Origin: a virus
Length of the DNA: 52,761 nt
Strand: one strand, 5' to 3'
Virus record (IMG/VR): IMGVR_UViG_3300014492_000001
Location: 1-52,761 of that record
Under the pieces are notes generated by a model, which saw nothing but the letters and a program-made list of their open reading frames with translations, was not told the DNA's origin and did not search any database. How positions within the stretch are numbered: the first letter of the stretch is position 1; the number at the start of each line of letters is the position of its first letter. Below are positions 1 through 52,761 of the stretch, piece after piece. Made by a program: the position numbers and the translations under genes.

Positions 1-91
1 AACTCGCGCTCGTTTAGCGACGGCTGCAGACCTTGTCGAAAAGGCTGGTCCGATTACCCCGTTTGATGATGAAAATCGTTTCGAGGACTGA
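1..91 (+). CDS. 3' end of the 129-aa post-capsid gene (partial, duplicate of 52639-52729)
   Basis: Read as ACT CGC GCT CGT from base 2, this is the C-terminal end (TRARLATAADLV...ENRFED, stop at 89-91) of the protein encoded whole at 52340-52729. It is not a separate gene and appears only because the circular genome was opened inside it. Confidence 0.9.
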   Translation, partial: TRARLATAADLVEKAGPITPFDDENRFED

Positions 92-123
92 CCTTAGGGC
101 TTTATTCGGGGAGTTCGAAGGGT
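1..123. repeat. Terminal direct repeat, left copy
   Basis: These 123 bases recur without mismatch as the last 123 bases of the window. Such an exact end-to-end overlap is what an assembler leaves when it opens a circular molecule or a circularly permuted, terminally redundant phage genome. It holds the last 30 codons of the gene at 52340-52729 and a short spacer. A true short fixed terminal repeat is possible but less likely, because it cuts a gene. Confidence 0.95.
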
Positions 124-130
124 CATAGAG

Positions 131-159
131 AGCCTCGGGAGAAATCTCGGGGCTTTTTT
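131..159 (+). terminator. Rho-independent terminator after the capsid-region genes
   Basis: A 10-bp stem (AGCCTCGGGA paired with TCTCGGGGCT, two G-T pairs) closed by a GAAA tetraloop is followed by TTTTT. It lies 40 bp after the stop of the post-capsid gene and 15 bp before the next start codon, so it probably separates or attenuates head and tail transcription. Confidence 0.8.
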
Positions 160-173
160 ATTGAGGGATTTTT

Positions 174-791
174 ATGGGACTGTACTGCGCACTAATAGAC
201 GTTCAAAACCGACTCCAGAGCAAGGTGAAGTTCGCCGCTGCGGGTGTTACGGACCCTAACCAGATGACGACAACGCTCGCGAACTCGCTGATTCAAGAAG
301 CCGAAAGTCAGCTTGAGATCGACCTAATGGACCGCTACTCAACCCCTTTTGTGAATATGGCTGGGGCGGCTTTCGGTCCTAAAAGCCTTCCTACGACTAC
401 CTGGGTGACGATTAAGAACCTTGCTGAACTCCTCAGTATGATCCGAATCATGGAGACGGACTTCGGTCGCGGAACCTCCTCGAACTCGGACAAGTACACG
501 GAGAAGTGCCAGAAACGCTACGACGACGTGATTAAGAAGCTCATGACCCGTAGAACGGTGAACGGAGTCGAGACTCGAGAGTGGAATACGCGTCCTTTAG
601 ACGGTCTCATGGTGGCGTACAACAACACGGGTGACAACGGGTTCAGGGGTCGGGTCCATAATACGACGACCATCACTCACGAGGCTGATTACGCTACGAA
701 GCAGATTAACTCTCCTGGGGAGACGATCTTTAACGGGCTCTTAGACCATCTCCAATTCGGTCAAACGCAAGAGGGTGGAAGTGTCAACTGA
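174..791 (+). CDS. Head-tail connector protein (Mu gp36-like / DUF1320 type)
   Basis: The 205-residue product begins with MGLYCALIDVQNRLQ and continues with LIQEAESQLEIDLMDRYSTPF, the pattern of the small helical connector proteins that follow the major capsid gene in Mu-like phages (Mu gp36, DUF1320). Those proteins join the portal vertex to the neck. It is the first gene after the capsid-region terminator and is followed by the tail completion gene. The family call rests on sequence pattern and position. The last 60 or so residues are unusually long for the family and not recognised. Confidence 0.6.
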   Translation: MGLYCALIDVQNRLQSKVKFAAAGVTDPNQMTTTLANSLIQEAESQLEIDLMDRYSTPFVNMAGAAFGPKSLPTTTWVTIKNLAELLSMIRIMETDFGRGTSSNSDKYTEKCQKRYDDVIKKLMTRRTVNGVETREWNTRPLDGLMVAYNNTGDNGFRGRVHNTTTITHEADYATKQINSPGETIFNGLLDHLQFGQTQEGGSVN

Positions 792-1329
792 GCTCGTTCA
801 GATCGACTTCAAGTTCCCTAATCTCTTGGAGCGCTATAACCAGCACTTTCGAAGAATCCTCATTGGTATTGCCTCAGACATTCAGACGAATCGGGGGCTC
901 TTATTCGACGCCGAGGGTGCCTACAACGGACACGAAAAGTGGCAGGATCTAAAGTCTAAGAAGAACTTAAAGATTGCTAAGAACGGACTTCAGACTCGGC
1001 AGATCCTTCGTAAGACCGGGGCTCTAAAGAACTCTATCGGGCCTACGGCACCCACGGGAGAACCTGGCCCAGACGGTTACGTGAAAATCGAGGGCGATAA
1101 GAAACTCGCAGTCGTGAAAATTGGGACCTACCTCAAGTATGCTCGTATTCACGATCAGGGAGGAGAGATCAACCACCCTGGGACGGATAATGGCTTCGGT
1201 CGTGGGATTAAGATCAAGGCTCATACAATTAAAATGCCTAAGCGTAACTTCACGGATTGGAATGAGACCGACGGGAAGAATATGAAACTGTTTCTAAAGA
1301 ACCTAACGGACGTGCTCAATGGTAAGTGA
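781..1329 (+). CDS. Tail completion / virion morphogenesis protein (Mu gpG, P2 gpS type)
   Basis: The 182-residue product resembles the phage virion morphogenesis family. It has an N-terminal helical part followed by KTGALKNSIGPT and KIGTYLKYARIHDQGGEI, where the (Y)ARIHxxGG(xI) signature is characteristic. In Mu and P2 this protein acts at the tail-head joining end. I prefer GTG at 781, with GAGGG five bases upstream, to the in-frame GTG at 775. The gene overlaps the preceding stop by 11 bp and the next start by 11 bp, as expected for translational coupling. Confidence 0.7.
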   Translation: MSTELVQIDFKFPNLLERYNQHFRRILIGIASDIQTNRGLLFDAEGAYNGHEKWQDLKSKKNLKIAKNGLQTRQILRKTGALKNSIGPTAPTGEPGPDGYVKIEGDKKLAVVKIGTYLKYARIHDQGGEINHPGTDNGFGRGIKIKAHTIKMPKRNFTDWNETDGKNMKLFLKNLTDVLNGK

Positions 1330-1972
1330 GAAGCTCGATAACGCCACTCCCAGTCTCTTCCTAGATGGCCCTGGAGAATTCCTGGCTATGCAGCTTGCCG
1401 CTCAAATCAACCTCGAGCCCCACTTTAACGAGATCTTTCAGGGTTCGGTTTTCGACTACCAGAGAGAAGACATATCTTACCGAGAACTCCCCGCGCTGAG
1501 AATTTACACACTGGATTATACTAAGGAGCAGGAATCGCATTACATTAACGGAGACGTTCACGCTGACGTGATTTTTCCTCCTAACATCCGCAGAGAGAAT
1601 ATCGAGACGCTTTCTAGCCGGATCGCTTCTGCGCTTCTTCAACAGTTTCGTAGGCCGCCTTTCTTCGCAACGATGTGCGATCTCGTTCCTGGATTGAATG
1701 AGTTGGGTAAGGTCTTCAATATTAACAAAAGCATGGTCTTTCAAAACACGGAGCAAACCGATGAATGCCCCGTAGTCAAGATCACTTTAAATTTTCGATT
1801 GGACCTAAAGGTCTGGGACCAGTATCTTATTGATAATGGAAGAACTAAGGACGATCCTTTCGATGTGACTCTAAAGAACCTTAAGATTATCGCTGGGATT
1901 ATTCAGGCGATTCGCGAAGAGGTTGGAGAGGTTCCGCAGGACATCCAATTGGGGATTTTAGATAAAGTTTAA
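1319..1972 (+). CDS. Tail terminator-like protein (Mu gp37 position)
   Basis: The 217-residue protein lies between the tail completion and sheath genes, where Mu has gp37 and P2 has gpR. It carries DISYRELPALRIYTLDYTKEQ and later ADVIFPPNIRRENIETLSSRIASALLQQF, a pattern expected of tail terminator proteins (an alpha/beta fold that makes a hexameric ring at the top of the tube). Identification is mostly positional. The start codon overlaps the end of the previous gene. Confidence 0.5.
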   Translation: MVSEKLDNATPSLFLDGPGEFLAMQLAAQINLEPHFNEIFQGSVFDYQREDISYRELPALRIYTLDYTKEQESHYINGDVHADVIFPPNIRRENIETLSSRIASALLQQFRRPPFFATMCDLVPGLNELGKVFNINKSMVFQNTEQTDECPVVKITLNFRLDLKVWDQYLIDNGRTKDDPFDVTLKNLKIIAGIIQAIREEVGEVPQDIQLGILDKV

Positions 1973-1983
1973 GGGAGATTCAA

Positions 1984-3183
1984 ATGGCAGCGAATTTAAC
2001 CACTATCGGTTCACAGCTTACCCCAGGTACTCCGACGGAGATCACGTTTGCTCCAAACACTTCCCCGCCTGCTGCCGTAAACGCAGTTGTACTTATCGGT
2101 CGTCAATCCGCAAGTGCTGGCTCTGCCTCTGGAGCTAACTACGTACCAGTTCAAATCTCGAACGTAGCTGATCCAATTGCTTGCTCAGGTGAAGTCGCTG
2201 GTCTGTTCGGACAGGGCTCTGAAATGGCGAAGATGGTGATTGCAGCCGTTCAAGCAAATCAACTTCAAGGAACAACTTTCCCTCCTCTGACTGCGATCCC
2301 TCTCGCTTCTACGGATACGGATCACGGACAGGCTCTGGTCGCTGTGGATAAACTTCCTGGAATTGCATACGTGGTTTCCCCGTTCGATGCCAATACCCAG
2401 TCCCTCATGAATCCTTTGCTCGCAGAGACTACCGCGATGTCCTTGCCTCAGCGTGTGGATAACGGTCAGTATGGAACGATTGCAATTGCAGCAAATCAAA
2501 GCGCTACGACCTTCTCGTCCCTTACAAAGTACAACACTCCTTATGGTTCCTTTCAGTGGTTGCGTAACTCTGCACCGACTCAATTAAACGGTGAGATCGC
2601 TGCTTCTGTTGCGGCTCAACTCGCTGCGAATGCGGTTCCTTTCAACCCTGTTAAGAACCTTGTTATTCCAAACATTGTAGCTCCGTCCCAAGCGGATCAA
2701 ATCACTGTTGGAGCGGGAATGGATTCGGAAGGGGCTTTGGCTGCAGGTTGGTCCCCGCTCCGGCTTCTTTCGACCGGATCGGTGGCTCAGCTTCGTGCTA
2801 GAACTCTCCGCATCTTCCTCGCAGACGGTGTGACCCCTGTGACTGATTACTTCGACGTGATGGACTTTAACGTCCTGTTCTACTGGAGACAGACTCTAGT
2901 GACTCGTTATAACCAACCAGACTTCGCAAACGCTAAGGCGTCTCAAGGTCCTGGAAGCACGGGCCAGCTTCTTCTTTCGGAAGTCATTCGTCTCGGGTTC
3001 TTGTTTCAGACGAATGGAATGTTTCAAGGAATGGATCAAGCTGCGAAGAGCTTCTTGGTTCAACGAAACGCTACGGATCGCAGCCGCTTCGACGTGCTGA
3101 CTCCTGTAGACGTGATCCCGATCCTTGCAGTGATCGCAACCAATATTCAAGCCACTGCGGCTTACGACACCATTACTGTTTAA
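1984..3183 (+). CDS. Contractile tail sheath protein (Mu gpL type)
   Basis: The 399-residue product has the order expected of sheath proteins: an N-terminal segment (FAPNTSPPAAVNAVVLIGRQ), alanine-rich helical middle parts, and a C-terminal domain with DYFDVMDFNVLFYWRQTLVTRYNQPDF. It polymerises around the tube and shortens during injection, so the phage is a myovirus. At 399 residues it is shorter than Mu gpL (about 495), mostly in the middle. It has a good ribosome binding site (AAGGGAGATTCAA before ATG). The tube gene should follow at once but is separated by an HNH gene. Confidence 0.85.
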   Translation: MAANLTTIGSQLTPGTPTEITFAPNTSPPAAVNAVVLIGRQSASAGSASGANYVPVQISNVADPIACSGEVAGLFGQGSEMAKMVIAAVQANQLQGTTFPPLTAIPLASTDTDHGQALVAVDKLPGIAYVVSPFDANTQSLMNPLLAETTAMSLPQRVDNGQYGTIAIAANQSATTFSSLTKYNTPYGSFQWLRNSAPTQLNGEIAASVAAQLAANAVPFNPVKNLVIPNIVAPSQADQITVGAGMDSEGALAAGWSPLRLLSTGSVAQLRARTLRIFLADGVTPVTDYFDVMDFNVLFYWRQTLVTRYNQPDFANAKASQGPGSTGQLLLSEVIRLGFLFQTNGMFQGMDQAAKSFLVQRNATDRSRFDVLTPVDVIPILAVIATNIQATAAYDTITV

Positions 3184-3188
3184 GGAGA

Positions 3189-3695
3189 TTGATAGTGGTT
3201 TGTAATAGGTGCAGTTCAGATAAGCCAGAATCTAATTTTGGAACCTATTCAAACGGTAATGGTAAAGGTCGTATTTACACAAGAAAACAATGTCTTAAGT
3301 GCAGAACGGCCTTTAGGAATAAAGAAAAAAATTCGGAATGCTCTCTAAGATGTTGGAGGAAAAAGTTCTCTAAAAATAAAGAAGCTTGGAACTCGAAGGT
3401 AAGGGAATACAGATTAAAAAGAAAGCTATCTGGAAACCCAATCAAGAGAAACTGTGCTTCTGATAAATACAGGTCTAACTCTAGGATTAATATTTTTTTT
3501 CGGGCAGAGGTTAGAAGAATTTATGGAACGATTTGCTCTTACTGCTTCTTAGAGGCAAAAACCATAGATCATGTGGTCCCGTTAAATAAAGGCGGGTTAA
3601 ATGAGATTGAAAATCTCGTTCCAGCCTGTAACTCTTGTAATAGTTCAAAACAAGACCAGCACTTGACTTTTTGGCTGGCACGAAAGGCTGGGTAA
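3189..3695 (+). CDS. HNH homing endonuclease inserted between sheath and tube genes
   Basis: The 168-residue product starts with a zinc-finger pair (CNRCSSDKPESNFG...CLKC), has a basic central region, and ends with a typical HNH core: CSYC, then TIDHVVPLNKGG (catalytic DH), then NLVPACNSCNSSK. It cuts DNA and probably spreads itself by homing. The start is TTG 3189 or GTG 3195; AAGGAGA upstream is probably the tube gene's original ribosome binding site. The gene is clearly more A/T-rich than its neighbours. Its stop codon overlaps the first codons of the tube gene in another frame, so almost nothing lies between the ORF and the interrupted gene. Confidence 0.85.
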   Translation: MIVVCNRCSSDKPESNFGTYSNGNGKGRIYTRKQCLKCRTAFRNKEKNSECSLRCWRKKFSKNKEAWNSKVREYRLKRKLSGNPIKRNCASDKYRSNSRINIFFRAEVRRIYGTICSYCFLEAKTIDHVVPLNKGGLNEIENLVPACNSCNSSKQDQHLTFWLARKAG

Positions 3696-4116
3696 CTATA
3701 CGGCGACTAAATACGCGGATCGCGCTTTTCTGAGTGTAAACGGTGCAAAGATCGCTGATCTTCAAAGCGCTACAATGAACCTGAACTACAACGCCAAGGC
3801 GGTTCCGAATATGACCCCAGACGGTTTTAATACTGGGTTCGTTCAAGGAAACTTAGATTGTGATATCGACTTTGAAATCGCAGTCGAGAATCTCAATGCC
3901 ACCCCGAAAATCGAAGAGCTTCCCTTCGATACGGCAGATGTCGCATTGAACTTCGTTTGCGGAGCTGACCAGTACATCTGTAGCGGTCTTTTCTGTAAAA
4001 CCATGAAAGAAGCAGCTTCTGGCATCGGTCAGGAAGCTAAAAAGAATTGGACCTTCGGGGCCCTAAAGGCAACAGATGCCGTGGGTAACTCCGTCTTGTT
4101 CAATTTAAGCCTGTAG
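3688..4116 (+). CDS. Tail tube protein (Mu gpM type) with its normal start removed
   Basis: From the ATG at 3775 the product is 113 aa. The same frame continues upstream and encodes GNYTATKYADRAFLSVNG and AKIADLQSATMNLN, which matches the N-terminal strand pattern of Mu-like tube proteins (Mu gpM has AFIRVNGMELESMEGASF). The native protein is therefore about 142 aa. In this frame there is no ATG, GTG or TTG between a TGA at 3664 and the ATG at 3775; CTG 3688 is the only start-like codon next to the conserved part. The start codon seems to have been displaced by the HNH gene. Expression could use CTG, a +1 shift at the HNH stop (GGG TAA C), or splicing. The start given here is a best guess. 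Confidence 0.7.
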   Translation: MGNYTATKYADRAFLSVNGAKIADLQSATMNLNYNAKAVPNMTPDGFNTGFVQGNLDCDIDFEIAVENLNATPKIEELPFDTADVALNFVCGADQYICSGLFCKTMKEAASGIGQEAKKNWTFGALKATDAVGNSVLFNLSL

Positions 4117-4123
4117 GTAGAAA

Positions 4124-4648
4124 ATGAAACCAACCCCGAATGAGTTTCCAAACCTTGCCCTAATCCGTCAGGGCGTAGATTACCGTTTTAAAGTAAAGCT
4201 GCGCGCTAAAGAACTAGAGATGCGCCCGCTCTCGGTCTCTGAAGAGGATCAGATAACCCAAGAAGTGGTTACCGAGATGGCTCGTCTCCCAGAGATTCAG
4301 AGGACTAGCTTAAGGCAGTCTCTTCTTCTCTCGATTAAGAAGCTGGAAAAGGCTCAGACCTCCGCTCCAGGCGAATATGATCCTGAAATATTTGCAGCGG
4401 AATTAAACCAGCTCACGCCTGGCGAGATTGAGTTTATCTTTAAAGAGTGGAATGCGGGTAACGACAAGCTAAATCCTATTCTCGACAAGATGCCGGTCAA
4501 AGACGTTGAGCTATGGGTCGAAGGATTAAAAAAAAATTCCAGCGACAGGGAGATGACCTTGATCGGATTATCTTTCTTTCAATTGGTAAATATCTGTCAC
4601 CACTTGCTAGCCCAGGAAGAATTACAAGCGGACAAATTACCTGGCTGA
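4124..4648 (+). CDS. Tail assembly chaperone, zero-frame product (lambda gpG / Mu gp41 role)
   Basis: The 174-residue soluble, charged protein lies between tube and tape-measure genes, the fixed position of tail chaperones in nearly all long-tailed phages. The central part (MRPLSVSEEDQITQEVVTEMARLP) resembles the Mu gp41-type proteins. Near its end the gene carries a run of nine A residues read as TTA AAA AAA AAT, a slippery site feeding a -1 overlapping frame. The chaperone binds the tape measure protein before the tube forms and is absent from finished virions in well-studied phages. Confidence 0.7.
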   Translation: MKPTPNEFPNLALIRQGVDYRFKVKLRAKELEMRPLSVSEEDQITQEVVTEMARLPEIQRTSLRQSLLLSIKKLEKAQTSAPGEYDPEIFAAELNQLTPGEIEFIFKEWNAGNDKLNPILDKMPVKDVELWVEGLKKNSSDREMTLIGLSFFQLVNICHHLLAQEELQADKLPG

Positions 4649-4701
4649 CGATTCATCAACTTGTTTCTGGTGAGCGCAGCCTTATAGGAAACGGAAGATA
4701 G
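4124..4701 (+). CDS. Tail assembly chaperone, -1 frameshift fusion (lambda gpGT analogue)
   Basis: If ribosomes slip back one base on A AAA AAA (4528-4534), they enter the -1 frame, which is open to a TAG at 4699-4701 and adds 55 residues (KFQRQGDDLDRIIFLSIGKY... onward), giving about 192 aa instead of 174. The -1 frame ends just before the tape-measure start at 4705, the same geometry as lambda G/GT and P2 E/E'. The extension normally contacts the tube subunit. The shift itself is inferred from layout and slippery sequence. Confidence 0.65.
4528..4534 (+). other. Programmed -1 ribosomal frameshift site
   Basis: The heptamer A AAA AAA lies inside a nine-A run (4528-4536), in phase with the chaperone frame (TTA AAA AAA AAT). 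Both tRNAs can re-pair after a one-base backward slip. The downstream GACAGGGAGATGACC may act as a pausing element, but no strong pseudoknot was evident by eye. Confidence 0.65.
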
Positions 4702-4704
4702 AAT

Positions 4705-6396
4705 ATGTCGGTCGAGGTAGAAGTCAGATCACAACTCACAAAGATCGTAGACGACCTCCAAGCTATTCAAAAGGCTGCTCAGGCCCTTTCTGCTCAGATG
4801 GGCGATACTGCCGAGAACGTAGGGAAGAAAGCTAAAGAGCAAACTAGATCCGTTAAAACCGCCATGCAGGAAATGCAGGACTTCGGTCGGCGCGTCGCAG
4901 ACCAACTTAAGAATGACTTCAAGTCTCTCGCCTCCATTGGCTCTCTCACTGCTGGGCTCAAGCTTTCTAATCAATTCGCAGGATCAGCCAAGGAAGCAGT
5001 AGACCTTTCCGACACGGTTCGACGCCTTGGGTCGGTATTCGGGATAGCCGGGAAGGACTTTGCCTCGTTTCAGTCCCTTCTTCAATCAGGTTTGGGCCAG
5101 ATCGGTCTTTCCTCGGAGAGCGCCGCAAATGCCCTCAAGGGCCTCGCAGAGACTCCGGTAAGGGGTCAGGCTAATCTTCTGGCTTACGCGAAGACTGCGG
5201 GCGAGCTGGCTAGTATTAGCGGGCAGAAGGGGCAGGAGGGAGAGATCGCCAAGGGTGCTGCCGGAATTATTACGGCGCGTGGCGGCAATGTAAATGATAC
5301 TAAACAGCTCGACGCTGTAAGTCGCGAGATCCTTCAGATTCGTCAAGCCACGGGTAAGTCGGTTACGGACATCACCTCGGCGCTGCAGAATATTTACTCC
5401 AAGACCAATAAAGACTTCCAAGGCAACCTCAAAAACGGGGGTTCAACCAGCTTGGCTTCCGCCTCTCTTTTGGGTGGCCCTCAGGCTACGACCTTCCTGG
5501 AGAAGTACCTCGGGATGAACCGCATCGAGCGGAAGGGTTTAGAGGCCCAGGGGTTTAAGGGGATTGTCGGATCTAACGGCGAGCTCAACGTAAAAGCTAT
5601 CCAGGCCACGATGCAGGAAGCAAAAGGCCGCGGTCTCGGGGATGCTCAGGCCGGGCTCAAAACTTTCGGACTAGGGGATGAGGAAGCCAAGGGCTTCATT
5701 CGTCTCGCCGAAGCTCTTCAACAAAACGAGAAAGTCATCAACGGGGCCTCCAAGAGTGTGGTCGACCTCAACGATGAATATCGCAAGACTATGAGCCTTG
5801 GGGATTCTTTCAGGGCGAGCATCAATAAGGTCAAAGGGATCTTTTCCGCACCCATCGCTGGGGCTACGCAGGGGCTCTCAAATCTTCTCGGTAAGGCCAG
5901 CGGATCGACCTCTGGGGCAATCGGCGTGACTGCTGGAGCCGGAGTTCTTGCCGCTGTTTTGGCTGGTGGTGGGATTCGTGGCCTCCTCGGTGGCGCGATC
6001 GGCGGTGAACTTAAGGCTAAAGCTATTGAAGCCGCGACTGGTGAAAAGGTTCAAAAGGTCGAGGTTATCAACTTCCCTGCGAGTTTTGGCGGTGCGAGCG
6101 GATTGGCAAGCAAGGCGGGAGGGCTTTTAAGTGGAGGCGCGCTAGCTACGGCGGGAACTGTTGCGGCTGGTGTTGGGGCTCTGGCTGCCGGTGCTTACGC
6201 TGGGACAAAGCTCGAGCCACTAGCAGATGCTGGACTTAAAAAAGTTGCTCCGGGTGTGGACGCCGGTATTCAAAGCTTCGTGGACATGCTCTATCAAAAG
6301 TTCTCTGGATTCCAACCCGTTCAGAGGGTTCACGTAGAAATGAAGAGCAAAGACCTTAGACAAGCAAAACCACCAGGAAGAGGGGTATCTAGCTAA
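4705..6396 (+). CDS. Tail tape measure protein
   Basis: The 563-residue protein starts with a long helical region (about residues 1-70, MSVEVEVRSQLTKIVDDLQ) and continues with A/G/S-rich segments, including a SDTVRRLGSVFGIAGKDFASF stretch typical of tape measures. Glycine/alanine-rich hydrophobic stretches around 400-440 and 465-505 may insert in the membrane during injection. The length sets the tail length; by the usual 0.15 nm per residue it predicts a fairly short tail of roughly 85 nm. It follows the frameshifted chaperone by 3 bp. Confidence 0.85.
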   Translation: MSVEVEVRSQLTKIVDDLQAIQKAAQALSAQMGDTAENVGKKAKEQTRSVKTAMQEMQDFGRRVADQLKNDFKSLASIGSLTAGLKLSNQFAGSAKEAVDLSDTVRRLGSVFGIAGKDFASFQSLLQSGLGQIGLSSESAANALKGLAETPVRGQANLLAYAKTAGELASISGQKGQEGEIAKGAAGIITARGGNVNDTKQLDAVSREILQIRQATGKSVTDITSALQNIYSKTNKDFQGNLKNGGSTSLASASLLGGPQATTFLEKYLGMNRIERKGLEAQGFKGIVGSNGELNVKAIQATMQEAKGRGLGDAQAGLKTFGLGDEEAKGFIRLAEALQQNEKVINGASKSVVDLNDEYRKTMSLGDSFRASINKVKGIFSAPIAGATQGLSNLLGKASGSTSGAIGVTAGAGVLAAVLAGGGIRGLLGGAIGGELKAKAIEAATGEKVQKVEVINFPASFGGASGLASKAGGLLSGGALATAGTVAAGVGALAAGAYAGTKLEPLADAGLKKVAPGVDAGIQSFVDMLYQKFSGFQPVQRVHVEMKSKDLRQAKPPGRGVSS

Positions 6397-7592
6397 TGGC
6401 CTTAGACCTGGGTAACGCTCAAGATTTCGCAACCGCAACACTCTCTGGAGCGTCGAGTATTTTAAATCAGTTCGCTGGTTTGAGTAACGAAACATGGGAT
6501 ATTCAGGAGAGCGCTTACGGGCACCCTCCGAATAACCTAGTTCTATTTCACGTCTTCAAAACACCAGAGAATTACGACGCAGCTGTGGATGAGGTTCAGG
6601 ATAATATTTCTCGCCGCGTTGCTGTTTTTGGTTTTCCTTATGTGGACGGTCAAACCACGGAAGATCTTGGAAAGAACGGATCAACCTACGATTTTAACAT
6701 CCTTATCCACGGACCAAATTACTACGCCGCCTACCTTGCGCTTCTAGACGAATTTGATAATCCAGTTCCAGGAACATTAGTTCACCCAGTTTACGGACAG
6801 CTCACGGTTAAGTTCGAAAAGGCAACGGTCACGCATCGAAGCGATAAGCGCAAGGCGATTGCTTTAAGGGCCACCTTCATTGACCACACTTTTGAAGTTA
6901 GCTTCGACGAGTCCAACCCAACCACTAAGTCTGCGCTAGCAAATGCGGTTGGATTCATTTCTAAGATCGCTGGAGTTCTTACTGACATTCAATCGAATGA
7001 GAACGTACTTTCGCAGATTAAATCCATACTTACGAATAAAACGCAGTCTTATCAAACCGCCTATCTCCAGGCCCTAGTTTCATTGAACACTACGTTTAAT
7101 CTAGGGAGTTCTTCAGATATCCCAGGACTTGTTGCAACGAACCCAGGAAACGCTAGCGCCTTCCCCTCTGCCGAGTCCCCAACCGACCCGCTGTCAAATA
7201 TCGACCCTTCACAGGTTCAGGCGTTGGCTAGCCCAGTTCTTTCTGCGAACCAAGCGATCGACATGGTAAGTGCTCTCAGAACTCAAACTCTTACTCTTGT
7301 TGAGGCCATTGAGGGCGCCAATAGTGGTCAGGGTGCTCTGATCTTCTACGCTGATGTCCTAACGATCAAACAATCTGCGATTGCGATGCAGCAGGTTTTA
7401 GAGCTTGGTCTTCAAACCTCGAACAATACGATCGTAAACTACACCACGCCAAGGCTAATGAGCGTTCGAGAGGTCTGCTTCGCGGTCGGCCTATCGCCGG
7501 ATGACTCGCAGGGTATAATCACACTCAATCCACTGATACTCTCTGCTAACTATATCCCAGCAAATACGCTTCTTCAGGTGCCTTCGTCGTGA
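6396..7592 (+). CDS. Baseplate/tail DNA circularisation-type protein (Mu gpN)
   Basis: The 398-residue product carries an N-terminal region with ESAYGHPPNNLVLFHVFKTP and RRVAVFGFPYVDGQTTEDLG, matching the N-terminal domain of the Mu gpN family (historically called DNA circulation protein). It starts with ATG overlapping the tape-measure stop (TAATG) and ends overlapping the hub gene. The C-terminal residues LSVREVCFAVGLSPDDSQGI to NTLLQVPSS look like a LysM-like or hub-contact motif, as in other gpN proteins. Its role is at the baseplate, joining tube and hub. Confidence 0.7.
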   Translation: MALDLGNAQDFATATLSGASSILNQFAGLSNETWDIQESAYGHPPNNLVLFHVFKTPENYDAAVDEVQDNISRRVAVFGFPYVDGQTTEDLGKNGSTYDFNILIHGPNYYAAYLALLDEFDNPVPGTLVHPVYGQLTVKFEKATVTHRSDKRKAIALRATFIDHTFEVSFDESNPTTKSALANAVGFISKIAGVLTDIQSNENVLSQIKSILTNKTQSYQTAYLQALVSLNTTFNLGSSSDIPGLVATNPGNASAFPSAESPTDPLSNIDPSQVQALASPVLSANQAIDMVSALRTQTLTLVEAIEGANSGQGALIFYADVLTIKQSAIAMQQVLELGLQTSNNTIVNYTTPRLMSVREVCFAVGLSPDDSQGIITLNPLILSANYIPANTLLQVPSS

Positions 7593-8809
7593 GCGCACTA
7601 CTCGATTTTATTCAGAAGAACGGTCGGGCTCCGTCGATTGGTTTGAATATTTATCCTATTAACAATTCGCGTCCTCAATTCGCCTTAAATCAGTTTCTAA
7701 ATTATAAGTTCTCTTCTTCGATTCTAATTCCAGTTGATTCGTTTTCATTCCAATTCACAATGCCAAGCAACATCTCTGGTTCAATCACAAATTATATCCA
7801 AGAGGGTGATATAGCGGAATTAACAGGGGCTGGGAGTACAATCTGTACTGGCATTATTGACGTAGTTGATATCGAGACTACATCAGATGGTGGTGACGTG
7901 GTTTCAATTCAGGGTAGAAACCTTCTCTCTCAACTAGAAGATCAAAGCACTGTGAACACACTAGATAATCCAATGTGGGGGAATAACATCCCGCTTCCTA
8001 GCGCAGTTGGAAGTGTCATTCAAAACACAAGAATCCCCTACTACATTGCCCAGGGCGCCCCAGCTGGTAATTTTCTTTTCGCCACATCTCCAGGGGAAAG
8101 CAAACTAACCGCGCTCCAGCGTTTTTGTGAGCCATTGAATTGTTTAATTTGGGGAGATCCGCGCGGTGGGGTTGTAGTTGGAAGGCCAAATCAGGGATCG
8201 CCCGCCATCGGATCGTTCTTTTGTGATCGAGATAATCGGGTTGCTAACGTGATGTCTATTAAGGCAATTAGGGCCTCGACTCAGATACCGAATATTATCC
8301 TACCCGTTTGGAATGGTCAGGAGACGGTTCAAAAAAGAGTTGCTGCTGAACAGGCCCTTTATAATCCCGCCTACGGGCCGAAGCGCCTAAGGCTCGCGAA
8401 CCATAACGTGCAGAGATGCGTAGTCGTTTCGAACCCAGATTCTTCTGATCCGCAATCGCTGTCAGATATCAATGCGATAAAGGTGGGTGGCTCGAATATT
8501 CTTCAGGCTTACGCCCTTCGGGAGATGGCTCGGGATAATATGCAGGAGCTGAACGTCCAGGTAAACGTTAAGAGTCACTACAACGACGACCTTCAACCCA
8601 TACTGATTGATCAGGTTTACCAGATAAAATATCCTAGAGCCGGTGTTGATGAGGGGATGTATTGCTACCAAGTAGAGTATACTTGCGACGCCTCTCAGGG
8701 CCCAAAAACCTCGGCTTACTTCTGCAAACTAGGAACGATCGTTGTCGGAACAAGCCTCACGATTGCTGCTAGACAACAAACGAACTCTGGAAATCTTCAG
8801 AAGTTATGA
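7589..8809 (+). CDS. Baseplate hub protein (Mu gp44 / P2 gpD type)
   Basis: The 406-residue protein lies where Mu encodes its hub (gp44, also called gpP). It has a beta-rich N-terminal half with FQFTMPSNISGSITNYIQEGD and DVVSIQGRNLLSQLEDQS, typical of the gpD/gp27-like hub, and a middle region TALQRFCEPLNCLIWGDPRG. The hub is a trimer that holds the spike under the tube. The gene overlaps both neighbours by 4 bp (GTGA and ATGA), so the baseplate genes are translationally coupled. Confidence 0.75.
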   Translation: MSALLDFIQKNGRAPSIGLNIYPINNSRPQFALNQFLNYKFSSSILIPVDSFSFQFTMPSNISGSITNYIQEGDIAELTGAGSTICTGIIDVVDIETTSDGGDVVSIQGRNLLSQLEDQSTVNTLDNPMWGNNIPLPSAVGSVIQNTRIPYYIAQGAPAGNFLFATSPGESKLTALQRFCEPLNCLIWGDPRGGVVVGRPNQGSPAIGSFFCDRDNRVANVMSIKAIRASTQIPNIILPVWNGQETVQKRVAAEQALYNPAYGPKRLRLANHNVQRCVVVSNPDSSDPQSLSDINAIKVGGSNILQAYALREMARDNMQELNVQVNVKSHYNDDLQPILIDQVYQIKYPRAGVDEGMYCYQVEYTCDASQGPKTSAYFCKLGTIVVGTSLTIAARQQTNSGNLQKL

Positions 8810-9402
8810 AGGACCAATCAGATCTCCGAAGATTCATTGGTAAAGAGATCGAGAGGCAGCTCAATATTATCCTCTCTGGTGAGGCTGGAAACGCAACCGA
8901 GCAATCTGAGGATATCCAAAACTCTTACCCAGGTATGCCAGGTATCGTTTCGCGCCCAGTGATGCACCCATACGGATTTGCCTCTAAGGCACCAGATGGA
9001 ACGATAAGTGTCGTCGCGCAGCAGGGTAGCCACCCTGGGAATAAATTGGTACTGGGTCACAGAGCTTCTGATCGTCCTACAGACCTTGCCTCTGGAGAGG
9101 TCGTTCTTTATAACGAATTCGGCCAGGCGATTTACGTTAGAGATGGCAAGATCCAAGTAGGTACGTCGGCTTCTGCAAGCCCAATGGTTCTTGGTGACGT
9201 GCTGATGAACTTCATCACCGACTTGATAAATGCGTTCTTAAACGCCCCAGATATCACTCAGGGGGCCTTCGGACCTGGCTTCTTGGAGCCTCAAATCAGA
9301 CAAGCTCTGACGGATGCACTTCAGAAGTACGTGACTACCACTTCCACTAATGTTGTTTCGCAGCTAACCTATACGGAAAGAGGGGGAACAAATGGCTCTT
9401 AG
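8806..9402 (+). CDS. Baseplate spike protein (Mu gp45 / P2 gpV type)
   Basis: The 198-residue protein has an N-terminal helix, then MPGIVSRPVMHPYGFASKAP with an OB-fold-like pattern (NKLVLGHRASDRP...LASGEVVLYNEFGQAIYVRDGKI), and a C-terminal part that should form the beta-helical spike. Mu gp45 and P2 gpV puncture the outer membrane. No HxH iron-binding tip motif is obvious at the end (the last residues are LTYTERGGTNGS), so the tip may be elsewhere or built differently. Confidence 0.75.
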   Translation: MKDQSDLRRFIGKEIERQLNIILSGEAGNATEQSEDIQNSYPGMPGIVSRPVMHPYGFASKAPDGTISVVAQQGSHPGNKLVLGHRASDRPTDLASGEVVLYNEFGQAIYVRDGKIQVGTSASASPMVLGDVLMNFITDLINAFLNAPDITQGAFGPGFLEPQIRQALTDALQKYVTTTSTNVVSQLTYTERGGTNGS

Positions 9403-9676
9403 CGCAACAAGACTAAATGCTAATCGTTTCACTTCCATCTACGCCGACCTTCAGGCTCAGTTCCCAATTCCAGGCGGTCTTCTCGCGGCGGAACAAGCGC
9501 AGTGTACTGCGGACCAACAGAAGCTCGCTCACGCAATCGCAGACAATGAGGGCTCCGACGTAGTTACTGAGTTTGTCGACAACGGAACAGTTCCTGCCGG
9601 AATTGCCCTAGACGTTACCTCTGGCCCTGGCGCCGGAAGCACTGGAAATACCGTAGCCCCTGGGGGGATTTTATGA
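9392..9676 (+). CDS. Small baseplate-region protein of unknown role
   Basis: This 94-residue protein (MALSATRLNANRFTSIYADLQ...) has a helical N-terminal half and a glycine/serine/proline-rich end. A strong ribosome binding site (AGAGGGGG) precedes it inside the end of the spike gene. Proteins starting ALSxxRLxAN are common in baseplate clusters of uncultured Mu-like phages, but I know of no assigned function. It may be a spike accessory or tip partner. Confidence 0.6.
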   Translation: MALSATRLNANRFTSIYADLQAQFPIPGGLLAAEQAQCTADQQKLAHAIADNEGSDVVTEFVDNGTVPAGIALDVTSGPGAGSTGNTVAPGGIL

Positions 9677-10041
9677 GCTCTTGGAATTTGAACCCAGCTA
9701 CCGGCGATTACATCATGGTAAACGGGGCGCCTCAGCCAACGGAATCACTAACCATTCCATGTTATTACAGGATTAAGATTCCTAGAAAGCAATGGATGTA
9801 CGCACCAAATACCAGCTACGGTTCTGACTTAAATACGATTAAAAAGAAAACGGGAACCGCTTCACTTAAGATGATTGAGGCCGCATGCCAGCCGATCGTA
9901 ACAGATGGCCGTGCTTCTTCTGTTTCCGCTTCTTACCAAAACGTGCAACCATCTTCTCGAAATAGCGGAGCGGTTCAGGTCGCGATCGTAGATGCGCAGG
10001 GTACGCCCCAAAATCTTAACCTTCCTCCGGTAGGAGACTAA
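9673..10041 (+). CDS. Baseplate wedge protein, gpW/Mu gp46-like
   Basis: The 122-residue product begins MSSWNLNPATGDYIMVNGAPQ, close to the LxxxxGD(x)xxxxG opening of Mu gp46 and P2 gpW relatives, and lies directly before the gp47/gpJ wedge gene. The middle contains KQWMYAPNTSYGSDLNTIKK, as in gp46-type proteins (G.dl...). It should join gp47 to the hub. The overlap with the preceding gene is 4 bp (ATGA). Confidence 0.7.
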   Translation: MSSWNLNPATGDYIMVNGAPQPTESLTIPCYYRIKIPRKQWMYAPNTSYGSDLNTIKKKTGTASLKMIEAACQPIVTDGRASSVSASYQNVQPSSRNSGAVQVAIVDAQGTPQNLNLPPVGD

Positions 10042-10042
10042 A

Positions 10043-11257
10043 ATGGCGACTACGCTACCAACACCAACAGACATCGCGGACGATTACCTCGTTTATTTAA
10101 GTAGCCTTCAACCCGACTTGAATGTCGATCAAGAGGATTCTGACTGGTGGATTCGTTCTCGCGTAACGGGTGGGGTGGTTGCTGGCGTTTATGCAGATAA
10201 TTATTTAATCTCTCAAGACGCTTTCCCTCAGAACGCGCGCCAAGACGCCATTGCCCAATGGCTGATTACCCTTTTCGGAAACGATCCAGTTCAGGGTAAC
10301 TTTCTTCCGGCGACGATATCTCAAGGATTCGCGTCAGTAACAGGAAACCCAGGGCAAGTTGTTTCCGTTTCTCTTCAGGCTATCTATGGTCCTAATGGAA
10401 ATGCCTATACGGTTCAGGCTGCCACCACCCTTGATTCTATAGCTGGAACAGGTCTTGTCCCCTTTCAATCAGTTGGGACTGGTCAAAACCAGAACCTTAA
10501 CGCGGGTGCGATCATTACCTTTCCATCCCCACCAGCAGGATTAAACTCTACCGCGGTTGTTGCTTCTGGTGGTTTCTCGGACGCCACCGACCAAGAATCT
10601 CTGACTGCAGCGCGTGCGCGCGTTTTAACTCGAATTAGAACTCCTCTTGGTGTTGGAAGAGTTTCAGATTATATACAGTACGCTGAAGAAGCAGACCCCT
10701 CGGTTACCTCGGCCTCCGTATCGCGCTATCCATTTGGTCTTGGGACCGTAGGGGTCTACATTACTTCCGGGACAAATAATATTGATGCCGCCGTAGATGC
10801 GGGTGAGCCAATCAACGTAATCCCATCACAGCAACTTATTGATACGGTTCAGGCTTATCTAGATATCAATAGTCCGGCTACTGACTGCGTAACTGTTTTG
10901 GCTCCTTCCGCTGTAGCTATTGACGTGAATGTTCAAGTCTCTTTATCTCAGGGAACCCTGGACACGATTCTTGCCGGTCAGAGCTTATCCCAGCGTCAGT
11001 TAATTCAAAGAGAGGTCTCGAGAGCACTGTATAAGACTCCAGTTGGGGGAAGAATCCTTGGAGCTTCTGGGTATGTTTTAGCGTCTGATATTGAACAGAG
11101 TATCGACGTAACTCTTTCCGCAGAAGCTACGGAAACGGGGACTATCCCGATCCTTCTAGATCGCCGCGTATTTCCGCTTACGGCTACTGGATACAATAGA
11201 ACGATCCTGCCTCAAGAAGTTCCAATACCAGGTACGATCACGGTCACGGTGTTCTGA
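10043..11257 (+). CDS. Baseplate wedge protein (Mu gp47 / P2 gpJ)
   Basis: The 404-residue product has the gpJ features: an N-terminal helical part (DIADDYLVYLSSLQPDLNV...), the conserved ADNYLISQDAFPQNARQDAI segment, a beta-rich central domain, and GGFSDATDQESLTAARARVL, a strongly conserved gpJ motif. It forms the wedge with gp48/gpI. It is followed immediately by the gp48-like gene (TGATG overlap). Confidence 0.85.
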   Translation: MATTLPTPTDIADDYLVYLSSLQPDLNVDQEDSDWWIRSRVTGGVVAGVYADNYLISQDAFPQNARQDAIAQWLITLFGNDPVQGNFLPATISQGFASVTGNPGQVVSVSLQAIYGPNGNAYTVQAATTLDSIAGTGLVPFQSVGTGQNQNLNAGAIITFPSPPAGLNSTAVVASGGFSDATDQESLTAARARVLTRIRTPLGVGRVSDYIQYAEEADPSVTSASVSRYPFGLGTVGVYITSGTNNIDAAVDAGEPINVIPSQQLIDTVQAYLDINSPATDCVTVLAPSAVAIDVNVQVSLSQGTLDTILAGQSLSQRQLIQREVSRALYKTPVGGRILGASGYVLASDIEQSIDVTLSAEATETGTIPILLDRRVFPLTATGYNRTILPQEVPIPGTITVTVF

Positions 11258-11955
11258 TGCCAATTTTTCTTCAGGCTCAGGACGTATATCGGATCATACA
11301 GCGAGAGCTGCCGCCCGATGACGTGTATCCAGATGGAGCGCCAGATGCCTTTTATTCAACGTCCGACAGCTTTGCGACCGCGAAAATCATCGCCGACTAT
11401 TATTCGGTCCTTCAGAATACTTACGAGAATAACTACCCTAATACGGCTGTTGACCGACTCGCGGACTTTGAGTTTCTTTATTTTGGCTATACTTTGGATG
11501 CTTCTCTTTCGGTGGATGAGAGGCGGTCCCGGCTTTTAGCGAAGATCCGCACTCAAAGAAGAACCACTTCTGCGGATCTTCTTGCTGCGGTTTACACCGT
11601 GATCGATCCCAGCATTTTGGCTGAAATCGTTCCTTGGGGTTGCGGTTGTAATGGTTGGGTTCTGGATGTTTCTCAATTAGAAATCTCGACCATCCTCAAT
11701 GAGTTCAACGGTCTTGAGCGAGTCGGACCAAATCTTTGTCAGTTGGACGCAGCGGATTATGGATTCACTCAACAACAATTTGAAGATCTTCAAGCGCAAG
11801 CTTATACCTACGAAGTGAGAATTTACGGCTATACTCTCAGTGAGACGGAGAGATTCAACCTTGACCAGACGCTTCTTCAAGCTGAAGATGCAAGAGACCT
11901 GCACATCATCGTGGATGGCCTTAACCCGAATGATGCGATAGGGGGAGACACATAA
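11257..11955 (+). CDS. Baseplate wedge protein (Mu gp48 / P2 gpI, DUF2313-like)
   Basis: The 232-residue protein follows gpJ directly, as gp48/gpI does in Mu and P2, and precedes the fibre gene. It contains RLADFEFLYFGYTLDASLSVDERRSRLLAKIR, the ERRxxLLxK pattern typical of this family, and a cysteine-containing WGCGCNGW stretch. The product links the wedge to the tail fibre. Start and stop overlap neighbours by 1 bp. Confidence 0.75.
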   Translation: MPIFLQAQDVYRIIQRELPPDDVYPDGAPDAFYSTSDSFATAKIIADYYSVLQNTYENNYPNTAVDRLADFEFLYFGYTLDASLSVDERRSRLLAKIRTQRRTTSADLLAAVYTVIDPSILAEIVPWGCGCNGWVLDVSQLEISTILNEFNGLERVGPNLCQLDAADYGFTQQQFEDLQAQAYTYEVRIYGYTLSETERFNLDQTLLQAEDARDLHIIVDGLNPNDAIGGDT

Positions 11956-13865
11956 TGGCGAACGATTCCACAGCTTTCCTGTATTGGTACAGACGTTACA
12001 AAGTCCGCGCTGTGGATATGACCAACTTCCAAGAAGCGATGGTTGAAACCGCTCGTGGTGTAGCTGAGGCCGGTTTTGGCGCTGCGGTTCTTAAAGGTTT
12101 TCAAGTTACTCCCGGATCTGGCTCTTCCGTTAATGTGAGCGCTGGTATTGCTTCTGCTCCGAGCGGTTACCTAGAAGTCATCAATGAAGCCACAGTCTTA
12201 GACGTTTCTGAAGCCGTCTCGGGGGCCTTCCCTTGCCGCTCTCTCGTCGTAGTCACCGCTGTCCCGACTGACGCAAACAACATCAACTCGCCAACCGACC
12301 CAAGCCTTCAAGTTCCGTTGAACAGTCTTCAAGAAGCTGAGATCTTTTTAATTCCAGGAACACCTTCTCAAAATCCTGTCTATCCTTCAAAGGGTCCAAA
12401 CGACACGATTCTGTGCGGACTTATTGTTCCTCCAGGCACGACTCAAATCACAACTTCCATGTTTGATTTCGAAGTGCGTGACTCCCTCGGGGTGAACTCT
12501 CTCATCGCTCAAAACCAAGTCCGCTTTGACGATAGACTTAGACCTTACAGAAACACTCCCACCGTTTTGGGTGTGAAGCCTTCTCAGAATGTGGGATCTG
12601 GTCCTTTCGGATTTACTTATCCTGGTCGCTTAAACCCAAGCAAGTACCCTCTCGCTGGTGGAAATTATTCGAGCGCAGACTCATTTTATGACTTCGCTAC
12701 GGGAGTGATTACTGGCGGTGACTCTACAACCCCAATGTTCTCCCCCTTTATCCCAAGCGGAAACAAAAGCGTTGTCTGCCTCGTTGTTCTGACTTCTGCT
12801 GACGTTCTTAAATTCAATTTCGGAAATGCTGGCGGATACGCTCAGTGTTTGGCCGCGATTCAGAATCAAGACTTCTCCGGGGGGGCCGGAAGTCTACCCG
12901 CTCAGGATGGGAATTTTCCTGTTGCCTATGTAATCATCAGCTCTTTCGGTGGTGCGATCTCCGATATTCAAGTCATCGACTCTCGCGCGTTCTTAGGATC
13001 TGGCGCAGGGGCTGCGAAGTTTCAAAAGGAAGTACCCGTTGGTTTGGTTAACGGAAGCAATAACCTGTTCGCTCTTTCAAGTGCTCCTGTAGACCCATTG
13101 AGTTTAGATTTCTACGTCGGCACGAATCTTTTAGAAAAGTCTGACTACACCCTTAACGGAAACGAAGTCACGATCACGAACGCCTCTTTGATCCCCTATG
13201 CGGGTCAATCGGTTTACGCGAGCTATTTAATTTCTGGAGCCGTAGCAAACGCCGGTGGTGCCGGCACTGTAGGCGCTAAGTTCACTTCTGAGGTTCCTTC
13301 TGGAACAGTAGACGGCACTAATAACGTGTTTACTCTAGCGAACACTCCAATTGATCCCGAGAGCGTCTTCTTTTTTGTTGGGGTGAACTGCCTAGAGTCA
13401 ACCGATTACTCGATTAGCGGGACTACTATTACGATTAGTAATTCTGATTTTATTCCGGTCCCAGGTCAAAGCGTTTACTGCAAATACCTCTATTCTGGGA
13501 TTATTCCTGGGGGTGGAGGAGGCGGCGGTGGGAGCGGTTCGTCGGGATACGTGGCTCACGGTTCCCCAGGCTCACCAATTCTAGTCGTCTCGATGACGGC
13601 TGTATCTGGATCGAATGACCCACTTCAGACCCTTTTCCTAGCGACTGCAAGCGGATCTTTTAATGTGGGTTCCAATCCACAGATTAGACCTGGTGTGTCC
13701 GTCGGTCAGGTTATTAAGCTTAAAGGCGTTGACCCTGTAAACTACCCGATTTTCCAAGACGGAAGCGGCCTCGATTTGAATGGGGCTCTTTATCTAAAAC
13801 AAGGACAGGCTGCCGAACTCAGCTGGAACGGCTCCGTCTGGAGCGAAGACTCAAGGAGAATGTAA
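11955..13865 (+). CDS. Tail fibre protein with internal repeats
   Basis: The 636-residue protein starts with a baseplate-attachment-like N-terminus (residues 1-130; FQVTPGSGSSVNVSAGIA) common in Mu-type fibres. Residues about 350-430 and 438-515 are two copies of an 80-residue beta domain sharing the pattern EVPxGxVxGxNNxFxLxxxPxDPxS...DYxxxG...PxxGQSVYxxYLxSG. A glycine linker (GGGGGGGGSGSSG) then leads to a C-terminal 90-residue domain (NPQIRPGVSVGQVIKLKG...SWNGSVWSE) that is paralogous to the end of the next gene's product. This is the best candidate for the main receptor-binding fibre. Confidence 0.8.
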   Translation: MANDSTAFLYWYRRYKVRAVDMTNFQEAMVETARGVAEAGFGAAVLKGFQVTPGSGSSVNVSAGIASAPSGYLEVINEATVLDVSEAVSGAFPCRSLVVVTAVPTDANNINSPTDPSLQVPLNSLQEAEIFLIPGTPSQNPVYPSKGPNDTILCGLIVPPGTTQITTSMFDFEVRDSLGVNSLIAQNQVRFDDRLRPYRNTPTVLGVKPSQNVGSGPFGFTYPGRLNPSKYPLAGGNYSSADSFYDFATGVITGGDSTTPMFSPFIPSGNKSVVCLVVLTSADVLKFNFGNAGGYAQCLAAIQNQDFSGGAGSLPAQDGNFPVAYVIISSFGGAISDIQVIDSRAFLGSGAGAAKFQKEVPVGLVNGSNNLFALSSAPVDPLSLDFYVGTNLLEKSDYTLNGNEVTITNASLIPYAGQSVYASYLISGAVANAGGAGTVGAKFTSEVPSGTVDGTNNVFTLANTPIDPESVFFFVGVNCLESTDYSISGTTITISNSDFIPVPGQSVYCKYLYSGIIPGGGGGGGGSGSSGYVAHGSPGSPILVVSMTAVSGSNDPLQTLFLATASGSFNVGSNPQIRPGVSVGQVIKLKGVDPVNYPIFQDGSGLDLNGALYLKQGQAAELSWNGSVWSEDSRRM

Positions 13866-14716
13866 TGAAAAAGTATTTGCTCTTATTATTAGCTTTATCG
13901 ACAGTTGTTTTTGCGAGTTCTACTCGAACGGTAACGGATGACCAACTCACATCCCCAGACGGTTCTAAAGTTTGGTCTATGCCCGCTGCGACCGATACAA
14001 TTCTTGGACGTGCCACTACGGATACGCTCACGAATAAATCAATGTCCGGTGCGAGTAATACCTTTACTCTCATTCCTGTTGGAGCGATCGGGGATGGAAG
14101 CGTCCTTTCCGGATCTAATACAGGGGACGTTACGCTGGGAACCGCGAATGGACTTTCTCTTACAGGACAGGCCCTTTCTCTCGGTACTTCAAGCACCTCA
14201 ACTACTGGGGCCCTCACTTCGACTGATTGGAACACTTTCAACGGAAAGCAATCAGGACCACTCACTGGAGACGTGACCACGAGTGGCGCGGCTGCGACTC
14301 TAGCCACCGTGAACTCTAACGTGGGATCATTCACGAACGCAAATATCACCGTTAATGCAAAGGGATTAATTACTGCAGCAGCTAACGGAACCGGAAGCGG
14401 GACGACCGTTGTTGGGTCCACTGGAACCCCTACTTCGATTACCGCTGCAGGTGGTATCTCTTTCAGTGCTGCGAATGACACACTGAACTTCATTCAGGGT
14501 TCTGGCGGAGCTGTGACTGTAACGGCGAGCCCTCAGATTGCTGCTGGGACCGCTGTAGGACAAAAACTAGAACTCATCGGTCGTAGCGCAACCAACACGG
14601 TTACTCTCGCAGATGGTACGGGACTTTCTTTAAACGGAACTTGGGTGGGTGGACTTCAGAGCGTGATCGGTTTACGTTGGGACGGAACCGTATGGACTGA
14701 GCGCTACAGGAGATAA
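13865..14716 (+). CDS. Fibre-like protein with Sec signal peptide
   Basis: The 283-residue product begins with MKKYLLLLLALSTVVFASS, a typical Sec signal with likely cleavage after VFA. The mature part is S/T/G-rich with the tail-fibre motif ALTSTDWNTFNGKQ and DVTTSGAAATLATVN, patterns seen in repetitive fibre shafts. The C-terminal 85 residues (SPQIAAGTAVGQKLELIG...LRWDGTVWTERYRR) are homologous to the end of the preceding fibre. A signal peptide is unusual for a virion protein. It overlaps the previous stop (TAATG). It could be a fibre, a decoy or an envelope-targeted blocker. Confidence 0.75.
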   Translation: MKKYLLLLLALSTVVFASSTRTVTDDQLTSPDGSKVWSMPAATDTILGRATTDTLTNKSMSGASNTFTLIPVGAIGDGSVLSGSNTGDVTLGTANGLSLTGQALSLGTSSTSTTGALTSTDWNTFNGKQSGPLTGDVTTSGAAATLATVNSNVGSFTNANITVNAKGLITAAANGTGSGTTVVGSTGTPTSITAAGGISFSAANDTLNFIQGSGGAVTVTASPQIAAGTAVGQKLELIGRSATNTVTLADGTGLSLNGTWVGGLQSVIGLRWDGTVWTERYRR

Positions 14717-14719
14717 CCC

Positions 14720-15088
14720 GTGAAACTAATATCGCTTCTGCTTCTCTTCTCTCTGAGTGCGTTTGCAAGCTCTACAAGGCTTCAGCAGGGCGACGTATTA
14801 ATTTCGTCCGATACTACTAAGACCTGGACTCCCGGAGGACCTACAGGGACCCTGATGAATTCCTCCGGGATAGTTCAAGAAATCCCCGCTGGCACCTGTA
14901 ACGGGTCCACAACCACCTTTACCTTGGCGAACACCCCAAACGTGGCGTTAACCGTTTCTCTCTATCTGGACGGTTTACTTTTGCTGCAAGGAGCCGGTAA
15001 GGATTACACCATTTCAACTGCAACCATAACTTTAACAACCGCTTGCGCGACTGGACAAACCCTAACCGCCAGCTATTCTAAGTACTGA
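14720..15088 (+). CDS. Secreted single-domain relative of the fibre repeat
   Basis: The 122-residue product has a Sec signal (MKLISLLLLFSLSAFA, cut before SS) and then SSTRLQQGDVLISSDTTKTW, which parallels SSTRTVTDDQLTSPDGSKVW in the protein before it. The rest (EIPAGTCNGSTTTFTLAN...DYTISTATITL...YSKY) is a third copy of the beta domain duplicated in the fibre at 11955. The GTG start at 14720 overlaps nothing; the spacing to the gene before is 3 bp. Two cysteines (mature part) could form a disulfide after export. Confidence 0.7.
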   Translation: MKLISLLLLFSLSAFASSTRLQQGDVLISSDTTKTWTPGGPTGTLMNSSGIVQEIPAGTCNGSTTTFTLANTPNVALTVSLYLDGLLLLQGAGKDYTISTATITLTTACATGQTLTASYSKY

Positions 15089-15095
15089 GGAAAAT

Positions 15096-17129
15096 ATGAA
15101 ACTAATCTCCCTGATCTCAATCTTCGCCCTTCTGGCTTCGAACGCTTTCGCGGTCTCCAAGATCCAACAACAAGATATTACGACTCACGCGATTTGCTCG
15201 GCTGCAGGTGCGACCGACGCGAACTGTCTTCCTCTGGATTCTCAGGTTTATGTGGGAGCCTTAGGGATCAACCAAACTTTAAATTCCGCGATCACGGCTG
15301 GTCTCATCGGCGGATCGGGCGGCGGCGGTGTTCAGCTCCTCTCGAACGCTAGCTTTGAAAACGGAACCGCTGCGACGGGTTGGACTTTCACCACGATTAC
15401 GGGCTCTGCCAATACAACTTCCGTCTCGGCTGGAAAACAGTCTGAAGATCTGACTTATTCTTCTTCGACGGGGAGCATCGCTCAGAGCGTAACTCCGACT
15501 CCGATCAGTACCTTGAACATCCCCATGGAAGCGTCTTGTAAGGTCAAGACGACCGTTGGAGTGGCTGAAGTTTGTGCTTTGGTGAACGGCGTGAAGAGCG
15601 GATGTACTGCGGCTTCGGCCTCTGGTGCTTTCACTTATGTTCCTGTTAATTTTCAAGGTCCTACAGATGGAACCACCATCGGCGTGATGGTCGATGTGAC
15701 CAGCTCGACTTCTGGAATCGTAACGATCGATGATTGCTACGTGGGTCCAGCTCGAAATGGGGGAAGCGTTCAGCAGGCTCAGCTCGTAGGCGGGGTAACG
15801 ATCACGGGTTGCGCTTCAGGTTGGACTACGACCGGCACTTCTTATGCCGATTTTTCTACGGTTTCTGGTTGCACTTATACTCCTTTCGGTTCTGCCGTTG
15901 CTCCATCAACCAATCTTCCTGCCGTAAAGTTTCCTTCTCTCGGTGCCGGAAACTATGTCATCCAATATGAGGGGCAGTATCGTATCAACGGATCGTCTAC
16001 TGACACGGCTTATGTTCAGTTTTGGGACGGAACGAATACTGCGATTGAAAATTCGCAGGTTATTACAAATGCAAACTTCGTGGGTGTTCCTGGAATTAAC
16101 CAGTCGATTACCTACGCTTCCGCTCAAAGTAACGTAACTTTATCCCTTCGCGGAAAAGTTTCGACAGGCACGGTGACTGCCTCCATTTATGGGACCAACA
16201 CGTTCCCAGGCGTAATTAAGGTTTATTATTTTCCAACTCAATCTCAGCAAGCCTACAACCCTTCTCAGAACCCAGCGAGCTGGAGCGGAGTTCATCAGAA
16301 CTGCACAAACTGGGCGTTCACAAGCTCTACTTACGCTGATCCTGGAAACCCATCAAGCGGATCTTGCGCGTTAGTGCAAAGAACGAATAGAAATTTTGGA
16401 ACAGTAACTGGATACGTTGCTACCTCTGGCTCTACCGCCTTACCTGGGATTGTTTTTAATCCTCCAAGAACTGGAAGGTACTTAGTTACGGCGTCAACAG
16501 CCCTAGAGAGCGCAGCGGCATCTTCTTCCGGAGCTGTGTTAACGGACGGATCGGGTAATATTCTTTCCGGCTCCTCTAGAACGGGGGGGTCTGTCGGAGC
16601 TGTTTCTGCCTCGGTTTCTCTAATCGCATATTTGGATGTCACGACGACATCAAGTCCTTACACCGTAAAAATTCAAGTCGCGACTACGGGTGGAACCGGG
16701 TTCATATCCGATACTAATTTTACCAATCAGACTAACGTAGAGTGGGCCATTACTGAGCTAGATGCCCCCCAGTCGATGCCATTCCTTCAGGGAAACGTGA
16801 CTAGTAATACCCAGGGTTCAGAGCATATTGAGCGGGCTTCGATCGCTACTTCGTGCACCTCTACCCCTTGCACGATTACGAGTCAGTCCGGTTCTTGGTT
16901 GACATCTGTTAGTCGCGCATCAGCCGGAACTTACACGATGAACATTCTTTCTGGAGAGTTCTCTGCGACTCCAACATGCACGGTGGTCAATGGGGACGGG
17001 AACAACGTGGCTTATGGAGTGATCCAGGCGTCGGCTACATCTACGTCGGTTCCTTTCGATTCCTACGCCTCTTCTTCGAGCACGCTAACTGATTCTCGCT
17101 TTAATATTATCTGCATGGGAAGTCATTGA
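15096..17129 (+). CDS. Large secreted beta-rich fibre-like protein
   Basis: The 677-residue product opens with MKLISLISIFALLASNAFA, a Sec signal nearly identical at its start to the previous gene's. Residues about 80-220 (LLSNASFENGTAATGWTFTT to TIDDCYVGP) resemble a carbohydrate-binding-module fold often found in structural or surface proteins (SNxSFExG...GWTxT...VxIDD). The remainder has repeated C-containing beta segments (GWTTTGTSYADFS; AFTSSTYADPG) and at least a dozen cysteines, which suits an oxidising compartment. Function unknown; probably adhesin-like. Confidence 0.7.
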   Translation: MKLISLISIFALLASNAFAVSKIQQQDITTHAICSAAGATDANCLPLDSQVYVGALGINQTLNSAITAGLIGGSGGGGVQLLSNASFENGTAATGWTFTTITGSANTTSVSAGKQSEDLTYSSSTGSIAQSVTPTPISTLNIPMEASCKVKTTVGVAEVCALVNGVKSGCTAASASGAFTYVPVNFQGPTDGTTIGVMVDVTSSTSGIVTIDDCYVGPARNGGSVQQAQLVGGVTITGCASGWTTTGTSYADFSTVSGCTYTPFGSAVAPSTNLPAVKFPSLGAGNYVIQYEGQYRINGSSTDTAYVQFWDGTNTAIENSQVITNANFVGVPGINQSITYASAQSNVTLSLRGKVSTGTVTASIYGTNTFPGVIKVYYFPTQSQQAYNPSQNPASWSGVHQNCTNWAFTSSTYADPGNPSSGSCALVQRTNRNFGTVTGYVATSGSTALPGIVFNPPRTGRYLVTASTALESAAASSSGAVLTDGSGNILSGSSRTGGSVGAVSASVSLIAYLDVTTTSSPYTVKIQVATTGGTGFISDTNFTNQTNVEWAITELDAPQSMPFLQGNVTSNTQGSEHIERASIATSCTSTPCTITSQSGSWLTSVSRASAGTYTMNILSGEFSATPTCTVVNGDGNNVAYGVIQASATSTSVPFDSYASSSSTLTDSRFNIICMGSH

Positions 17130-17473
17130 TGAAACAGGTGAGACCGAGAACCATTGACGGATATAGAGAGAAGCTTAATCAGCTTTCTGTTTCTAGTAGC
17201 AATGGTTGCGTAGAGTTTTCTGGACAAAGAAACAAAAAAGGATATGGGAAAATTAAGTTCTTTCGCCGCGATGTCCGAGCACATCGTCTCGCATACGAGT
17301 TAAAGTTCGGCCCAATCCCCGAGGGTTTGTATGTCCTTCACCGGTGCGACAATCCGCCATGCATAAACGTAAATCATCTTTTTCTAGGAACCGCTAGGGC
17401 TAACGCCGTTGACCGAATGCTAAAGGGTCGCGGAAATAATCAATACACCGTGGTCCTCACTAAGGAGGTCTGA
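17129..17473 (+). CDS. HNH endonuclease (HNH_3 type), free-standing
   Basis: The 114-residue product has the paired motif of this family: GYGKIKFFRRDVRAHRLAYE followed by VLHRCDNPPCINVNHLFLGT, where LHxCDNPxCxNxxHL is the zinc/HNH core. It is paralogous to the genes at 22700 and 29215. The ATG at 17129 overlaps the fibre stop (TGATG); an in-frame TTG lies one codon upstream. It sits between tail and lysis genes without visibly breaking either. Its C-terminus lacks the second zinc ribbon of the other two. Confidence 0.8.
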   Translation: MKQVRPRTIDGYREKLNQLSVSSSNGCVEFSGQRNKKGYGKIKFFRRDVRAHRLAYELKFGPIPEGLYVLHRCDNPPCINVNHLFLGTARANAVDRMLKGRGNNQYTVVLTKEV

Positions 17474-17662
17474 GTGGTTAGAAAATCTCACGAGTTAACT
17501 GATCGAGAGCTTCTCATTCGGATCGACGAGAGGACCATCTCTCTTCCTAAGGACCGCGCTAGGATCGCCCGTCTTGAGGTCTTCGCGATTGTCGTCGTCG
17601 TCATAGCCTGCCTTACGATCCCTAAGCTCGCTGACTTAGTCGCAAAGTTCCTCTTCGCATGA
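17474..17662 (+). CDS. Holin-like small membrane protein (XhlA-like layout)
   Basis: The 62-residue protein has a charged N-terminal helix (ELTDRELLIRIDERTISLPKDRARIARLE) and one hydrophobic segment (about 34-50, LEVFAIVVVVIACLTIP) near the C-terminus. This layout resembles XhlA/holin-accessory proteins. It has a strong Shine-Dalgarno (AGGAGG) before GTG 17474 and overlaps the next gene by 4 bp. Position after the tail genes and before a candidate wall-active gene supports a lysis role, but no holin has been proven here. Confidence 0.5.
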   Translation: MVRKSHELTDRELLIRIDERTISLPKDRARIARLEVFAIVVVVIACLTIPKLADLVAKFLFA

Positions 17663-18039
17663 CCAGGTACCTAGAACGAATAAGGCAAGACGACTCCAGT
17701 CTCTACGGCCTCATGAAAGGCGACGGTTACGTGAAGCTTGGGGTTACCCTAGAGCGCCTCTTTTACGGGAAACCAAAGATCCCTGCCGGTACCTACGTCT
17801 GTAAGCGCCGGTTCTCTGGAAGATTTCAGTGCGATGTTTTCGAAGTGACTGGCGTCCCGTTTTGCACTTTTATCGAAATTCACCCCGCTAATTACGTCAC
17901 TCAACTCGAGGGCTGCGTAGGAATCGGTACGGCGTTCGGTCCCGATATGATCACTCAGAGCCGCCTTGCGTTCGACAAGTTCATGGCGGACCTTCAAGGA
18001 GTTGACGAATTCAACCTCATAGTCTCGGACCCATCTTAG
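17659..18039 (+). CDS. DUF5675-like protein, candidate cell-wall-active lysis protein
   Basis: The 126-residue product has the pattern of DUF5675 proteins: KIPAGTYVCKRRFS, VTGVPFCTFIEIHPANYVTQ and LEGCVGIGTAFG. The His followed by a glycine-cysteine (IHxANY...GCVGIG) recalls the HxnGC arrangement of L,D-transpeptidase-like folds. I know of no firm biochemical assignment. The holin-like gene just upstream and absence of another recognisable endolysin make it the leading candidate for the lysis enzyme. Confidence 0.55.
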   Translation: MTRYLERIRQDDSSLYGLMKGDGYVKLGVTLERLFYGKPKIPAGTYVCKRRFSGRFQCDVFEVTGVPFCTFIEIHPANYVTQLEGCVGIGTAFGPDMITQSRLAFDKFMADLQGVDEFNLIVSDPS

Positions 18040-18118
18040 GGTTCTTAAAGGCATTCTGGCACTGGATCTTGACGGCGTTGTGGCTTCCAGTAGAGTGGTG
18101 GCTGTACCGGAGATCTGC

Positions 18119-18127
18119 TGGTATAAT
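18119..18127 (+). promoter_or_regulatory. Extended -10 promoter element
   Basis: TGGTATAAT is a perfect extended -10 (TGn plus consensus TATAAT at 18122-18127). No good -35 lies 17 bp upstream, as is common for extended -10 promoters. It is placed about 40 bp before the ATG at 18168, which also has a strong ribosome binding site, so the small gene there may be transcribed separately and strongly. Confidence 0.45.
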
Positions 18128-18167
18128 TTTCTGGATAGTTAAAAAACTTTTAAAAAGGGGTTCTCAA

Positions 18168-18443
18168 ATGTCTGTAGATAAAGTGATTAAAGTTGGTTCT
18201 GCTGGTCAAATCGAAATCGTAGTGGCTGCTGGAGTAGCAACCGTGAAGGTCTCTCTCGCTGCTGCTGCCGGTGGTGGTGAGTTTGCTGGAGTTCTTAAGG
18301 GTTCTGCTTCTATCGAAGTAGACGTGAGTGAGAAGGAATTGGTTGACGCTTTGGCCGCTTTGGCTGAAAAAGCTGTTCCGGCTCTTGCTCCTGAAATCGC
18401 AGCGGCAGACGCGATGGTTGACGCCAACCTTGCAGCTCAGTAA
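18168..18443 (+). CDS. Small alanine/valine-rich protein, unknown
   Basis: The 91-residue product starts at ATG 18168 behind AAAAAGGGG. A longer frame from 18069 exists but lacks a good ribosome binding site and is crossed by the promoter element. The sequence has a beta-like start (KVIKVGSAGQIEIVVAAGVATVKVS) and an amphipathic alanine-rich helix at the end. No family was recognised. The strong -10 and ribosome binding site and a following hairpin suggest an independently and highly expressed protein. Confidence 0.6.
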   Translation: MSVDKVIKVGSAGQIEIVVAAGVATVKVSLAAAAGGGEFAGVLKGSASIEVDVSEKELVDALAALAEKAVPALAPEIAAADAMVDANLAAQ

Positions 18444-18449
18444 TTCTTA

Positions 18450-18477
18450 GGGCTCGTCTTCCCCAGAGGGCGAGCCC
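18450..18477 (+). terminator. Hairpin after the small Ala/Val-rich gene, weak terminator candidate
   Basis: GGGCTCG and CGAGCCC form a perfect 7-bp stem around a 14-base loop, directly after the stop codon. Only AATCTT follows, so the U-tract is poor; it may instead protect the transcript end or terminate inefficiently. Confidence 0.4.
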
Positions 18478-18483
18478 AATCTT

Positions 18484-18858
18484 ATGACGACCTCAGTATC
18501 TCCTACACTCACCCAAGCCGAACAAATCGCCTACGACCTATTCTGGAAGCCCATGATTGATGCCGGGAAGGCCGCTCTATTCGTAGCGGTGCCAGAGCTC
18601 AACGCTCCTATCCTTGGGACTATTGATAACGCGATTATTGACGTCATCTCTAACGTGGTGTTTAACCAACTAAGACTCTTCATTGATGTAACGGAAATTA
18701 AGTTTGTAAGCGCGGCTCATATGAAGGCTTATACGACTGAAAACTTAAAGCTCGCGCTGATCGCGAAACAGGATGGGGTAAACTCGAATGCCTACCAGAC
18801 CGAAAAAGCAGTTTCTCTTCAGACTCTCTCTGTGTTTCTCCGCATGCCTGGCTCTTAA
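18484..18858 (+). CDS. Hypothetical protein in the lysis region
   Basis: The 124-residue protein has a moderately hydrophobic centre (AGKAALFVAVPELNAPILGTIDNAIIDVISNVVF) but no clear transmembrane helix at the N-terminus. It overlaps the following lipoprotein gene by 71 bp in another frame. That overlap recalls Rz/Rz1 pairs, but the expected N-terminal anchor and coiled coil of an inner spanin are missing, so the function is open. Confidence 0.55.
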   Translation: MTTSVSPTLTQAEQIAYDLFWKPMIDAGKAALFVAVPELNAPILGTIDNAIIDVISNVVFNQLRLFIDVTEIKFVSAAHMKAYTTENLKLALIAKQDGVNSNAYQTEKAVSLQTLSVFLRMPGS

Positions 18859-19150
18859 TGCCTGCGTGACGGTTCATAACTTCTTCGGGTGCAAGCAAAC
18901 TCCTGACGGAAGCGGCCAGTGCGCGGAAACTAATACGGGTTTCGCTAAGAATATTACTCAGGACGAGTACGTGAATCTCCTCGTCGGTAACACGGCTTTA
19001 GGGGATGGCCCTGCGATTTGCTTCCCGCCGTCTCAAGTGAATGAGATGCAGAAGGAATTAGCACTAGCCTGTCGTGAGCTGGGGAATAAATGTAACTACG
19101 ATCATACGCCCGTACTGATAAGTTTTATTTTCCAAGGAGTTCAAAAATGA
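18788..19150 (+). CDS. Predicted outer-membrane lipoprotein of the lysis region
   Basis: The 120-residue product has a basic start (MPTRPKKQFLFR), a hydrophobic stretch (LSLCFSACLA) and a lipobox LNAC at about residues 23-26. The mature part has five or six further cysteines (FGCKQ, GQCAE, ICFPP, LACRELGNKC). A phage lipoprotein beside holin-like and wall-active genes could be an outer spanin or a superinfection-blocking protein. It begins within the preceding gene and overlaps the following gene by 4 bp. Confidence 0.55.
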   Translation: MPTRPKKQFLFRLSLCFSACLALNACVTVHNFFGCKQTPDGSGQCAETNTGFAKNITQDEYVNLLVGNTALGDGPAICFPPSQVNEMQKELALACRELGNKCNYDHTPVLISFIFQGVQK

Positions 19151-19986
19151 ACGGTGAAGTGACTTTTCAAGAGATATCGACCTTAGGTACCCCGCGATTA
19201 CAGCAGACGGGGATTCAGCAGTGGGACGAAGAAGGCGTTCTTCATCTAAAGGACTTCATCCCTCACGATTTGATCGAGGCGTATGTTCAGGAAAGAACCA
19301 ATTTAATTGGCAGTACAGACAAGTGGCGTCCGGGTTGGAACGATGCAGTTCCGTATCTTCGTGTTCAGTCCATGAAGGAACTGGCTTGTTTTCGTCCGCT
19401 GACTGAAGCCATTCGTCCGCTAATTGGTGGCCACGAACCGGGTCTCCATTTGTGCTTAACAGGCTTTCAGTCCACGGAGAGGGCTTGGCATCAGGACAGG
19501 TATCTAAATCCTGAGTATGTGGGGGAGAGATATATCGCTGCCTGGATAGCTCTAGAAGATGTGCACGAAGATGCCGGCCCCTTCGAATACGTTCCTGGTT
19601 CGCATCGCTGGCCCGTAATCGAGCGGTCCAAAGTCTGGAGTCGGATGCGGCAGGTGGGACAAAATCCAGATCTACCGACCTGGCCAAGTGATTCGCAATC
19701 ATGGGTGGGAACCGCATGCGAAAATGAGATTCAAGAGCGTGGAATAAAAACTGCTCGATTTCTTGGTAAGAAGGGAGATGTGTTGCTGTGGCATGCTTCT
19801 CTAGTTCATCGTGGATCGAAACCGAAAAATCCGGAACTTGAACGTCGAAGCCTAATCTCACATTACAGCAGCATTCACGCCCGTCCCGACATGCAGAGCA
19901 TGCGCAGGATGGAGAACGGTTCATTTTATTTCTTCTTTCCCGAAGGACTTAAAGAGCCCTCGAAGTCTACTCATAAACCCGCATAG
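19147..19986 (+). CDS. Fe(II)/2-oxoglutarate dioxygenase, PhyH family
   Basis: The 279-residue protein has the phytanoyl-CoA dioxygenase layout: AWHQDRYLNPEY gives the HxD iron ligands (H115, D117), AGPFEYVPGSHRWP is the family hallmark, and LLWHASLVHRGS with RRSLISHY gives the distal histidine (H221) and the 2-oxoglutarate arginine (R234/235). All catalytic positions are present. The substrate is unknown; neighbours are sugar enzymes on the opposite strand, and PhyH members modify small molecules and glycans. The gene converges on the epimerase gene with a 16-bp tail overlap. Confidence 0.85.
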   Translation: MNGEVTFQEISTLGTPRLQQTGIQQWDEEGVLHLKDFIPHDLIEAYVQERTNLIGSTDKWRPGWNDAVPYLRVQSMKELACFRPLTEAIRPLIGGHEPGLHLCLTGFQSTERAWHQDRYLNPEYVGERYIAAWIALEDVHEDAGPFEYVPGSHRWPVIERSKVWSRMRQVGQNPDLPTWPSDSQSWVGTACENEIQERGIKTARFLGKKGDVLLWHASLVHRGSKPKNPELERRSLISHYSSIHARPDMQSMRRMENGSFYFFFPEGLKEPSKSTHKPA

Positions 19987-20876
19987 TGCCTCACTGTTCT
20001 TCCTAGGAGTTCGCAGAAGTCTTGCGGCGTTCCCCCTATTGAACTGAGTCGGCTGCAATCAAGTAGGTACGCCTTTTCGTGTCCAGGTCTGTCTGCCTGT
20101 CCTGGTTTTATTTTTGCCTTTACGTTGAGGATCTGAGCTATCAGACAAACCAATTCCTCGTTCGGCAGCTTCTCCCCGGCGGCGTGTATCTTAAATCTGG
20201 GTGTTGCCATTGGGATTCCTGCGACCATGAGCATTATTTTAGAGAGGCTTTCTGCGTGAATCCACTTCCGATAGCAATCGTGAACTTCGATCTCTTCCCC
20301 CTTGAGTAGCTTCTTCACGGTAGAGGGGATGAACTTATTCTCAGGCTGGTACTCACCGAAAATGTTCTGGGTGTTCATGATCGTGATCGGAAGCTTGTAG
20401 CTTTTGGCATAGGAGGTTGCGATGGCCTCCTGGGCGCACTTTGAAGCTGCGTAAGGGTTGGTCGGCATAAAGCGGTCGCCCTCGTACCACTCCGAAAAAT
20501 CGTTATGACTGGTGTTCGGCCCGTAAACTTCCGCAGTCGAAACGTGAATGAATCGCTGTAGGTCTGGGAGGTCTCGCGCGAAGTCCAGCATCGTAATGAC
20601 CATCTCCACGTTGTCCCTGATGAAGGATCTCGGGTCTTCTAGGCTTGCCGATACGTCTGCCCTGGATGCGCAGTTGAAGATGATGTCCGGCTTTACCCAG
20701 TTCATCCGTAATTGCATTCTCAGGTCCCTTTCTGTCTGAAGGAACCTCTCGGAGCTGATCCTCTTGTTCTCGAAGTAGTCCAGACCGAAGACCTGCCAGT
20801 CCGTTTTATCGAGGATGAACTGAACGAGGTGATGCCCCAGAAGTCCTGCTGAGCCGGTTACGATTACGCGTTTCAC
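19971..20876 (-). CDS. NAD(P)-dependent sugar epimerase/dehydratase (extended SDR)
   Basis: The 301-residue protein has the nucleotide-binding TGSAGLLGHH at the N-terminus, VSTAEVYG, and the catalytic YAASK (YxxxK), as in dTDP-glucose dehydratase/UDP-glucose epimerase relatives. The C-terminal sugar-binding part is present (WIHAESL, DRPGHEKAYLLD). It is the last gene of a minus-strand cluster with a glycosyltransferase and overlaps it by 4 bp. The exact sugar is undetermined. Confidence 0.85.
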   Translation of the reverse strand: MKRVIVTGSAGLLGHHLVQFILDKTDWQVFGLDYFENKRISSERFLQTERDLRMQLRMNWVKPDIIFNCASRADVSASLEDPRSFIRDNVEMVITMLDFARDLPDLQRFIHVSTAEVYGPNTSHNDFSEWYEGDRFMPTNPYAASKCAQEAIATSYAKSYKLPITIMNTQNIFGEYQPENKFIPSTVKKLLKGEEIEVHDCYRKWIHAESLSKIMLMVAGIPMATPRFKIHAAGEKLPNEELVCLIAQILNVKAKIKPGQADRPGHEKAYLLDCSRLSSIGGTPQDFCELLGRTVRHYAGL

Positions 20877-21610
20877 GTTACGCCTTTCTCTTTCAGATAA
20901 GCTTCGAAGTCGCCCTTGAACCCGTTAAAGTCCGCGTGAGCTTTCTTCCATTCGTTGTAGAGAGGGTCAGCTTGGAACCAGAGGGAGTTGTCCTCCCAGT
21001 AGTCCCGAAGGATTGCCCACTTCTTTCCTCGCTCAACGATCTTCGGCCACATCCAAGCTTCGATACCGCCGTAAAACTCAAACGGTTCAGTGAGTCCGCC
21101 GACCTCTCGGATAAAACCTACCTTCCAAGCGATGATCGACATGACGACGGCCTTGTGCGTGTAGCGAAGGACGAGCCCGGATTCTAGGAAACGGTCGTGA
21201 TGCCCACGCTCAATGAGTTCACGGTCGATACACTCGTTGTTCAGGCCGACCACCACCAGATCAGGATCACTCTCGAAAGCTTCTCGGATCTTCGGGAGCC
21301 AGCCGGTGTGTTTTACCATCGCGTCCGGGTCGTAGTTGATCAGGATGTCTTCATCTGGGAGCGTCTTTGCAACGAGATTGATCCCCTCGTGGTAGCCAAC
21401 ATTTTTTCTAGCGTCGAGGTAAAGTATTTTGTAATTGCTCGCTGTCATCTCGGTGTGAGCCATGTGAGATTTGACCGAAGGCAATGGGTAGTGTTGATCT
21501 AATAAGACGTGCGTCTCTGGGTCTTCTCCGCAGGTAACGTAAAAAGAATTTAGAGCCTCGTCGATCAATTCGCTCTTGTTGTAACTCATCGTCATAGCGT
21601 GAATTTTCAT
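20873..21610 (-). CDS. GT-A fold glycosyltransferase (family 2-like)
   Basis: The 245-residue protein has a GT-A pattern: MKIHAMTMSYNKSELIDEALNS at the N-terminus, YLDARKNVGYHEGINLVAK, and the metal/nucleotide-sugar motif NYDPDAMV (DxD). Late residues (FEFYGGIEAWMWPKIVERG) resemble the acceptor-side ED motif. The start overlaps the previous small gene by 4 bp. It could glycosylate host surface polysaccharide or a virion protein. Confidence 0.8.
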   Translation of the reverse strand: MKIHAMTMSYNKSELIDEALNSFYVTCGEDPETHVLLDQHYPLPSVKSHMAHTEMTASNYKILYLDARKNVGYHEGINLVAKTLPDEDILINYDPDAMVKHTGWLPKIREAFESDPDLVVVGLNNECIDRELIERGHHDRFLESGLVLRYTHKAVVMSIIAWKVGFIREVGGLTEPFEFYGGIEAWMWPKIVERGKKWAILRDYWEDNSLWFQADPLYNEWKKAHADFNGFKGDFEAYLKEKGVT

Positions 21611-21777
21611 TTCCCCTCGGCTTTCTTCATGGCTTCTCTGAGTCTTTGATAATCCTCAAAAACAGGATGTGGTGTTCCGTTTAGACAAGCGGTATCGGCT
21701 TTTCTTAGAAAGTTTTTAATGGCCTCGTACATGTCTGGGACAGCCGCTTCCTTTTTTTCTTTATTCACAGTTTCCAT
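21607..21777 (-). CDS. Small hypothetical protein
   Basis: From ATG at 21777 the product has 56 residues (METVNKEKKEAAVPDMYEAI...REAMKKAEGK). A TTG start at 21795 would add six residues. It contains DMYEAIKNFLRKADTAC and HPVFEDYQRLREAMKKAEGK, resembling small helical proteins frequent in phage accessory regions, of unknown role. It overlaps the glycosyltransferase start by 4 bp and the end of the preceding small gene, so it is part of that minus-strand operon. Confidence 0.55.
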   Translation of the reverse strand: METVNKEKKEAAVPDMYEAIKNFLRKADTACLNGTPHPVFEDYQRLREAMKKAEGK

Positions 21778-21973
21778 AACACAACCATTCCGCAATGAAC
21801 TTGCCTTCGTGCTCGTAGGTTTTAAATCGATAAAAAGAATAGCCCATGACGGGGTATCCGAGTCGCTCTTGTTCGCGCTTCGCGTCTTCTTCGGAGATCG
21901 GGCGATCTGACTCCGCTTGGAACTTTTGATTTGAGAGTTTGTGGGATGGCTGAAAAAGGATTTTCGTTTTCAT
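21761..21973 (-). CDS. Small hypothetical protein, first gene of the minus-strand operon
   Basis: The 70-residue protein (MKTKILFQPSHKLSNQKFQ...WLCYGNCE) has an aromatic-rich C-terminus. A GGGAG ribosome binding site lies correctly before its ATG at 21973. It leads the small-protein/glycosyltransferase/epimerase operon. No family recognised. Confidence 0.55.
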   Translation of the reverse strand: MKTKILFQPSHKLSNQKFQAESDRPISEEDAKREQERLGYPVMGYSFYRFKTYEHEGKFIAEWLCYGNCE

Positions 21974-22085
21974 ATTGCTCCCTTCTTGAAGCGTCTAAGT
22001 ATGGGAATACTATACTACATTTATAGAGTAATTTAAAGCGTAAACGCCCGTTGACCTAGGTCCGCTCCTCAGAGACTATCGGCAC
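21974..22085. promoter_or_regulatory. Divergent intergenic region, probable promoters
   Basis: These 112 bp separate the minus-strand sugar operon from the plus-strand methyltransferase. The central part is A/T-rich with ACTATACTAC and TTTATAGAGT, which form an imperfect inverted repeat (about 22009-22031) and offer -10-like sequences on both strands (TATAGT, TATAAA on minus). No clear -35/-10 pair could be fixed by eye. Confidence 0.35.
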
Positions 22086-22727
22086 ATGATTCGTGAGCAG
22101 CTTGCGGGAAAGCATATAAGGGGTTCTGGCTGCGAAATAGGCGGTTTGCACGTTCCCACCAAGGTTTTACCTGGGGCCAAAGTGACCTACGTTGACAGAC
22201 TCCCCCCTGGAGAGGCCCACCCAGACGTACAAACCAGGGTTCACGATCTCGTAGTGGACGACGCTGAATTTCTAACCCACTTTCATAACGACACTCTCGA
22301 CTTCGTAATTGCTAACCACGTACTGGAGCACTGCCACGATCCGATTGGAACGTTGAAGAATTGGTGCCGAGTCCTTAAGCCAGGAGGGATTGTTTACTGC
22401 GCTCTCCCTGATAAAGAACAGACCTTTGATAAGCCGAGGGCCACCACTACTTTGCTCCACCTGATTGACGACCATGAAAACGGTTCTGGGCGAGGAGACA
22501 TAATTCATCTTTCAGAATGGCACTATCATATTGATGGTTTGCGTGGCCAAGCCCTTGAGGACCGGGTGAAATTCGGTTTGGATTCGAGGTCAAATATTCA
22601 CTTTCATTTATGGGACGAAGAGGGCATGCAATTGCTGTTTAATTACGTGGGTAAAGAGCTTGAGATTTTAGAAAAAAAACGTAACGGAGCAGAAATAATA
22701 TGGGTTCTAAGAAAAATTCCCGCTTAA
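22086..22727 (+). CDS. Class I SAM-dependent methyltransferase
   Basis: The 213-residue protein has a Rossmann-type methyltransferase core: GSGCEIGGLHVPTKVLPG (motif I, acidic EIG), FVIANHVLEHCHDPIGTLKNW (motif IV region with the NHVLEH signature) and VLKPGGIVYCALPD. This type methylates small molecules, sugars or lipids, not DNA. Neighbouring sugar enzymes suggest a glycan substrate. The gene's last 28 bp overlap an HNH gene. Confidence 0.8.
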   Translation: MIREQLAGKHIRGSGCEIGGLHVPTKVLPGAKVTYVDRLPPGEAHPDVQTRVHDLVVDDAEFLTHFHNDTLDFVIANHVLEHCHDPIGTLKNWCRVLKPGGIVYCALPDKEQTFDKPRATTTLLHLIDDHENGSGRGDIIHLSEWHYHIDGLRGQALEDRVKFGLDSRSNIHFHLWDEEGMQLLFNYVGKELEILEKKRNGAEIIWVLRKIPA

Positions 22728-23152
22728 AGTGGCCAACTAATTATCGGATCTCTTCTTCTGGTTGTTGGATCTATCTTGGTTGCAAAAAAGAAAACGGCAA
22801 AGGATACGGGGTGATAAGCACCGGGGAGCATGCCCATCGAGCGTTTTACGCTCTCCATAAGGGCGAAATTCCAAAGACCCTTTGGGTTCTCCATCGCTGC
22901 GACAACCCTCCGTGCGTTAATCCGGACCATCTGTTCTTGGGAACCCATAAGGATAACATGCGCGACATGGCTGAAAAAAACCGAGCCTGGAATCCAAAAG
23001 CCAAAGCTCTTAAAAGCCAGACCTCTTGTAAAAACGGACATCCTTTTGACGAAAAGAACACCTACTACAGAAAAGACAGGCCTGAAAAAATGGGCAGGAT
23101 TTGCAAAGCTTGCCGAGGCATTAGGCTCAAAGTTTACGCAGAAAAGAGGTGA
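22700..23152 (+). CDS. HNH endonuclease (HNH_3 type) with C-terminal zinc ribbon
   Basis: The 150-residue protein has GCWIYLGCKKENGKGYGVI, the HNH core VLHRCDNPPCVNPDHLFLGT, and a second Cys module (CKNGHPFDEKNTYYRK...ICKACRG) shared with the gene at 29215. It starts inside the end of the methyltransferase gene and overlaps the next gene's alternative start by 4 bp. It is probably a free-standing homing endonuclease. Confidence 0.85.
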   Translation: MGSKKNSRLKWPTNYRISSSGCWIYLGCKKENGKGYGVISTGEHAHRAFYALHKGEIPKTLWVLHRCDNPPCVNPDHLFLGTHKDNMRDMAEKNRAWNPKAKALKSQTSCKNGHPFDEKNTYYRKDRPEKMGRICKACRGIRLKVYAEKR

Positions 23153-23154
23153 CT

Positions 23155-23712
23155 ATGGAATCTACGAAAATTGTCCGTATCGAATGCCAAGGTGTTGCGT
23201 CTGCTCCTGTAGATGAGTTCTCTCCGCTTCAAGGAGATTTAAAAAGTCTCTCAGATATCGACTACGAAGCTTTTAAAAAAGAAATTATCGAGATCGGATT
23301 TAAGTTCTCCCTTCACGTCTGGGAGAATGAAGATAAGAAATGGATAACCGACGGACATCAAAGAATTACTGCTCTCAAAAGAATGCGGGCTGATGGCTGG
23401 GAGATTCCTAATATCCCTTATTCCCTAGTATTCGCTGCGGATATCAACGAGGCAAAACAAGCTCTCTTGGGTGCCGCAAGTCAGTACGGTAAAGTAACTG
23501 AGACCGGACTGAAGAACTTTTTGAATGACGTTCAGATCGATCCGATCCGTTTAGAAAACTTCCGGCTTCCTGATATTGAAATGCCCATCTTCATCGAGAC
23601 ACATCTCAGAATGCCAGAATTTCAGGAGCCAGATAAAAAAGCTGATCCTGTTTTAAAAGAACCGGACCTTAAGCAATGTCCTAATTGTGGTGTGATCCTC
23701 GACAATGGGTAA
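23155..23712 (+). CDS. ParB-like nuclease-domain protein paired with a DNA methylase
   Basis: The 185-residue protein contains LKSLSDIDYEAFKKEIIEIGFKF and WITDGHQRITALKRMRADG, the ParB N-terminal/sulfiredoxin-like core (DGHxRxxAL is the nucleotide-contact box). It ends with a CPNCG zinc knuckle. Such proteins are often encoded directly before phage adenine methylases, as here (8-bp overlap). A GTG two codons upstream is an alternative start. The role may be CTP-dependent DNA binding or modification targeting. Confidence 0.75.
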   Translation: MESTKIVRIECQGVASAPVDEFSPLQGDLKSLSDIDYEAFKKEIIEIGFKFSLHVWENEDKKWITDGHQRITALKRMRADGWEIPNIPYSLVFAADINEAKQALLGAASQYGKVTETGLKNFLNDVQIDPIRLENFRLPDIEMPIFIETHLRMPEFQEPDKKADPVLKEPDLKQCPNCGVILDNG

Positions 23713-24703
23713 TTATGGAATTCCCTATATGGGGTCGAAGGATTCTCTGATTCAAAAAATAGGGCACCTTTTCCCTGCTGCTGAAAACTTTTACGATTTG
23801 TTTGGTGGCGGTTTTTCGGTCTCTCATTTTATGCTTTTGCATAAGTCTGAAAAATATAACCGTTTTTTTTACAACGAAATAAAAGCTGACATCGTTCGGC
23901 TGGTTTCGGACGCCATCGCTGGGAAGTACAATTACGATGTGTTTAAACCTAAGTGGATCAGTAGAGAAGACTTCGAGAGAAACAAGACCAATTGTGCTTA
24001 TACTCGTTGCATCTGGTCATTTGGAAATAACCAAAAAAGCTATCTTTTCAGCGCTGAAAACGAGACGAACAAAAAATCACTTCACAATGCGGTTGTTTTT
24101 AATGAATTTGATTCGCTCGCCGAAGATCTTTTAAAGATAACTTCTTTTCCTGGGCATCTGTCTATTCGTGGCAGAAGGCTAATGTGCCGGTCTATTGTTT
24201 GCGACCGCAAGGGTGAGTTAGAGCAGTTAGAGCGGTTAGAGCGGTTAGAGCGGTTACAGCAGTTACAGCAGTTAGAGCGGTTAGAGCGGTTACAGCAGTT
24301 ACAGCAGTTAGAGCGGTTAGAGCGGTTACAGCAGTTAGAGCAGTTAGAGCAGTTAGAGCAGTTAGAGCGGTTAGAGCTTTCTAGTAAAAGCTACGAGTCC
24401 ATAACAATTTTGCCGCGTTCGGTGGTTTACTGTGACCCGCCCTATAAGGGAACTGCCGGTTATATCGATTCGTTTGATCATGATATTTTTTGGGACTGGG
24501 TGAGGAATCAAAGTGAGCCCGTTTTCGTATCGGAATATAACGCCCCCAAAGACATCCGTGTCCTGGCGGCATTTAACCATAAAAAATCATTATCTGGTTT
24601 AGGGAGCTCGACTGGCTCGGTGGAAAAGCTATACATTAACGCCGCAGCGGAGTCCATCCTTGCCGAATCAAAAATCATCGCCGCTCAACCAGTCTTGCGG
24701 TAA
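23705..24703 (+). CDS. DNA adenine methylase (D12 class) with a Leu-rich repeat insertion
   Basis: The 332-residue protein starts with the Dam signature YMGSKDSLIQKI, motif I is DLFGGGFSVS (31-40), and the catalytic DPPY lies at about 243-246 (YCDPPYKGTAGY). It transfers methyl from SAM to adenine N6. Between the target recognition region and DPPY, residues 172-225 are an 18-fold L-E/Q-R/Q repeat absent from ordinary Dam proteins. All methylase motifs remain intact, so activity is plausible. It may protect phage DNA from restriction. It converges on the repressor gene. Confidence 0.85.
   Translation: MGNYGIPYMGSKDSLIQKIGHLFPAAENFYDLFGGGFSVSHFMLLHKSEKYNRFFYNEIKADIVRLVSDAIAGKYNYDVFKPKWISREDFERNKTNCAYTRCIWSFGNNQKSYLFSAENETNKKSLHNAVVFNEFDSLAEDLLKITSFPGHLSIRGRRLMCRSIVCDRKGELEQLERLERLERLQQLQQLERLERLQQLQQLERLERLQQLEQLEQLEQLERLELSSKSYESITILPRSVVYCDPPYKGTAGYIDSFDHDIFWDWVRNQSEPVFVSEYNAPKDIRVLAAFNHKKSLSGLGSSTGSVEKLYINAAAESILAESKIIAAQPVLR
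24218..24379 (+). repeat. Tandem 9-bp repeat, 18 copies, inside the methylase gene
   Basis: Units are TTAGAGCGG, TTACAGCAG and TTAGAGCAG (LER, LQQ, LEQ), with a higher-order LER LER LQQ LQQ pattern of 36 bp repeated. Every unit is in frame, so copy-number change alters length without breaking the gene. The near-identity of units points to recent slippage. Confidence 0.95.
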
Positions 24704-24942
24704 TTCCGATAGTACGCCCGCGCGACCACATTCCGACGTGCCGCCAGCCGCTCCAGTTTCGCTTTAGGCAGCCGATAATGCCTGGCGAGGGCTCCGACTA
24801 TTCTCGGGCTCACCGGGACCGTCCTAGACGATTCTAGGTGCTTTACAAACCCCTCTGAAATCTTCAAATATGTGGCAAGGGCCTTTTTGCTCTCGCCTCG
24901 TTTTTCGCGACTCATCCTGACAACTTGTCCAAAATTAGGCAT
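24685..24942 (-). CDS. XRE-family helix-turn-helix repressor
   Basis: The 85-residue protein is a compact HTH: FGQVVRMSREKRGESKKALATYLKISEGFVKHLESS matches the HTH_3/Cro-CI pattern (helix 2 KKALATYLK, recognition helix EGFVKHLES). No dimerisation or peptidase domain follows, only a basic tail. A strong TAAGGAGG precedes ATG 24942 on the minus strand. It sits divergent from the early operon, like a lysis/lysogeny or early-gene repressor. It overlaps the methylase 3' end by 19 bp, tail to tail. Confidence 0.8.
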   Translation of the reverse strand: MPNFGQVVRMSREKRGESKKALATYLKISEGFVKHLESSRTVPVSPRIVGALARHYRLPKAKLERLAARRNVVARAYYRNYRKTG

Positions 24943-25279
24943 GGTGCCTCCTTATGACTCTCAGCGTAACCGTTAATGTGCCCCGCGTCAACCATTATCT
25001 GCTTCCTGAAGATCAGCTCCTGTTCTCGGTCTTAAGACAATCGTGCATCGGATAGCAAAAAGCGCTTTACCTTTTGCACGACCGGCTATAAAACGATTTT
25101 CAATCGACTTTCCAAGAGACATTCAAAGCGGTGGGGGTCTCCTCCACCGCGTCTCTCCTAAGTCGAAATTCACGGGGAAGTCGATTTTCCCAAGAGAGTA
25201 AAAAGCAGTGCCCGAATAAAACGCTGGTGTGGCGTGGTGCGATCTTGCGCGTTCGGAACAGAGTTTGAGGGGGGTAGAA
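24943..25279. promoter_or_regulatory. Control region between repressor and early operon
   Basis: No gene is evident in these 337 bp. AAGTCGA occurs three times: inverted as TCGACTT at 25104-25110, and direct at 25160-25166 and 25178-25184. Two of these are followed by TTTTCC(C)AAGAGA-type sequence (25106-25120 and 25184-25197). A perfect 7-bp hairpin (GCGGTGG/CCACCGC) lies at 25129-25150. CGTGCA and TGCACG (about 25043-25080) bracket another imperfect inverted repeat, followed by TATAAA at 25087. This is the pattern of an operator/promoter switch. Confidence 0.55.
24963..24991 (-). promoter_or_regulatory. Probable repressor promoter
   Basis: On the minus strand, TTGACG (24986-24991) and TACGCT (24963-24968) are separated by 17 bp, and transcription would begin just before the AAGGAGG ribosome binding site of the repressor gene. 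The -35 matches five of six consensus bases; the -10 is weak, which would suit regulation. Confidence 0.45.
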
Positions 25280-25525
25280 GTGGAACCAGTAATTTACACA
25301 ATCGAGATAGACAGAGATGGTGTCATAAGGGCACTCCCGTTTAAACGCTCAGAAATGCCCCAGGGTGCGCCGGAACTAGAAAGAGTCTATTCCCTAGCCC
25401 AGGTGGAGAAAAAAGCAATCCAGACCGCTTTGCGGTTGTCTCCTTCGCTTCGGGAAGCATCTGAGGGTCTTGGAATTAATCTGTCGACGCTCTGGCGCTT
25501 GCGCAGACACTATGGGTTAGACTGA
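25280..25525 (+). CDS. Fis/NtrC-type helix-turn-helix regulator
   Basis: The product from GTG 25280 (81 aa) ends with EKKAIQTALRLSPSLREASEGLGINLSTLWRLRRHYGLD, the Fis-family HTH found at the C-terminus of sigma-54 activators (A..LGI..STLWRLRR.YGL). The N-terminal part (YTIEIDRDGVIRALPF) is unassigned, and there is no AAA+ domain. GAGGGGGG precedes this start; an upstream frame from 25229 lacks a good site. As first gene of the early operon, facing the XRE repressor, it may be the antirepressor or early activator. Confidence 0.7.
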   Translation: MEPVIYTIEIDRDGVIRALPFKRSEMPQGAPELERVYSLAQVEKKAIQTALRLSPSLREASEGLGINLSTLWRLRRHYGLD

Positions 25526-26256
25526 TGGCTAGCAAGTACGATGGCGCAACCCTCACGGTCGCAAACTGGGAGAAGTATAATCCCCGAAATGACGCTAAGG
25601 CTCACACCTGGTTTAGGATCTCAAATGACATGCCGTTCGGCCCGTCGTTTTTTAGGTTCAATTGTGAGCAACGTTGGATGTGGATCGTGATTCTCTCGCT
25701 AGTGTCGAAGAAAAAAGGTCAACCAATCGTCTGGGAGAGTGGTTTTATAGAGAATACTAACCACGTTTCGCCCTCAACTCAGGACCGCGCGATAACAATG
25801 TTCATTGATTACGGCATGTTAACTTTTGTAACTTCAAGTAACATGAAGTTACATGAAGTAACATTAAGTAACATTTTAGTCACGTGCCCTACAGACATAC
25901 AGACAAACAAACAAACACACGAACAAACGAAACCCGGGAACAGGAAAACTTCGTCGAACAAGTTCGACTATTCAGTTGGATTTTTAGAAGTCTATGACGC
26001 ATACCCACGCAGAGAGGGCAAACAAGCGGGTTATAAAATCTACCAGAGAGAAATAATCACCCAGGAGCTTCGAACGGATTTACTCACCGCAATACAAAAC
26101 TATCGAAAACGAAAGTCAGGAACCGAAACTAGGTTCTTACTCATGTTTGGAACTTTCATGAACCAGTGGAAAGACTGGCTCGATGCCGAAACTGGTTCTT
26201 CTCAAGAAATTAAAAAGAAAGTCCCCTTTTACGATTTTCGGGAGACCTCCGAATGA
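25525..26256 (+). CDS. Replication initiator, lambda O-like
   Basis: The 243-residue protein has an N-terminal winged-helix-like part (LTVANWEKYNPRNDAKAHTW to DYGMLTFV), a polar linker rich in T, Q, N and K, and a C-terminal part with VYDAYPRREGKQAGYKIYQREI, a motif common at the C-terminus of phage replication/DnaT-like proteins (AYPrr.gk..A...w). Four 10-bp iterons lie in the gene at the linker, as the origin does in lambda O. It overlaps its neighbours by 1 and 4 bp and precedes primase and helicase genes. Confidence 0.7.
   Translation: MASKYDGATLTVANWEKYNPRNDAKAHTWFRISNDMPFGPSFFRFNCEQRWMWIVILSLVSKKKGQPIVWESGFIENTNHVSPSTQDRAITMFIDYGMLTFVTSSNMKLHEVTLSNILVTCPTDIQTNKQTHEQTKPGNRKTSSNKFDYSVGFLEVYDAYPRREGKQAGYKIYQREIITQELRTDLLTAIQNYRKRKSGTETRFLLMFGTFMNQWKDWLDAETGSSQEIKKKVPFYDFRETSE
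25828..25875 (+). repeat. Iterons: candidate replication origin
   Basis: Four adjacent 10-mers, AAGTAACATG, AAGTTACATG, AAGTAACATT and AAGTAACATT, occupy 25836-25875, preceded by GTAACTTC, which forms an 8-bp inverted repeat with GAAGTTAC at 25845-25852. About 25 bp downstream is an A/C-rich stretch (25889-25930; ACAAAC repeats) that may melt easily. The location inside the initiator gene mirrors lambda ori. Confidence 0.6.
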
Positions 26257-27101
26257 GTCAAGGTTTATACCGGATGCACGACGTTACCCCAAGCGGGATG
26301 ATTTCAGTGAACCCCAAAGAAGCTCACGAATGGAATAAGCAAGGATTTGGAATATTTGTATCGGTAAATTCTTTCAAGGGACCGAGACGCAAAGAAAATC
26401 TAAAACGGATCGTAGCCTGGGCAGTGGATCTTGACACTGGAACCAAATCAGAGATGGAGATTAAAATTCAAAGTGGGCTGACTCCTTCTTTGGTCGTAGA
26501 GAGTAAGCGTGGATACCACGTCTGGTGGAGATCGAAGGATGGGGAACCGCAATACTGGGACGCAGTAATGTTAGATCGATTAGTTCCGTTTTATGGGGCT
26601 GATAAGAACGCGAGAGATATCTGCAGAGTTCTCAGAATGCCGGGATTTAATCACATGAAAAATCCAGCAGAGCCATTTTTAATAAAAAAAGTTTTCGAGT
26701 ACAACGTATCTTACACGCAAAACCAGATGGCGAATTTCTATCCTGACGTTTCAAAACCTGAACGTGAAGAATTTAAACGAGAGATTACGGAACTGAAAAC
26801 AGGAGCTAACTTCTGGGAGAAAGTTTGGAGACTCGACTGCATTGATGGGCTTGAGAGACTTTCTGGAAGTCCCTACGTGAACAACGAGACTTATTCTTTC
26901 AGTAGAAATGCAAACGGGAAGTTTAATATTTCAGTCAACGGGAAGGGCACAAGTTGTTTTATAGATCATGAGTTTAGAATCGGATCTTCCTCAAAAGGCG
27001 GTCCTACGCTCTTTAGTTGGCTTCGTTGGTACGGACACAGTGGGAAAGAAGCAGTAAATATTTTAAAAGAAATGTTTCCAGAACTTGAGACATCCAAATG
27101 A
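26253..27101 (+). CDS. Primase-polymerase-like (AEP) protein
   Basis: The 282-residue product has archaeo-eukaryotic primase motifs: AWAVDLDTG supplies the DxD metal ligands (motif I), VVESKRGYHVWW the sxH motif, and DICRVLRMPGFNHMKNP the R.RxPGxxN region. The C-terminal 90 residues (FNISVNGKGTSCFIDHEFRI, then GPTLFSWLRWYGHSGKEAVNILKEMF) follow the CHC2 zinc-domain pattern but lack its cysteines. It would make primers for the helicase encoded next. ATGA overlaps on both sides. Confidence 0.7.
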   Translation: MSQGLYRMHDVTPSGMISVNPKEAHEWNKQGFGIFVSVNSFKGPRRKENLKRIVAWAVDLDTGTKSEMEIKIQSGLTPSLVVESKRGYHVWWRSKDGEPQYWDAVMLDRLVPFYGADKNARDICRVLRMPGFNHMKNPAEPFLIKKVFEYNVSYTQNQMANFYPDVSKPEREEFKREITELKTGANFWEKVWRLDCIDGLERLSGSPYVNNETYSFSRNANGKFNISVNGKGTSCFIDHEFRIGSSSKGGPTLFSWLRWYGHSGKEAVNILKEMFPELETSK

Positions 27102-28177
27102 CAGATCAGAAAAAATTTAGCACGAACGTACTCGACGAAATAAAAAAGCTGAGCGAGCGATTAAAAACAGAAGCCGCAGGGAGACAGCCCCAGAAGCCGC
27201 TCAGTTTTGGAATTAAATATTTGGATGACTGTCTTGGAGGAATTAGAACAAGCGACTTTATTGTTCTCGGATCGAAGACCGGAGTAGGAAAGACCCAGGC
27301 AGCAACCATTTGTGCCCTTGCAAACGCAGATCACAAGAGGATTCATTTCTTTGCACTCGAAGCGGAAAAGGACGAAATTGAGCGCCGGATCAAATACGCG
27401 ATGGTTGCTCATCACGTTTACGGATCAATGAAGAGCAAATTCAAAGACAAGCATTTCAACTACATGGATTGGATGAATGGAAAGTTTAACGAAATCTTAG
27501 ATCCACTCAATCCAGAATTCGACGCTCTCTTGTCAGAAAAATATCCAGGGTTAAATACTTACTACCAAGGCAAGAGCAACTTGAACGAAAACAACATCTC
27601 GCAGGTAATTCTTTCGATTCAAGACCAGACGGATTTAATCATTATCGATCATCTGCATTACTTCGACTTTGAAAACGAGAATGAGAACCTCGCTATGAAA
27701 ACTTTAGTCAAGAATCTCAAAACACTTTCGCAAGACTGTTCCAAGCCTATTTTGATGCTGGCACACCTCAGAAAATCAGACAGGAGATTTCAATCGATTG
27801 TTCCAAACATCGAAGATTTTCACGGCTCCAGCGACATCACCAAGATAGCAACGAAGGTCGTTTTGCTCGCACCCTCAGACGGGGAGACCGGAGATCTCTA
27901 CAAATACCCGACTTATATTTCAGCCGTAAAAAACAGGTATGATTCATCGCGGGCCAGGTATACGGCTGTCTGCGCCTACGATGTGAAAAGGAACGGATAT
28001 GAAGAAAAGTACCACATCGGCAAGGTTAACTCCGCGCAGGATGAGTTCAAAGAATGTGAAGAAAAAGAGATCCCCTACTGGGCGGTTAGCGCAAACAGGC
28101 AGGCTAGAGAAGTACCTAAAGTGGAAACTAAAGACCGGCGTAGTATTCAAAGATCATTCTATGAACCGAATGATTAG
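27098..28177 (+). CDS. Replicative DNA helicase, DnaB/RecA-like
   Basis: The 359-residue protein has Walker A GSKTGVGKT (58-66), FFALEAEKDEIERRI (the DnaB-like S-x-E region), Walker B LIIIDHLHYFDF (about 178-189) and LAHLRKSDRR, followed by FHGSSDITKIATKVVLL, all in the order of the DnaB helicase core. It lacks the N-terminal DnaB domain (only about 35 residues precede the core). It is the probable fork helicase, loaded by the initiator. Confidence 0.8.
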   Translation: MTDQKKFSTNVLDEIKKLSERLKTEAAGRQPQKPLSFGIKYLDDCLGGIRTSDFIVLGSKTGVGKTQAATICALANADHKRIHFFALEAEKDEIERRIKYAMVAHHVYGSMKSKFKDKHFNYMDWMNGKFNEILDPLNPEFDALLSEKYPGLNTYYQGKSNLNENNISQVILSIQDQTDLIIIDHLHYFDFENENENLAMKTLVKNLKTLSQDCSKPILMLAHLRKSDRRFQSIVPNIEDFHGSSDITKIATKVVLLAPSDGETGDLYKYPTYISAVKNRYDSSRARYTAVCAYDVKRNGYEEKYHIGKVNSAQDEFKECEEKEIPYWAVSANRQAREVPKVETKDRRSIQRSFYEPND

Positions 28178-28287
28178 GACGCTTTTATCGGAGTTTAAAA
28201 CGATGAAAAATAGAACAGATTTATTTTAAAAACAGCTTTACAAACAACGAACAAGAAGTAATACAAAAAGAACGGGGAATTTCCAGA

Positions 28288-29196
28288 ATGGAAAACAAAG
28301 AATACGATTTCAAAAAATATCTTAAATCTTGGAAGGAAGAAAAGTTCGTCGAGAACCTTCCTGAAGAGATCTACCACGCAGAAGAGGCCCTCAGCTCCGG
28401 TCAGCTTTCAGCGATTATCAATCCCGATTACGGAATTCATCGTCTCTTCGCAGAAAAGACACTAGGCTTAAAAAAAGAAGCCACTGAGGCGCAAAGCTTT
28501 GGGAGCAAGTTTCATAAGGCAGTTTTAGAGCGCGACGAATTTCTAAGACGCTACAAAGTTGTTCCAGAATTTACAGGCCTAACGAAAGATGGAAGACCCT
28601 CCACACAATCAGCCGAAGCAAAAGCAAAGAAGGCAGCCTGGTACGCGGACCAGCCCAAAGATGCGATTATCGTAGAGAGCGCCGAAGAACGGGACCAACT
28701 TTCTGGAATGCTTGAATCACTTTTGAAACACAAAGAGGCGGCGGACTTGTTGAAGGGCGGGATTACAGAGCTTTCGGGGTTCTTTAATTTGAACGGCTTT
28801 CGATGCAGAACTAGGGTCGATATTTTCCGCGAAGATATTAATACGATCATCGATCTCAAGACGACTAGGAATGCCTACAGTCAGGAGTTCGAGAAGCAGA
28901 TAGTAAAGAATTTTTATTTCATCCAAGCGTGGCTCTACCTAGCGGGAGCGATCAAGATTACGAAGCGCAAGAACATGAAATTCAAGTTCATCGCGGTCGA
29001 AAAAGAACCGCCGTATCTCGTTACGGTTCAGGAGATCGGAGAATCTATGTTGACCTGCGGAGATATTCTAGCGAACCAAGCGATGTCTAAACTCAATGCT
29101 GCGATCAACAGCGGAGTTTGGCTCCCAGAACCCCAGATGACCTACATGGCAGAAGCCCCAGAATGGATGCTCAAGAAATTGGAAGGACAAGTATGA
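28288..29196 (+). CDS. RecE-like 5'-3' exonuclease (PD-(D/E)XK)
   Basis: The 302-residue protein carries AQSFGSKFHKAVLERDEF (His 76 region), RTRVDIFREDINTIIDLKTT with D178 and D189-x-K191 (PD-(D/E)xK core), and IVKNFYFIQAWLYLAGA (QxxxY-like motif). This matches the RecE/exonuclease VIII C-terminal domain. It feeds 3' single strands to the annealing protein encoded next (4-bp ATGA overlap). The 110 bp before it (28178-28287) hold no gene and are A-rich. Confidence 0.8.
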   Translation: MENKEYDFKKYLKSWKEEKFVENLPEEIYHAEEALSSGQLSAIINPDYGIHRLFAEKTLGLKKEATEAQSFGSKFHKAVLERDEFLRRYKVVPEFTGLTKDGRPSTQSAEAKAKKAAWYADQPKDAIIVESAEERDQLSGMLESLLKHKEAADLLKGGITELSGFFNLNGFRCRTRVDIFREDINTIIDLKTTRNAYSQEFEKQIVKNFYFIQAWLYLAGAIKITKRKNMKFKFIAVEKEPPYLVTVQEIGESMLTCGDILANQAMSKLNAAINSGVWLPEPQMTYMAEAPEWMLKKLEGQV

Positions 29197-30350
29197 CCAC
29201 GCAAGGAGTAACAGATGCAACTAGGGGAAAGATTTTGGTCAAAGGTAAAGAAAACGGAGACGTGTTGGATATGGACGTCGGCGAAAAACAAGGCGGGGTA
29301 CGGGTGTTATCAGATTTATCCAAAAACGCACCTATCTCACAGGCTCAGCTACCAGGAAAAACACGGAGCAATTCCACAGAAAATTGGAGTTCTGCACCAG
29401 TGCGACAACCCTCCTTGCGTGAATCCGGACCATCTGTTCCTGGGGGATCAACTAGCAAACATGAAGGATGCGGCTCAGAAGGGGAGGGTCAGAAACGGCC
29501 ACATGAACCAGAAGGAATGCCACAGAGGGCACCTACTATCGGGGAGCAATATCTACACGAGCAAAAAGGGAATGAGAATGTGCCGCAAGTGCAGCAGAAA
29601 ATGGAAGGCAGAGTACTACCGGAAGACAGTAAATCCAAACGCCAAACCATACAAGCGCAGGGGAACGGAGTACTAGTTGGAACTAGTTTTGAGGATCAAT
29701 ACCGAATTGCTAAGGCATACCACGCCTCTGGTTTAATGCCGAAATCTTTAAACTCAACTGAGAAGGTGCTAGTTGCCATGCAACTTTGCAGGGAGCTTGG
29801 CCTTCCAGTGATCTCTTCTCTCGGAAAGATTATGGTTGTGAACCAAGTCCCAGCGATATTCGGAGACCTACCTCTGGCGCTAGTTTTAAGCTCTGGGAAG
29901 GTGGAGGATTATCGAGATGATTTTGAACAAAAAGACGGTAAGCCTTACGCTTCTACGTTTACGGTGAAGAGGAAAAACCTATCACCAGTTATTCGAAGAT
30001 TCACGCTTGACGACGCAAAGAACGCCGGTCTTTTCAGGAATGATATTTGGAGCAAATACCCACAGAGAATGCTCCAATGCCGAGCCAGGGCTTGGGCACT
30101 TAAAGACGCATTTCCAGATGTTCTCTCGGGCGTCTTTATCGCAGAATACGACTTTAACACAGTCGTAGAGCAAGCGAGCGAATCAACACCATCTACGAGA
30201 GCAATGGATCGCCTTAACTCTCTCGCAGAACCAGATCCAATTGTTTTACCGAAAGAAGAAATTGAAATGAGCAGTGAACCAGAGTTCGATCCGAGCTTTG
30301 ACATAATAGGAGAAGAGAATGAGCCAGCAGCCCCTAGAATTGGAAGTTGA
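29193..30350 (+). CDS. recT: RecT-family single-strand annealing protein with overprinted N-terminal extension
   Basis: The conserved part begins at about residue 166: FEDQYRIAKAYHASGLMPKS, LVAMQLCRELGLPVISSLGK, VNQVPAIFGDLPLALVLSSG, then DDAKNAGLFRNDIWSKYPQR and MLQCRARAWALKDAFPDVLS, the RecT signature. ATG 29193 overlaps the exonuclease stop, as expected. Between residues 8 and about 163 the frame is open but encodes a low-complexity S/G/E/K/Q chain, because this stretch is the HNH gene read in another frame. No ATG/GTG/TTG start exists between the HNH end and the domain. Either RecT is made with the extension or the segment is removed. Confidence 0.75.
   Translation: MTTQGVTDATRGKILVKGKENGDVLDMDVGEKQGGVRVLSDLSKNAPISQAQLPGKTRSNSTENWSSAPVRQPSLRESGPSVPGGSTSKHEGCGSEGEGQKRPHEPEGMPQRAPTIGEQYLHEQKGNENVPQVQQKMEGRVLPEDSKSKRQTIQAQGNGVLVGTSFEDQYRIAKAYHASGLMPKSLNSTEKVLVAMQLCRELGLPVISSLGKIMVVNQVPAIFGDLPLALVLSSGKVEDYRDDFEQKDGKPYASTFTVKRKNLSPVIRRFTLDDAKNAGLFRNDIWSKYPQRMLQCRARAWALKDAFPDVLSGVFIAEYDFNTVVEQASESTPSTRAMDRLNSLAEPDPIVLPKEEIEMSSEPEFDPSFDIIGEENEPAAPRIGS
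29215..29676 (+). CDS. HNH endonuclease nested out of frame in recT
   Basis: The 153-residue protein has FWSKVKKTETCWIWTSAKNK, the core VLHQCDNPPCVNPDHLFLGD, and a C-terminal zinc ribbon (CHRGHLLSGSNIY...MCRKCSRKWK) homologous to the gene at 22700. Its ribosome binding site AAGGAG is made from recT codons 4-6 (CAA GGA GTA), 7 bases before its ATG. It lies wholly within recT in the +1 frame, ending 11 bp before the conserved RecT domain. Confidence 0.85.
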   Translation: MQLGERFWSKVKKTETCWIWTSAKNKAGYGCYQIYPKTHLSHRLSYQEKHGAIPQKIGVLHQCDNPPCVNPDHLFLGDQLANMKDAAQKGRVRNGHMNQKECHRGHLLSGSNIYTSKKGMRMCRKCSRKWKAEYYRKTVNPNAKPYKRRGTEY

Positions 30351-30807
30351 AGAGAGGAAAGTTACGCGTTTAGTTCAGGTTGAATTAAGCGTAGCAGATC
30401 ACGCGCAACTTCATAAAGACAGTTGTTCCAAGAAAGCCGAGATCCATGATTTGGAAACCGCTTTCAAAGTAAAGCAAGAAGAACATAAAGCAGCCCTCAG
30501 GGGCTTAGAGGCCGAACTTGATTCGATCATCGACAAGCAAAGCGAAAGCAGAGAAGAAGAGTGCATCCAAAAAACCTTCTTCGAAAACAACCTTGTCCAA
30601 GTCTGGCACGGAGATAAGCTCATCGAAGAAAGAGCGCTCACGGCAGAAGAACGGCAAATGCACCTTGGACCAATTCAACACGGGACGGTTGTTGGGGCTG
30701 AAGAAGACACAGCAGAAGTTACTCCAGAAGAGTTTAACGAAGATCTTTCCGAAACAATGAGAGAAGAACGTAAAGCAACGAAAATGAGTTTGGTGGATTT
30801 AAGATAG
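30319..30807 (+). CDS. Hypothetical coiled-coil protein following recT
   Basis: The 162-residue acidic protein has a long helix (about 25-80, KKAEIHDLETAFKVKQEEHK), likely a coiled coil. It overlaps the recT end by 32 bp. Similar small helical proteins sit after recT in other phages, but no function is known to me. RecT partner or DNA-end protection are possible. Confidence 0.6.
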   Translation: MSQQPLELEVEERKVTRLVQVELSVADHAQLHKDSCSKKAEIHDLETAFKVKQEEHKAALRGLEAELDSIIDKQSESREEECIQKTFFENNLVQVWHGDKLIEERALTAEERQMHLGPIQHGTVVGAEEDTAEVTPEEFNEDLSETMREERKATKMSLVDLR

Positions 30808-30838
30808 TTTCGCTGTATCCCCGAAATGCGCGAAACGG

Positions 30839-30897
30839 AAGGTAGGGAATCGGAGCACTGGGTCGTACCCGGAGGTTGACTGACCCTACCTTTTTTT
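30839..30897 (+). terminator. Long stem with U-tract: terminator or regulatory RNA
   Basis: AAGGTAGGG (30839-30847) pairs perfectly with CCCTACCTT (30884-30892), and the T run continues to 30897. The 36-base loop contains GGGTCGTACCC, a small internal hairpin. The next ribosome binding site follows at once (AAAAAGGAG). It may be an attenuator or a structured leader. Confidence 0.6.
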
Positions 30898-30913
30898 AAA
30901 AAGGAGAAATGAA

Positions 30914-31150
30914 ATGGCAAAGTCAAAGTACAAAGTTGGAATGATGATTAACTACGCGGCCAAGGACACCCCCGAAGCCTATGGGAGAGTTACCGGAATT
31001 CTCACAACGAGAGAAGGCTACTACTACCAGGTTTTGGGAGCAGCCACGATGATCGACGAGGGAGACGTCAGAGCAGCTTATCGTCCGATTCATTCCAGAG
31101 CGAAGCGGAAGAAAGTTTCTAAGCCGGTAGAAGAACGGGTTGCACAGTGA
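30914..31150 (+). CDS. Small basic hypothetical protein
   Basis: The 78-residue protein (MAKSKYKVGMMINYAAKDTPEAYGRV) has an SH3-like beta pattern, GRVTGILTTREGYYYQVLGA, and a basic tail (RAKRKKVSK). It follows the 30839 hairpin with a good AAAAAGGAG site. No family recognised. Such small barrels often bind nucleic acid. Confidence 0.6.
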   Translation: MAKSKYKVGMMINYAAKDTPEAYGRVTGILTTREGYYYQVLGAATMIDEGDVRAAYRPIHSRAKRKKVSKPVEERVAQ

Positions 31151-31190
31151 GCACGATGGAACCTGATCTAGTAGAAAGTACGGTTAAGAA

Positions 31191-31562
31191 ATGGGAAGAG
31201 CGTCAAAAGAACAAGCCGGAGTCTATGCTTGCCCAAAACGAGGAAGAAATCGCCGCCCAAAGAAAACGAAACAGGAGCGCGACGATCAGCGCAGCGAAAA
31301 GCTTGTTCTGGAAAGAGCTAGGAAAGGGGTCTGTGCTGCGTGCGGCAAAATTGGCGGTCTTGATCCTGATCACCAAGTTACAAGAGGTGCCGGCGGTGGG
31401 GAGGAGTATTGGAACATTATGCCTTTATGTCGGAAAGAGCATGTACAAAGGCACTCTAAAGGGGTCCTCTGGCTCTCGGAAAAATACCCAGGAGTAAAGG
31501 CTTGGCTAATTCAAAATGGTTGGGAGTTTTGTGATTTACGAAAACGTTGGGTGCATAATTAA
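31191..31562 (+). CDS. HNH nuclease, NinG/YajD-like
   Basis: The 123-residue protein has a basic N-terminus and a clear HNH core: GVCAACGKIGGLDPDHQVTRG, then NIMPLCRKEHVQRHSKG, with zinc cysteines (CAAC...C) and the catalytic DH. Unlike the homing-type HNH proteins here, it resembles recombination or packaging-associated nucleases. A frame from GTG 31147 (MSTMEPDLVESTVKKWEERQ) overlaps it and is probably a short or chance ORF; its 5' 15 codons may be a leader. Confidence 0.75.
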   Translation: MGRASKEQAGVYACPKRGRNRRPKKTKQERDDQRSEKLVLERARKGVCAACGKIGGLDPDHQVTRGAGGGEEYWNIMPLCRKEHVQRHSKGVLWLSEKYPGVKAWLIQNGWEFCDLRKRWVHN

Positions 31563-31642
31563 TGACAATCGAACCGACGACGTTTCTATTCTTAAGGGAT
31601 CTGCTAGCCGCCCTTTGCATTATCGGCCTTTTGAAAATCTAA
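31562..31642 (+). CDS. Tiny membrane peptide (26 aa)
   Basis: ATG 31562 overlaps the HNH stop (TAATG) and encodes MTIEPTTFLFLRDLLAALCI plus IGLLKI. The hydrophobic segment could span a membrane. It directly precedes a lipoprotein gene. It is too short to recognise and could be chance. Confidence 0.35.
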   Translation: MTIEPTTFLFLRDLLAALCIIGLLKI

Positions 31643-31663
31643 AACTAAACAAGGAACCTAAAA

Positions 31664-31825
31664 ATGAAATTACTATCCCTCCTCCCCATAATTCTCCTGG
31701 CAAGCTGCTCGACTCTAACCGTAGTACCGAGTCCTAGCCCCTCAGCTTCACCCCAGGCGAGCGCTTCTCCCTCTCCGAGCACTGCCATGGAGATGGTCAA
31801 CACGGGAACGATTACGAATAAGTGA
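31664..31825 (+). CDS. Small proline/serine-rich lipoprotein (53 aa)
   Basis: The product starts MKLLSLLPIILLASCSTLTV, with lipobox LASC (Cys 15) and a following Ser. The mature chain is P/S/A-rich (PSPSPSASPQASASPSPST). Short proline-rich lipoproteins are typical of Rz1-type outer spanins, and also of superinfection-exclusion lipoproteins such as Llp. No Rz partner is next to it. AAGGAACC precedes ATG. Confidence 0.6.
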   Translation: MKLLSLLPIILLASCSTLTVVPSPSPSASPQASASPSPSTAMEMVNTGTITNK

Positions 31826-31862
31826 CAACCTCAAAACGTAGCTTTAAATAGGAGGAGTTGAA

Positions 31863-32534
31863 ATGCAAGCACAAGAGCTTAAAAATATTTTAGAGAAACA
31901 TCGCAAATGGGTGATGGGCGAGACCGGCGGCGAGAGGGCGGACCTCCGCTCTGCGGACCTCCGCTCTGCGAACCTCCGCTCTGCGAACCTCCGCTCTGCG
32001 GACCTCAGCTATGCGGACCTCAGCTATGCGGACCTCAGCTATGCGAACCTCAGCTCTGCGGACCTCCGCTCTGCGGACCTCCGCTCTGCGGACCTCAGCT
32101 ATGCGAACCTCAGCTCTGCGGACCTCCGCTATGCGAACCTCCGCTCTGCGGACCTCAAAGAAATTAAAGAGGACTTTTTCAAAGTTCTTTCGATTTCTAA
32201 GAATGAGGTGGTTGGACTTTACGATGCTCTGATGCGCGGAAAGATAGATGGCTCTCAGTATCAAGGGGAGTGTGCGTGTCTCGTTGGAACCGTCGCGAAT
32301 ATTAGAAACGAGAAATACGACAACCTTGGAATTGATCTCAGACCCAATTCGGATCGTCTCGCTGAGAGATGGTTCCTCGGAATATCTAAGGGCGACATTC
32401 CAGCGAATAACGAGGTTTCCCGCGTAACCGTGTCTTGGGCAGAAGAGTTTATGACTGAGAATGGCCTGTCTGTTCCTCAGTACAAGCTTATTTCTAATCT
32501 TGAGCGTCTGGAACTTTTCAAAACGCATCTTTAA
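31863..32534 (+). CDS. Pentapeptide-repeat protein
   Basis: The 223-residue product has an N-terminal helix ([19 protein letters not shown]), 15 pentapeptides (residues 26-100; [20 protein letters not shown] types with A(D/N)L), and a C-terminal domain ([20 protein letters not shown]...[12 protein letters not shown]). The repeats form a right-handed beta-helix; some members mimic DNA to inhibit gyrase. N- and C-terminal parts resemble a family seen in many uncultured phages. Strong AGGAGG site. Confidence 0.8.
31938..32162 (+). repeat. Tandem 15-bp repeats encoding pentapeptides
   Basis: Fifteen near-identical 15-mers (GCGGACCTCCGCTCT and variants with AAC, AGC, TAT) make up the region. Units differ in only one to three bases, so recent expansion or gene conversion is likely. 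Because the unit has no stop in several frames, long open frames appear on both strands. Confidence 0.95.
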
Positions 32535-32548
32535 ACAGGAGGAGTTGA

Positions 32549-32758
32549 ATGAATAGCGAAATAAAAGCCCAAATATCATTTGGTCCAGAAATAACAATTC
32601 ATCTAATTGGTGGACACAGCCCATACATTTGGGTTGGGAGCGATGAAAATAATGGTTTTATTAGCGACCGCTCTATCAGAAAGCTCAAGCGATTTTGTGA
32701 TCATATTTTGGCCAAGAAGAAAAAGAAAACCTCAAAACGTAACCGGGTAGCGGGATAA
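32549..32758 (+). CDS. Small hypothetical protein
   Basis: The 69-residue protein (MNSEIKAQISFGPEITIHLI...RKLKRFCDHILAKKKKKTSK) has a beta-rich start and a basic end. AGGAGG precedes the ATG; the whole 13-base leader AGGAGGAGTTGAA is the same as that before the pentapeptide gene. No family recognised. Confidence 0.6.
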   Translation: MNSEIKAQISFGPEITIHLIGGHSPYIWVGSDENNGFISDRSIRKLKRFCDHILAKKKKKTSKRNRVAG

Positions 32759-32768
32759 AGGGGAGTTT

Positions 32769-33374
32769 ATGATAGCGGCCTTGTTTGTTCTCAAAAATGG
32801 TCCTTACTTTGGAATTGACCAGGTCGATCCATGGGATGAGGACAGGGATGCTAAAAAATACCGGGGGCCTTTTAAGGTTGTCGCACATCCACCCTGCGAG
32901 CGATGGGGTCGTTACTGGTTTGGGGGGCCTAGCGTTACTATTCGAAAGAAGCTCGGGGATGATAACGGCTGTTTTGAGTTCGCCTTAGCGTGTGTAAGAA
33001 AATATGGCGGCGTTTTAGAGCACCCCGAAGCCTCTCACGCGTTTAAATATTACAAGCTTCCCATCCCGAAATGGAATGGAGGCTGGACTGACCCAGATGA
33101 GTTTGGAGGGCGCGCATGTTGCGTCGCTCAAGGGCACTATGGACACGCAGCTCGCAAGATGACTTGGCTCTATGGCGTAAACATCGACTTTCGTGAACTC
33201 ACATGGGGACCCTCAAAGAACGGCCTTCGTCTAGACGAAGGCTTTCACTCCAAGGAGGAAAGAGCTCGGGCCATAAAGACAGGTGTCTGCCAACGCTTGT
33301 CTGCAAGACAACGTAAACTCACCCCCGAGCAGTTTAGAGATTTGTTGATTGAGCTAGTGAACCCCAAATCGTAA
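32769..33374 (+). CDS. Conserved phage protein with a HPPC motif, unknown function
   Basis: The 201-residue protein has FGIDQVDPWDEDRDAKKYRG, VVAHPPCERWGRYWFGG and EHPEASHAFKYYKLPIPKW. The HPPCxxW string resembles the catalytic-loop proline-cysteine (PPC) of cytosine-5 methylases, but a SAM-binding motif is not seen. Proteins of this type are frequent hypothetical genes in phage early regions. DNA or nucleotide modification is a guess. Confidence 0.65.
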   Translation: MIAALFVLKNGPYFGIDQVDPWDEDRDAKKYRGPFKVVAHPPCERWGRYWFGGPSVTIRKKLGDDNGCFEFALACVRKYGGVLEHPEASHAFKYYKLPIPKWNGGWTDPDEFGGRACCVAQGHYGHAARKMTWLYGVNIDFRELTWGPSKNGLRLDEGFHSKEERARAIKTGVCQRLSARQRKLTPEQFRDLLIELVNPKS

Positions 33375-33392
33375 CGCAAGGAGATTAGTTTT

Positions 33393-33524
33393 ATGAACTG
33401 CAAACACCCCCCTTGTCCCGAAGGATATCTGCAATGGCACTTTTGGGCAGAAGAGATGAGAAAGATGCATAAGCAGCTTAGGTGTGAGGGTTGCGGGCTT
33501 TATTCTATTTGGGTGAGAAGATGA
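33393..33524 (+). CDS. Mini zinc-binding protein (43 aa)
   Basis: MNCKHPPCPEGYLQWHFW and RCEGCGLYSIWVRR give C-x-H-x2-C and C-x2-C pairs that could hold one zinc. AAGGAGA precedes ATG by eight bases, and the stop overlaps the next start (ATGA), supporting a real gene. Confidence 0.55.
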   Translation: MNCKHPPCPEGYLQWHFWAEEMRKMHKQLRCEGCGLYSIWVRR

Positions 33525-33745
33525 AAAGCGCGAGGGTAGTGGCGGAAGCATTAGCAGAGCTATGTAGTTTACTAATGTCTCGGCAAGAGAAGATTGACTC
33601 AATAGAGCGAGTGTTGAACGAGTACGCGGATGCGAAGCTGGATGAACTTGTAAAGCTCGCTGTTATGACAGATCACGCCCATATGAATTATAGCTCGTTT
33701 CTACAGAGTGTTCACGCCCTGAAATCCCCCGCGCCCCAGACCTAA
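33521..33745 (+). CDS. Small helical hypothetical protein
   Basis: From ATG 33521 the product is 74 aa (MKSARVVAEALAELCSLLMS...), helical throughout. The longer frame from 33491 is rejected because this start overlaps the mini-protein stop. No family recognised. Confidence 0.55.
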   Translation: MKSARVVAEALAELCSLLMSRQEKIDSIERVLNEYADAKLDELVKLAVMTDHAHMNYSSFLQSVHALKSPAPQT

Positions 33746-33768
33746 AGTGAAAGAAGGAGAGGAAGAGA

Positions 33769-34011
33769 ATGACCCACGTATTAAAAATTTATTATGAACA
33801 CTATAAAAGAGTTGCTGAAGGCACAAAGACTTTCGAGATTCGAAATAATGATCGCGCCTTTCAGAAGGGCGACCGGGTCCAGCTAAGACCGTATGACCCC
33901 CATGGGGGACAAGACTATTCAGACTGTCTCCCGTTAGATCGAATTATCGGGGATGTTTATCCAATCGATGCCGACAGAGTCGTGTTTAGTCTTCTTGAGG
34001 TTTCCAAATGA
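33769..34011 (+). CDS. DUF3850 / ASCH-like RNA-binding domain protein
   Basis: The 80-residue protein begins HVLKIYYEHYKRVAEGTKTF and continues EIRNNDRAFQKGDRVQLRPYDP, the DUF3850 pattern (h.LK....f..v..G.K.fEiR.nDR.F..GD.l.L.ey). ASCH/PUA-like folds bind RNA or modified bases. Strong ribosome binding site AAGGAGAGG. It overlaps the next gene by 4 bp. Confidence 0.8.
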   Translation: MTHVLKIYYEHYKRVAEGTKTFEIRNNDRAFQKGDRVQLRPYDPHGGQDYSDCLPLDRIIGDVYPIDADRVVFSLLEVSK

Positions 34012-34391
34012 CCCAATCCCGCAGAATGCTGAAGATGAATTTAGAGCTAAAGAAGTCAGGACTATGGCCCATGAGTAAGAAGCTGTCGCCCGAAAGGCTG
34101 CAAGAAATTAGAGAATGGACGGGTAGTTCGAATCAATATTATCAGCAAGAACTCCTTGACCACATCGCGGCTCAGGATGCGGAGATAGAGACTTGGAAAC
34201 AGCGCTCAGTGATAAATGGGAAAGAAGCGTTTAAGTTGCAGGATGAGCGCGACTCCCTCCGAGCTCAGATCGACAAGGCGAAGGGAGCTTTAAAGAAAAT
34301 GGAAAACGAGTTCGTACAAAAACACGATGGTCCTGTGGTTACGAGGCACTATTATGCTCGTGACGTTCTCGCCGAACTGGAGAAGAAATGA
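34008..34391 (+). CDS. Coiled-coil hypothetical protein
   Basis: The 127-residue protein has a helix from about 45 to 105 (DHIAAQDAEIETWKQRSVIN...ERDSLRAQIDKAKGALKKM), probably a coiled coil. An internal ATG (34071; MSKKLSPERLQEIREW) is an alternative start. Proteins with LSPERLQEIRE are frequent in phage early regions, without known function. Confidence 0.6.
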   Translation: MTQSRRMLKMNLELKKSGLWPMSKKLSPERLQEIREWTGSSNQYYQQELLDHIAAQDAEIETWKQRSVINGKEAFKLQDERDSLRAQIDKAKGALKKMENEFVQKHDGPVVTRHYYARDVLAELEKK

Positions 34392-34477
34392 TCATCTTTT
34401 CCTTTTCTTTCCCTTTTCAAACCCAGGTGGAGTTGGATCATACCCACTCGGACGTTCAAACTCATCGTCATCCATAG
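34388..34477 (+). CDS. Possible tiny protein (29 aa)
   Basis: ATG 34388 overlaps the preceding stop (ATGA) and encodes MIIFSFSFPFQTQVELDHTH and a His-rich tail. It fills the gap before the resolvase gene; coding status is uncertain. Confidence 0.3.
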   Translation: MIIFSFSFPFQTQVELDHTHSDVQTHRHP

Positions 34478-34489
34478 AAAGAGGTTAGC

Positions 34490-34951
34490 TTGATTTTATC
34501 GATCGACCCCGGAACCTTTGAAAGCGCTTTCGTCTTATTTGAGAAGGAAGGTACGAGAATCGTAAACTTCGCGAAGGTAAAGAATGAGATCCTCTTGGAA
34601 TCCTTAAGAATACCGAATCTCGATTTAAGTCTGTTGGCTATTGAGACGATGGAGAATCATGGGATGGCGGTGGGTGCCACAACCTACGACACTTGCCGCT
34701 ATATCGGAATGCTTCAGGAAGCCGGAAGACGGGTCCCTCAGCTCTTGATTAAAAGATCTCAGGTGAAGATGCATATCTGCAGAACGATGAAAGCCAAGGA
34801 CCCTAATATTCGCCAGGCACTCATAGACCGCTTCGGCGAGCCAGGGACTAAAAAGAAGCCGGGCAAGCTTTATGGTTTTAGCGGGGACTGCTGGAGCGCC
34901 CTAGCTATTGGATTGACGGCAGTGGAGACGATTACTAATATTCAGGCTTGA
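34490..34951 (+). CDS. RuvC-like Holliday junction resolvase
   Basis: The 153-residue protein has the RuvC/RNase H-like pattern: ILSIDPGTFESAFVLF (D6), LAIETMENHGMAVG (E52), and GFSGDCWSALAIGL (D133), the three acidic metal ligands in the expected order, with HICRTMKAKDPNIRQALIDRF typical of phage RuvC relatives. It starts with TTG 34490 after GAAAGAGG. It would resolve recombination or branched intermediates before packaging, and it is the last early gene. Confidence 0.8.
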   Translation: MILSIDPGTFESAFVLFEKEGTRIVNFAKVKNEILLESLRIPNLDLSLLAIETMENHGMAVGATTYDTCRYIGMLQEAGRRVPQLLIKRSQVKMHICRTMKAKDPNIRQALIDRFGEPGTKKKPGKLYGFSGDCWSALAIGLTAVETITNIQA

Positions 34952-34952
34952 G

Positions 34953-34969
34953 GATTGGGTCATCCAATC
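34953..34969 (+). terminator. Hairpin after the resolvase gene
   Basis: GATTGG and CCAATC form a perfect 6-bp stem with loop GTCAT right after the stop codon. There is no U-tract, so terminator activity is doubtful; it may mark the 3' end of the early transcript. Confidence 0.3.
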
Positions 34970-35050
34970 GGGGTGGGTACCATCTGCCCTTCAACCGGGA
35001 ACTTATCGAGCTAGCAGCTCATTCACATGGATAAGATTGCGGTCTGACAC

Positions 35051-35077
35051 TTGACTGAAGATTAAAGACCGTAATAC
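35051..35077 (+). promoter_or_regulatory. Candidate promoter for the packaging/virion operon
   Basis: TTGACT (35051-35056) matches five of six -35 bases. TAATAC (35072-35077) follows with a 15-bp spacer, which is short. The 135-bp gap between early and virion genes is where a late promoter is expected. Weak evidence. Confidence 0.3.
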
Positions 35078-35086
35078 GCTCACAGT

Positions 35087-35341
35087 ATGACTGAACTCGA
35101 ACTCCCCGAAACCAACCTAGCCCCAGAAACCACCATCCACGATTGCCTAGAAGCAGCCGCAGACTCTAAGAGAACCCCAGGGGCTACTCCCGTGTTCTCA
35201 GTACGCATCCCAGAGGACGTAAAGAAGAAGGCAATGTTTATCTGCGAGCGGAATGTCACAGATCTAGGCTCTTACCTCAGACAATGCACGCTCGCCCTTG
35301 TTGAAGACTACGGCGTCCAAGTCGAACCCGATCAGGTGTAA
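35087..35341 (+). CDS. Ribbon-helix-helix-like small protein
   Basis: The 84-residue protein has an acidic N-terminal tail, then VFSVRIPEDVKKKAMFICER and DLGSYLRQCTLALVEDYG, which fits a beta strand followed by two helices (Arc/MetJ type). As the first gene of the virion operon, before the terminase genes, it may regulate late transcription. The sequence similarity is moderate. Confidence 0.5.
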   Translation: MTELELPETNLAPETTIHDCLEAAADSKRTPGATPVFSVRIPEDVKKKAMFICERNVTDLGSYLRQCTLALVEDYGVQVEPDQV

Positions 35342-35344
35342 TCT

Positions 35345-35854
35345 ATGCCCAGCGAGGGGCCAGATCCAGAAGTGCTCCCACCAGAAGAGGAGCGGCCACA
35401 AACCGAAAAGGAATACCGTCAACAGGGACGGAGACCTAAACAGATCAATAAGGGGGACTTCGAGTCTCTCTGCTCCTATCATATGACTTTGAATGAGGTT
35501 TCTTCGTTCTTTAAGGTTCAGCCAGACACACTGCAGCGATGGTGCGTTAACACCTATGGTCAGACATTCGGTAAGGTTTACATAGAGTTATCTTCATTCG
35601 GTAAGCTCTCGCTAAAACGCAAGATGTGGACGAAGGCATTGGACGGAGACAACATGATGCTCATTTGGCTCTCCAAGAACATGCTTGGGTTTAGTAACGA
35701 GCCAAGGGAGAGCGACGCGGAGAAGAACCCAGCAGTAGTAAATATCATCTGGCAGGACGCACAGCCTCAGATTCCTAAAGACGCATTTTACGATAAGCCC
35801 CAAGTAGACGAAGAAGCCCCTGAAGTTCTCCCGGCTGAAGAGTTCGAGGACTGA
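35345..35854 (+). CDS. Terminase small subunit
   Basis: The 169-residue protein precedes the large terminase with a 1-bp overlap (TGATG). Residues about 35-70 (FESLCSYHMTLNEVSSFFKV...DTLQRWCVNTYG) form an HTH as in TerS proteins (L.ev..ff.v...TL.rWc...yg), followed by an oligomerisation helix and an acidic tail. It recognises the packaging site. Confidence 0.75.
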   Translation: MPSEGPDPEVLPPEEERPQTEKEYRQQGRRPKQINKGDFESLCSYHMTLNEVSSFFKVQPDTLQRWCVNTYGQTFGKVYIELSSFGKLSLKRKMWTKALDGDNMMLIWLSKNMLGFSNEPRESDAEKNPAVVNIIWQDAQPQIPKDAFYDKPQVDEEAPEVLPAEEFED

Positions 35855-37248
35855 TGGACTTAAAGATCATCCCGCTTCAATCCTGGCAGCGGAACGCGAT
35901 TAACAACCCCTACACACACTTTGCCTTTTATGCTGGTGTGAGCTCTGGGAAGACGTTCACCGGCTCCCACTTCGTGATTAAGCACGTCCTAGAGAAACCA
36001 GGCCTCACGGGGATCATCGGGGCGAATAACTACATCCAGCTCAGCACAGCGACTCTCCGGGAGCTGTTCTATTGGCTGAACGAGTATGGCTTCGAGTTCG
36101 TGATTGATAGACAGCCTCCAGCGAGATGGGGAGTGACCCGAGCCTTCAAGGATTACGCGAACATTCTTCTAATTAGATCCCCCTGGACCGGGGCAGTGAC
36201 TACGATCTTTACTCGTGTGATGGCAGACCCGGCCCCTATTCGGGGTATCGAAGCGTCCTGGTACTGGCTTGATGAGGTTCGGGACACCCCTCAAGAAGCT
36301 CACGACGTGGTTCTCTCTCGTCTGCGGGAGTCGGACTATATCAAAGGCCTAGTCACAACCACCACGAATGGCGAGGATTGGTCCTACAAGCGTTTCAAGT
36401 ACAAGGAAGGCTCTAACCTCTACGGGTCCATGCACGTTCGTACAGAGGAAGCCGTGTTCGCTGGGATCATTTCCAGAGAGTTCTATGAAGGGCTCAGACA
36501 ATCCTATTCGGAGCTGATGGTGGCTCAGGAGTTAGATGCGCAGCACGTCAACGTCTACGGGGGTAAAGCTTATTACTCTGCTGGCGGGGAGAACTGTAAA
36601 CCGAGAGCTCCTTGGGGCTTTAAGTACCCAGATCCCAATAGGCCCCTCATCGTGGGGTGTGACTTTAACTTCGACCCAGCTCCTCATGTTTGGGTGGTCG
36701 GACAGATGTCCCAGGACAGGAAGAAGATTCATTGGTTTAAGGAAGTGTCTGGAAACAGGATGAGCACTGTATCTATGACGCTGAAGCTCATAGGTCTCTT
36801 CCCAGGCTTTCACTACAGAGTATTCGGGGATAGGTCGGGTGCGAGAGCAACCACTTCGAACGCTGGAAAGCCAGACTACGACCAGATGGCGATGACATTC
36901 CGGGAGCACGCCTGCTCTTTCACGATCGACCAGGACCAGGGGAACAATCCTTTAGTTAGAAACCGAGTCGAGAACATGAACCGAATGTTTAAGAACGGAC
37001 TCGGGGAAATGAATCAGACCTACGATCCAGAAGGATGTCCTTACCTTCACGGGGACTTAAAGATCGTGGGTTGGAAGCAGAACGTGAACAAGGGACAAGG
37101 TAAGCTCGACTCCTGTGGTGATATGAATAGAACCCACGCTTCGGATGCCGCTGGTTATGCTGTGTGGAAACTCTTCCCCCCAGGCAGTCGCGGTTCGATC
37201 ATCAAAGGCGTTCCCTCTCTCGCATCAACTTTACTTGGACCGAAATAG
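35854..37248 (+). CDS. terL: Terminase large subunit
   Basis: The 464-residue motor has the ATPase motifs AGVSSGKTFTG (Walker A, residues 27-37) and SWYWLDEVRDTPQEA (Walker B with catalytic E), and the nuclease motifs VGCDFNFDPAPHVWVV (first Asp), RVFGDRSGA and THASDAAGYAVW (last Asp). It cuts and pumps the DNA. Within large terminases the WLDE/GDRSG pattern fits headful (pac) or Mu-like groups, but the class cannot be settled by eye. Confidence 0.9.
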   Translation: MDLKIIPLQSWQRNAINNPYTHFAFYAGVSSGKTFTGSHFVIKHVLEKPGLTGIIGANNYIQLSTATLRELFYWLNEYGFEFVIDRQPPARWGVTRAFKDYANILLIRSPWTGAVTTIFTRVMADPAPIRGIEASWYWLDEVRDTPQEAHDVVLSRLRESDYIKGLVTTTTNGEDWSYKRFKYKEGSNLYGSMHVRTEEAVFAGIISREFYEGLRQSYSELMVAQELDAQHVNVYGGKAYYSAGGENCKPRAPWGFKYPDPNRPLIVGCDFNFDPAPHVWVVGQMSQDRKKIHWFKEVSGNRMSTVSMTLKLIGLFPGFHYRVFGDRSGARATTSNAGKPDYDQMAMTFREHACSFTIDQDQGNNPLVRNRVENMNRMFKNGLGEMNQTYDPEGCPYLHGDLKIVGWKQNVNKGQGKLDSCGDMNRTHASDAAGYAVWKLFPPGSRGSIIKGVPSLASTLLGPK

Positions 37249-37299
37249 TTATTGCTCTCTGAATCTTCTCGTGGGACGAATCTCACAGAGGTTCAATGA

Positions 37300-37515
37300 A
37301 TGGACAAGAAAGAGAACAAGAGGGGTGGCTTAGTGATCACCCGATATACGCAACAATCAGTCATGCTTCACACATCCGACGGAATCATAGAAGTCACTGT
37401 CAGCTCGATCATGGGCCGTAAGTGCAGACTTCTCTTCCGATGTGATAAGCGAATCCCAATTCATAGATCAGAAACAGCTACGAAGCCCCAGGACGACAAT
37501 GGACCAGCTAACTGA
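37300..37515 (+). CDS. CsrA/RsmA-like translational regulator
   Basis: The 71-residue protein aligns with CsrA: LVITRYTQQSVMLHTSDG matches MLILTRRxGExLxIG, EVTVSSIMGRKCRLLFRCDK matches [20 protein letters not shown], and IPIHRSE matches VxVHREE. The RNA-binding positions corresponding to L4, R6 and R44 are kept. A three-residue insertion lies in the first loop. CsrA dimers bind GGA in mRNA leaders, so this protein could shift host or phage translation. It is located straight after the large terminase gene. Confidence 0.65.
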   Translation: MDKKENKRGGLVITRYTQQSVMLHTSDGIIEVTVSSIMGRKCRLLFRCDKRIPIHRSETATKPQDDNGPAN

Positions 37516-37795
37516 GCGCCGTTGTCTTAAGAGCCTAAAGATACTTCTCCAACACGCGCGGAGATTCCCCAAAGAAACTCACGCGATGATGACCAAGATG
37601 TCTCAATGCGAACCCGTATACACAGACCCAGCAAGTGCTTGGTTTCTCCTCGGGATGGTTTACGGGTCTCTCGGCACGATCATGACGGATGATTTTGTTC
37701 TTTATCTAAAAGTCATAGAGGTTGCCTGCAAAGAAAAAGACTTTAAACCCGGTGATTTCATCGGACCGAAAAGATTATACGGGAGAGCGACATGA
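37499..37795 (+). CDS. Hypothetical protein
   Basis: From ATG 37499 the product has 98 residues (MDQLTERRCLKSLKILLQHA...). AGGA precedes this ATG; a longer frame from 37442 overlaps the CsrA-like gene further. It is largely helical, with WFLLGMVYGSLGTIMTDDF as a hydrophobic part. Not recognised. Confidence 0.55.
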   Translation: MDQLTERRCLKSLKILLQHARRFPKETHAMMTKMSQCEPVYTDPASAWFLLGMVYGSLGTIMTDDFVLYLKVIEVACKEKDFKPGDFIGPKRLYGRAT

Positions 37796-38055
37796 GCAAG
37801 GTTCTTTGGCGAGTGATTTACAAACAAGGAGCGCGTCTTAAGGATCGCTGCTTTAGTGAGGAAGCTGAAGCGAGAGAGTTCGTGCTGAAGCAACGCAAGT
37901 ACCTGAACGACTACCGATTGGAGAAGATCAGCCACATTCCTATTTGGGACCGATGGCTCCGCACTCGAATCACTTGGTTCAATCTTGAAGTTCCAATCCT
38001 CTTTATCGTTCTTTGTGCATTCATGGGCTACGGCCTCTGGGAGATCCTAAAATGA
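37792..38055 (+). CDS. Small protein with C-terminal membrane anchor
   Basis: The 87-residue protein has a charged first half and one transmembrane segment at residues 67-86 (EVPILFIVLCAFMGYGLWEI). It overlaps both neighbours by 4 bp and directly precedes the glycosyltransferase. It could anchor a sugar-transfer step to the membrane; this is inference. Confidence 0.55.
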   Translation: MSKVLWRVIYKQGARLKDRCFSEEAEAREFVLKQRKYLNDYRLEKISHIPIWDRWLRTRITWFNLEVPILFIVLCAFMGYGLWEILK

Positions 38056-39128
38056 TTAACGTTCTACTTATTATCCCGAATAGAAACGACGCGACCTCAC
38101 TCTATCGAGGCATGGGACCATTCGCCTTACTGCGGAAAGAATTTAATTTTAACATAGTAACCTCTGACACGGTGGACGAGTCGATCTTAGATCTCGTGGA
38201 CTTCGTGTTCATGCAGAGACCCAGTACGGACGGGCACGCCAAAGTAGCGGAGATGTGCAAGATCAACGGAACACCGCTCTGGATTGATTACGACGACTTC
38301 CTATTCGAAGTTCCTCAAGATAACCCAGCTTACGACGCATACATGAAGCGCGAAGTGCATAACAACATCGTTAAGATTATTCGGATGGCAGACGTGGTGA
38401 CCGTATCCACGGAACAGCTCAAGCGTTGCCTTCAACCTAAAGGCCACGTTTTGAATGAGCGAGTCTACGTGGTTCACAACGCTCTTCACGATAAGTACTT
38501 GCGTCTGAAGCAGCCGTTTAAATTTAAGCCGCACATCAACTGGCGCGGATCAAGAACGCACATGCGAGACATCATGGAGTACGCACCAGAGGTTGCGGAG
38601 TTTGCTAACAAGCATCAGGAGTCCACGTTTACCTTCATTGGGGATAACCCGTGGTACCTGACTCAGAACATGCCTCGCAAGCAGGCCATCGTTGTACCTC
38701 CAATGGGAATAAACGATTACTTCCAGTTCATCACGAAGACGAACCCATCTATTCAGATCGTGCCGCTTCACGACTCCATGTTTAACCGCTGCAAGTCGAA
38801 CATCGCTTGGATCGAAGCTTCTCTCGCTGGGGCAATCTGTATCGCTCCGAGATGGCAGGAGTGGGAAGATAAACCCGGATGCCTCACCTATTCCACACCA
38901 GAGGAATTTAGGGACTGCCTCGAATACGCTATCGCTAATCCAGATGAGATGGCACAGCAGCACGCGCTTGGGTTCGAATACATTCAGAAGAATCTATTGC
39001 TCTCGAACATTAATGTGTTTCGTAATGTACTGATGCAATGTCTTTACGCCTTAGTTCGCGGAGCAGAAGTAACATTTCCAAGGGACGGAGAAGCGCTCGA
39101 GGAAGAAGCTGTCATGGAGCTGGAATGA
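38052..39128 (+). CDS. Glycosyltransferase, GT-B fold
   Basis: From ATG 38052 the product is 358 aa: MINVLLIIPNRNDATSLYRGMGP at the start, then PLWIDYDDFLFEVP, ADVVTVSTEQLKRCLQ, VHNALHDKYL, NWRGSRTHMRDI, and IEASLAGAICIAPRWQEWED near the C-terminus. These follow GT-4-like enzymes (acceptor domain, then donor domain with the glycine-rich loop). It overlaps the RmlB-like gene by 4 bp, forming an operon with it. The target could be a virion protein or cell-surface glycan. Confidence 0.75.
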   Translation: MINVLLIIPNRNDATSLYRGMGPFALLRKEFNFNIVTSDTVDESILDLVDFVFMQRPSTDGHAKVAEMCKINGTPLWIDYDDFLFEVPQDNPAYDAYMKREVHNNIVKIIRMADVVTVSTEQLKRCLQPKGHVLNERVYVVHNALHDKYLRLKQPFKFKPHINWRGSRTHMRDIMEYAPEVAEFANKHQESTFTFIGDNPWYLTQNMPRKQAIVVPPMGINDYFQFITKTNPSIQIVPLHDSMFNRCKSNIAWIEASLAGAICIAPRWQEWEDKPGCLTYSTPEEFRDCLEYAIANPDEMAQQHALGFEYIQKNLLLSNINVFRNVLMQCLYALVRGAEVTFPRDGEALEEEAVMELE

Positions 39129-40108
39129 AAGTTCTAATCACAGGATGGGCTGGGTTCATCGGCTCGAACCTTACTCGGATGATCCTCAGTGATACTGACT
39201 GGGATATCTACGGAATGGACTCCCACACCTACGCAGCAAGGCCGCTCTGGGTTTACACGGTGGTCCAGTCGAACCAAAAACTTAAAGATAGATTCTTCGC
39301 TCTGCCGAATGATATCCGCACATTCCCCCTCGAGGGCTTAGTATTCGATGTGGTCATACACCTTGCCGCTGAGTCCCATGTTTGTAGATCAATAGAGGGA
39401 CCAGAGAAGTTCATCGATACGAATATCCTTGGGACGTTCAATCTTCTCGAGGGTCTTCGCAGGTCAAAAAGCAAAGCAATCTTCCATCACGTATCAACAG
39501 ACGAGGTTTACGGTGTCGCGCAAGAAGGATCAAAGTTTAAAGAAAGCACTCCGTACGATCCAAGGAGTCCTTATTCAGCAAGTAAAGCAGCAAGCGACCA
39601 CCTCGTATCCGCTTACCACCACACCTACGGGCTCAATACGAGAATCACGAACTGCTCGAACAACTTCGGTGCGAACCAGCATTCAGAGAAGCTCATCCCC
39701 AAGACGATCAAGAGAATCCTCAAAGGAGAGCCGGTCACTCTCTACGGACCAGGCAATCAAGTTAGAGACTGGATCTGGGTTGACGATCACTGCCGAGGAA
39801 TCCTCGCAGCTATTGCTAATGGCAGCCCGGGAGGTACTTATTTACTTGGGGGAGAGTGTGAAAGAACAAATCTCGAAGTCGTACAAGACTGCTGGATTGC
39901 TTGCCAAGAAGTCGCGGAAGAACAAAAGATCAAACTCCCGACGGACCTCGTAATAGAACATACAAACGACCGCCCGACCGATGACCAGCGTTACGCCATT
40001 GATTGCTCACATGCCAAGAAGATGCTCAACTGGAAGCCGTTACACGAGCTGTACTTCGAAAGGTTGAAGGAGACCGTTAGATGGTATCTGAAACACGAGC
40101 CAACGTAA
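39125..40108 (+). CDS. dTDP-glucose 4,6-dehydratase-like SDR
   Basis: The 327-residue protein has MKVLITGWAGFIGSNLTR (NAD-binding), HVSTDEVYGV, YSASKAASDHL (catalytic YxxxK), NCSNNFGANQHSEKLIPKTI and RDWIWVDDHCRGI, the full RmlB signature. RmlB makes dTDP-4-keto-6-deoxyglucose. The start is set at ATG 39125 (ATGA overlap), not the longer frame from 39038. Confidence 0.85.
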   Translation: MKVLITGWAGFIGSNLTRMILSDTDWDIYGMDSHTYAARPLWVYTVVQSNQKLKDRFFALPNDIRTFPLEGLVFDVVIHLAAESHVCRSIEGPEKFIDTNILGTFNLLEGLRRSKSKAIFHHVSTDEVYGVAQEGSKFKESTPYDPRSPYSASKAASDHLVSAYHHTYGLNTRITNCSNNFGANQHSEKLIPKTIKRILKGEPVTLYGPGNQVRDWIWVDDHCRGILAAIANGSPGGTYLLGGECERTNLEVVQDCWIACQEVAEEQKIKLPTDLVIEHTNDRPTDDQRYAIDCSHAKKMLNWKPLHELYFERLKETVRWYLKHEPT

Positions 40109-40356
40109 TCGTAGACGCGGACTTCGTAGAATCGGTTTCGGACGTAAAGGACATCACGCTTGCTTATGTTAGAGCAGCGATGGAAGCAGGGGACGATAAC
40201 AAAGAGACCTACCTTCGGGGAATGCTTCGAGGGGTTGAGATCTGCATGGAGAACTACCAGATATGTTTAGACGCGATGGCGAAGGATCAGAGAGAGCAGG
40301 CGCTGAAAGATCTTCAAACGAATCTCAACTTAACCACAATGGACAGCAGTACTTAG
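40081..40356 (+). CDS. Small helical hypothetical protein
   Basis: The 91-residue protein (MVSETRANVIVDADFVESVS...) is acidic and helical. It overlaps the end of the RmlB-like gene by 28 bp and the RmlC-like gene by about 94 bp in another frame. Not recognised. Confidence 0.5.
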   Translation: MVSETRANVIVDADFVESVSDVKDITLAYVRAAMEAGDDNKETYLRGMLRGVEICMENYQICLDAMAKDQREQALKDLQTNLNLTTMDSST

Positions 40357-40898
40357 TTCACGGGTTCGGTAAAGGCGGGCCCAAGCTTATTACCTTACCC
40401 AGGTATATCGACGATCGCGGCTCATTCATGGAGAGCTTCAACAAGAGGGTGTTTGAACTCTTAGCGCTACCTACGGAATTCCCACAAGACAATATAAGTG
40501 AATCTAAGGCGAACGTGATTCGCGGGATGCACCTACAGAAGAACAACCCCCAAGGGAAACTCGTTACCGCGATCCGTGGGCACATTCAGGATGTATGTAT
40601 TGATCTTCGACCTGGCGAGACCTTCGGCCAAACCTACTCAGTAAAGCTCGGTCCTACGAAGGAAGGCTTTAGACAGTTCTTCTACATCCCTCCAGGGTTC
40701 GCTCACGGGTTCAGAAGTCTGACTGATTGCATCGTTCAATACAAATGCACCACTCTTTACGACAAGGAGTCTGATGGTGGGATTAACCCAATGGAGTCAG
40801 GAATAGACTGGGGATTAAAAGAAGAACAAGGCGTGACGATCTCCGAGAAGGATCGAATGCTGCCATCCCTGCTGGACTACTACAAAGCTTGCCATTAG
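40263..40898 (+). CDS. dTDP-4-dehydrorhamnose 3,5-epimerase-like (RmlC type)
   Basis: The 211-residue protein has the RmlC cupin pattern: DDRGSFMESFNKRVFE, QDNISESKANVIRGMHLQ, GKLVTAIRGHIQDVCIDLRP, IPPGFAHGFRSL and YKCTTLYDKES. The catalytic histidines (RGMH and GFAHGF) and tyrosine are present. With RmlB it would give dTDP-4-keto-rhamnose or a related sugar; no RmlD reductase was seen. The ATG at 40263 has GGAG upstream; the first 35 or so residues look non-conserved. Confidence 0.8.
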   Translation: MFRRDGEGSERAGAERSSNESQLNHNGQQYLVHGFGKGGPKLITLPRYIDDRGSFMESFNKRVFELLALPTEFPQDNISESKANVIRGMHLQKNNPQGKLVTAIRGHIQDVCIDLRPGETFGQTYSVKLGPTKEGFRQFFYIPPGFAHGFRSLTDCIVQYKCTTLYDKESDGGINPMESGIDWGLKEEQGVTISEKDRMLPSLLDYYKACH

Positions 40899-40907
40899 GA
40901 TTAGTCC

Positions 40908-42554
40908 ATGGCCGATCCGCATATCAACGACCTCGATAAAGACAATCCACTGCCTGAGTACGAGGATGTAGACGACGCCTTAGAAGACGTTCTCTATGCG
41001 CGACACGCTGAGATTGAGACCTTCGAAGACCTAGAGAAGCAGCGCGGGACATCGATCCCAGCCCTCTTTAACCAGCTCTATAAGTTCGTTCAGAACCCCA
41101 GCACTGTATCGGTCGAGACCTACAAGCGGATGGTCGACACAGACGACACGATCGGCTCCGGCGTGGACTTCCTGACTTCCTGCCTGGCAGCTCGCCTTGG
41201 GCGCTATCAACATAAGTCGAAAGAAATTACAGAGTTTGTTAATATGGCCCTCGAGGGGATCGAAGGCGGTCAGACGAACCTGATAAAGGAACTTCTCTCC
41301 GCTACTTGGGCAGGCTTCTCCGTTGGAGAGCAGGTCTGGGCGAACAAGGATGTGGGATTCGTTCCCCAAAAAGTTATCGTCCTACCACCGAACACGGTTC
41401 TATTCGAAACGGAGCGCACTGGTGAGCTTACCCCCGATGGCATCATGCAGTACCAAAGAAACTACAACCCGTATCTTCAAGGTAACGGCCTCGGTTATAC
41501 GATGGGCGGTATGGGCTCTGGTTTCTATGGCGCTGATCGTCCTGATGCTTACGCTAAGCTTGGTGATTTACCTTTTCCTCTCCGTACAGCTAACAGCTTC
41601 AACTACCTTTCGATCCGCATCCCCCGCCAGAAGTGCATTCATTACTCCTTCAATGCTCAAGGTCAGTTCGGAAATCCTTACGGAAGATCACTCTTAAGAC
41701 GGATTTATAAATACTACGTCATGAAGGACGCGATCCTTCAGATGCAAATGATCGCCCTGGATCGTAAGGGAACCGCTTTGACTGTCGTGTTCTGCGATCC
41801 GAATGCAATGCTAGAAGACGGAAACCAAGACGACGGATCTGGTCTTCAACAGTTCAGGGGTCAGGCCAAGAAGGGCATTCGTGCCGACTTTGCTGCGAGA
41901 GACGCCTTTAAGAACGTGCATAACGATTCCACGATCCTTCTTCCTGGTAAGAAAGGCGAAATGTATGACGTTGAGTTCATGCCTCAAGCTTCTAATATTC
42001 AGGACTTTATTGCGGCTGCTCAGTTCTGTAACCAATCGATTCTCCGAGGATTACTCCTCCCAAGCCTCATCTTTGGTAATGGTGATGGAACCGGCTCTTA
42101 CTCTCTGGGGCAGGAGCACGCCAAGACTTTTGATAAGATTTGTGACTCCGTTAACTCCGGGCTCGAGAACGTACTCCTTCAGCAATTGGTTAAGCCGATC
42201 ATTGCCTATAACTTCCCTCGCTCCGCATGGGAGAAGGACGGCCTCGGTTCTTTCTCCAAGCGCAACCTAAGCCAAGAAGAGATCGAAAAAGAGATGGCGA
42301 TGTACGAGTCCGGTATTAATGCTGGAGTTATCGACGCGAACGACCTGAACGATCTCAATAAGATGCGCGACACTCTTGGGTTCGACCCTCGGGATGAGAT
42401 CATCGAGAAGCCTATGCCTACTATGCCAGGAGAAGAAGGCGCGGAAACAACTGAGCAAGATCCAGCCGAGAAGCCCGAAGCTAAGGACGCGAAGAAGGAG
42501 GACAAAATGAAACGGTTGTTCTCGAAAATTAAAAGCATTATCCTGGGTGGGTAA
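40908..42554 (+). CDS. Portal protein (DUF935 / Mu gp29-like)
   Basis: The 548-residue protein has YKRMVDTDDTIGSGVDFLTS near the N-terminus, TWAGFSVGEQVWANKDVGFV, IPRQKCIHYSFNAQGQFGNP, GRSLLRRIYKYYVMKDAIL, and FDKICDSVNSGLENVLLQQL near the end, the DUF935 portal order. The dodecameric portal is the DNA entry/exit channel. The C-terminal 60 residues are acidic with a lysine-rich end. Confidence 0.85.
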   Translation: MADPHINDLDKDNPLPEYEDVDDALEDVLYARHAEIETFEDLEKQRGTSIPALFNQLYKFVQNPSTVSVETYKRMVDTDDTIGSGVDFLTSCLAARLGRYQHKSKEITEFVNMALEGIEGGQTNLIKELLSATWAGFSVGEQVWANKDVGFVPQKVIVLPPNTVLFETERTGELTPDGIMQYQRNYNPYLQGNGLGYTMGGMGSGFYGADRPDAYAKLGDLPFPLRTANSFNYLSIRIPRQKCIHYSFNAQGQFGNPYGRSLLRRIYKYYVMKDAILQMQMIALDRKGTALTVVFCDPNAMLEDGNQDDGSGLQQFRGQAKKGIRADFAARDAFKNVHNDSTILLPGKKGEMYDVEFMPQASNIQDFIAAAQFCNQSILRGLLLPSLIFGNGDGTGSYSLGQEHAKTFDKICDSVNSGLENVLLQQLVKPIIAYNFPRSAWEKDGLGSFSKRNLSQEEIEKEMAMYESGINAGVIDANDLNDLNKMRDTLGFDPRDEIIEKPMPTMPGEEGAETTEQDPAEKPEAKDAKKEDKMKRLFSKIKSIILGG

Positions 42555-42784
42555 TGACTAAGAAGACCGTCACACAGTTGTTCATTCTTCTTACCTGCCT
42601 GATCTGGGTGGTTTGGGACGTTCTCGTTTATCTCAAGTGGGGAACTCCCACGACGATTAGTGCGGTGATCTGGAGATGGTCCTGGCACTGCCCCGGTATC
42701 CCGTTCTTCGCAGGTATTCTCTGCGGTCATTTGTTCTTTCAGATCGAAGGACCCACGGCCCTACCTAACCAGGGGAATACGTAA
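42554..42784 (+). CDS. Small two-helix membrane protein
   Basis: The 76-residue protein has hydrophobic helices at about 8-28 (TQLFILLTCLIWVVWDVLVY) and 50-66 (PFFAGILCGHLFFQI). Such genes after the portal are common in marine and environmental phages; function unknown. It starts at TAATG overlapping the portal stop. Confidence 0.6.
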   Translation: MTKKTVTQLFILLTCLIWVVWDVLVYLKWGTPTTISAVIWRWSWHCPGIPFFAGILCGHLFFQIEGPTALPNQGNT

Positions 42785-43240
42785 ATGCTTTGCGCTCTAG
42801 TTCAAAACAGCATGGTCGTTTCAATCGTGACGATCCCCGACGATGGTGGAACGTCTTATTCTGAGGTCGCCTCTCAATACCAGGCCGCAATCGACATTAC
42901 CCAGGCCGTCCCACAGCCTCAAGTAGGGTGGACTTTTAACGGAAGCTCTCTCGTCTCAAACGGTTCTGCGTCCATGAAGATAACGAAGCTTGCTCTAAAG
43001 AACAGGTTTACCCTTACTGAACTCGTGGAGATACAGGCCGCATCCTCGGTCGCAAATACCGAGGGGTTTACTCTCCAAGTTCTTGAGAGTGAGGAGTCAG
43101 TCGCAACATTCATTGACCTCAGCGACCCCAATACGATTCAAGGAATTTACTATCTAGTCAGTGTTAATCTCCTGACCTCTGATCGGGCTAACACGATTTT
43201 AACAACGCCGCCCACGGCTTTTGAGGCATACACGGGATGA
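42785..43240 (+). CDS. Hypothetical structural protein of the head-fibre block
   Basis: The 151-residue protein (MLCALVQNSMVVSIVTIPDD...) has a VVxIVxxPD start and a GWTFNGSSL motif reminiscent of tail-fibre accessory or attachment modules, and a helical part (MKITKLALKNRFTLTELVEI). It overlaps the next, larger gene by 4 bp and is likely its partner or chaperone. Confidence 0.5.
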   Translation: MLCALVQNSMVVSIVTIPDDGGTSYSEVASQYQAAIDITQAVPQPQVGWTFNGSSLVSNGSASMKITKLALKNRFTLTELVEIQAASSVANTEGFTLQVLESEESVATFIDLSDPNTIQGIYYLVSVNLLTSDRANTILTTPPTAFEAYTG

Positions 43241-45483
43241 AAACATTTCAAGTCGGTTTACAAAACGCGATTCAAACAACCTACTCTAACAACGGCGTCA
43301 CGACTCTTTTAGGCCGCGTGTTTCAAAAGACTCTTCAAGGGCAACAAGCTTTAGGGCCTTCTAGAACTCAATTCATCGACGTGCAAACTCTTGCCGGGTT
43401 CTCGCCGCTCATGTCGTTCTATAACCCTACGACTCAGCATTTATTCGTCGTGAGTGGGGCAAGCGCTAATCCTTCGATCGCTTTATTTAATTTCAATAGT
43501 TCTAACGGCACTTATTCCTATGTAGGGAAAGTGATCATGTCCCTCGCAAACTCTGCTGTGACTACCTATACGTTCCGTGGGTTTAAGGTTTACGAGTCGG
43601 GTGGAGTGATTAACCTTCTTTTGTCCACCGGGGGGTCTGTCGCTACGAACGGTGGAACTTATGCTGCTCTTGGTCTCTCGACTGCAGATTTCACAGTGGG
43701 ATCGACCACTATTTACTCTGCCTCTGGTCCGAGTCAAAAGGCAGTTTACTTCCTTCAAGACCCTGCAAACGTGGGAGTTGCTCACGTTGCTACGACTGCA
43801 TGGGGAGTGGCACTTCCGTATTCATCTTCAAACTCTGCACTCAACACGAAGGTTTATCAATTAAACGGAACGATTGCTCTTCCACAGGTTTTCTCTTGGG
43901 ATTTAGCCGGAACTCCATCCGTCGATGGAACGGTTACCAATGGAGTGAGCGCCAAGACTACGACTTACGCAGGGACTTCTCCTGCAGCTTTTTATCAAAT
44001 GGCTTCTCAGAATGGGTACAACGTAACGAACGGGGATGCAGTTGTTTTGATGAATGGCACCGGAAACGTTCCGACCAACACCACTCCTTGGGCTCCTGGG
44101 ACTAGCCAAACGGCAGCGAACGTCTACTTTGTTCGTGATCTTCAGAACGTCTCTGGCGCATGGCAGTTCAATCTCTCTACTACTTTGGGAGGAGCAGCGG
44201 TTACTCCAACATCTACAACTTCTAACTTTACCATGATGAGAGCATTCGGTATTTCAAGCTCTCTCTTTAATATTAAAACTGGGATTCTCCCTGCGTTTAC
44301 TCTCGGAACGCTTTTAACGAATAACTCCTCTGGTTACTGCAAACCAGTGAACGCTCCAGCAAGCTCGGCCTTGAATGGACAGGACTGCATTTACTTCATG
44401 ACGACTACAGCTCTGTACATAGGGAAAATTACAGATCTTACATCTCTAGGCACTACTTGGGCCTCAATGACCTTTTCTGGGATTAATATCACAGGAACGG
44501 GTGTCGATATCACAACACCAGCCGTGGCTAACGGTACATACTCGGGTCAAGGGAATGCGTCCGATATCGACCAGTTCATCTATTCGGTGACCGGATCTAT
44601 TTTTGTTCTCAAGCCTTACCAGCCCTCGAACATCACTTCTGTCTTTGGAGGATCTAACAACCAGTACTTCGAAACCCTTAACCCAATCACGGTTCCTCCT
44701 GGGGCTGTGACGATCACCGATGTAAGTTGCTACGGGGGCTGGATGTTTATCTCTAGCGGCGCTACAGGGCAAAGAGGGATTATCTTTACTGATCTTTTCT
44801 CTGCGGGTTCTTTTGGGAACTCAGCAATCATCAGCGCGGTTCAAAGTGTTCCATCTGGCACTACGCTTAAATATATCAACAACACAGCCGCAATCTTTTC
44901 TCTAACTAACGAGCCAGCTTTCTGGATTCGAAGCGCCGCCACTTCTACGGATGCAAGCTTTAACTCAGCAACTCTTCCTGTAGGGGTTCCTATTACTTCC
45001 GGGGTTGTTTCAAACGGATGGACGAGCATCGTAAAGGGTTCAGATCTCAGCGGAATGGGAATTGGGCCTTACTTCCAACTCTGCGTTACTTTCCCCCTTA
45101 CGAGCCAGGGGATCGGAGTACCCGCTCAGATCATTGATGCTCAATACTCGTGCTATCCCCCAGGAGAACAGTCTGATAACTGGTCCGTTGATCAAGACCA
45201 AACTACTCAAGGGACCGGATCTCCAAACTATACCGCTTGGTATATGACTCAAGTTTACGCGAGCGTCGTCCCTACTCTTTACGCAAGAGTGATCGATACG
45301 AACGGCAACTTGATCTTTAGCGCCAATACTTCTGCGAACCCCACGGCATTCCAGTACTCGACGAATAACGGAACCAGCTGGACATCGCTAGGAACGATCC
45401 CAAATACTGTAGGGACTTTGGTTAGAGTGCTTGTGACGCCAACTCCTTCTGTACTCGCTTCGCCTTCATTAAGGGAGTCTTAA
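43237..45483 (+). CDS. Large beta-rich protein, possible head fibre or decoration
   Basis: The 748-residue protein is S/T/G/N-rich with repeated beta patterns (AGFSPLMSFYNPTTQHLFVV, RGFKVYESGGVINLLLSTGG), as found in beta-propeller or fibre proteins. It has no signal peptide. It lies inside the head gene region between portal and gpF-like genes, not with the tail fibres, which suggests a capsid-attached fibre. No known family recognised. Confidence 0.6.
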   Translation: MKTFQVGLQNAIQTTYSNNGVTTLLGRVFQKTLQGQQALGPSRTQFIDVQTLAGFSPLMSFYNPTTQHLFVVSGASANPSIALFNFNSSNGTYSYVGKVIMSLANSAVTTYTFRGFKVYESGGVINLLLSTGGSVATNGGTYAALGLSTADFTVGSTTIYSASGPSQKAVYFLQDPANVGVAHVATTAWGVALPYSSSNSALNTKVYQLNGTIALPQVFSWDLAGTPSVDGTVTNGVSAKTTTYAGTSPAAFYQMASQNGYNVTNGDAVVLMNGTGNVPTNTTPWAPGTSQTAANVYFVRDLQNVSGAWQFNLSTTLGGAAVTPTSTTSNFTMMRAFGISSSLFNIKTGILPAFTLGTLLTNNSSGYCKPVNAPASSALNGQDCIYFMTTTALYIGKITDLTSLGTTWASMTFSGINITGTGVDITTPAVANGTYSGQGNASDIDQFIYSVTGSIFVLKPYQPSNITSVFGGSNNQYFETLNPITVPPGAVTITDVSCYGGWMFISSGATGQRGIIFTDLFSAGSFGNSAIISAVQSVPSGTTLKYINNTAAIFSLTNEPAFWIRSAATSTDASFNSATLPVGVPITSGVVSNGWTSIVKGSDLSGMGIGPYFQLCVTFPLTSQGIGVPAQIIDAQYSCYPPGEQSDNWSVDQDQTTQGTGSPNYTAWYMTQVYASVVPTLYARVIDTNGNLIFSANTSANPTAFQYSTNNGTSWTSLGTIPNTVGTLVRVLVTPTPSVLASPSLRES

Positions 45484-45484
45484 G

Positions 45485-46528
45485 ATGGGTTATCTGTTTT
45501 CAGAGGCAGTGAAGACCTTTCCTCAGACAGCGGTACAAAATACTACCGCCCCGACCTTCTCTGGCGTTTCGAGCGTTGTTCCTAACAACGATGGATCGAT
45601 AACCGCAAACTGGTCAGTCGCTACTGGAGCTGCTGCTACACCTATTCGATACAAGGTTTATATTGCGTTAGGGGCAAGTGTGGCTCCTACAACTCTTTTC
45701 GTCGGGGCAAACATCGCTGGAGAAGTGCAGTCGGGTTCCACATTCGCAAACATTTTTCAGCTCGGCGACAAGGCGACCTATCTCATCAACGGCTTGACAT
45801 ACACCGTGGGTGTCCGCGCTTACAGTGCCGAGAACATCACAGAGACCAACAACGCTACTTTAAACGTAACTGCGGTTGCTTCTGGGAATATCGGCGGTGT
45901 TATTCAAGCAACTTCGTCGGCTCTTATCGCGACTCAGCTACTACTTCAAACTGACCACTCTAATTTTCAAGCGGATCATACCGCCTTCCAGGGAGACCAC
46001 ACGGCGTTCCAAGGAGATCACTCCAACTTCCAAACCGACCACACGAACTTTGGAACGGATCACTCTAACTTTCTTACTGACCATTCGAACTTCCAGAGCG
46101 ATCTATCTACCTTCGCTGCAGACCTCGCTACGTTCGCTACAGGGCTCACGGCGTTCGCGAATAGCAATACGGCCTTCGCCTCTTCCCTTACTACGCTAGC
46201 GGCTAACCTGAGCACTCTGGCGGGGCAACTTACGACGTTCGCAACTAATAATACGAACGCGGCGACAAATAACTCGACCCTCGCTGGCTACGTCGCCACG
46301 CTTTCATCTCAACTTACCGCACTGGCAACGACGGCCGCATCTCTGGCTTCTTCGGATGCTGGGATCGCAGCTTCTATCGTGGAGCTGAATAACACGGTGG
46401 ATTTATTCGAATCCTTAACGGACACCCTAGAGGCTCTAGTTTCGACCTTAAGCTCTGCCGTGATTCCTACTGACGTTTTAGGCGCAGTAGTTGATGATGA
46501 TGAGATTACGGGACTCGTAGAAGGATAG
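45485..46528 (+). CDS. Fn3-like plus long heptad-repeat fibre protein
   Basis: The 347-residue protein begins with a fibronectin-III-like domain (about 27-130; APTFSGVSSVVPNNDGSITA, YLINGLTYTVGVRAYS). From about residue 158 to 330 it is a continuous heptad array. The first seven or eight heptads read DHSNFQT-like, placing His at one core position and Phe at the other. These give way to L/F and L/L cores. This should form a trimeric coiled coil. It is probably a fibre shaft. Confidence 0.7.
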   Translation: MGYLFSEAVKTFPQTAVQNTTAPTFSGVSSVVPNNDGSITANWSVATGAAATPIRYKVYIALGASVAPTTLFVGANIAGEVQSGSTFANIFQLGDKATYLINGLTYTVGVRAYSAENITETNNATLNVTAVASGNIGGVIQATSSALIATQLLLQTDHSNFQADHTAFQGDHTAFQGDHSNFQTDHTNFGTDHSNFLTDHSNFQSDLSTFAADLATFATGLTAFANSNTAFASSLTTLAANLSTLAGQLTTFATNNTNAATNNSTLAGYVATLSSQLTALATTAASLASSDAGIAASIVELNNTVDLFESLTDTLEALVSTLSSAVIPTDVLGAVVDDDEITGLVEG

Positions 46529-46536
46529 GAGAGAAG

Positions 46537-46902
46537 ATGCCATCACAGATCATTCAAGGTGCGGATAAGGCTTTAGCGGTCAGACTCTCTAGCGAGTCAA
46601 CCGGAGATCCGTTTGATCTTTCTTCTGCAACCGAGATCGAGGCTAGATTCTTAAACGCAGACGGATCTTGCCAACATTACGACCTCAGTACTGGGGGAGT
46701 GACCATCCTAAGCGCAGGAGCAGGAAAGTTTCAGGTTAACCTTCCAGCCAGTGGTACCTCTCTTCTCGCTCCTACGGATAACACCCAGGACCCGCTTCTT
46801 TATCAGGGTGTCGAAATCCACGTTGAGATCGCGGGTAAGGAGACGATTATCAACCTCCCGTCTACGATCGACGTACAACCACCTCTCTTTCCTGGCTGCT
46901 AA
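46537..46902 (+). CDS. BppU N-terminal-like / Ig-like structural protein
   Basis: The 121-residue protein (MPSQIIQGADKALAVRLSSE...) has an ADKALAVRL...FDLSSATEIEARFLNADGS pattern seen in attachment domains such as the baseplate upper protein N-terminus. It could connect a fibre to the capsid. It overlaps the next gene by 1 bp. Confidence 0.55.
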   Translation: MPSQIIQGADKALAVRLSSESTGDPFDLSSATEIEARFLNADGSCQHYDLSTGGVTILSAGAGKFQVNLPASGTSLLAPTDNTQDPLLYQGVEIHVEIAGKETIINLPSTIDVQPPLFPGC

Positions 46903-47177
46903 TGGCTAAGTTCGAAGAAGATTTAGACGAGCAGACTGGGGTAACTCCGAAGAAGAAGAGCCCTGCAGATATGCAGAAGTCTCCACTCGACCTCTTGAAT
47001 GACGCCGTCGACGAAACCGCCGAGAAGCGCCAAGACGACTTAAACGACACCTGGGGAGTGGTAAACGGAGAACCTCACCACGGGCACGACAACACGAATA
47101 ATAGAACTCCAGGGTCTAATGCCAGCGAAGGTCGCGGAGACCACAAATGGGGCATCAACGATAACGGTTCCAAATAA
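46902..47177 (+). CDS. Small hydrophilic hypothetical protein
   Basis: The 91-residue protein is highly charged and seems disordered (EEDLDEQTGVTPKKKSPADM, NDTWGVVNGEPHHGHDNTNN). Not recognised; it may be a scaffold-like or minor head protein. Confidence 0.5.
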   Translation: MAKFEEDLDEQTGVTPKKKSPADMQKSPLDLLNDAVDETAEKRQDDLNDTWGVVNGEPHHGHDNTNNRTPGSNASEGRGDHKWGINDNGSK

Positions 47178-47204
47178 TCAAATACGCATTTAGACTTTTA
47201 AATA

Positions 47205-48149
47205 ATGGATGTTCAACACGAGATCGTGTCGCTTTTGAAGCAGCTAGCATCTGAGCTTGGCTATACTCCCAGCATGAGGGAGTTTCATCAAAAATCAGGC
47301 ATATCGGAAAGAAGACTCTTTAAGGCTTTCGGAGCCTATAGCGTAGCCGTTCAAGCGGCGGGACTAGAACCAAACAAGCCCGGTAAGAGAAAGATTACAA
47401 ACTCTATTTTCGAAGTTTCGATCGAGCAACACCTCGAAGATTATCAACCGAATGAACATAAAGAGAGAAAGCCCTATTCTACGATGGCGGTTATTTCAGA
47501 CATCCACTGGCCGTTTCACTGCCAAAGGGTGATTGACAAGTTCTACGAACACATTAAAGAACATCAACCTGCGTACGTTATCCTCGATGGCGATGCTAAA
47601 GACATGTACTCTCATTCTAAGTTTCCAAGGTCCCATAACATCTTCACTCCTATCGAAGAAGAGAAGATGGCGAGAAATCTAAATGAGACGTTCTGGAAAG
47701 AAGTGAAGAAGCGTTGTCCTAAAGCGAAGTGCATTCAGATCCTCGGTAATCATGACGTTCGTCCCCTTAAGAGAACCCTGGAAACCGCTCCCACAATGGA
47801 GCATTGGATCGAGAAGTATTTCGAGGAGCTATTCACCTATCCAGGTGTGGAGACCATCTTTGATTCTCGTCAGGAGCTTCTGTTTGATGATGTGCTTATA
47901 TTCCACGGTTACAGAGGCGCTGTAAATGCTCACAGGGATTACACGCTCTTAAATTGCATCACCGGCCATACTCACGTCGGCGGGACTTCTTTCCGTAGAA
48001 TCCGTGGTCAGGTTCTCTGGGAGTTGAAGACCGGATACGCAGGAGATCCGGAAGCAAAGGGGCTTACCTACACACCTCAGAAGACGACGCATTGGACGCA
48101 TGGATTCGGATACGTCTGGGCTTGGGGCCCTCAGTTTATTCCTGCTTAA
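47205..48149 (+). CDS. Metallophosphoesterase fused to a homing-endonuclease-type DNA-binding repeat
   Basis: Residues 10-57 (LLKQLASELGYTPSMREFHQ, RLFKAFGAYSVAVQAAGLEPN) match the helix-turn-helix repeat found in intron endonucleases (HNH_repeat type: G.tPs.reF....g.s......FGs...Av.aAGl.P). From residue 92 the protein has the calcineurin-like set ISDIHWPFH, LDGDAKD, LGNHD, FHGYRG and GHTHVGG, so all metal ligands are present. It may cut phosphodiesters or nucleotides in DNA-bound form. It lies in the head operon. Confidence 0.8.
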   Translation: MDVQHEIVSLLKQLASELGYTPSMREFHQKSGISERRLFKAFGAYSVAVQAAGLEPNKPGKRKITNSIFEVSIEQHLEDYQPNEHKERKPYSTMAVISDIHWPFHCQRVIDKFYEHIKEHQPAYVILDGDAKDMYSHSKFPRSHNIFTPIEEEKMARNLNETFWKEVKKRCPKAKCIQILGNHDVRPLKRTLETAPTMEHWIEKYFEELFTYPGVETIFDSRQELLFDDVLIFHGYRGAVNAHRDYTLLNCITGHTHVGGTSFRRIRGQVLWELKTGYAGDPEAKGLTYTPQKTTHWTHGFGYVWAWGPQFIPA

Positions 48150-48168
48150 GCTGTGTTACGGTGAGCAC

Positions 48169-49059
48169 ATGGATCTGATTACTTACAAATCTCTGCCGGC
48201 TTCAGATCAAATCAGACTTAAGAACTCTTCAAAGGTGGCAGACTCGCTCGAGATTTACTGGGCGAGAAAGATATCGGGCCACCTTGAAGATCTCACTCCA
48301 ATAGTCTTAGAAAGTCTTAGACACACTGGCAGGGTTCCTCAAATCAATCTGGATGATCTATTCATAGAACACTTCTTTGACGTATCTACTAAGGCGATGC
48401 GTTACGCGATGACCGAAGTCGAGGAGCGGGGAAAGGTTAAAAAGGTCGTAAAGGCCGCCAAGTTTCCAGTAGCTCGGATTCCAAAGAGTCTCGAAGGACT
48501 CATGAAGCTCTATGATCTTTGGCGCAAGGGGAAGTACAAGCCTAAGCGTGCAGTAAAACAAGCTAAGGCAATCAAGGACCTCTATCTCAAAAAGGTTCGA
48601 TCTGTTTGGGAAGAACACTCCGAGGACTTTCGCAAGGGCAATGTAGCGACTCAGGAACTTGTAGTTCAAGAGATCAAAGAGGCTGCGAATACAACCATAT
48701 CCAGGGCGAAGAACATTGTACGCACCGAATCCACTTCGTATTACAACCAGGCTCGCAAGGAATTCTATGACGAATCTGAAGACATCACTCATTACCTTTT
48801 CCTGGCAATACGGGACGCTGCTACTTCACCTTGGTGTACTCCTCTTACAATTCGCGGTTACCGTGGTCGTAGTGGTTTGGTTTATGCGAAGACCGATCCC
48901 CTCTGTGATAAAGAGAGACCCGCATGCCACCCAGGGTGCCGGAGCGAGTATCTTCCGCTCAACAGATTGAACCCGGCGCATCTCAAGTACATCCAAAACC
49001 TGAGCATTCAACGTCGCGAGAACACCTGCTTCCCTCTCTTGAAGGGATGGCGTTCCTAA
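48169..49059 (+). CDS. Head morphogenesis protein (Mu gpF / SPP1 gp7 type)
   Basis: The product from ATG 48169 has 296 residues. It has a helical first half and the family's C-terminal signature: NIVRTESTSYYNQARKEFYD, FLAIRDAATSPWCTPLTIRG and CHPGCRSEYLPLNRL (R.E....n..r...; C..l.g; HP.CRc...p). A few copies bind the portal in the capsid. An upstream frame from 48100 overlaps the phosphoesterase and is not used. Confidence 0.8.
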   Translation: MDLITYKSLPASDQIRLKNSSKVADSLEIYWARKISGHLEDLTPIVLESLRHTGRVPQINLDDLFIEHFFDVSTKAMRYAMTEVEERGKVKKVVKAAKFPVARIPKSLEGLMKLYDLWRKGKYKPKRAVKQAKAIKDLYLKKVRSVWEEHSEDFRKGNVATQELVVQEIKEAANTTISRAKNIVRTESTSYYNQARKEFYDESEDITHYLFLAIRDAATSPWCTPLTIRGYRGRSGLVYAKTDPLCDKERPACHPGCRSEYLPLNRLNPAHLKYIQNLSIQRRENTCFPLLKGWRS

Positions 49060-49101
49060 AACCTGATGACAAGGGATTAGATTCCACTTACGATCTTCTC
49101 T

Positions 49102-50691
49102 ATGTCAGTAAAGAAACTCATCGCTGGTAAACACTCATGCGTAGGACATCTGTCCTCTGGGGATGCTATCGGAGAGAATAAAGCGCGTCTTGAGAAGAAG
49201 GCGATGCTCGTTTACTGCGGTTCTTTTGATTCTATGGATGGCCCGGTCGAGATCACGGAAGATCATATTGACCAACTCATCCTGAATCATAACCTAAGAC
49301 TAGAGAAATTGACTCAGCTAGCTAGCGATCCCGCTCATATAGAGAAATCGATGCCACCGCTTCAACTAGATCACAGCACCTCCGCTAGAGATACGGTGGG
49401 GAGAGTTGTTGGAAAGCTGAGCAAGGGCCAGTACACGCGCCCCGACGGTGAGACCGTGCCCTGCCTAGAGTGCGACAAGGTGATCGTTCTCGGGTCCGAT
49501 AATGCGGAAAAGGTTGCCGATGGCCGCTGGTCGAACGTGAGCATTGGAGCTGATCTAGATAAGGGAGTTCTTAGTGAGCTCTCGATTACCCCTTTCCCTG
49601 CCGCCGAGAATGCTGCCCTGTTGGCGGCTAAGAAGAATTCTGAATTGTCACAAGGAGACGCTATGCACGAGAAACTGAAGAAGCACTTAATGAAAGAACA
49701 CGGAATGGAAGAAGGCTCTGCTGAAGAGATGTGCCATGCGATGCATAAGCACCTCGTAGAAAAGCTCGGCATGGACCACACCAAGGCCGCAGAACACCTT
49801 TCCTCAATGAACGAGTACGAGACCAAGGCGTTAATGAAGCACCTCGCAGAATCTACTCAGGTTCCTAGCGCTGAAAAACTCTCTGCCGAAGAAGAAGAGA
49901 AGAAAAAGCTTGCCGAGAAGGAAGAGGAAGAAAAGAAGAAGTTGGCCGATGACGTGAAGGAAGACGAGAAAAAGAATCTCGCTGACGACGTTAAAGAGAA
50001 GGAAGAAAAGCTTTCCGCCGCTCGCGCCAAGATTATTACCCTCTCCAAAGGATTGAAGACCGGACTTAAGGAAACCAAACTTAAAACCCGCGAACAGTCT
50101 ATTATTGCTCGCGTAGCACGTCTTCGTTCGATGGCGAAGATTACCCCAGCAGAGCAAAAAAAGATCAACCTTGCTGAGCTTTCTACTAAGCCAGAGGCTG
50201 AATTAGACGCGTTCTTCAAGGGCTATGAGATCCGCGAGAACGTAATCGATGCGCGCGTGATCGGTACGACCCGCGCTCTTAGCCTCGCTGCCTTGAAGAA
50301 AGAAACTAAAGAAGTCCGCATGAGCCGCCTTGAAGCTGAAGGCCGTAAGGATATGGGAATGCCGATGGACGAGGAGCAAAAGAAAGCTCTCGCCGATGCA
50401 GATCCTCATAAAGAAATGGCTCAAGAGACTCAAGTTCCGCACGACGAAATGTTGAAGCATCTCGGAGATATGCTCGCGTCTTACGATCAACGCGACGCTG
50501 TCATGGCTCACGTTCAGAAGATGATGGAAATGAAACACATGAGTGACATGGCTCCGGAGCAAGCCGAGAGCACCGAAAAACAAATGTCTGCACTTGCGGA
50601 AAACGTAAACAGGCTTCAAACTCAATTCCAAGACCTCATCTCGTTGATCGGGGATACCGCCGGAATTAAGTCTGAAGACTTAGCTGAGTAA
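49102..50691 (+). CDS. Prohead protease-scaffold fusion (Mu gpI type)
   Basis: The 529-residue protein has a protease domain (about 1-185) with MLVYCGSFDSMDGPVEITED, PPLQLDHSTSARDTVGRVVG (catalytic His) and WSNVSIGADLDKGVLSELSI with Ser, and then TPFPAAENAALLA. From about 190 it is a long, charged helical scaffold with KKKLAEKEEEEKKKLADDV repeats. Mu I/Z shows the same fusion. An internal start at 49663 can make the scaffold alone. Confidence 0.75.
   Translation: MSVKKLIAGKHSCVGHLSSGDAIGENKARLEKKAMLVYCGSFDSMDGPVEITEDHIDQLILNHNLRLEKLTQLASDPAHIEKSMPPLQLDHSTSARDTVGRVVGKLSKGQYTRPDGETVPCLECDKVIVLGSDNAEKVADGRWSNVSIGADLDKGVLSELSITPFPAAENAALLAAKKNSELSQGDAMHEKLKKHLMKEHGMEEGSAEEMCHAMHKHLVEKLGMDHTKAAEHLSSMNEYETKALMKHLAESTQVPSAEKLSAEEEEKKKLAEKEEEEKKKLADDVKEDEKKNLADDVKEKEEKLSAARAKIITLSKGLKTGLKETKLKTREQSIIARVARLRSMAKITPAEQKKINLAELSTKPEAELDAFFKGYEIRENVIDARVIGTTRALSLAALKKETKEVRMSRLEAEGRKDMGMPMDEEQKKALADADPHKEMAQETQVPHDEMLKHLGDMLASYDQRDAVMAHVQKMMEMKHMSDMAPEQAESTEKQMSALAENVNRLQTQFQDLISLIGDTAGIKSEDLAE
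49663..50691 (+). CDS. Scaffold protein from an internal in-frame start
   Basis: AAGGAG at 49652-49657 precedes ATG 49663 by five bases, giving a 342-residue product (MHEKLKKHLMKEHGMEEGSA...) identical to the protease C-terminus. This is the arrangement of Mu Z and lambda Nu3, where the nested scaffold is in excess. The function is inferred from geometry. Confidence 0.6.
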   Translation: MHEKLKKHLMKEHGMEEGSAEEMCHAMHKHLVEKLGMDHTKAAEHLSSMNEYETKALMKHLAESTQVPSAEKLSAEEEEKKKLAEKEEEEKKKLADDVKEDEKKNLADDVKEKEEKLSAARAKIITLSKGLKTGLKETKLKTREQSIIARVARLRSMAKITPAEQKKINLAELSTKPEAELDAFFKGYEIRENVIDARVIGTTRALSLAALKKETKEVRMSRLEAEGRKDMGMPMDEEQKKALADADPHKEMAQETQVPHDEMLKHLGDMLASYDQRDAVMAHVQKMMEMKHMSDMAPEQAESTEKQMSALAENVNRLQTQFQDLISLIGDTAGIKSEDLAE

Positions 50692-50700
50692 GGAGAAGAA

Positions 50701-51150
50701 ATGGGAACTCAAGACGCACGGTTTAGTAATCAGATTTTTCGCTACGATAACCCCATCATCTTGGCATGCCGCCGAGATCAAGCAGTATTCATCGGTGTTC
50801 GTATTCCATACGACGCTACTGGATACCTGCCGGGACAAGTCCTAGCTTATAACCCTACCGATGGGCTCTACTACAAGTACAGCGCATCCCTTCCTTCGGA
50901 TCAGGGTGGTGGAGCTGTCTCCGGCACTCTTACCGCATCCGTTGTTCTGTTCGACCAAGCAAACCAAGATCAACAGCTTGCTGATGGAAGTGGTTTGGCT
51001 GGTGTTTCCGGCGCTTCGCTGGTTCGCGCTTTGGCTGGTGCGGTTGTCTACACTGCAAATCTTATCGACTACACTTCACAAGCGAAGTCCCAACTCGGCG
51101 GAAAAGACCGTGTTGATGCTGGTGGTGTTGGCTTAACTCGGTTCTACTAA
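50701..51150 (+). CDS. Capsid decoration protein
   Basis: The 149-residue beta-rich protein lies between the scaffold and the major capsid gene, where lambda gpD-like decoration proteins occur. It has FIGVRIPYDATGYLPGQVLA and GTLTASVVLFDQANQDQQLA, and the ending VDAGGVGLTRFY, in agreement with gpD-type proteins (ylpGqvla....G.y..Y). A good AAGGAGA site precedes ATG 50701. Confidence 0.7.
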   Translation: MGTQDARFSNQIFRYDNPIILACRRDQAVFIGVRIPYDATGYLPGQVLAYNPTDGLYYKYSASLPSDQGGGAVSGTLTASVVLFDQANQDQQLADGSGLAGVSGASLVRALAGAVVYTANLIDYTSQAKSQLGGKDRVDAGGVGLTRFY

Positions 51151-51160
51151 GGGGGATTTT

Positions 51161-52273
51161 ATGGCTAATGAATTTTTTACTGATGAGTACACTGCAGTTA
51201 TGCAGAAGCTCATTTTCGAAGTGGTGAATGATCCGAGTACCTACCAAGGATCTCGTATCCTTCCAGCAGTGGCGATTCCTGTTAAGAAGATTCGTACCGA
51301 AGTGGTCGAAGCTTCCGGTGGGTTGACTCTTGAGCATGTTCGCGGAACTGATGTCCAATACGTTCAGTCTTTCGGCAGCCGCGTTCAAGAGTACGTCGCT
51401 CCAGAGTACAAGGAAGCGATTCACTACGACGAAGACAAGATCTTGAACTTCCGCGAATTGGGGCAAAACGATGTCTCTAAGCGCGGTATCCGTATGCTGA
51501 TCAATGAAGACATCAAGCGTTTGAATAGACGCCTTGAAGCCCGCATCGAGAAGCTTCGTTGGGATAACATCTTCAACGGCGGTTTTAGCTACCAAGGGAA
51601 GACTTTCTCCTTCGGTATTCCTGCACAGAACAAGGTGGCTCCGATTACTGCCCTTTGGTCTACGGACGGGATCAACGCTAACGCTGCTGCAAACCCATTG
51701 ATCGACATTCGATATTGGTTGCAAGGTGGATACGCTCCTTACCGCAAGTACAACATCTTGCGCATGATCATGAACCCTAATACCGCTCGTTGGATCTTGG
51801 ACAACGCGAACACTCGCTCGTTCTTGACCTCTTATGGTGCGAATCCTTTGCTCGGTGAATACACCGTTCAGAAGGTTCTCGGGCTCCTCGTGCCAGGCGC
51901 ACCCGAGGTCTTGATCTATAACGGTTGGTGGCAGCAAGAGTCCATCGGCAGCGGAACGACCAATACTGGTCTTCCTGCGGTCGCTGGTCAGATCACTGTC
52001 GCAAACGCAACCTACTTCATCCCAGATGGCTCGATCTTCTTCGAAGCGGCCCTTCCTGGTGGTGACAAGATTGGTGAGTTCGTGGAAGGCATTCACTTGG
52101 CTTCCGGGACTGTCGACAGCCCAGGCTACGGTAAGTTCATCGTCCCAGAAGAGAATATCGCTCCTGGTACGAAGGGCGGACCAGGTAATCCATACATCGA
52201 CGTTATCGCGGGTGTCCGTGGTGGCGTAAAGTTGGATCGTGCATGGGACGTGTTGACCGCTCAAGTTAGCTAA
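51161..52273 (+). CDS. Major capsid protein (gpE/HK97 fold)
   Basis: The 370-residue protein has features of gpE-type capsid proteins: LPAVAIPVKKIRTEVVEASG, APEYKEAIHYDEDKILNFRE, LINEDIKRLNRRLEARIEKL, NILRMIMNPNTARWILDNAN, and a C-terminal DVIAGVRGGVKLDRAWDVLT. It has a strong ribosome binding site (AAGGGGGAT) and a terminator after it, as expected for the most highly expressed virion gene. Confidence 0.85.
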   Translation: MANEFFTDEYTAVMQKLIFEVVNDPSTYQGSRILPAVAIPVKKIRTEVVEASGGLTLEHVRGTDVQYVQSFGSRVQEYVAPEYKEAIHYDEDKILNFRELGQNDVSKRGIRMLINEDIKRLNRRLEARIEKLRWDNIFNGGFSYQGKTFSFGIPAQNKVAPITALWSTDGINANAAANPLIDIRYWLQGGYAPYRKYNILRMIMNPNTARWILDNANTRSFLTSYGANPLLGEYTVQKVLGLLVPGAPEVLIYNGWWQQESIGSGTTNTGLPAVAGQITVANATYFIPDGSIFFEAALPGGDKIGEFVEGIHLASGTVDSPGYGKFIVPEENIAPGTKGGPGNPYIDVIAGVRGGVKLDRAWDVLTAQVS

Positions 52274-52286
52274 GCTGCTCCGTATT

Positions 52287-52318
52287 GGGGGGAGGGATAA
52301 AATCCTCCCCCTTCTTTT
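52287..52318 (+). terminator. Terminator after the major capsid gene
   Basis: GGGGGAGGGAT and ATCCTCCCCC form a long G-C stem with one bulged base and a short AAA loop, followed by TTCTTTT. It is 13 bp after the capsid stop codon and probably lets part of transcription continue to the next gene. Confidence 0.75.
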
Positions 52319-52339
52319 AACCCGAAAGGACTCCCCGAA

Positions 52340-52729
52340 ATGGAAACTCAGACTGAAAAGACTAAAATGACGAACCCTCCTCAATCTCAAACCCAAATGG
52401 TTGCCGCAGAGAAGACGAAGAAGATGTACAAGCTCGTTGCTCTCCAGCCTTTTAACGTTGGCGAGGTAGAGTGGAAGGAAGGCCAGATCGTTCGCGACGG
52501 CACGAAGACTATTTTCCCAGGCGAGATTATCGAAGTAGACGGAAGACGTGCTCGTGACCTCTGCAAGAAGATCGAAGGCGGCTATGCTTTCTCAGGAGAG
52601 CGTTACAATGCCGATCAGGATCTTCCTAAACACAATTTAACTCGCGCTCGTTTAGCGACGGCTGCAGACCTTGTCGAAAAGGCTGGTCCGATTACCCCGT
52701 TTGATGATGAAAATCGTTTCGAGGACTGA
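52340..52729 (+). CDS. Hypothetical protein after the major capsid gene
   Basis: The 129-residue protein has a polar N-terminus, then YKLVALQPFNVGEVEWKEGQ and IVRDGTKTIFPGEIIEVDGR, a beta-rich segment, and an alpha-helical ARARDLCKK-like part. Similar small proteins follow capsid genes in Mu-like phages; function unknown. Its last 91 bases are within the terminal repeat. Confidence 0.65.
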   Translation: METQTEKTKMTNPPQSQTQMVAAEKTKKMYKLVALQPFNVGEVEWKEGQIVRDGTKTIFPGEIIEVDGRRARDLCKKIEGGYAFSGERYNADQDLPKHNLTRARLATAADLVEKAGPITPFDDENRFED

Positions 52730-52761
52730 CCTTAGGGCTTTATTCGGGGAGTTCGAAGGGT
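52639..52761. repeat. Terminal direct repeat, right copy
   Basis: Exact copy of positions 1-123. It should be counted once in the circular map. Confidence 0.95.

Follow-up and report, generated by a model that had tools for sequence, protein, structure and literature searches.

A free-standing HNH endonuclease gene lies between tail sheath and tail tube genes in a metagenomic phage, ahead of a tube gene that reads ACG where its relatives start

The DNA analysed here, hereafter the window, spans the 52,761 bases of a virus record in IMG/VR; it is a single contig from a contractile-tail phage that is known only from metagenomes. The genes and signals that occupy the junction of its tail sheath and tail tube genes are collected in Table 1. 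The structure that AlphaFold predicts for the tube protein (mean pLDDT 58.7) matches the tail tubes of phages as well as Hcp, and a match to the Pfam family PF18906 (Phage_tube_2) is below the cut-off. The sheath and tube genes have GC contents of 0.51 and 0.475, respectively, and the shifts from and to the lower value of the intervening HNH gene fall near the ends of that gene. The sheath stop codon and the Shine-Dalgarno (SD) sequence that an earlier note on this DNA had described ahead of the HNH frame are indeed present, but the coordinates it gave were off by a few bases: the stop and the SD site overlap within one TAAGGAG.

Table 1. Features of the sheath-tube junction (positions in the window)
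Feature	Position	Strand	Remarks
Tail sheath gene	1984..3183	+	PHROG 165 tail sheath, E 7e-28; 42-47% identity to the sheath of nine relatives
TAAGGAG: sheath stop TAA (3181-3183) overlapping a Shine-Dalgarno site; now precedes the HNH start	3181..3187	+	
Free-standing HNH endonuclease gene (the insert), from GTG to TAA (3693-3695)	3195..3695	+	GC 0.37
Purine-rich HNH 3' end CGAAAGGCTGGG, putative weak SD of the tube (L011 has a similar element)	3681..3692	+	
CTG in the tube frame, rival start codon	3688..3690	+	In frame; SD pairing -3.3 kcal/mol
ACG at the ancestral tube start position	3700..3702	+	Aligned with the starts of 11 relatives
Tail tube gene	3700..4116	+	52-64% identity to 11 relatives
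First ATG of the tube frame, internal	3775..3777	+	Residue 26 of the protein as begun by relatives

The relatives with which this locus is compared come from IMG/VR and were reached through the terminase: this first gave a single relative of 51 kb whose gene order is the same, and alignments built from it then yielded 11 tube relatives. Searches with the tube or the sheath as a single protein, across genome contigs, viral contigs and phage records, returned no close relatives; the tube alignment found none among the genome contigs, and a further scan with it added none to the 11.

The tube frame is open from a TGA at 3664-3666 to the end of the gene, and it contains no ATG, GTG or TTG before 3775, exactly as the earlier note had stated. 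The only start-like near-cognate codons that precede this ATG in the frame are CTG 3688, ACG 3700 and CTG 3730. Homology to the 11 relatives covers the start-less stretch (YADRAF...NGA), beginning well upstream of 3775, and the missing start is therefore more than a matter of chance. Of the window genes with counterparts in the relatives' loci examined, none but the tube was found to have homology extending far ahead of its first canonical start; the other conserved genes showed no damage in comparison with relatives. A second apparently start-less gene, at 9571-10038, proved to be a spurious upstream extension; this candidate was resolved because its relative likewise has an ATG at the corresponding place.

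Evidence as to where the tube once began was derived from its alignment. In all 11 relatives the start falls in the same column, four codons before the Y of YADRAF, and the N-terminus follows the motif M-x-x-x-Y-[AC]-D-R-A; the start codon is ATG in seven of them, TTG in three and GTG in one. The window's codon in this column is the ACG at 3700, which is one transition away from ATG, and on the strength of this alignment we place the ancestral tube start codon at position 3700. Since that is the relatives' start column, the ATG GGT AAC that the earlier note obtained by joining ...GATTGAT to GGGTAAC, and regarded as an ideal recreated start, is not the ancestral one. It would begin ahead of the ancestral start codon, and is most easily explained as a coincidence that arises from where the junction was placed (3193 to 3690). 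For the same reason the ATG at 3775 is internal: it lies 25 codons downstream of 3700, past both the conserved block YADRAF and the first two of the predicted strands, and it has no SD sequence (pairing -0.1 kcal/mol). The earlier note had kept an N-truncated tube from 3775 as an exception to its other routes. Such a protein is unlikely because every relative starts 25 codons upstream, at the 3700 column, and the YADRAF block would be lost.

The gap between sheath and tube measures 10-48 nt in eight of the nine relatives with a sheath, and 516 nt in the window, where the HNH gene fills it; this gene is absent from the sheath-tube junctions of eight relatives. In four of the relatives (L008, L010, L015 and L018), the same overlap of sheath stop and SD site stands ahead of the tube gene. 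In the window, the HNH start lies 7 nt after this old TAAGGAG site, and the anti-SD pairing for GTG 3195 amounts to -9.2 kcal/mol; we take this GTG to be the likely start since the TTG at 3189 overlaps the SD region. The HNH protein matches Pfam PF01844 (E 2.3e-10) and PF14279 (1.6e-8), together with PHROGs 2118, 2214, 8660 and 1035. It aligns over its full length with five phage homologues, among which C114, C117, H126, N140, C145, C148, N149 and K152 are invariant, so that the Cys residues of the Zn site and the HNH residues are intact; an IMG/VR homologue has a similar ending, WLAHQRAA. Judged by these alignments, the insert encodes a complete HNH endonuclease that resembles endonuclease VII in type, with the catalytic motif and flanking Cys pairs that characterize free-standing HNH homing endonucleases. 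A counterpart of the gene elsewhere in the records of three relatives was not found.

The best reading of these comparisons is that an ordinary homing-gene insertion separated the tube from its ribosome-binding site. The earlier note was right to locate the HNH gene in the translation start region of the tube, and the insertion and the loss of a canonical start are both well supported. Other free-standing HNH genes of phages (the T4 mob genes, Aeh1 mobE, and endonuclease VII/HNH genes) likewise stand alone without an intron, sit in an intergenic spacer beside an essential gene, and occur patchily among relatives. The T4 mobA-gene 60 cassette (PMC3014915) provides a further parallel, in that an HNH insertion is tied to non-standard translation of an essential neighbour; there, however, the gene is split and ribosomes bypass 50 nt, whereas the body of the window's tube gene is intact and only its initiation region is affected.

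Another key observation concerns the history of this spacer. In the relative L011 it is 66 nt long and contains an open frame, MVCRKCLGEWSPLRKAGYQ..., that looks like the first and last codons of the HNH gene with the middle deleted (MVCRKC ... RKAG in L011, MVCNRC ... LARKAG in the window). The 20-nt leader of the tube is identical at 15 of 20 positions between the two; the best value among all 1,081 pairs of gene leaders in the window was 12 of 20, and 15 was reached by 2 of 105,484 window 20-mers. Local alignment of the whole L011 remnant with the whole insert was not significant on its own, in contrast to the in-register comparison of the leaders. The L011 tube has a normal TTG start, despite the apparent remnant. 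In L013 and L014, the end of another HNH gene lies directly before the tube (PHROG 99, E 3e-4). Because L011 groups with the insert-less L008 in the sheath tree (83/87), the presence of the HNH gene is patchy. A single site thus holds an intact gene in the window, an apparent remnant in L011, a different HNH gene in L013 and L014, and none in eight relatives, the patchy occurrence that is expected of homing endonucleases. On this distribution, the sheath-tube spacer is a homing-endonuclease hotspot. We also noted that the contigs of L013 and L014 both break off (positions 1-170) inside this upstream HNH gene, as would be expected had a variable insertion interrupted the assembly.

How, then, might the tube be translated? 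The free-standing HNH homing endonuclease gene has entered the short spacer of sheath and tube, between the SD site of the tube and its start codon, and now uses the SD that in relatives belongs to the tube. The tube keeps its start position, 4 nt past the HNH stop, with ACG as the codon there. We hypothesize that ribosomes finishing the HNH gene reinitiate at this ACG or, less probably, at CTG 3688. The purine-rich HNH end CGAAAGGCTGGG may help them to do so: its anti-SD pairing is weak (-7.3 kcal/mol, partly through bulged pairing), and L011 has a comparable element ahead of its TTG start. Stop-start distances of -8 to +10 nt are taken as predictive of reinitiation (PMC10666635), and the +4 nt found here falls within that range. 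With the SD taken by the HNH gene, a start position 4 nt after its stop and some pairing by its end, reinitiation would be a natural route. The spacing resembles that of neighbouring genes linked by termination-reinitiation (PMC10666635, PMC6728339, PMC12548453); those systems differ in having ATG, GTG or TTG as the downstream codon. As to RNA structure, the folds around the start codons of the HNH and tube genes were no better than those of shuffled sequences (z 0.07 to -0.89), and for this reason we claim no regulatory hairpin. That the tube is made by HNH-coupled reinitiation at a near-cognate codon, most probably ACG 3700, is the reading that we tentatively favour, at a little short of an even chance. 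Its strongest form is that a structural gene needed in many copies starts at an ACG which works only through terminating ribosomes delivered by the HNH gene 4 nt upstream, leaving the phage dependent on a selfish gene; this we consider unlikely.

Several considerations weigh against use of the ACG. The tail tube is needed in many copies, and L011, the relative with the apparent remnant, has a normal TTG. Near-cognate starts are very weak in E. coli, and this counts against the ACG: a CUG start operates at 0.86% of AUG (PMC11497404) and AUU at about 0.3% (PMC10666635). A survey of switches from 61,358 ancestral AUG starts lists GUG, UUG, CUG and AUU only, and not ACG (PMC5622118); annotation practice may hide some start switches from that survey. 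In the host of this phage an ACG, if used, may work at low efficiency. A limited literature search found no paper on ACG starts in phages.

Bearing these points in mind, an error in the consensus or a dead allele must be considered a serious alternative to an ACG start. If the contig carries an error or mixes strains, the living phage would have T at 3701, so that its tube would start at 3700 with a regular ATG in coupling with the HNH stop, and only the insertion would be real. This explanation gains from the ACG being a single transition from ATG at exactly the ancestral start column, from ACG starts being nearly unknown, and from there being just one metagenome contig; isolated base errors are rare in assembled contigs, however, and the conserved genes are otherwise undamaged relative to those of relatives. 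We judge it somewhat unlikely, though it has to be taken into account. A dead or crippled allele, in which insertion and start-codon loss silence the tube of a defective phage or decaying prophage, would fit the loss of both the ancestral SD spacing and the canonical start, but the tube, sheath and other conserved genes are intact. Furthermore, the ratio of tube to sheath branch lengths in the window lineage (0.42/0.98 = 0.43) lies within the range of relatives (about 0.15-0.7) and thus gives no indication that selection on the tube has long been relaxed; this comparison is silent on recent change and hence on a recent loss. We hold this second account to be decidedly unlikely.

The remaining alternatives keep the contig as it stands and look elsewhere for a start. 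Initiation at CTG 3688, overlapping the HNH end, would give fMet-GNYTATKYADRAF; CTG surpasses AUU in the E. coli values cited above and is close to the HNH stop, but its SD pairing is meagre (Table 1) and it would add four residues that none of the 11 relatives possesses, which makes it highly improbable. The +1 shift at GGG TAA C raised in the earlier note, which would supply the tube as an HNH-tube fusion, is scarcely tenable. Both frames are open across 3667 to 3692, where slippage could occur on TTT T (3669-3672) or on GGG TAA (3690); on the other hand, an N-terminal fusion of some 166 residues is implausible for a protein packed in stacked rings, the junction has no standout structure (z about -0.3 to -0.4 against shuffles), and no relative offers support, none keeping both frames for comparison. 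RNA splicing or DNA excision of 3194-3689, to which we attach the least credence of all, would indeed produce ATG GGT AAC in frame. The relatives place the start at 3700, however, the resulting SD-ATG spacing would be just 4 nt, and there is no room for a ribozyme because the insert is coding from end to end. The covariance-model search that had been suggested for an intron gave no group I, group II or other intron family from Rfam over 3000-4120 even at E<=10, and none in the whole window at the gathering score; no ribozyme core was detected. The splicing and frameshift readings are thus not supported.

If the ACG is truly used, the tube would provide a natural ACG start in an essential structural gene of a phage, and a case of a selfish homing gene that seizes its neighbour's ribosome-binding site and so makes itself needed. 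Even if it is unused, the locus documents a sheath-tube homing-endonuclease hotspot, in which one genome has the insert intact, another apparently has what a deletion left of it, and a different HNH gene occurs as well.

Some other features of the window deserve mention. Two HNH-like genes, recognized by eye from an LHRCDNPPC motif, abut the next gene: that at 17126-17473 ends AAGGAGGTCTGA, with a GTG start immediately after it (SD pairing -13.2 kcal/mol), and that at 22700-23152 ends AGAGGTGA before ATG 23155. With such endings, both hold the ribosome-binding site of the next gene in their own 3' ends. HNH-like sequence was also judged by eye in the translation of the ORF at 31191-31562. Low-complexity repeats occur at 24200-24500 (LERLQQL-type, within a DNA-methyltransferase-like ORF) and in a minus-strand ORF at 31890-32624 (AEVR). 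Finally, the gene after the tube (4124-4701) shares its 3' part with an ORF in the -1 frame (4510-4698), of which L008 (5839-6075) and L018 have homologues. Positions 4528-4537 form a slippery run that is in frame, A AAA AAA / A AAA AAT, and A AAA AAA is also present in L008 and L010; the arrangement resembles the programmed -1 frameshift by which tail assembly chaperones are made.

Follow-up and report, generated by a model that had tools for sequence, protein, structure and literature searches.

An HNH endonuclease gene has probably settled inside the recT gene of a phage represented by a single metagenomic contig of 52.8 kb (IMGVR_UViG_3300014492_000001), with the host frame kept translatable and RecT acquiring an unstructured extension. 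The whole contig (52,761 nts) is hereafter called the window, and the features of the locus are listed in Table 1. Relative to recT, the HNH ORF occupies the +1 (second) frame; read in the recT frame, the HNH codon positions follow the order 3, 1, 2. The first-pass annotation had described a recT frame that stays open from ATG 29193 across the entire out-of-frame HNH gene and leads into a conserved RecT domain near residue 166. Both observations were reproduced: no stop codon occurs in the frame, the match to a RecT-like profile covers residues 147-347, and the predicted fold becomes confident from residue ~161.

Table 1. Features of the recT locus in the window (positions are those of the window)
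Feature	Position	Strand	Evidence or remark
RecE/ExoVIII-type exonuclease gene	28288..29196	+	phrog_412 exonuclease VIII, E=1.9e-56; PF12684, 3.7e-23
Shine-Dalgarno-like GGAAGGA for recT	29181..29187	+	5 nt before ATG 29193; read from the sequence
recT frame, 385 codons without a stop, continuous through the HNH gene	29193..30350	+	Translation; stop-avoidance tests
Shine-Dalgarno AAGGAG for the HNH gene	29203..29208	+	Within the first recT codons; 6-nt spacer to ATG 29215
Left copy of imperfect direct repeat, GGAGTAACAGATGCAACTAG	29205..29224	+	16/20 identical to 29667-29686
HNH_3 endonuclease gene, 153 aa, 462 bp	29215..29676	+	PF13392, E=1.9e-7; phrog_826 HNH endonuclease, 1.4e-34
Possible internal recT starts (GTG 29580, GTG 29589, ATG 29601)	29580..29603	+	Inside the HNH gene
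Right copy of imperfect direct repeat, GGAGTACTAGTTGGAACTAG	29667..29686	+	Spacing exactly 462
Conserved RecT annealing domain, residues ~166-320	29688..30152	+	phrog_561; AlphaFold; Foldseek

The TGA stop codon of the upstream exonuclease gene overlaps the recT start codon as ATGA. Because the exonuclease and recT genes of Gordonia phages Phlop and Bosnia share an identical ATGA overlap, ATG 29193 appears to be the ancestral start of recT. In the alignment of the HNH protein, both the catalytic HNH motif and the C-terminal CxxGH...CxxC motif are intact. The window also contains at least four more HNH-type genes (3189-3695, 17126-17473, 22700-23152, and 31191-31562), several of which start a few bases before the preceding gene ends. 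Elsewhere in the window, a pentapeptide-repeat-like protein with A[DN]LR/SY repeats is encoded at 31863-32534, where the antisense frame is also open for 244 codons. The product of 23705-24703 is DNA methyltransferase-like and contains an internal tract of heptad-like LERLQQL repeats. Sugar-nucleotide epimerase/dehydratase-like and glycosyltransferase-like genes were observed at 19971-20876, 38013-39128, 39038-40108, and 40263-40898.

In this arrangement, a stop arises in the recT frame when the third base of an HNH codon is T and the next codon starts with AA, AG or GA. Synonymous recoding of the HNH protein would be expected to place about 10 stops in this frame, and none is observed. Given the HNH protein, the exact probability that the frame is open is 4.6e-6 with the codon usage of the phage and 1.2e-5 with that of 23 other HNH genes of similar G+C content, and within-gene synonymous permutation gives 0.0012. 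The value rises to 0.0016-0.016 once T-ending codons are scaled down to the low T3 of the gene itself; if the HNH donor was poor in T-ending codons, the openness would be less surprising to this extent. None of the 35 vulnerable HNH codons ends in T (11.6 expected), whereas 19 of the 76 non-vulnerable codons for which T is an option do (Fisher 3e-4). The equivalent relative frame of the four other HNH genes in the window contains 23, 11, 12, and 6 stops. As an empirical null, 245 distinct HNH ORFs were collected, 77 of which have a G+C content of 44-55%. The mean number of stops in the corresponding frame of these 77 ORFs is 9.7, and zero stops were found in two of them, namely the window gene and an HNH gene located in a phage DNA polymerase gene (L151, described below).

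It might be supposed that the shadow frame of the HNH gene is merely open by chance and merely happens to be joined to the recT frame. Shadow runs of 163 and 151 stop-free codons occur elsewhere in the window, and therefore length alone is no proof; the window case was, moreover, picked for being open. Zero-stop HNH genes are common above 60% G+C (5/65), which means that open-frame examples of high G+C content need care. Against this explanation, which we regard as very improbable, both stop-free HNH genes at matching G+C lie within real host genes, and T-ending codons are absent precisely where stops would arise. The open recT frame through the HNH gene is more than chance.

The second case was found in another viral contig (L151, IMGVR_UViG_3300030521_000002), in which an HNH gene (2462-3115) is nested in a family-A DNA polymerase gene (1339-4005). 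The host frame encodes a polymerase of 888 aa whose 3'-5' exonuclease domain precedes the insert and whose polymerase domain follows it. The insert is missing from 20 homologues (C-terminal identity 44-51%) and occupies a variable-length loop flanked by 'YMxxYxRFW' and 'WYxLHPSLNPTGT'. The probability that the host frame is open is 1.5e-8. The hydrophobic fraction of the host-frame peptide is 0.171 vs 0.243 in stop-free recodings, lower than in all 2000 of them, and this depletion survives within-gene permutation (P=0.004). As read from the sequence, the HNH start at 2462 is preceded by GAGG inside host codons. This case resembles that of the window in its HNH_3 family, frame offset, scarcity of T-ending codons, G+C content (~49%), and stop avoidance; it differs in that the insert is internal, within a polymerase loop, whereas the window insert lies near the RecT N-terminus. 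With an identity of only 35% between the HNH proteins, the two insertions are most likely independent events. To our knowledge, the hidden HNH gene in this polymerase has not been reported.

Other nesting candidates were also inspected. HNH genes of five contigs (L254, L328, L338, L350, and L356) have open shadow frames whose translations, judged by eye, do not resemble genuine host proteins, and they were rejected; the HNH gene of L348 likewise has an open shadow frame, and all six except L350 exceed 60% G+C. Overlapping annotations in three phage records (H83, H106, and H117) proved to be end-to-end overlaps and not nesting.

The recT-frame protein of the window matches phrog_561 ('RecT-like ssDNA annealing protein', E=1.8e-19). 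In an AlphaFold model based on a 34-sequence alignment, pLDDT is 36-56 over residues 1-160 and mostly 80-98 over residues 161-320. The best Foldseek match to the model is RecT of Listeria phage A118 (LiRecT, 7ub2), with a probability of 1.00 and E=2.9e-3, no match passing 1e-3. The RecT assignment is supported by sequence, by fold, and by the partner exonuclease encoded immediately upstream. The model thus predicts a RecT-like core behind a disordered N-terminal extension of ~150 residues, in agreement with the disordered extension proposed in the first-pass annotation, which had read the overlapped part as low-complexity sequence. The hydrophobic fraction of the host-frame peptide is 0.196 vs 0.269 in stop-free synonymous recodings of the HNH gene, below all 2000 samples; under within-gene permutation this depletion is weak (P=0.03-0.14).

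Further examination of the insert ends revealed an imperfect direct repeat whose spacing equals the length of the HNH ORF, a multiple of three. Shuffling gives P=0.002 for this repeat, and among 49 control HNH genes one has 16 matches as well; the repeat is a probable insertion boundary, and it makes the 5' end of the insert similar (16/20) to the sequence flanking the site on the 3' side. Deletion of one repeat unit would give the N-terminus MTTQGVLVGTSFEDQ..., leaving 11 residues ahead of the conserved region, compared with a median of 31 in relatives. Scans of viral and genome contigs for a recT relative lacking the HNH gene found none: the single-sequence scan returned zero relatives, and profile scans reached only 45% identity; close relatives of the insert were likewise absent from these collections. 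Because no closer recT relative was found, we infer the exact insertion point and the empty site from the imperfect repeat. Syntenic relatives were recognized via terminase (L001-L003), one of which (L003) has another recombinase type. In a prophage of Sphingopyxis sp. PET50 (L108), another HNH gene of the family (3420-3884) lies exactly between the exonuclease and recT genes; the recT frame has three stops inside this HNH gene, and recT restarts at GTG 3888 just past it. The exonuclease/recT junction is thus a place that attracts HNH genes, and beside the overprinted form there is a harmless intergenic one. As a separate observation, an HNH match in Salmonella phage VB_ST_SPNIS2 (OR757456.1:31928-32209) overlaps an annotated exodeoxyribonuclease VIII, so that HNH sequence again adjoins recombination genes.

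The prophage arrangement, in which recT simply uses its own GTG after the HNH gene, is relevant to an alternative in which RecT of the window is translated from a new start located in the 3' part of the HNH gene (GTG 29580, GTG 29589 or ATG 29601) and has a normal size, the openness upstream being a passive leftover. The first-pass annotation had noted the lack of an alternative recT start between the HNH end and the domain. This holds, since no ATG, GTG or TTG occurs in frame there, but the annotation had not considered the HNH gene itself, where these three codons and a further in-frame ATG (29517) are present. Among 124 relatives, the median length before the conserved region is 31 aa (10-90%: 15-43), and a start at ATG 29601 would leave 31 aa; this codon, however, has no clear Shine-Dalgarno sequence. 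Nor does the alternative explain the openness upstream of 29580, for which the probability is 2e-4 to 5e-4 (5e-4 with the HNH codon table and 3e-4 with the phage table), or 0.014 with T-ending codons halved. It is also inapplicable to the parallel polymerase case, because polymerase sequence is present on both sides of the insert and an internal restart cannot yield the whole enzyme. On balance, we consider an internal start unlikely, and translation from ATG 29193 through the insert is preferred.

The direct repeat at both ends of the insert would also be compatible with an unrecognized intron, protein-splicing element or ribosome bypass that removes or skips the insert, leaving the extension absent from the final RecT. 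Bypass of the T4 gene 60 type and intron homing are known routes. No Rfam match at E<=1 was found within 28500-30500, and the sole match of the L151 insert to Rfam was sub-threshold (a snoRNA, E=0.43). A group I intron was rejected: Rfam gives no match, the ORF fills nearly the whole insert, and no space is left outside it for a ribozyme core. An intein was rejected as well, the recT-frame protein being without any Pfam match and the extension being modelled as unstructured, and so was gp60-type bypass, since the host frame is open and stop-avoiding rather than closed. More generally, splicing or bypass would not require an open host frame, yet the open frame is what is conserved. We give such removal or skipping hardly any credence. 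The earlier claim that neither splicing nor intein removal is required agrees with the lack of any intron match in Rfam and of any intein match in Pfam.

Taken together, the following scheme is proposed for the preferred reading, in which recT is read through its resident HNH gene. A free-standing type of HNH homing endonuclease gene of ~462 bp would have inserted a few codons past the recT start in another frame. Ribosomes that initiate at the original recT ATG (29193) would traverse the insert and produce RecT with an unstructured N-terminal extension of ~150 residues; this read-through would be possible because the length of the insert is divisible by three and the host frame tolerates no stop. 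Other ribosomes would begin at the Shine-Dalgarno sequence and ATG of the HNH gene itself (29215) to produce the endonuclease, giving two overlapping translations from one mRNA. Selection on RecT would purge the host frame of stop codons and, probably, of hydrophobic residues, and therefore the two genes would be overprinted and splicing and protein excision unneeded. Judging from its family, the HNH protein presumably cuts recT genes lacking the HNH gene and is then copied in by repair. Full-length RecT is presumably made and active, and the HNH gene presumably is expressed and homes.

Homing genes are usually thought to be rendered harmless by residence in introns or inteins, by intergenic sites, or by division of the host gene into separate pieces. 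In the window, the homing gene is apparently tolerated since the host gene is read straight through. The published cases lie in G+C-rich phages, where the open frame is possibly luck, whereas the window and the polymerase case show selection on the host frame, and the claim is therefore testable. We would put at about even the chance that homing endonucleases of the overprinted type form a general class of selfish genes, which live in conserved phage genes (methylase, recT, and DNA polymerase) through evolution of a disordered, stop-free second coding sequence in the host frame, with host frames at average G+C content being selected against stops and hydrophobic residues. If true, this would be a route of gene parasitism without splicing. 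It also seems that, where a phage enzyme carries a long disordered insertion, this may in some cases be a hidden gene's shadow.

Several known systems can be compared with the window case. Free-standing phage HNH homing endonucleases (phrog_826, PF13392) are the same protein, normally located between genes. As cited in PMC5418858, the ribonucleotide reductase genes of Aeh1 and Twort are split by homing endonucleases; the homing gene likewise lies inside a gene of DNA metabolism, but the host gene there is broken into two ORFs, whereas recT of the window remains one. The closest parallel is the ShiLan insert in the mycobacteriophage methylase gp65, where the host frame stays open across an out-of-frame HNH gene (PMC11855218, PMC9957025). 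As in the window, an HNH ORF in another frame fills a stop-free insert without an intron or intein, and the host-frame peptide is predicted to be disordered. The 5' end of the insert is also reported to resemble the 3' flank (PMC11855218); such similarity was not seen in L151 or, by our ungapped 20-mer test, in ShiLan. The ShiLan case differs from that of the window in its host (methylase vs recT), in the position of the insert (internal vs near the N-terminus), in having no Shine-Dalgarno sequence for the HNH gene where the window gene has a clear one, and in its HNH sequence. Its G+C content is ~65%, and at its codon usage the openness is barely beyond chance (P=0.04, vs 5e-6 in the window).

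A second such insert was described in Pacc40 (Arsenault, Gosselin and Gogarten 2025, PMC11855218). Pacc40 gp60 (L244:5866-6345) resembles the window case in carrying an out-of-frame endonuclease-like ORF in an open insert; it differs in its chance probability of openness (0.18), its AP2/HNH-like protein, and its methylase-helicase host. The HNH genes of ShiLan and Pacc40 use the other register (host offset 1), whereas that of the window is in the second frame, and the register is probably an accompanying rather than a defining trait of ShiLan-type insertions. The text of PMC11855218 mentions neither RecT nor 'synonymous', and 'polymerase' occurs in it only in a reference title; within the open-access literature searched, what the present analysis appears to add to that work is two host genes (recT and polymerase) and the constraint test. 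The initial reading of a homing-type gene in recT with the host frame kept open stands with respect to stop avoidance, the lack of an intron or intein match, and the parallel in the polymerase gene. It does not stand as a new kind of element, since the hidden out-of-frame HNH insertion is a known kind (PMC11855218). What is new in the window case is the recT host, the other register, a Shine-Dalgarno sequence belonging to the HNH gene itself, the location near the N-terminus, and the statistical support for constraint.
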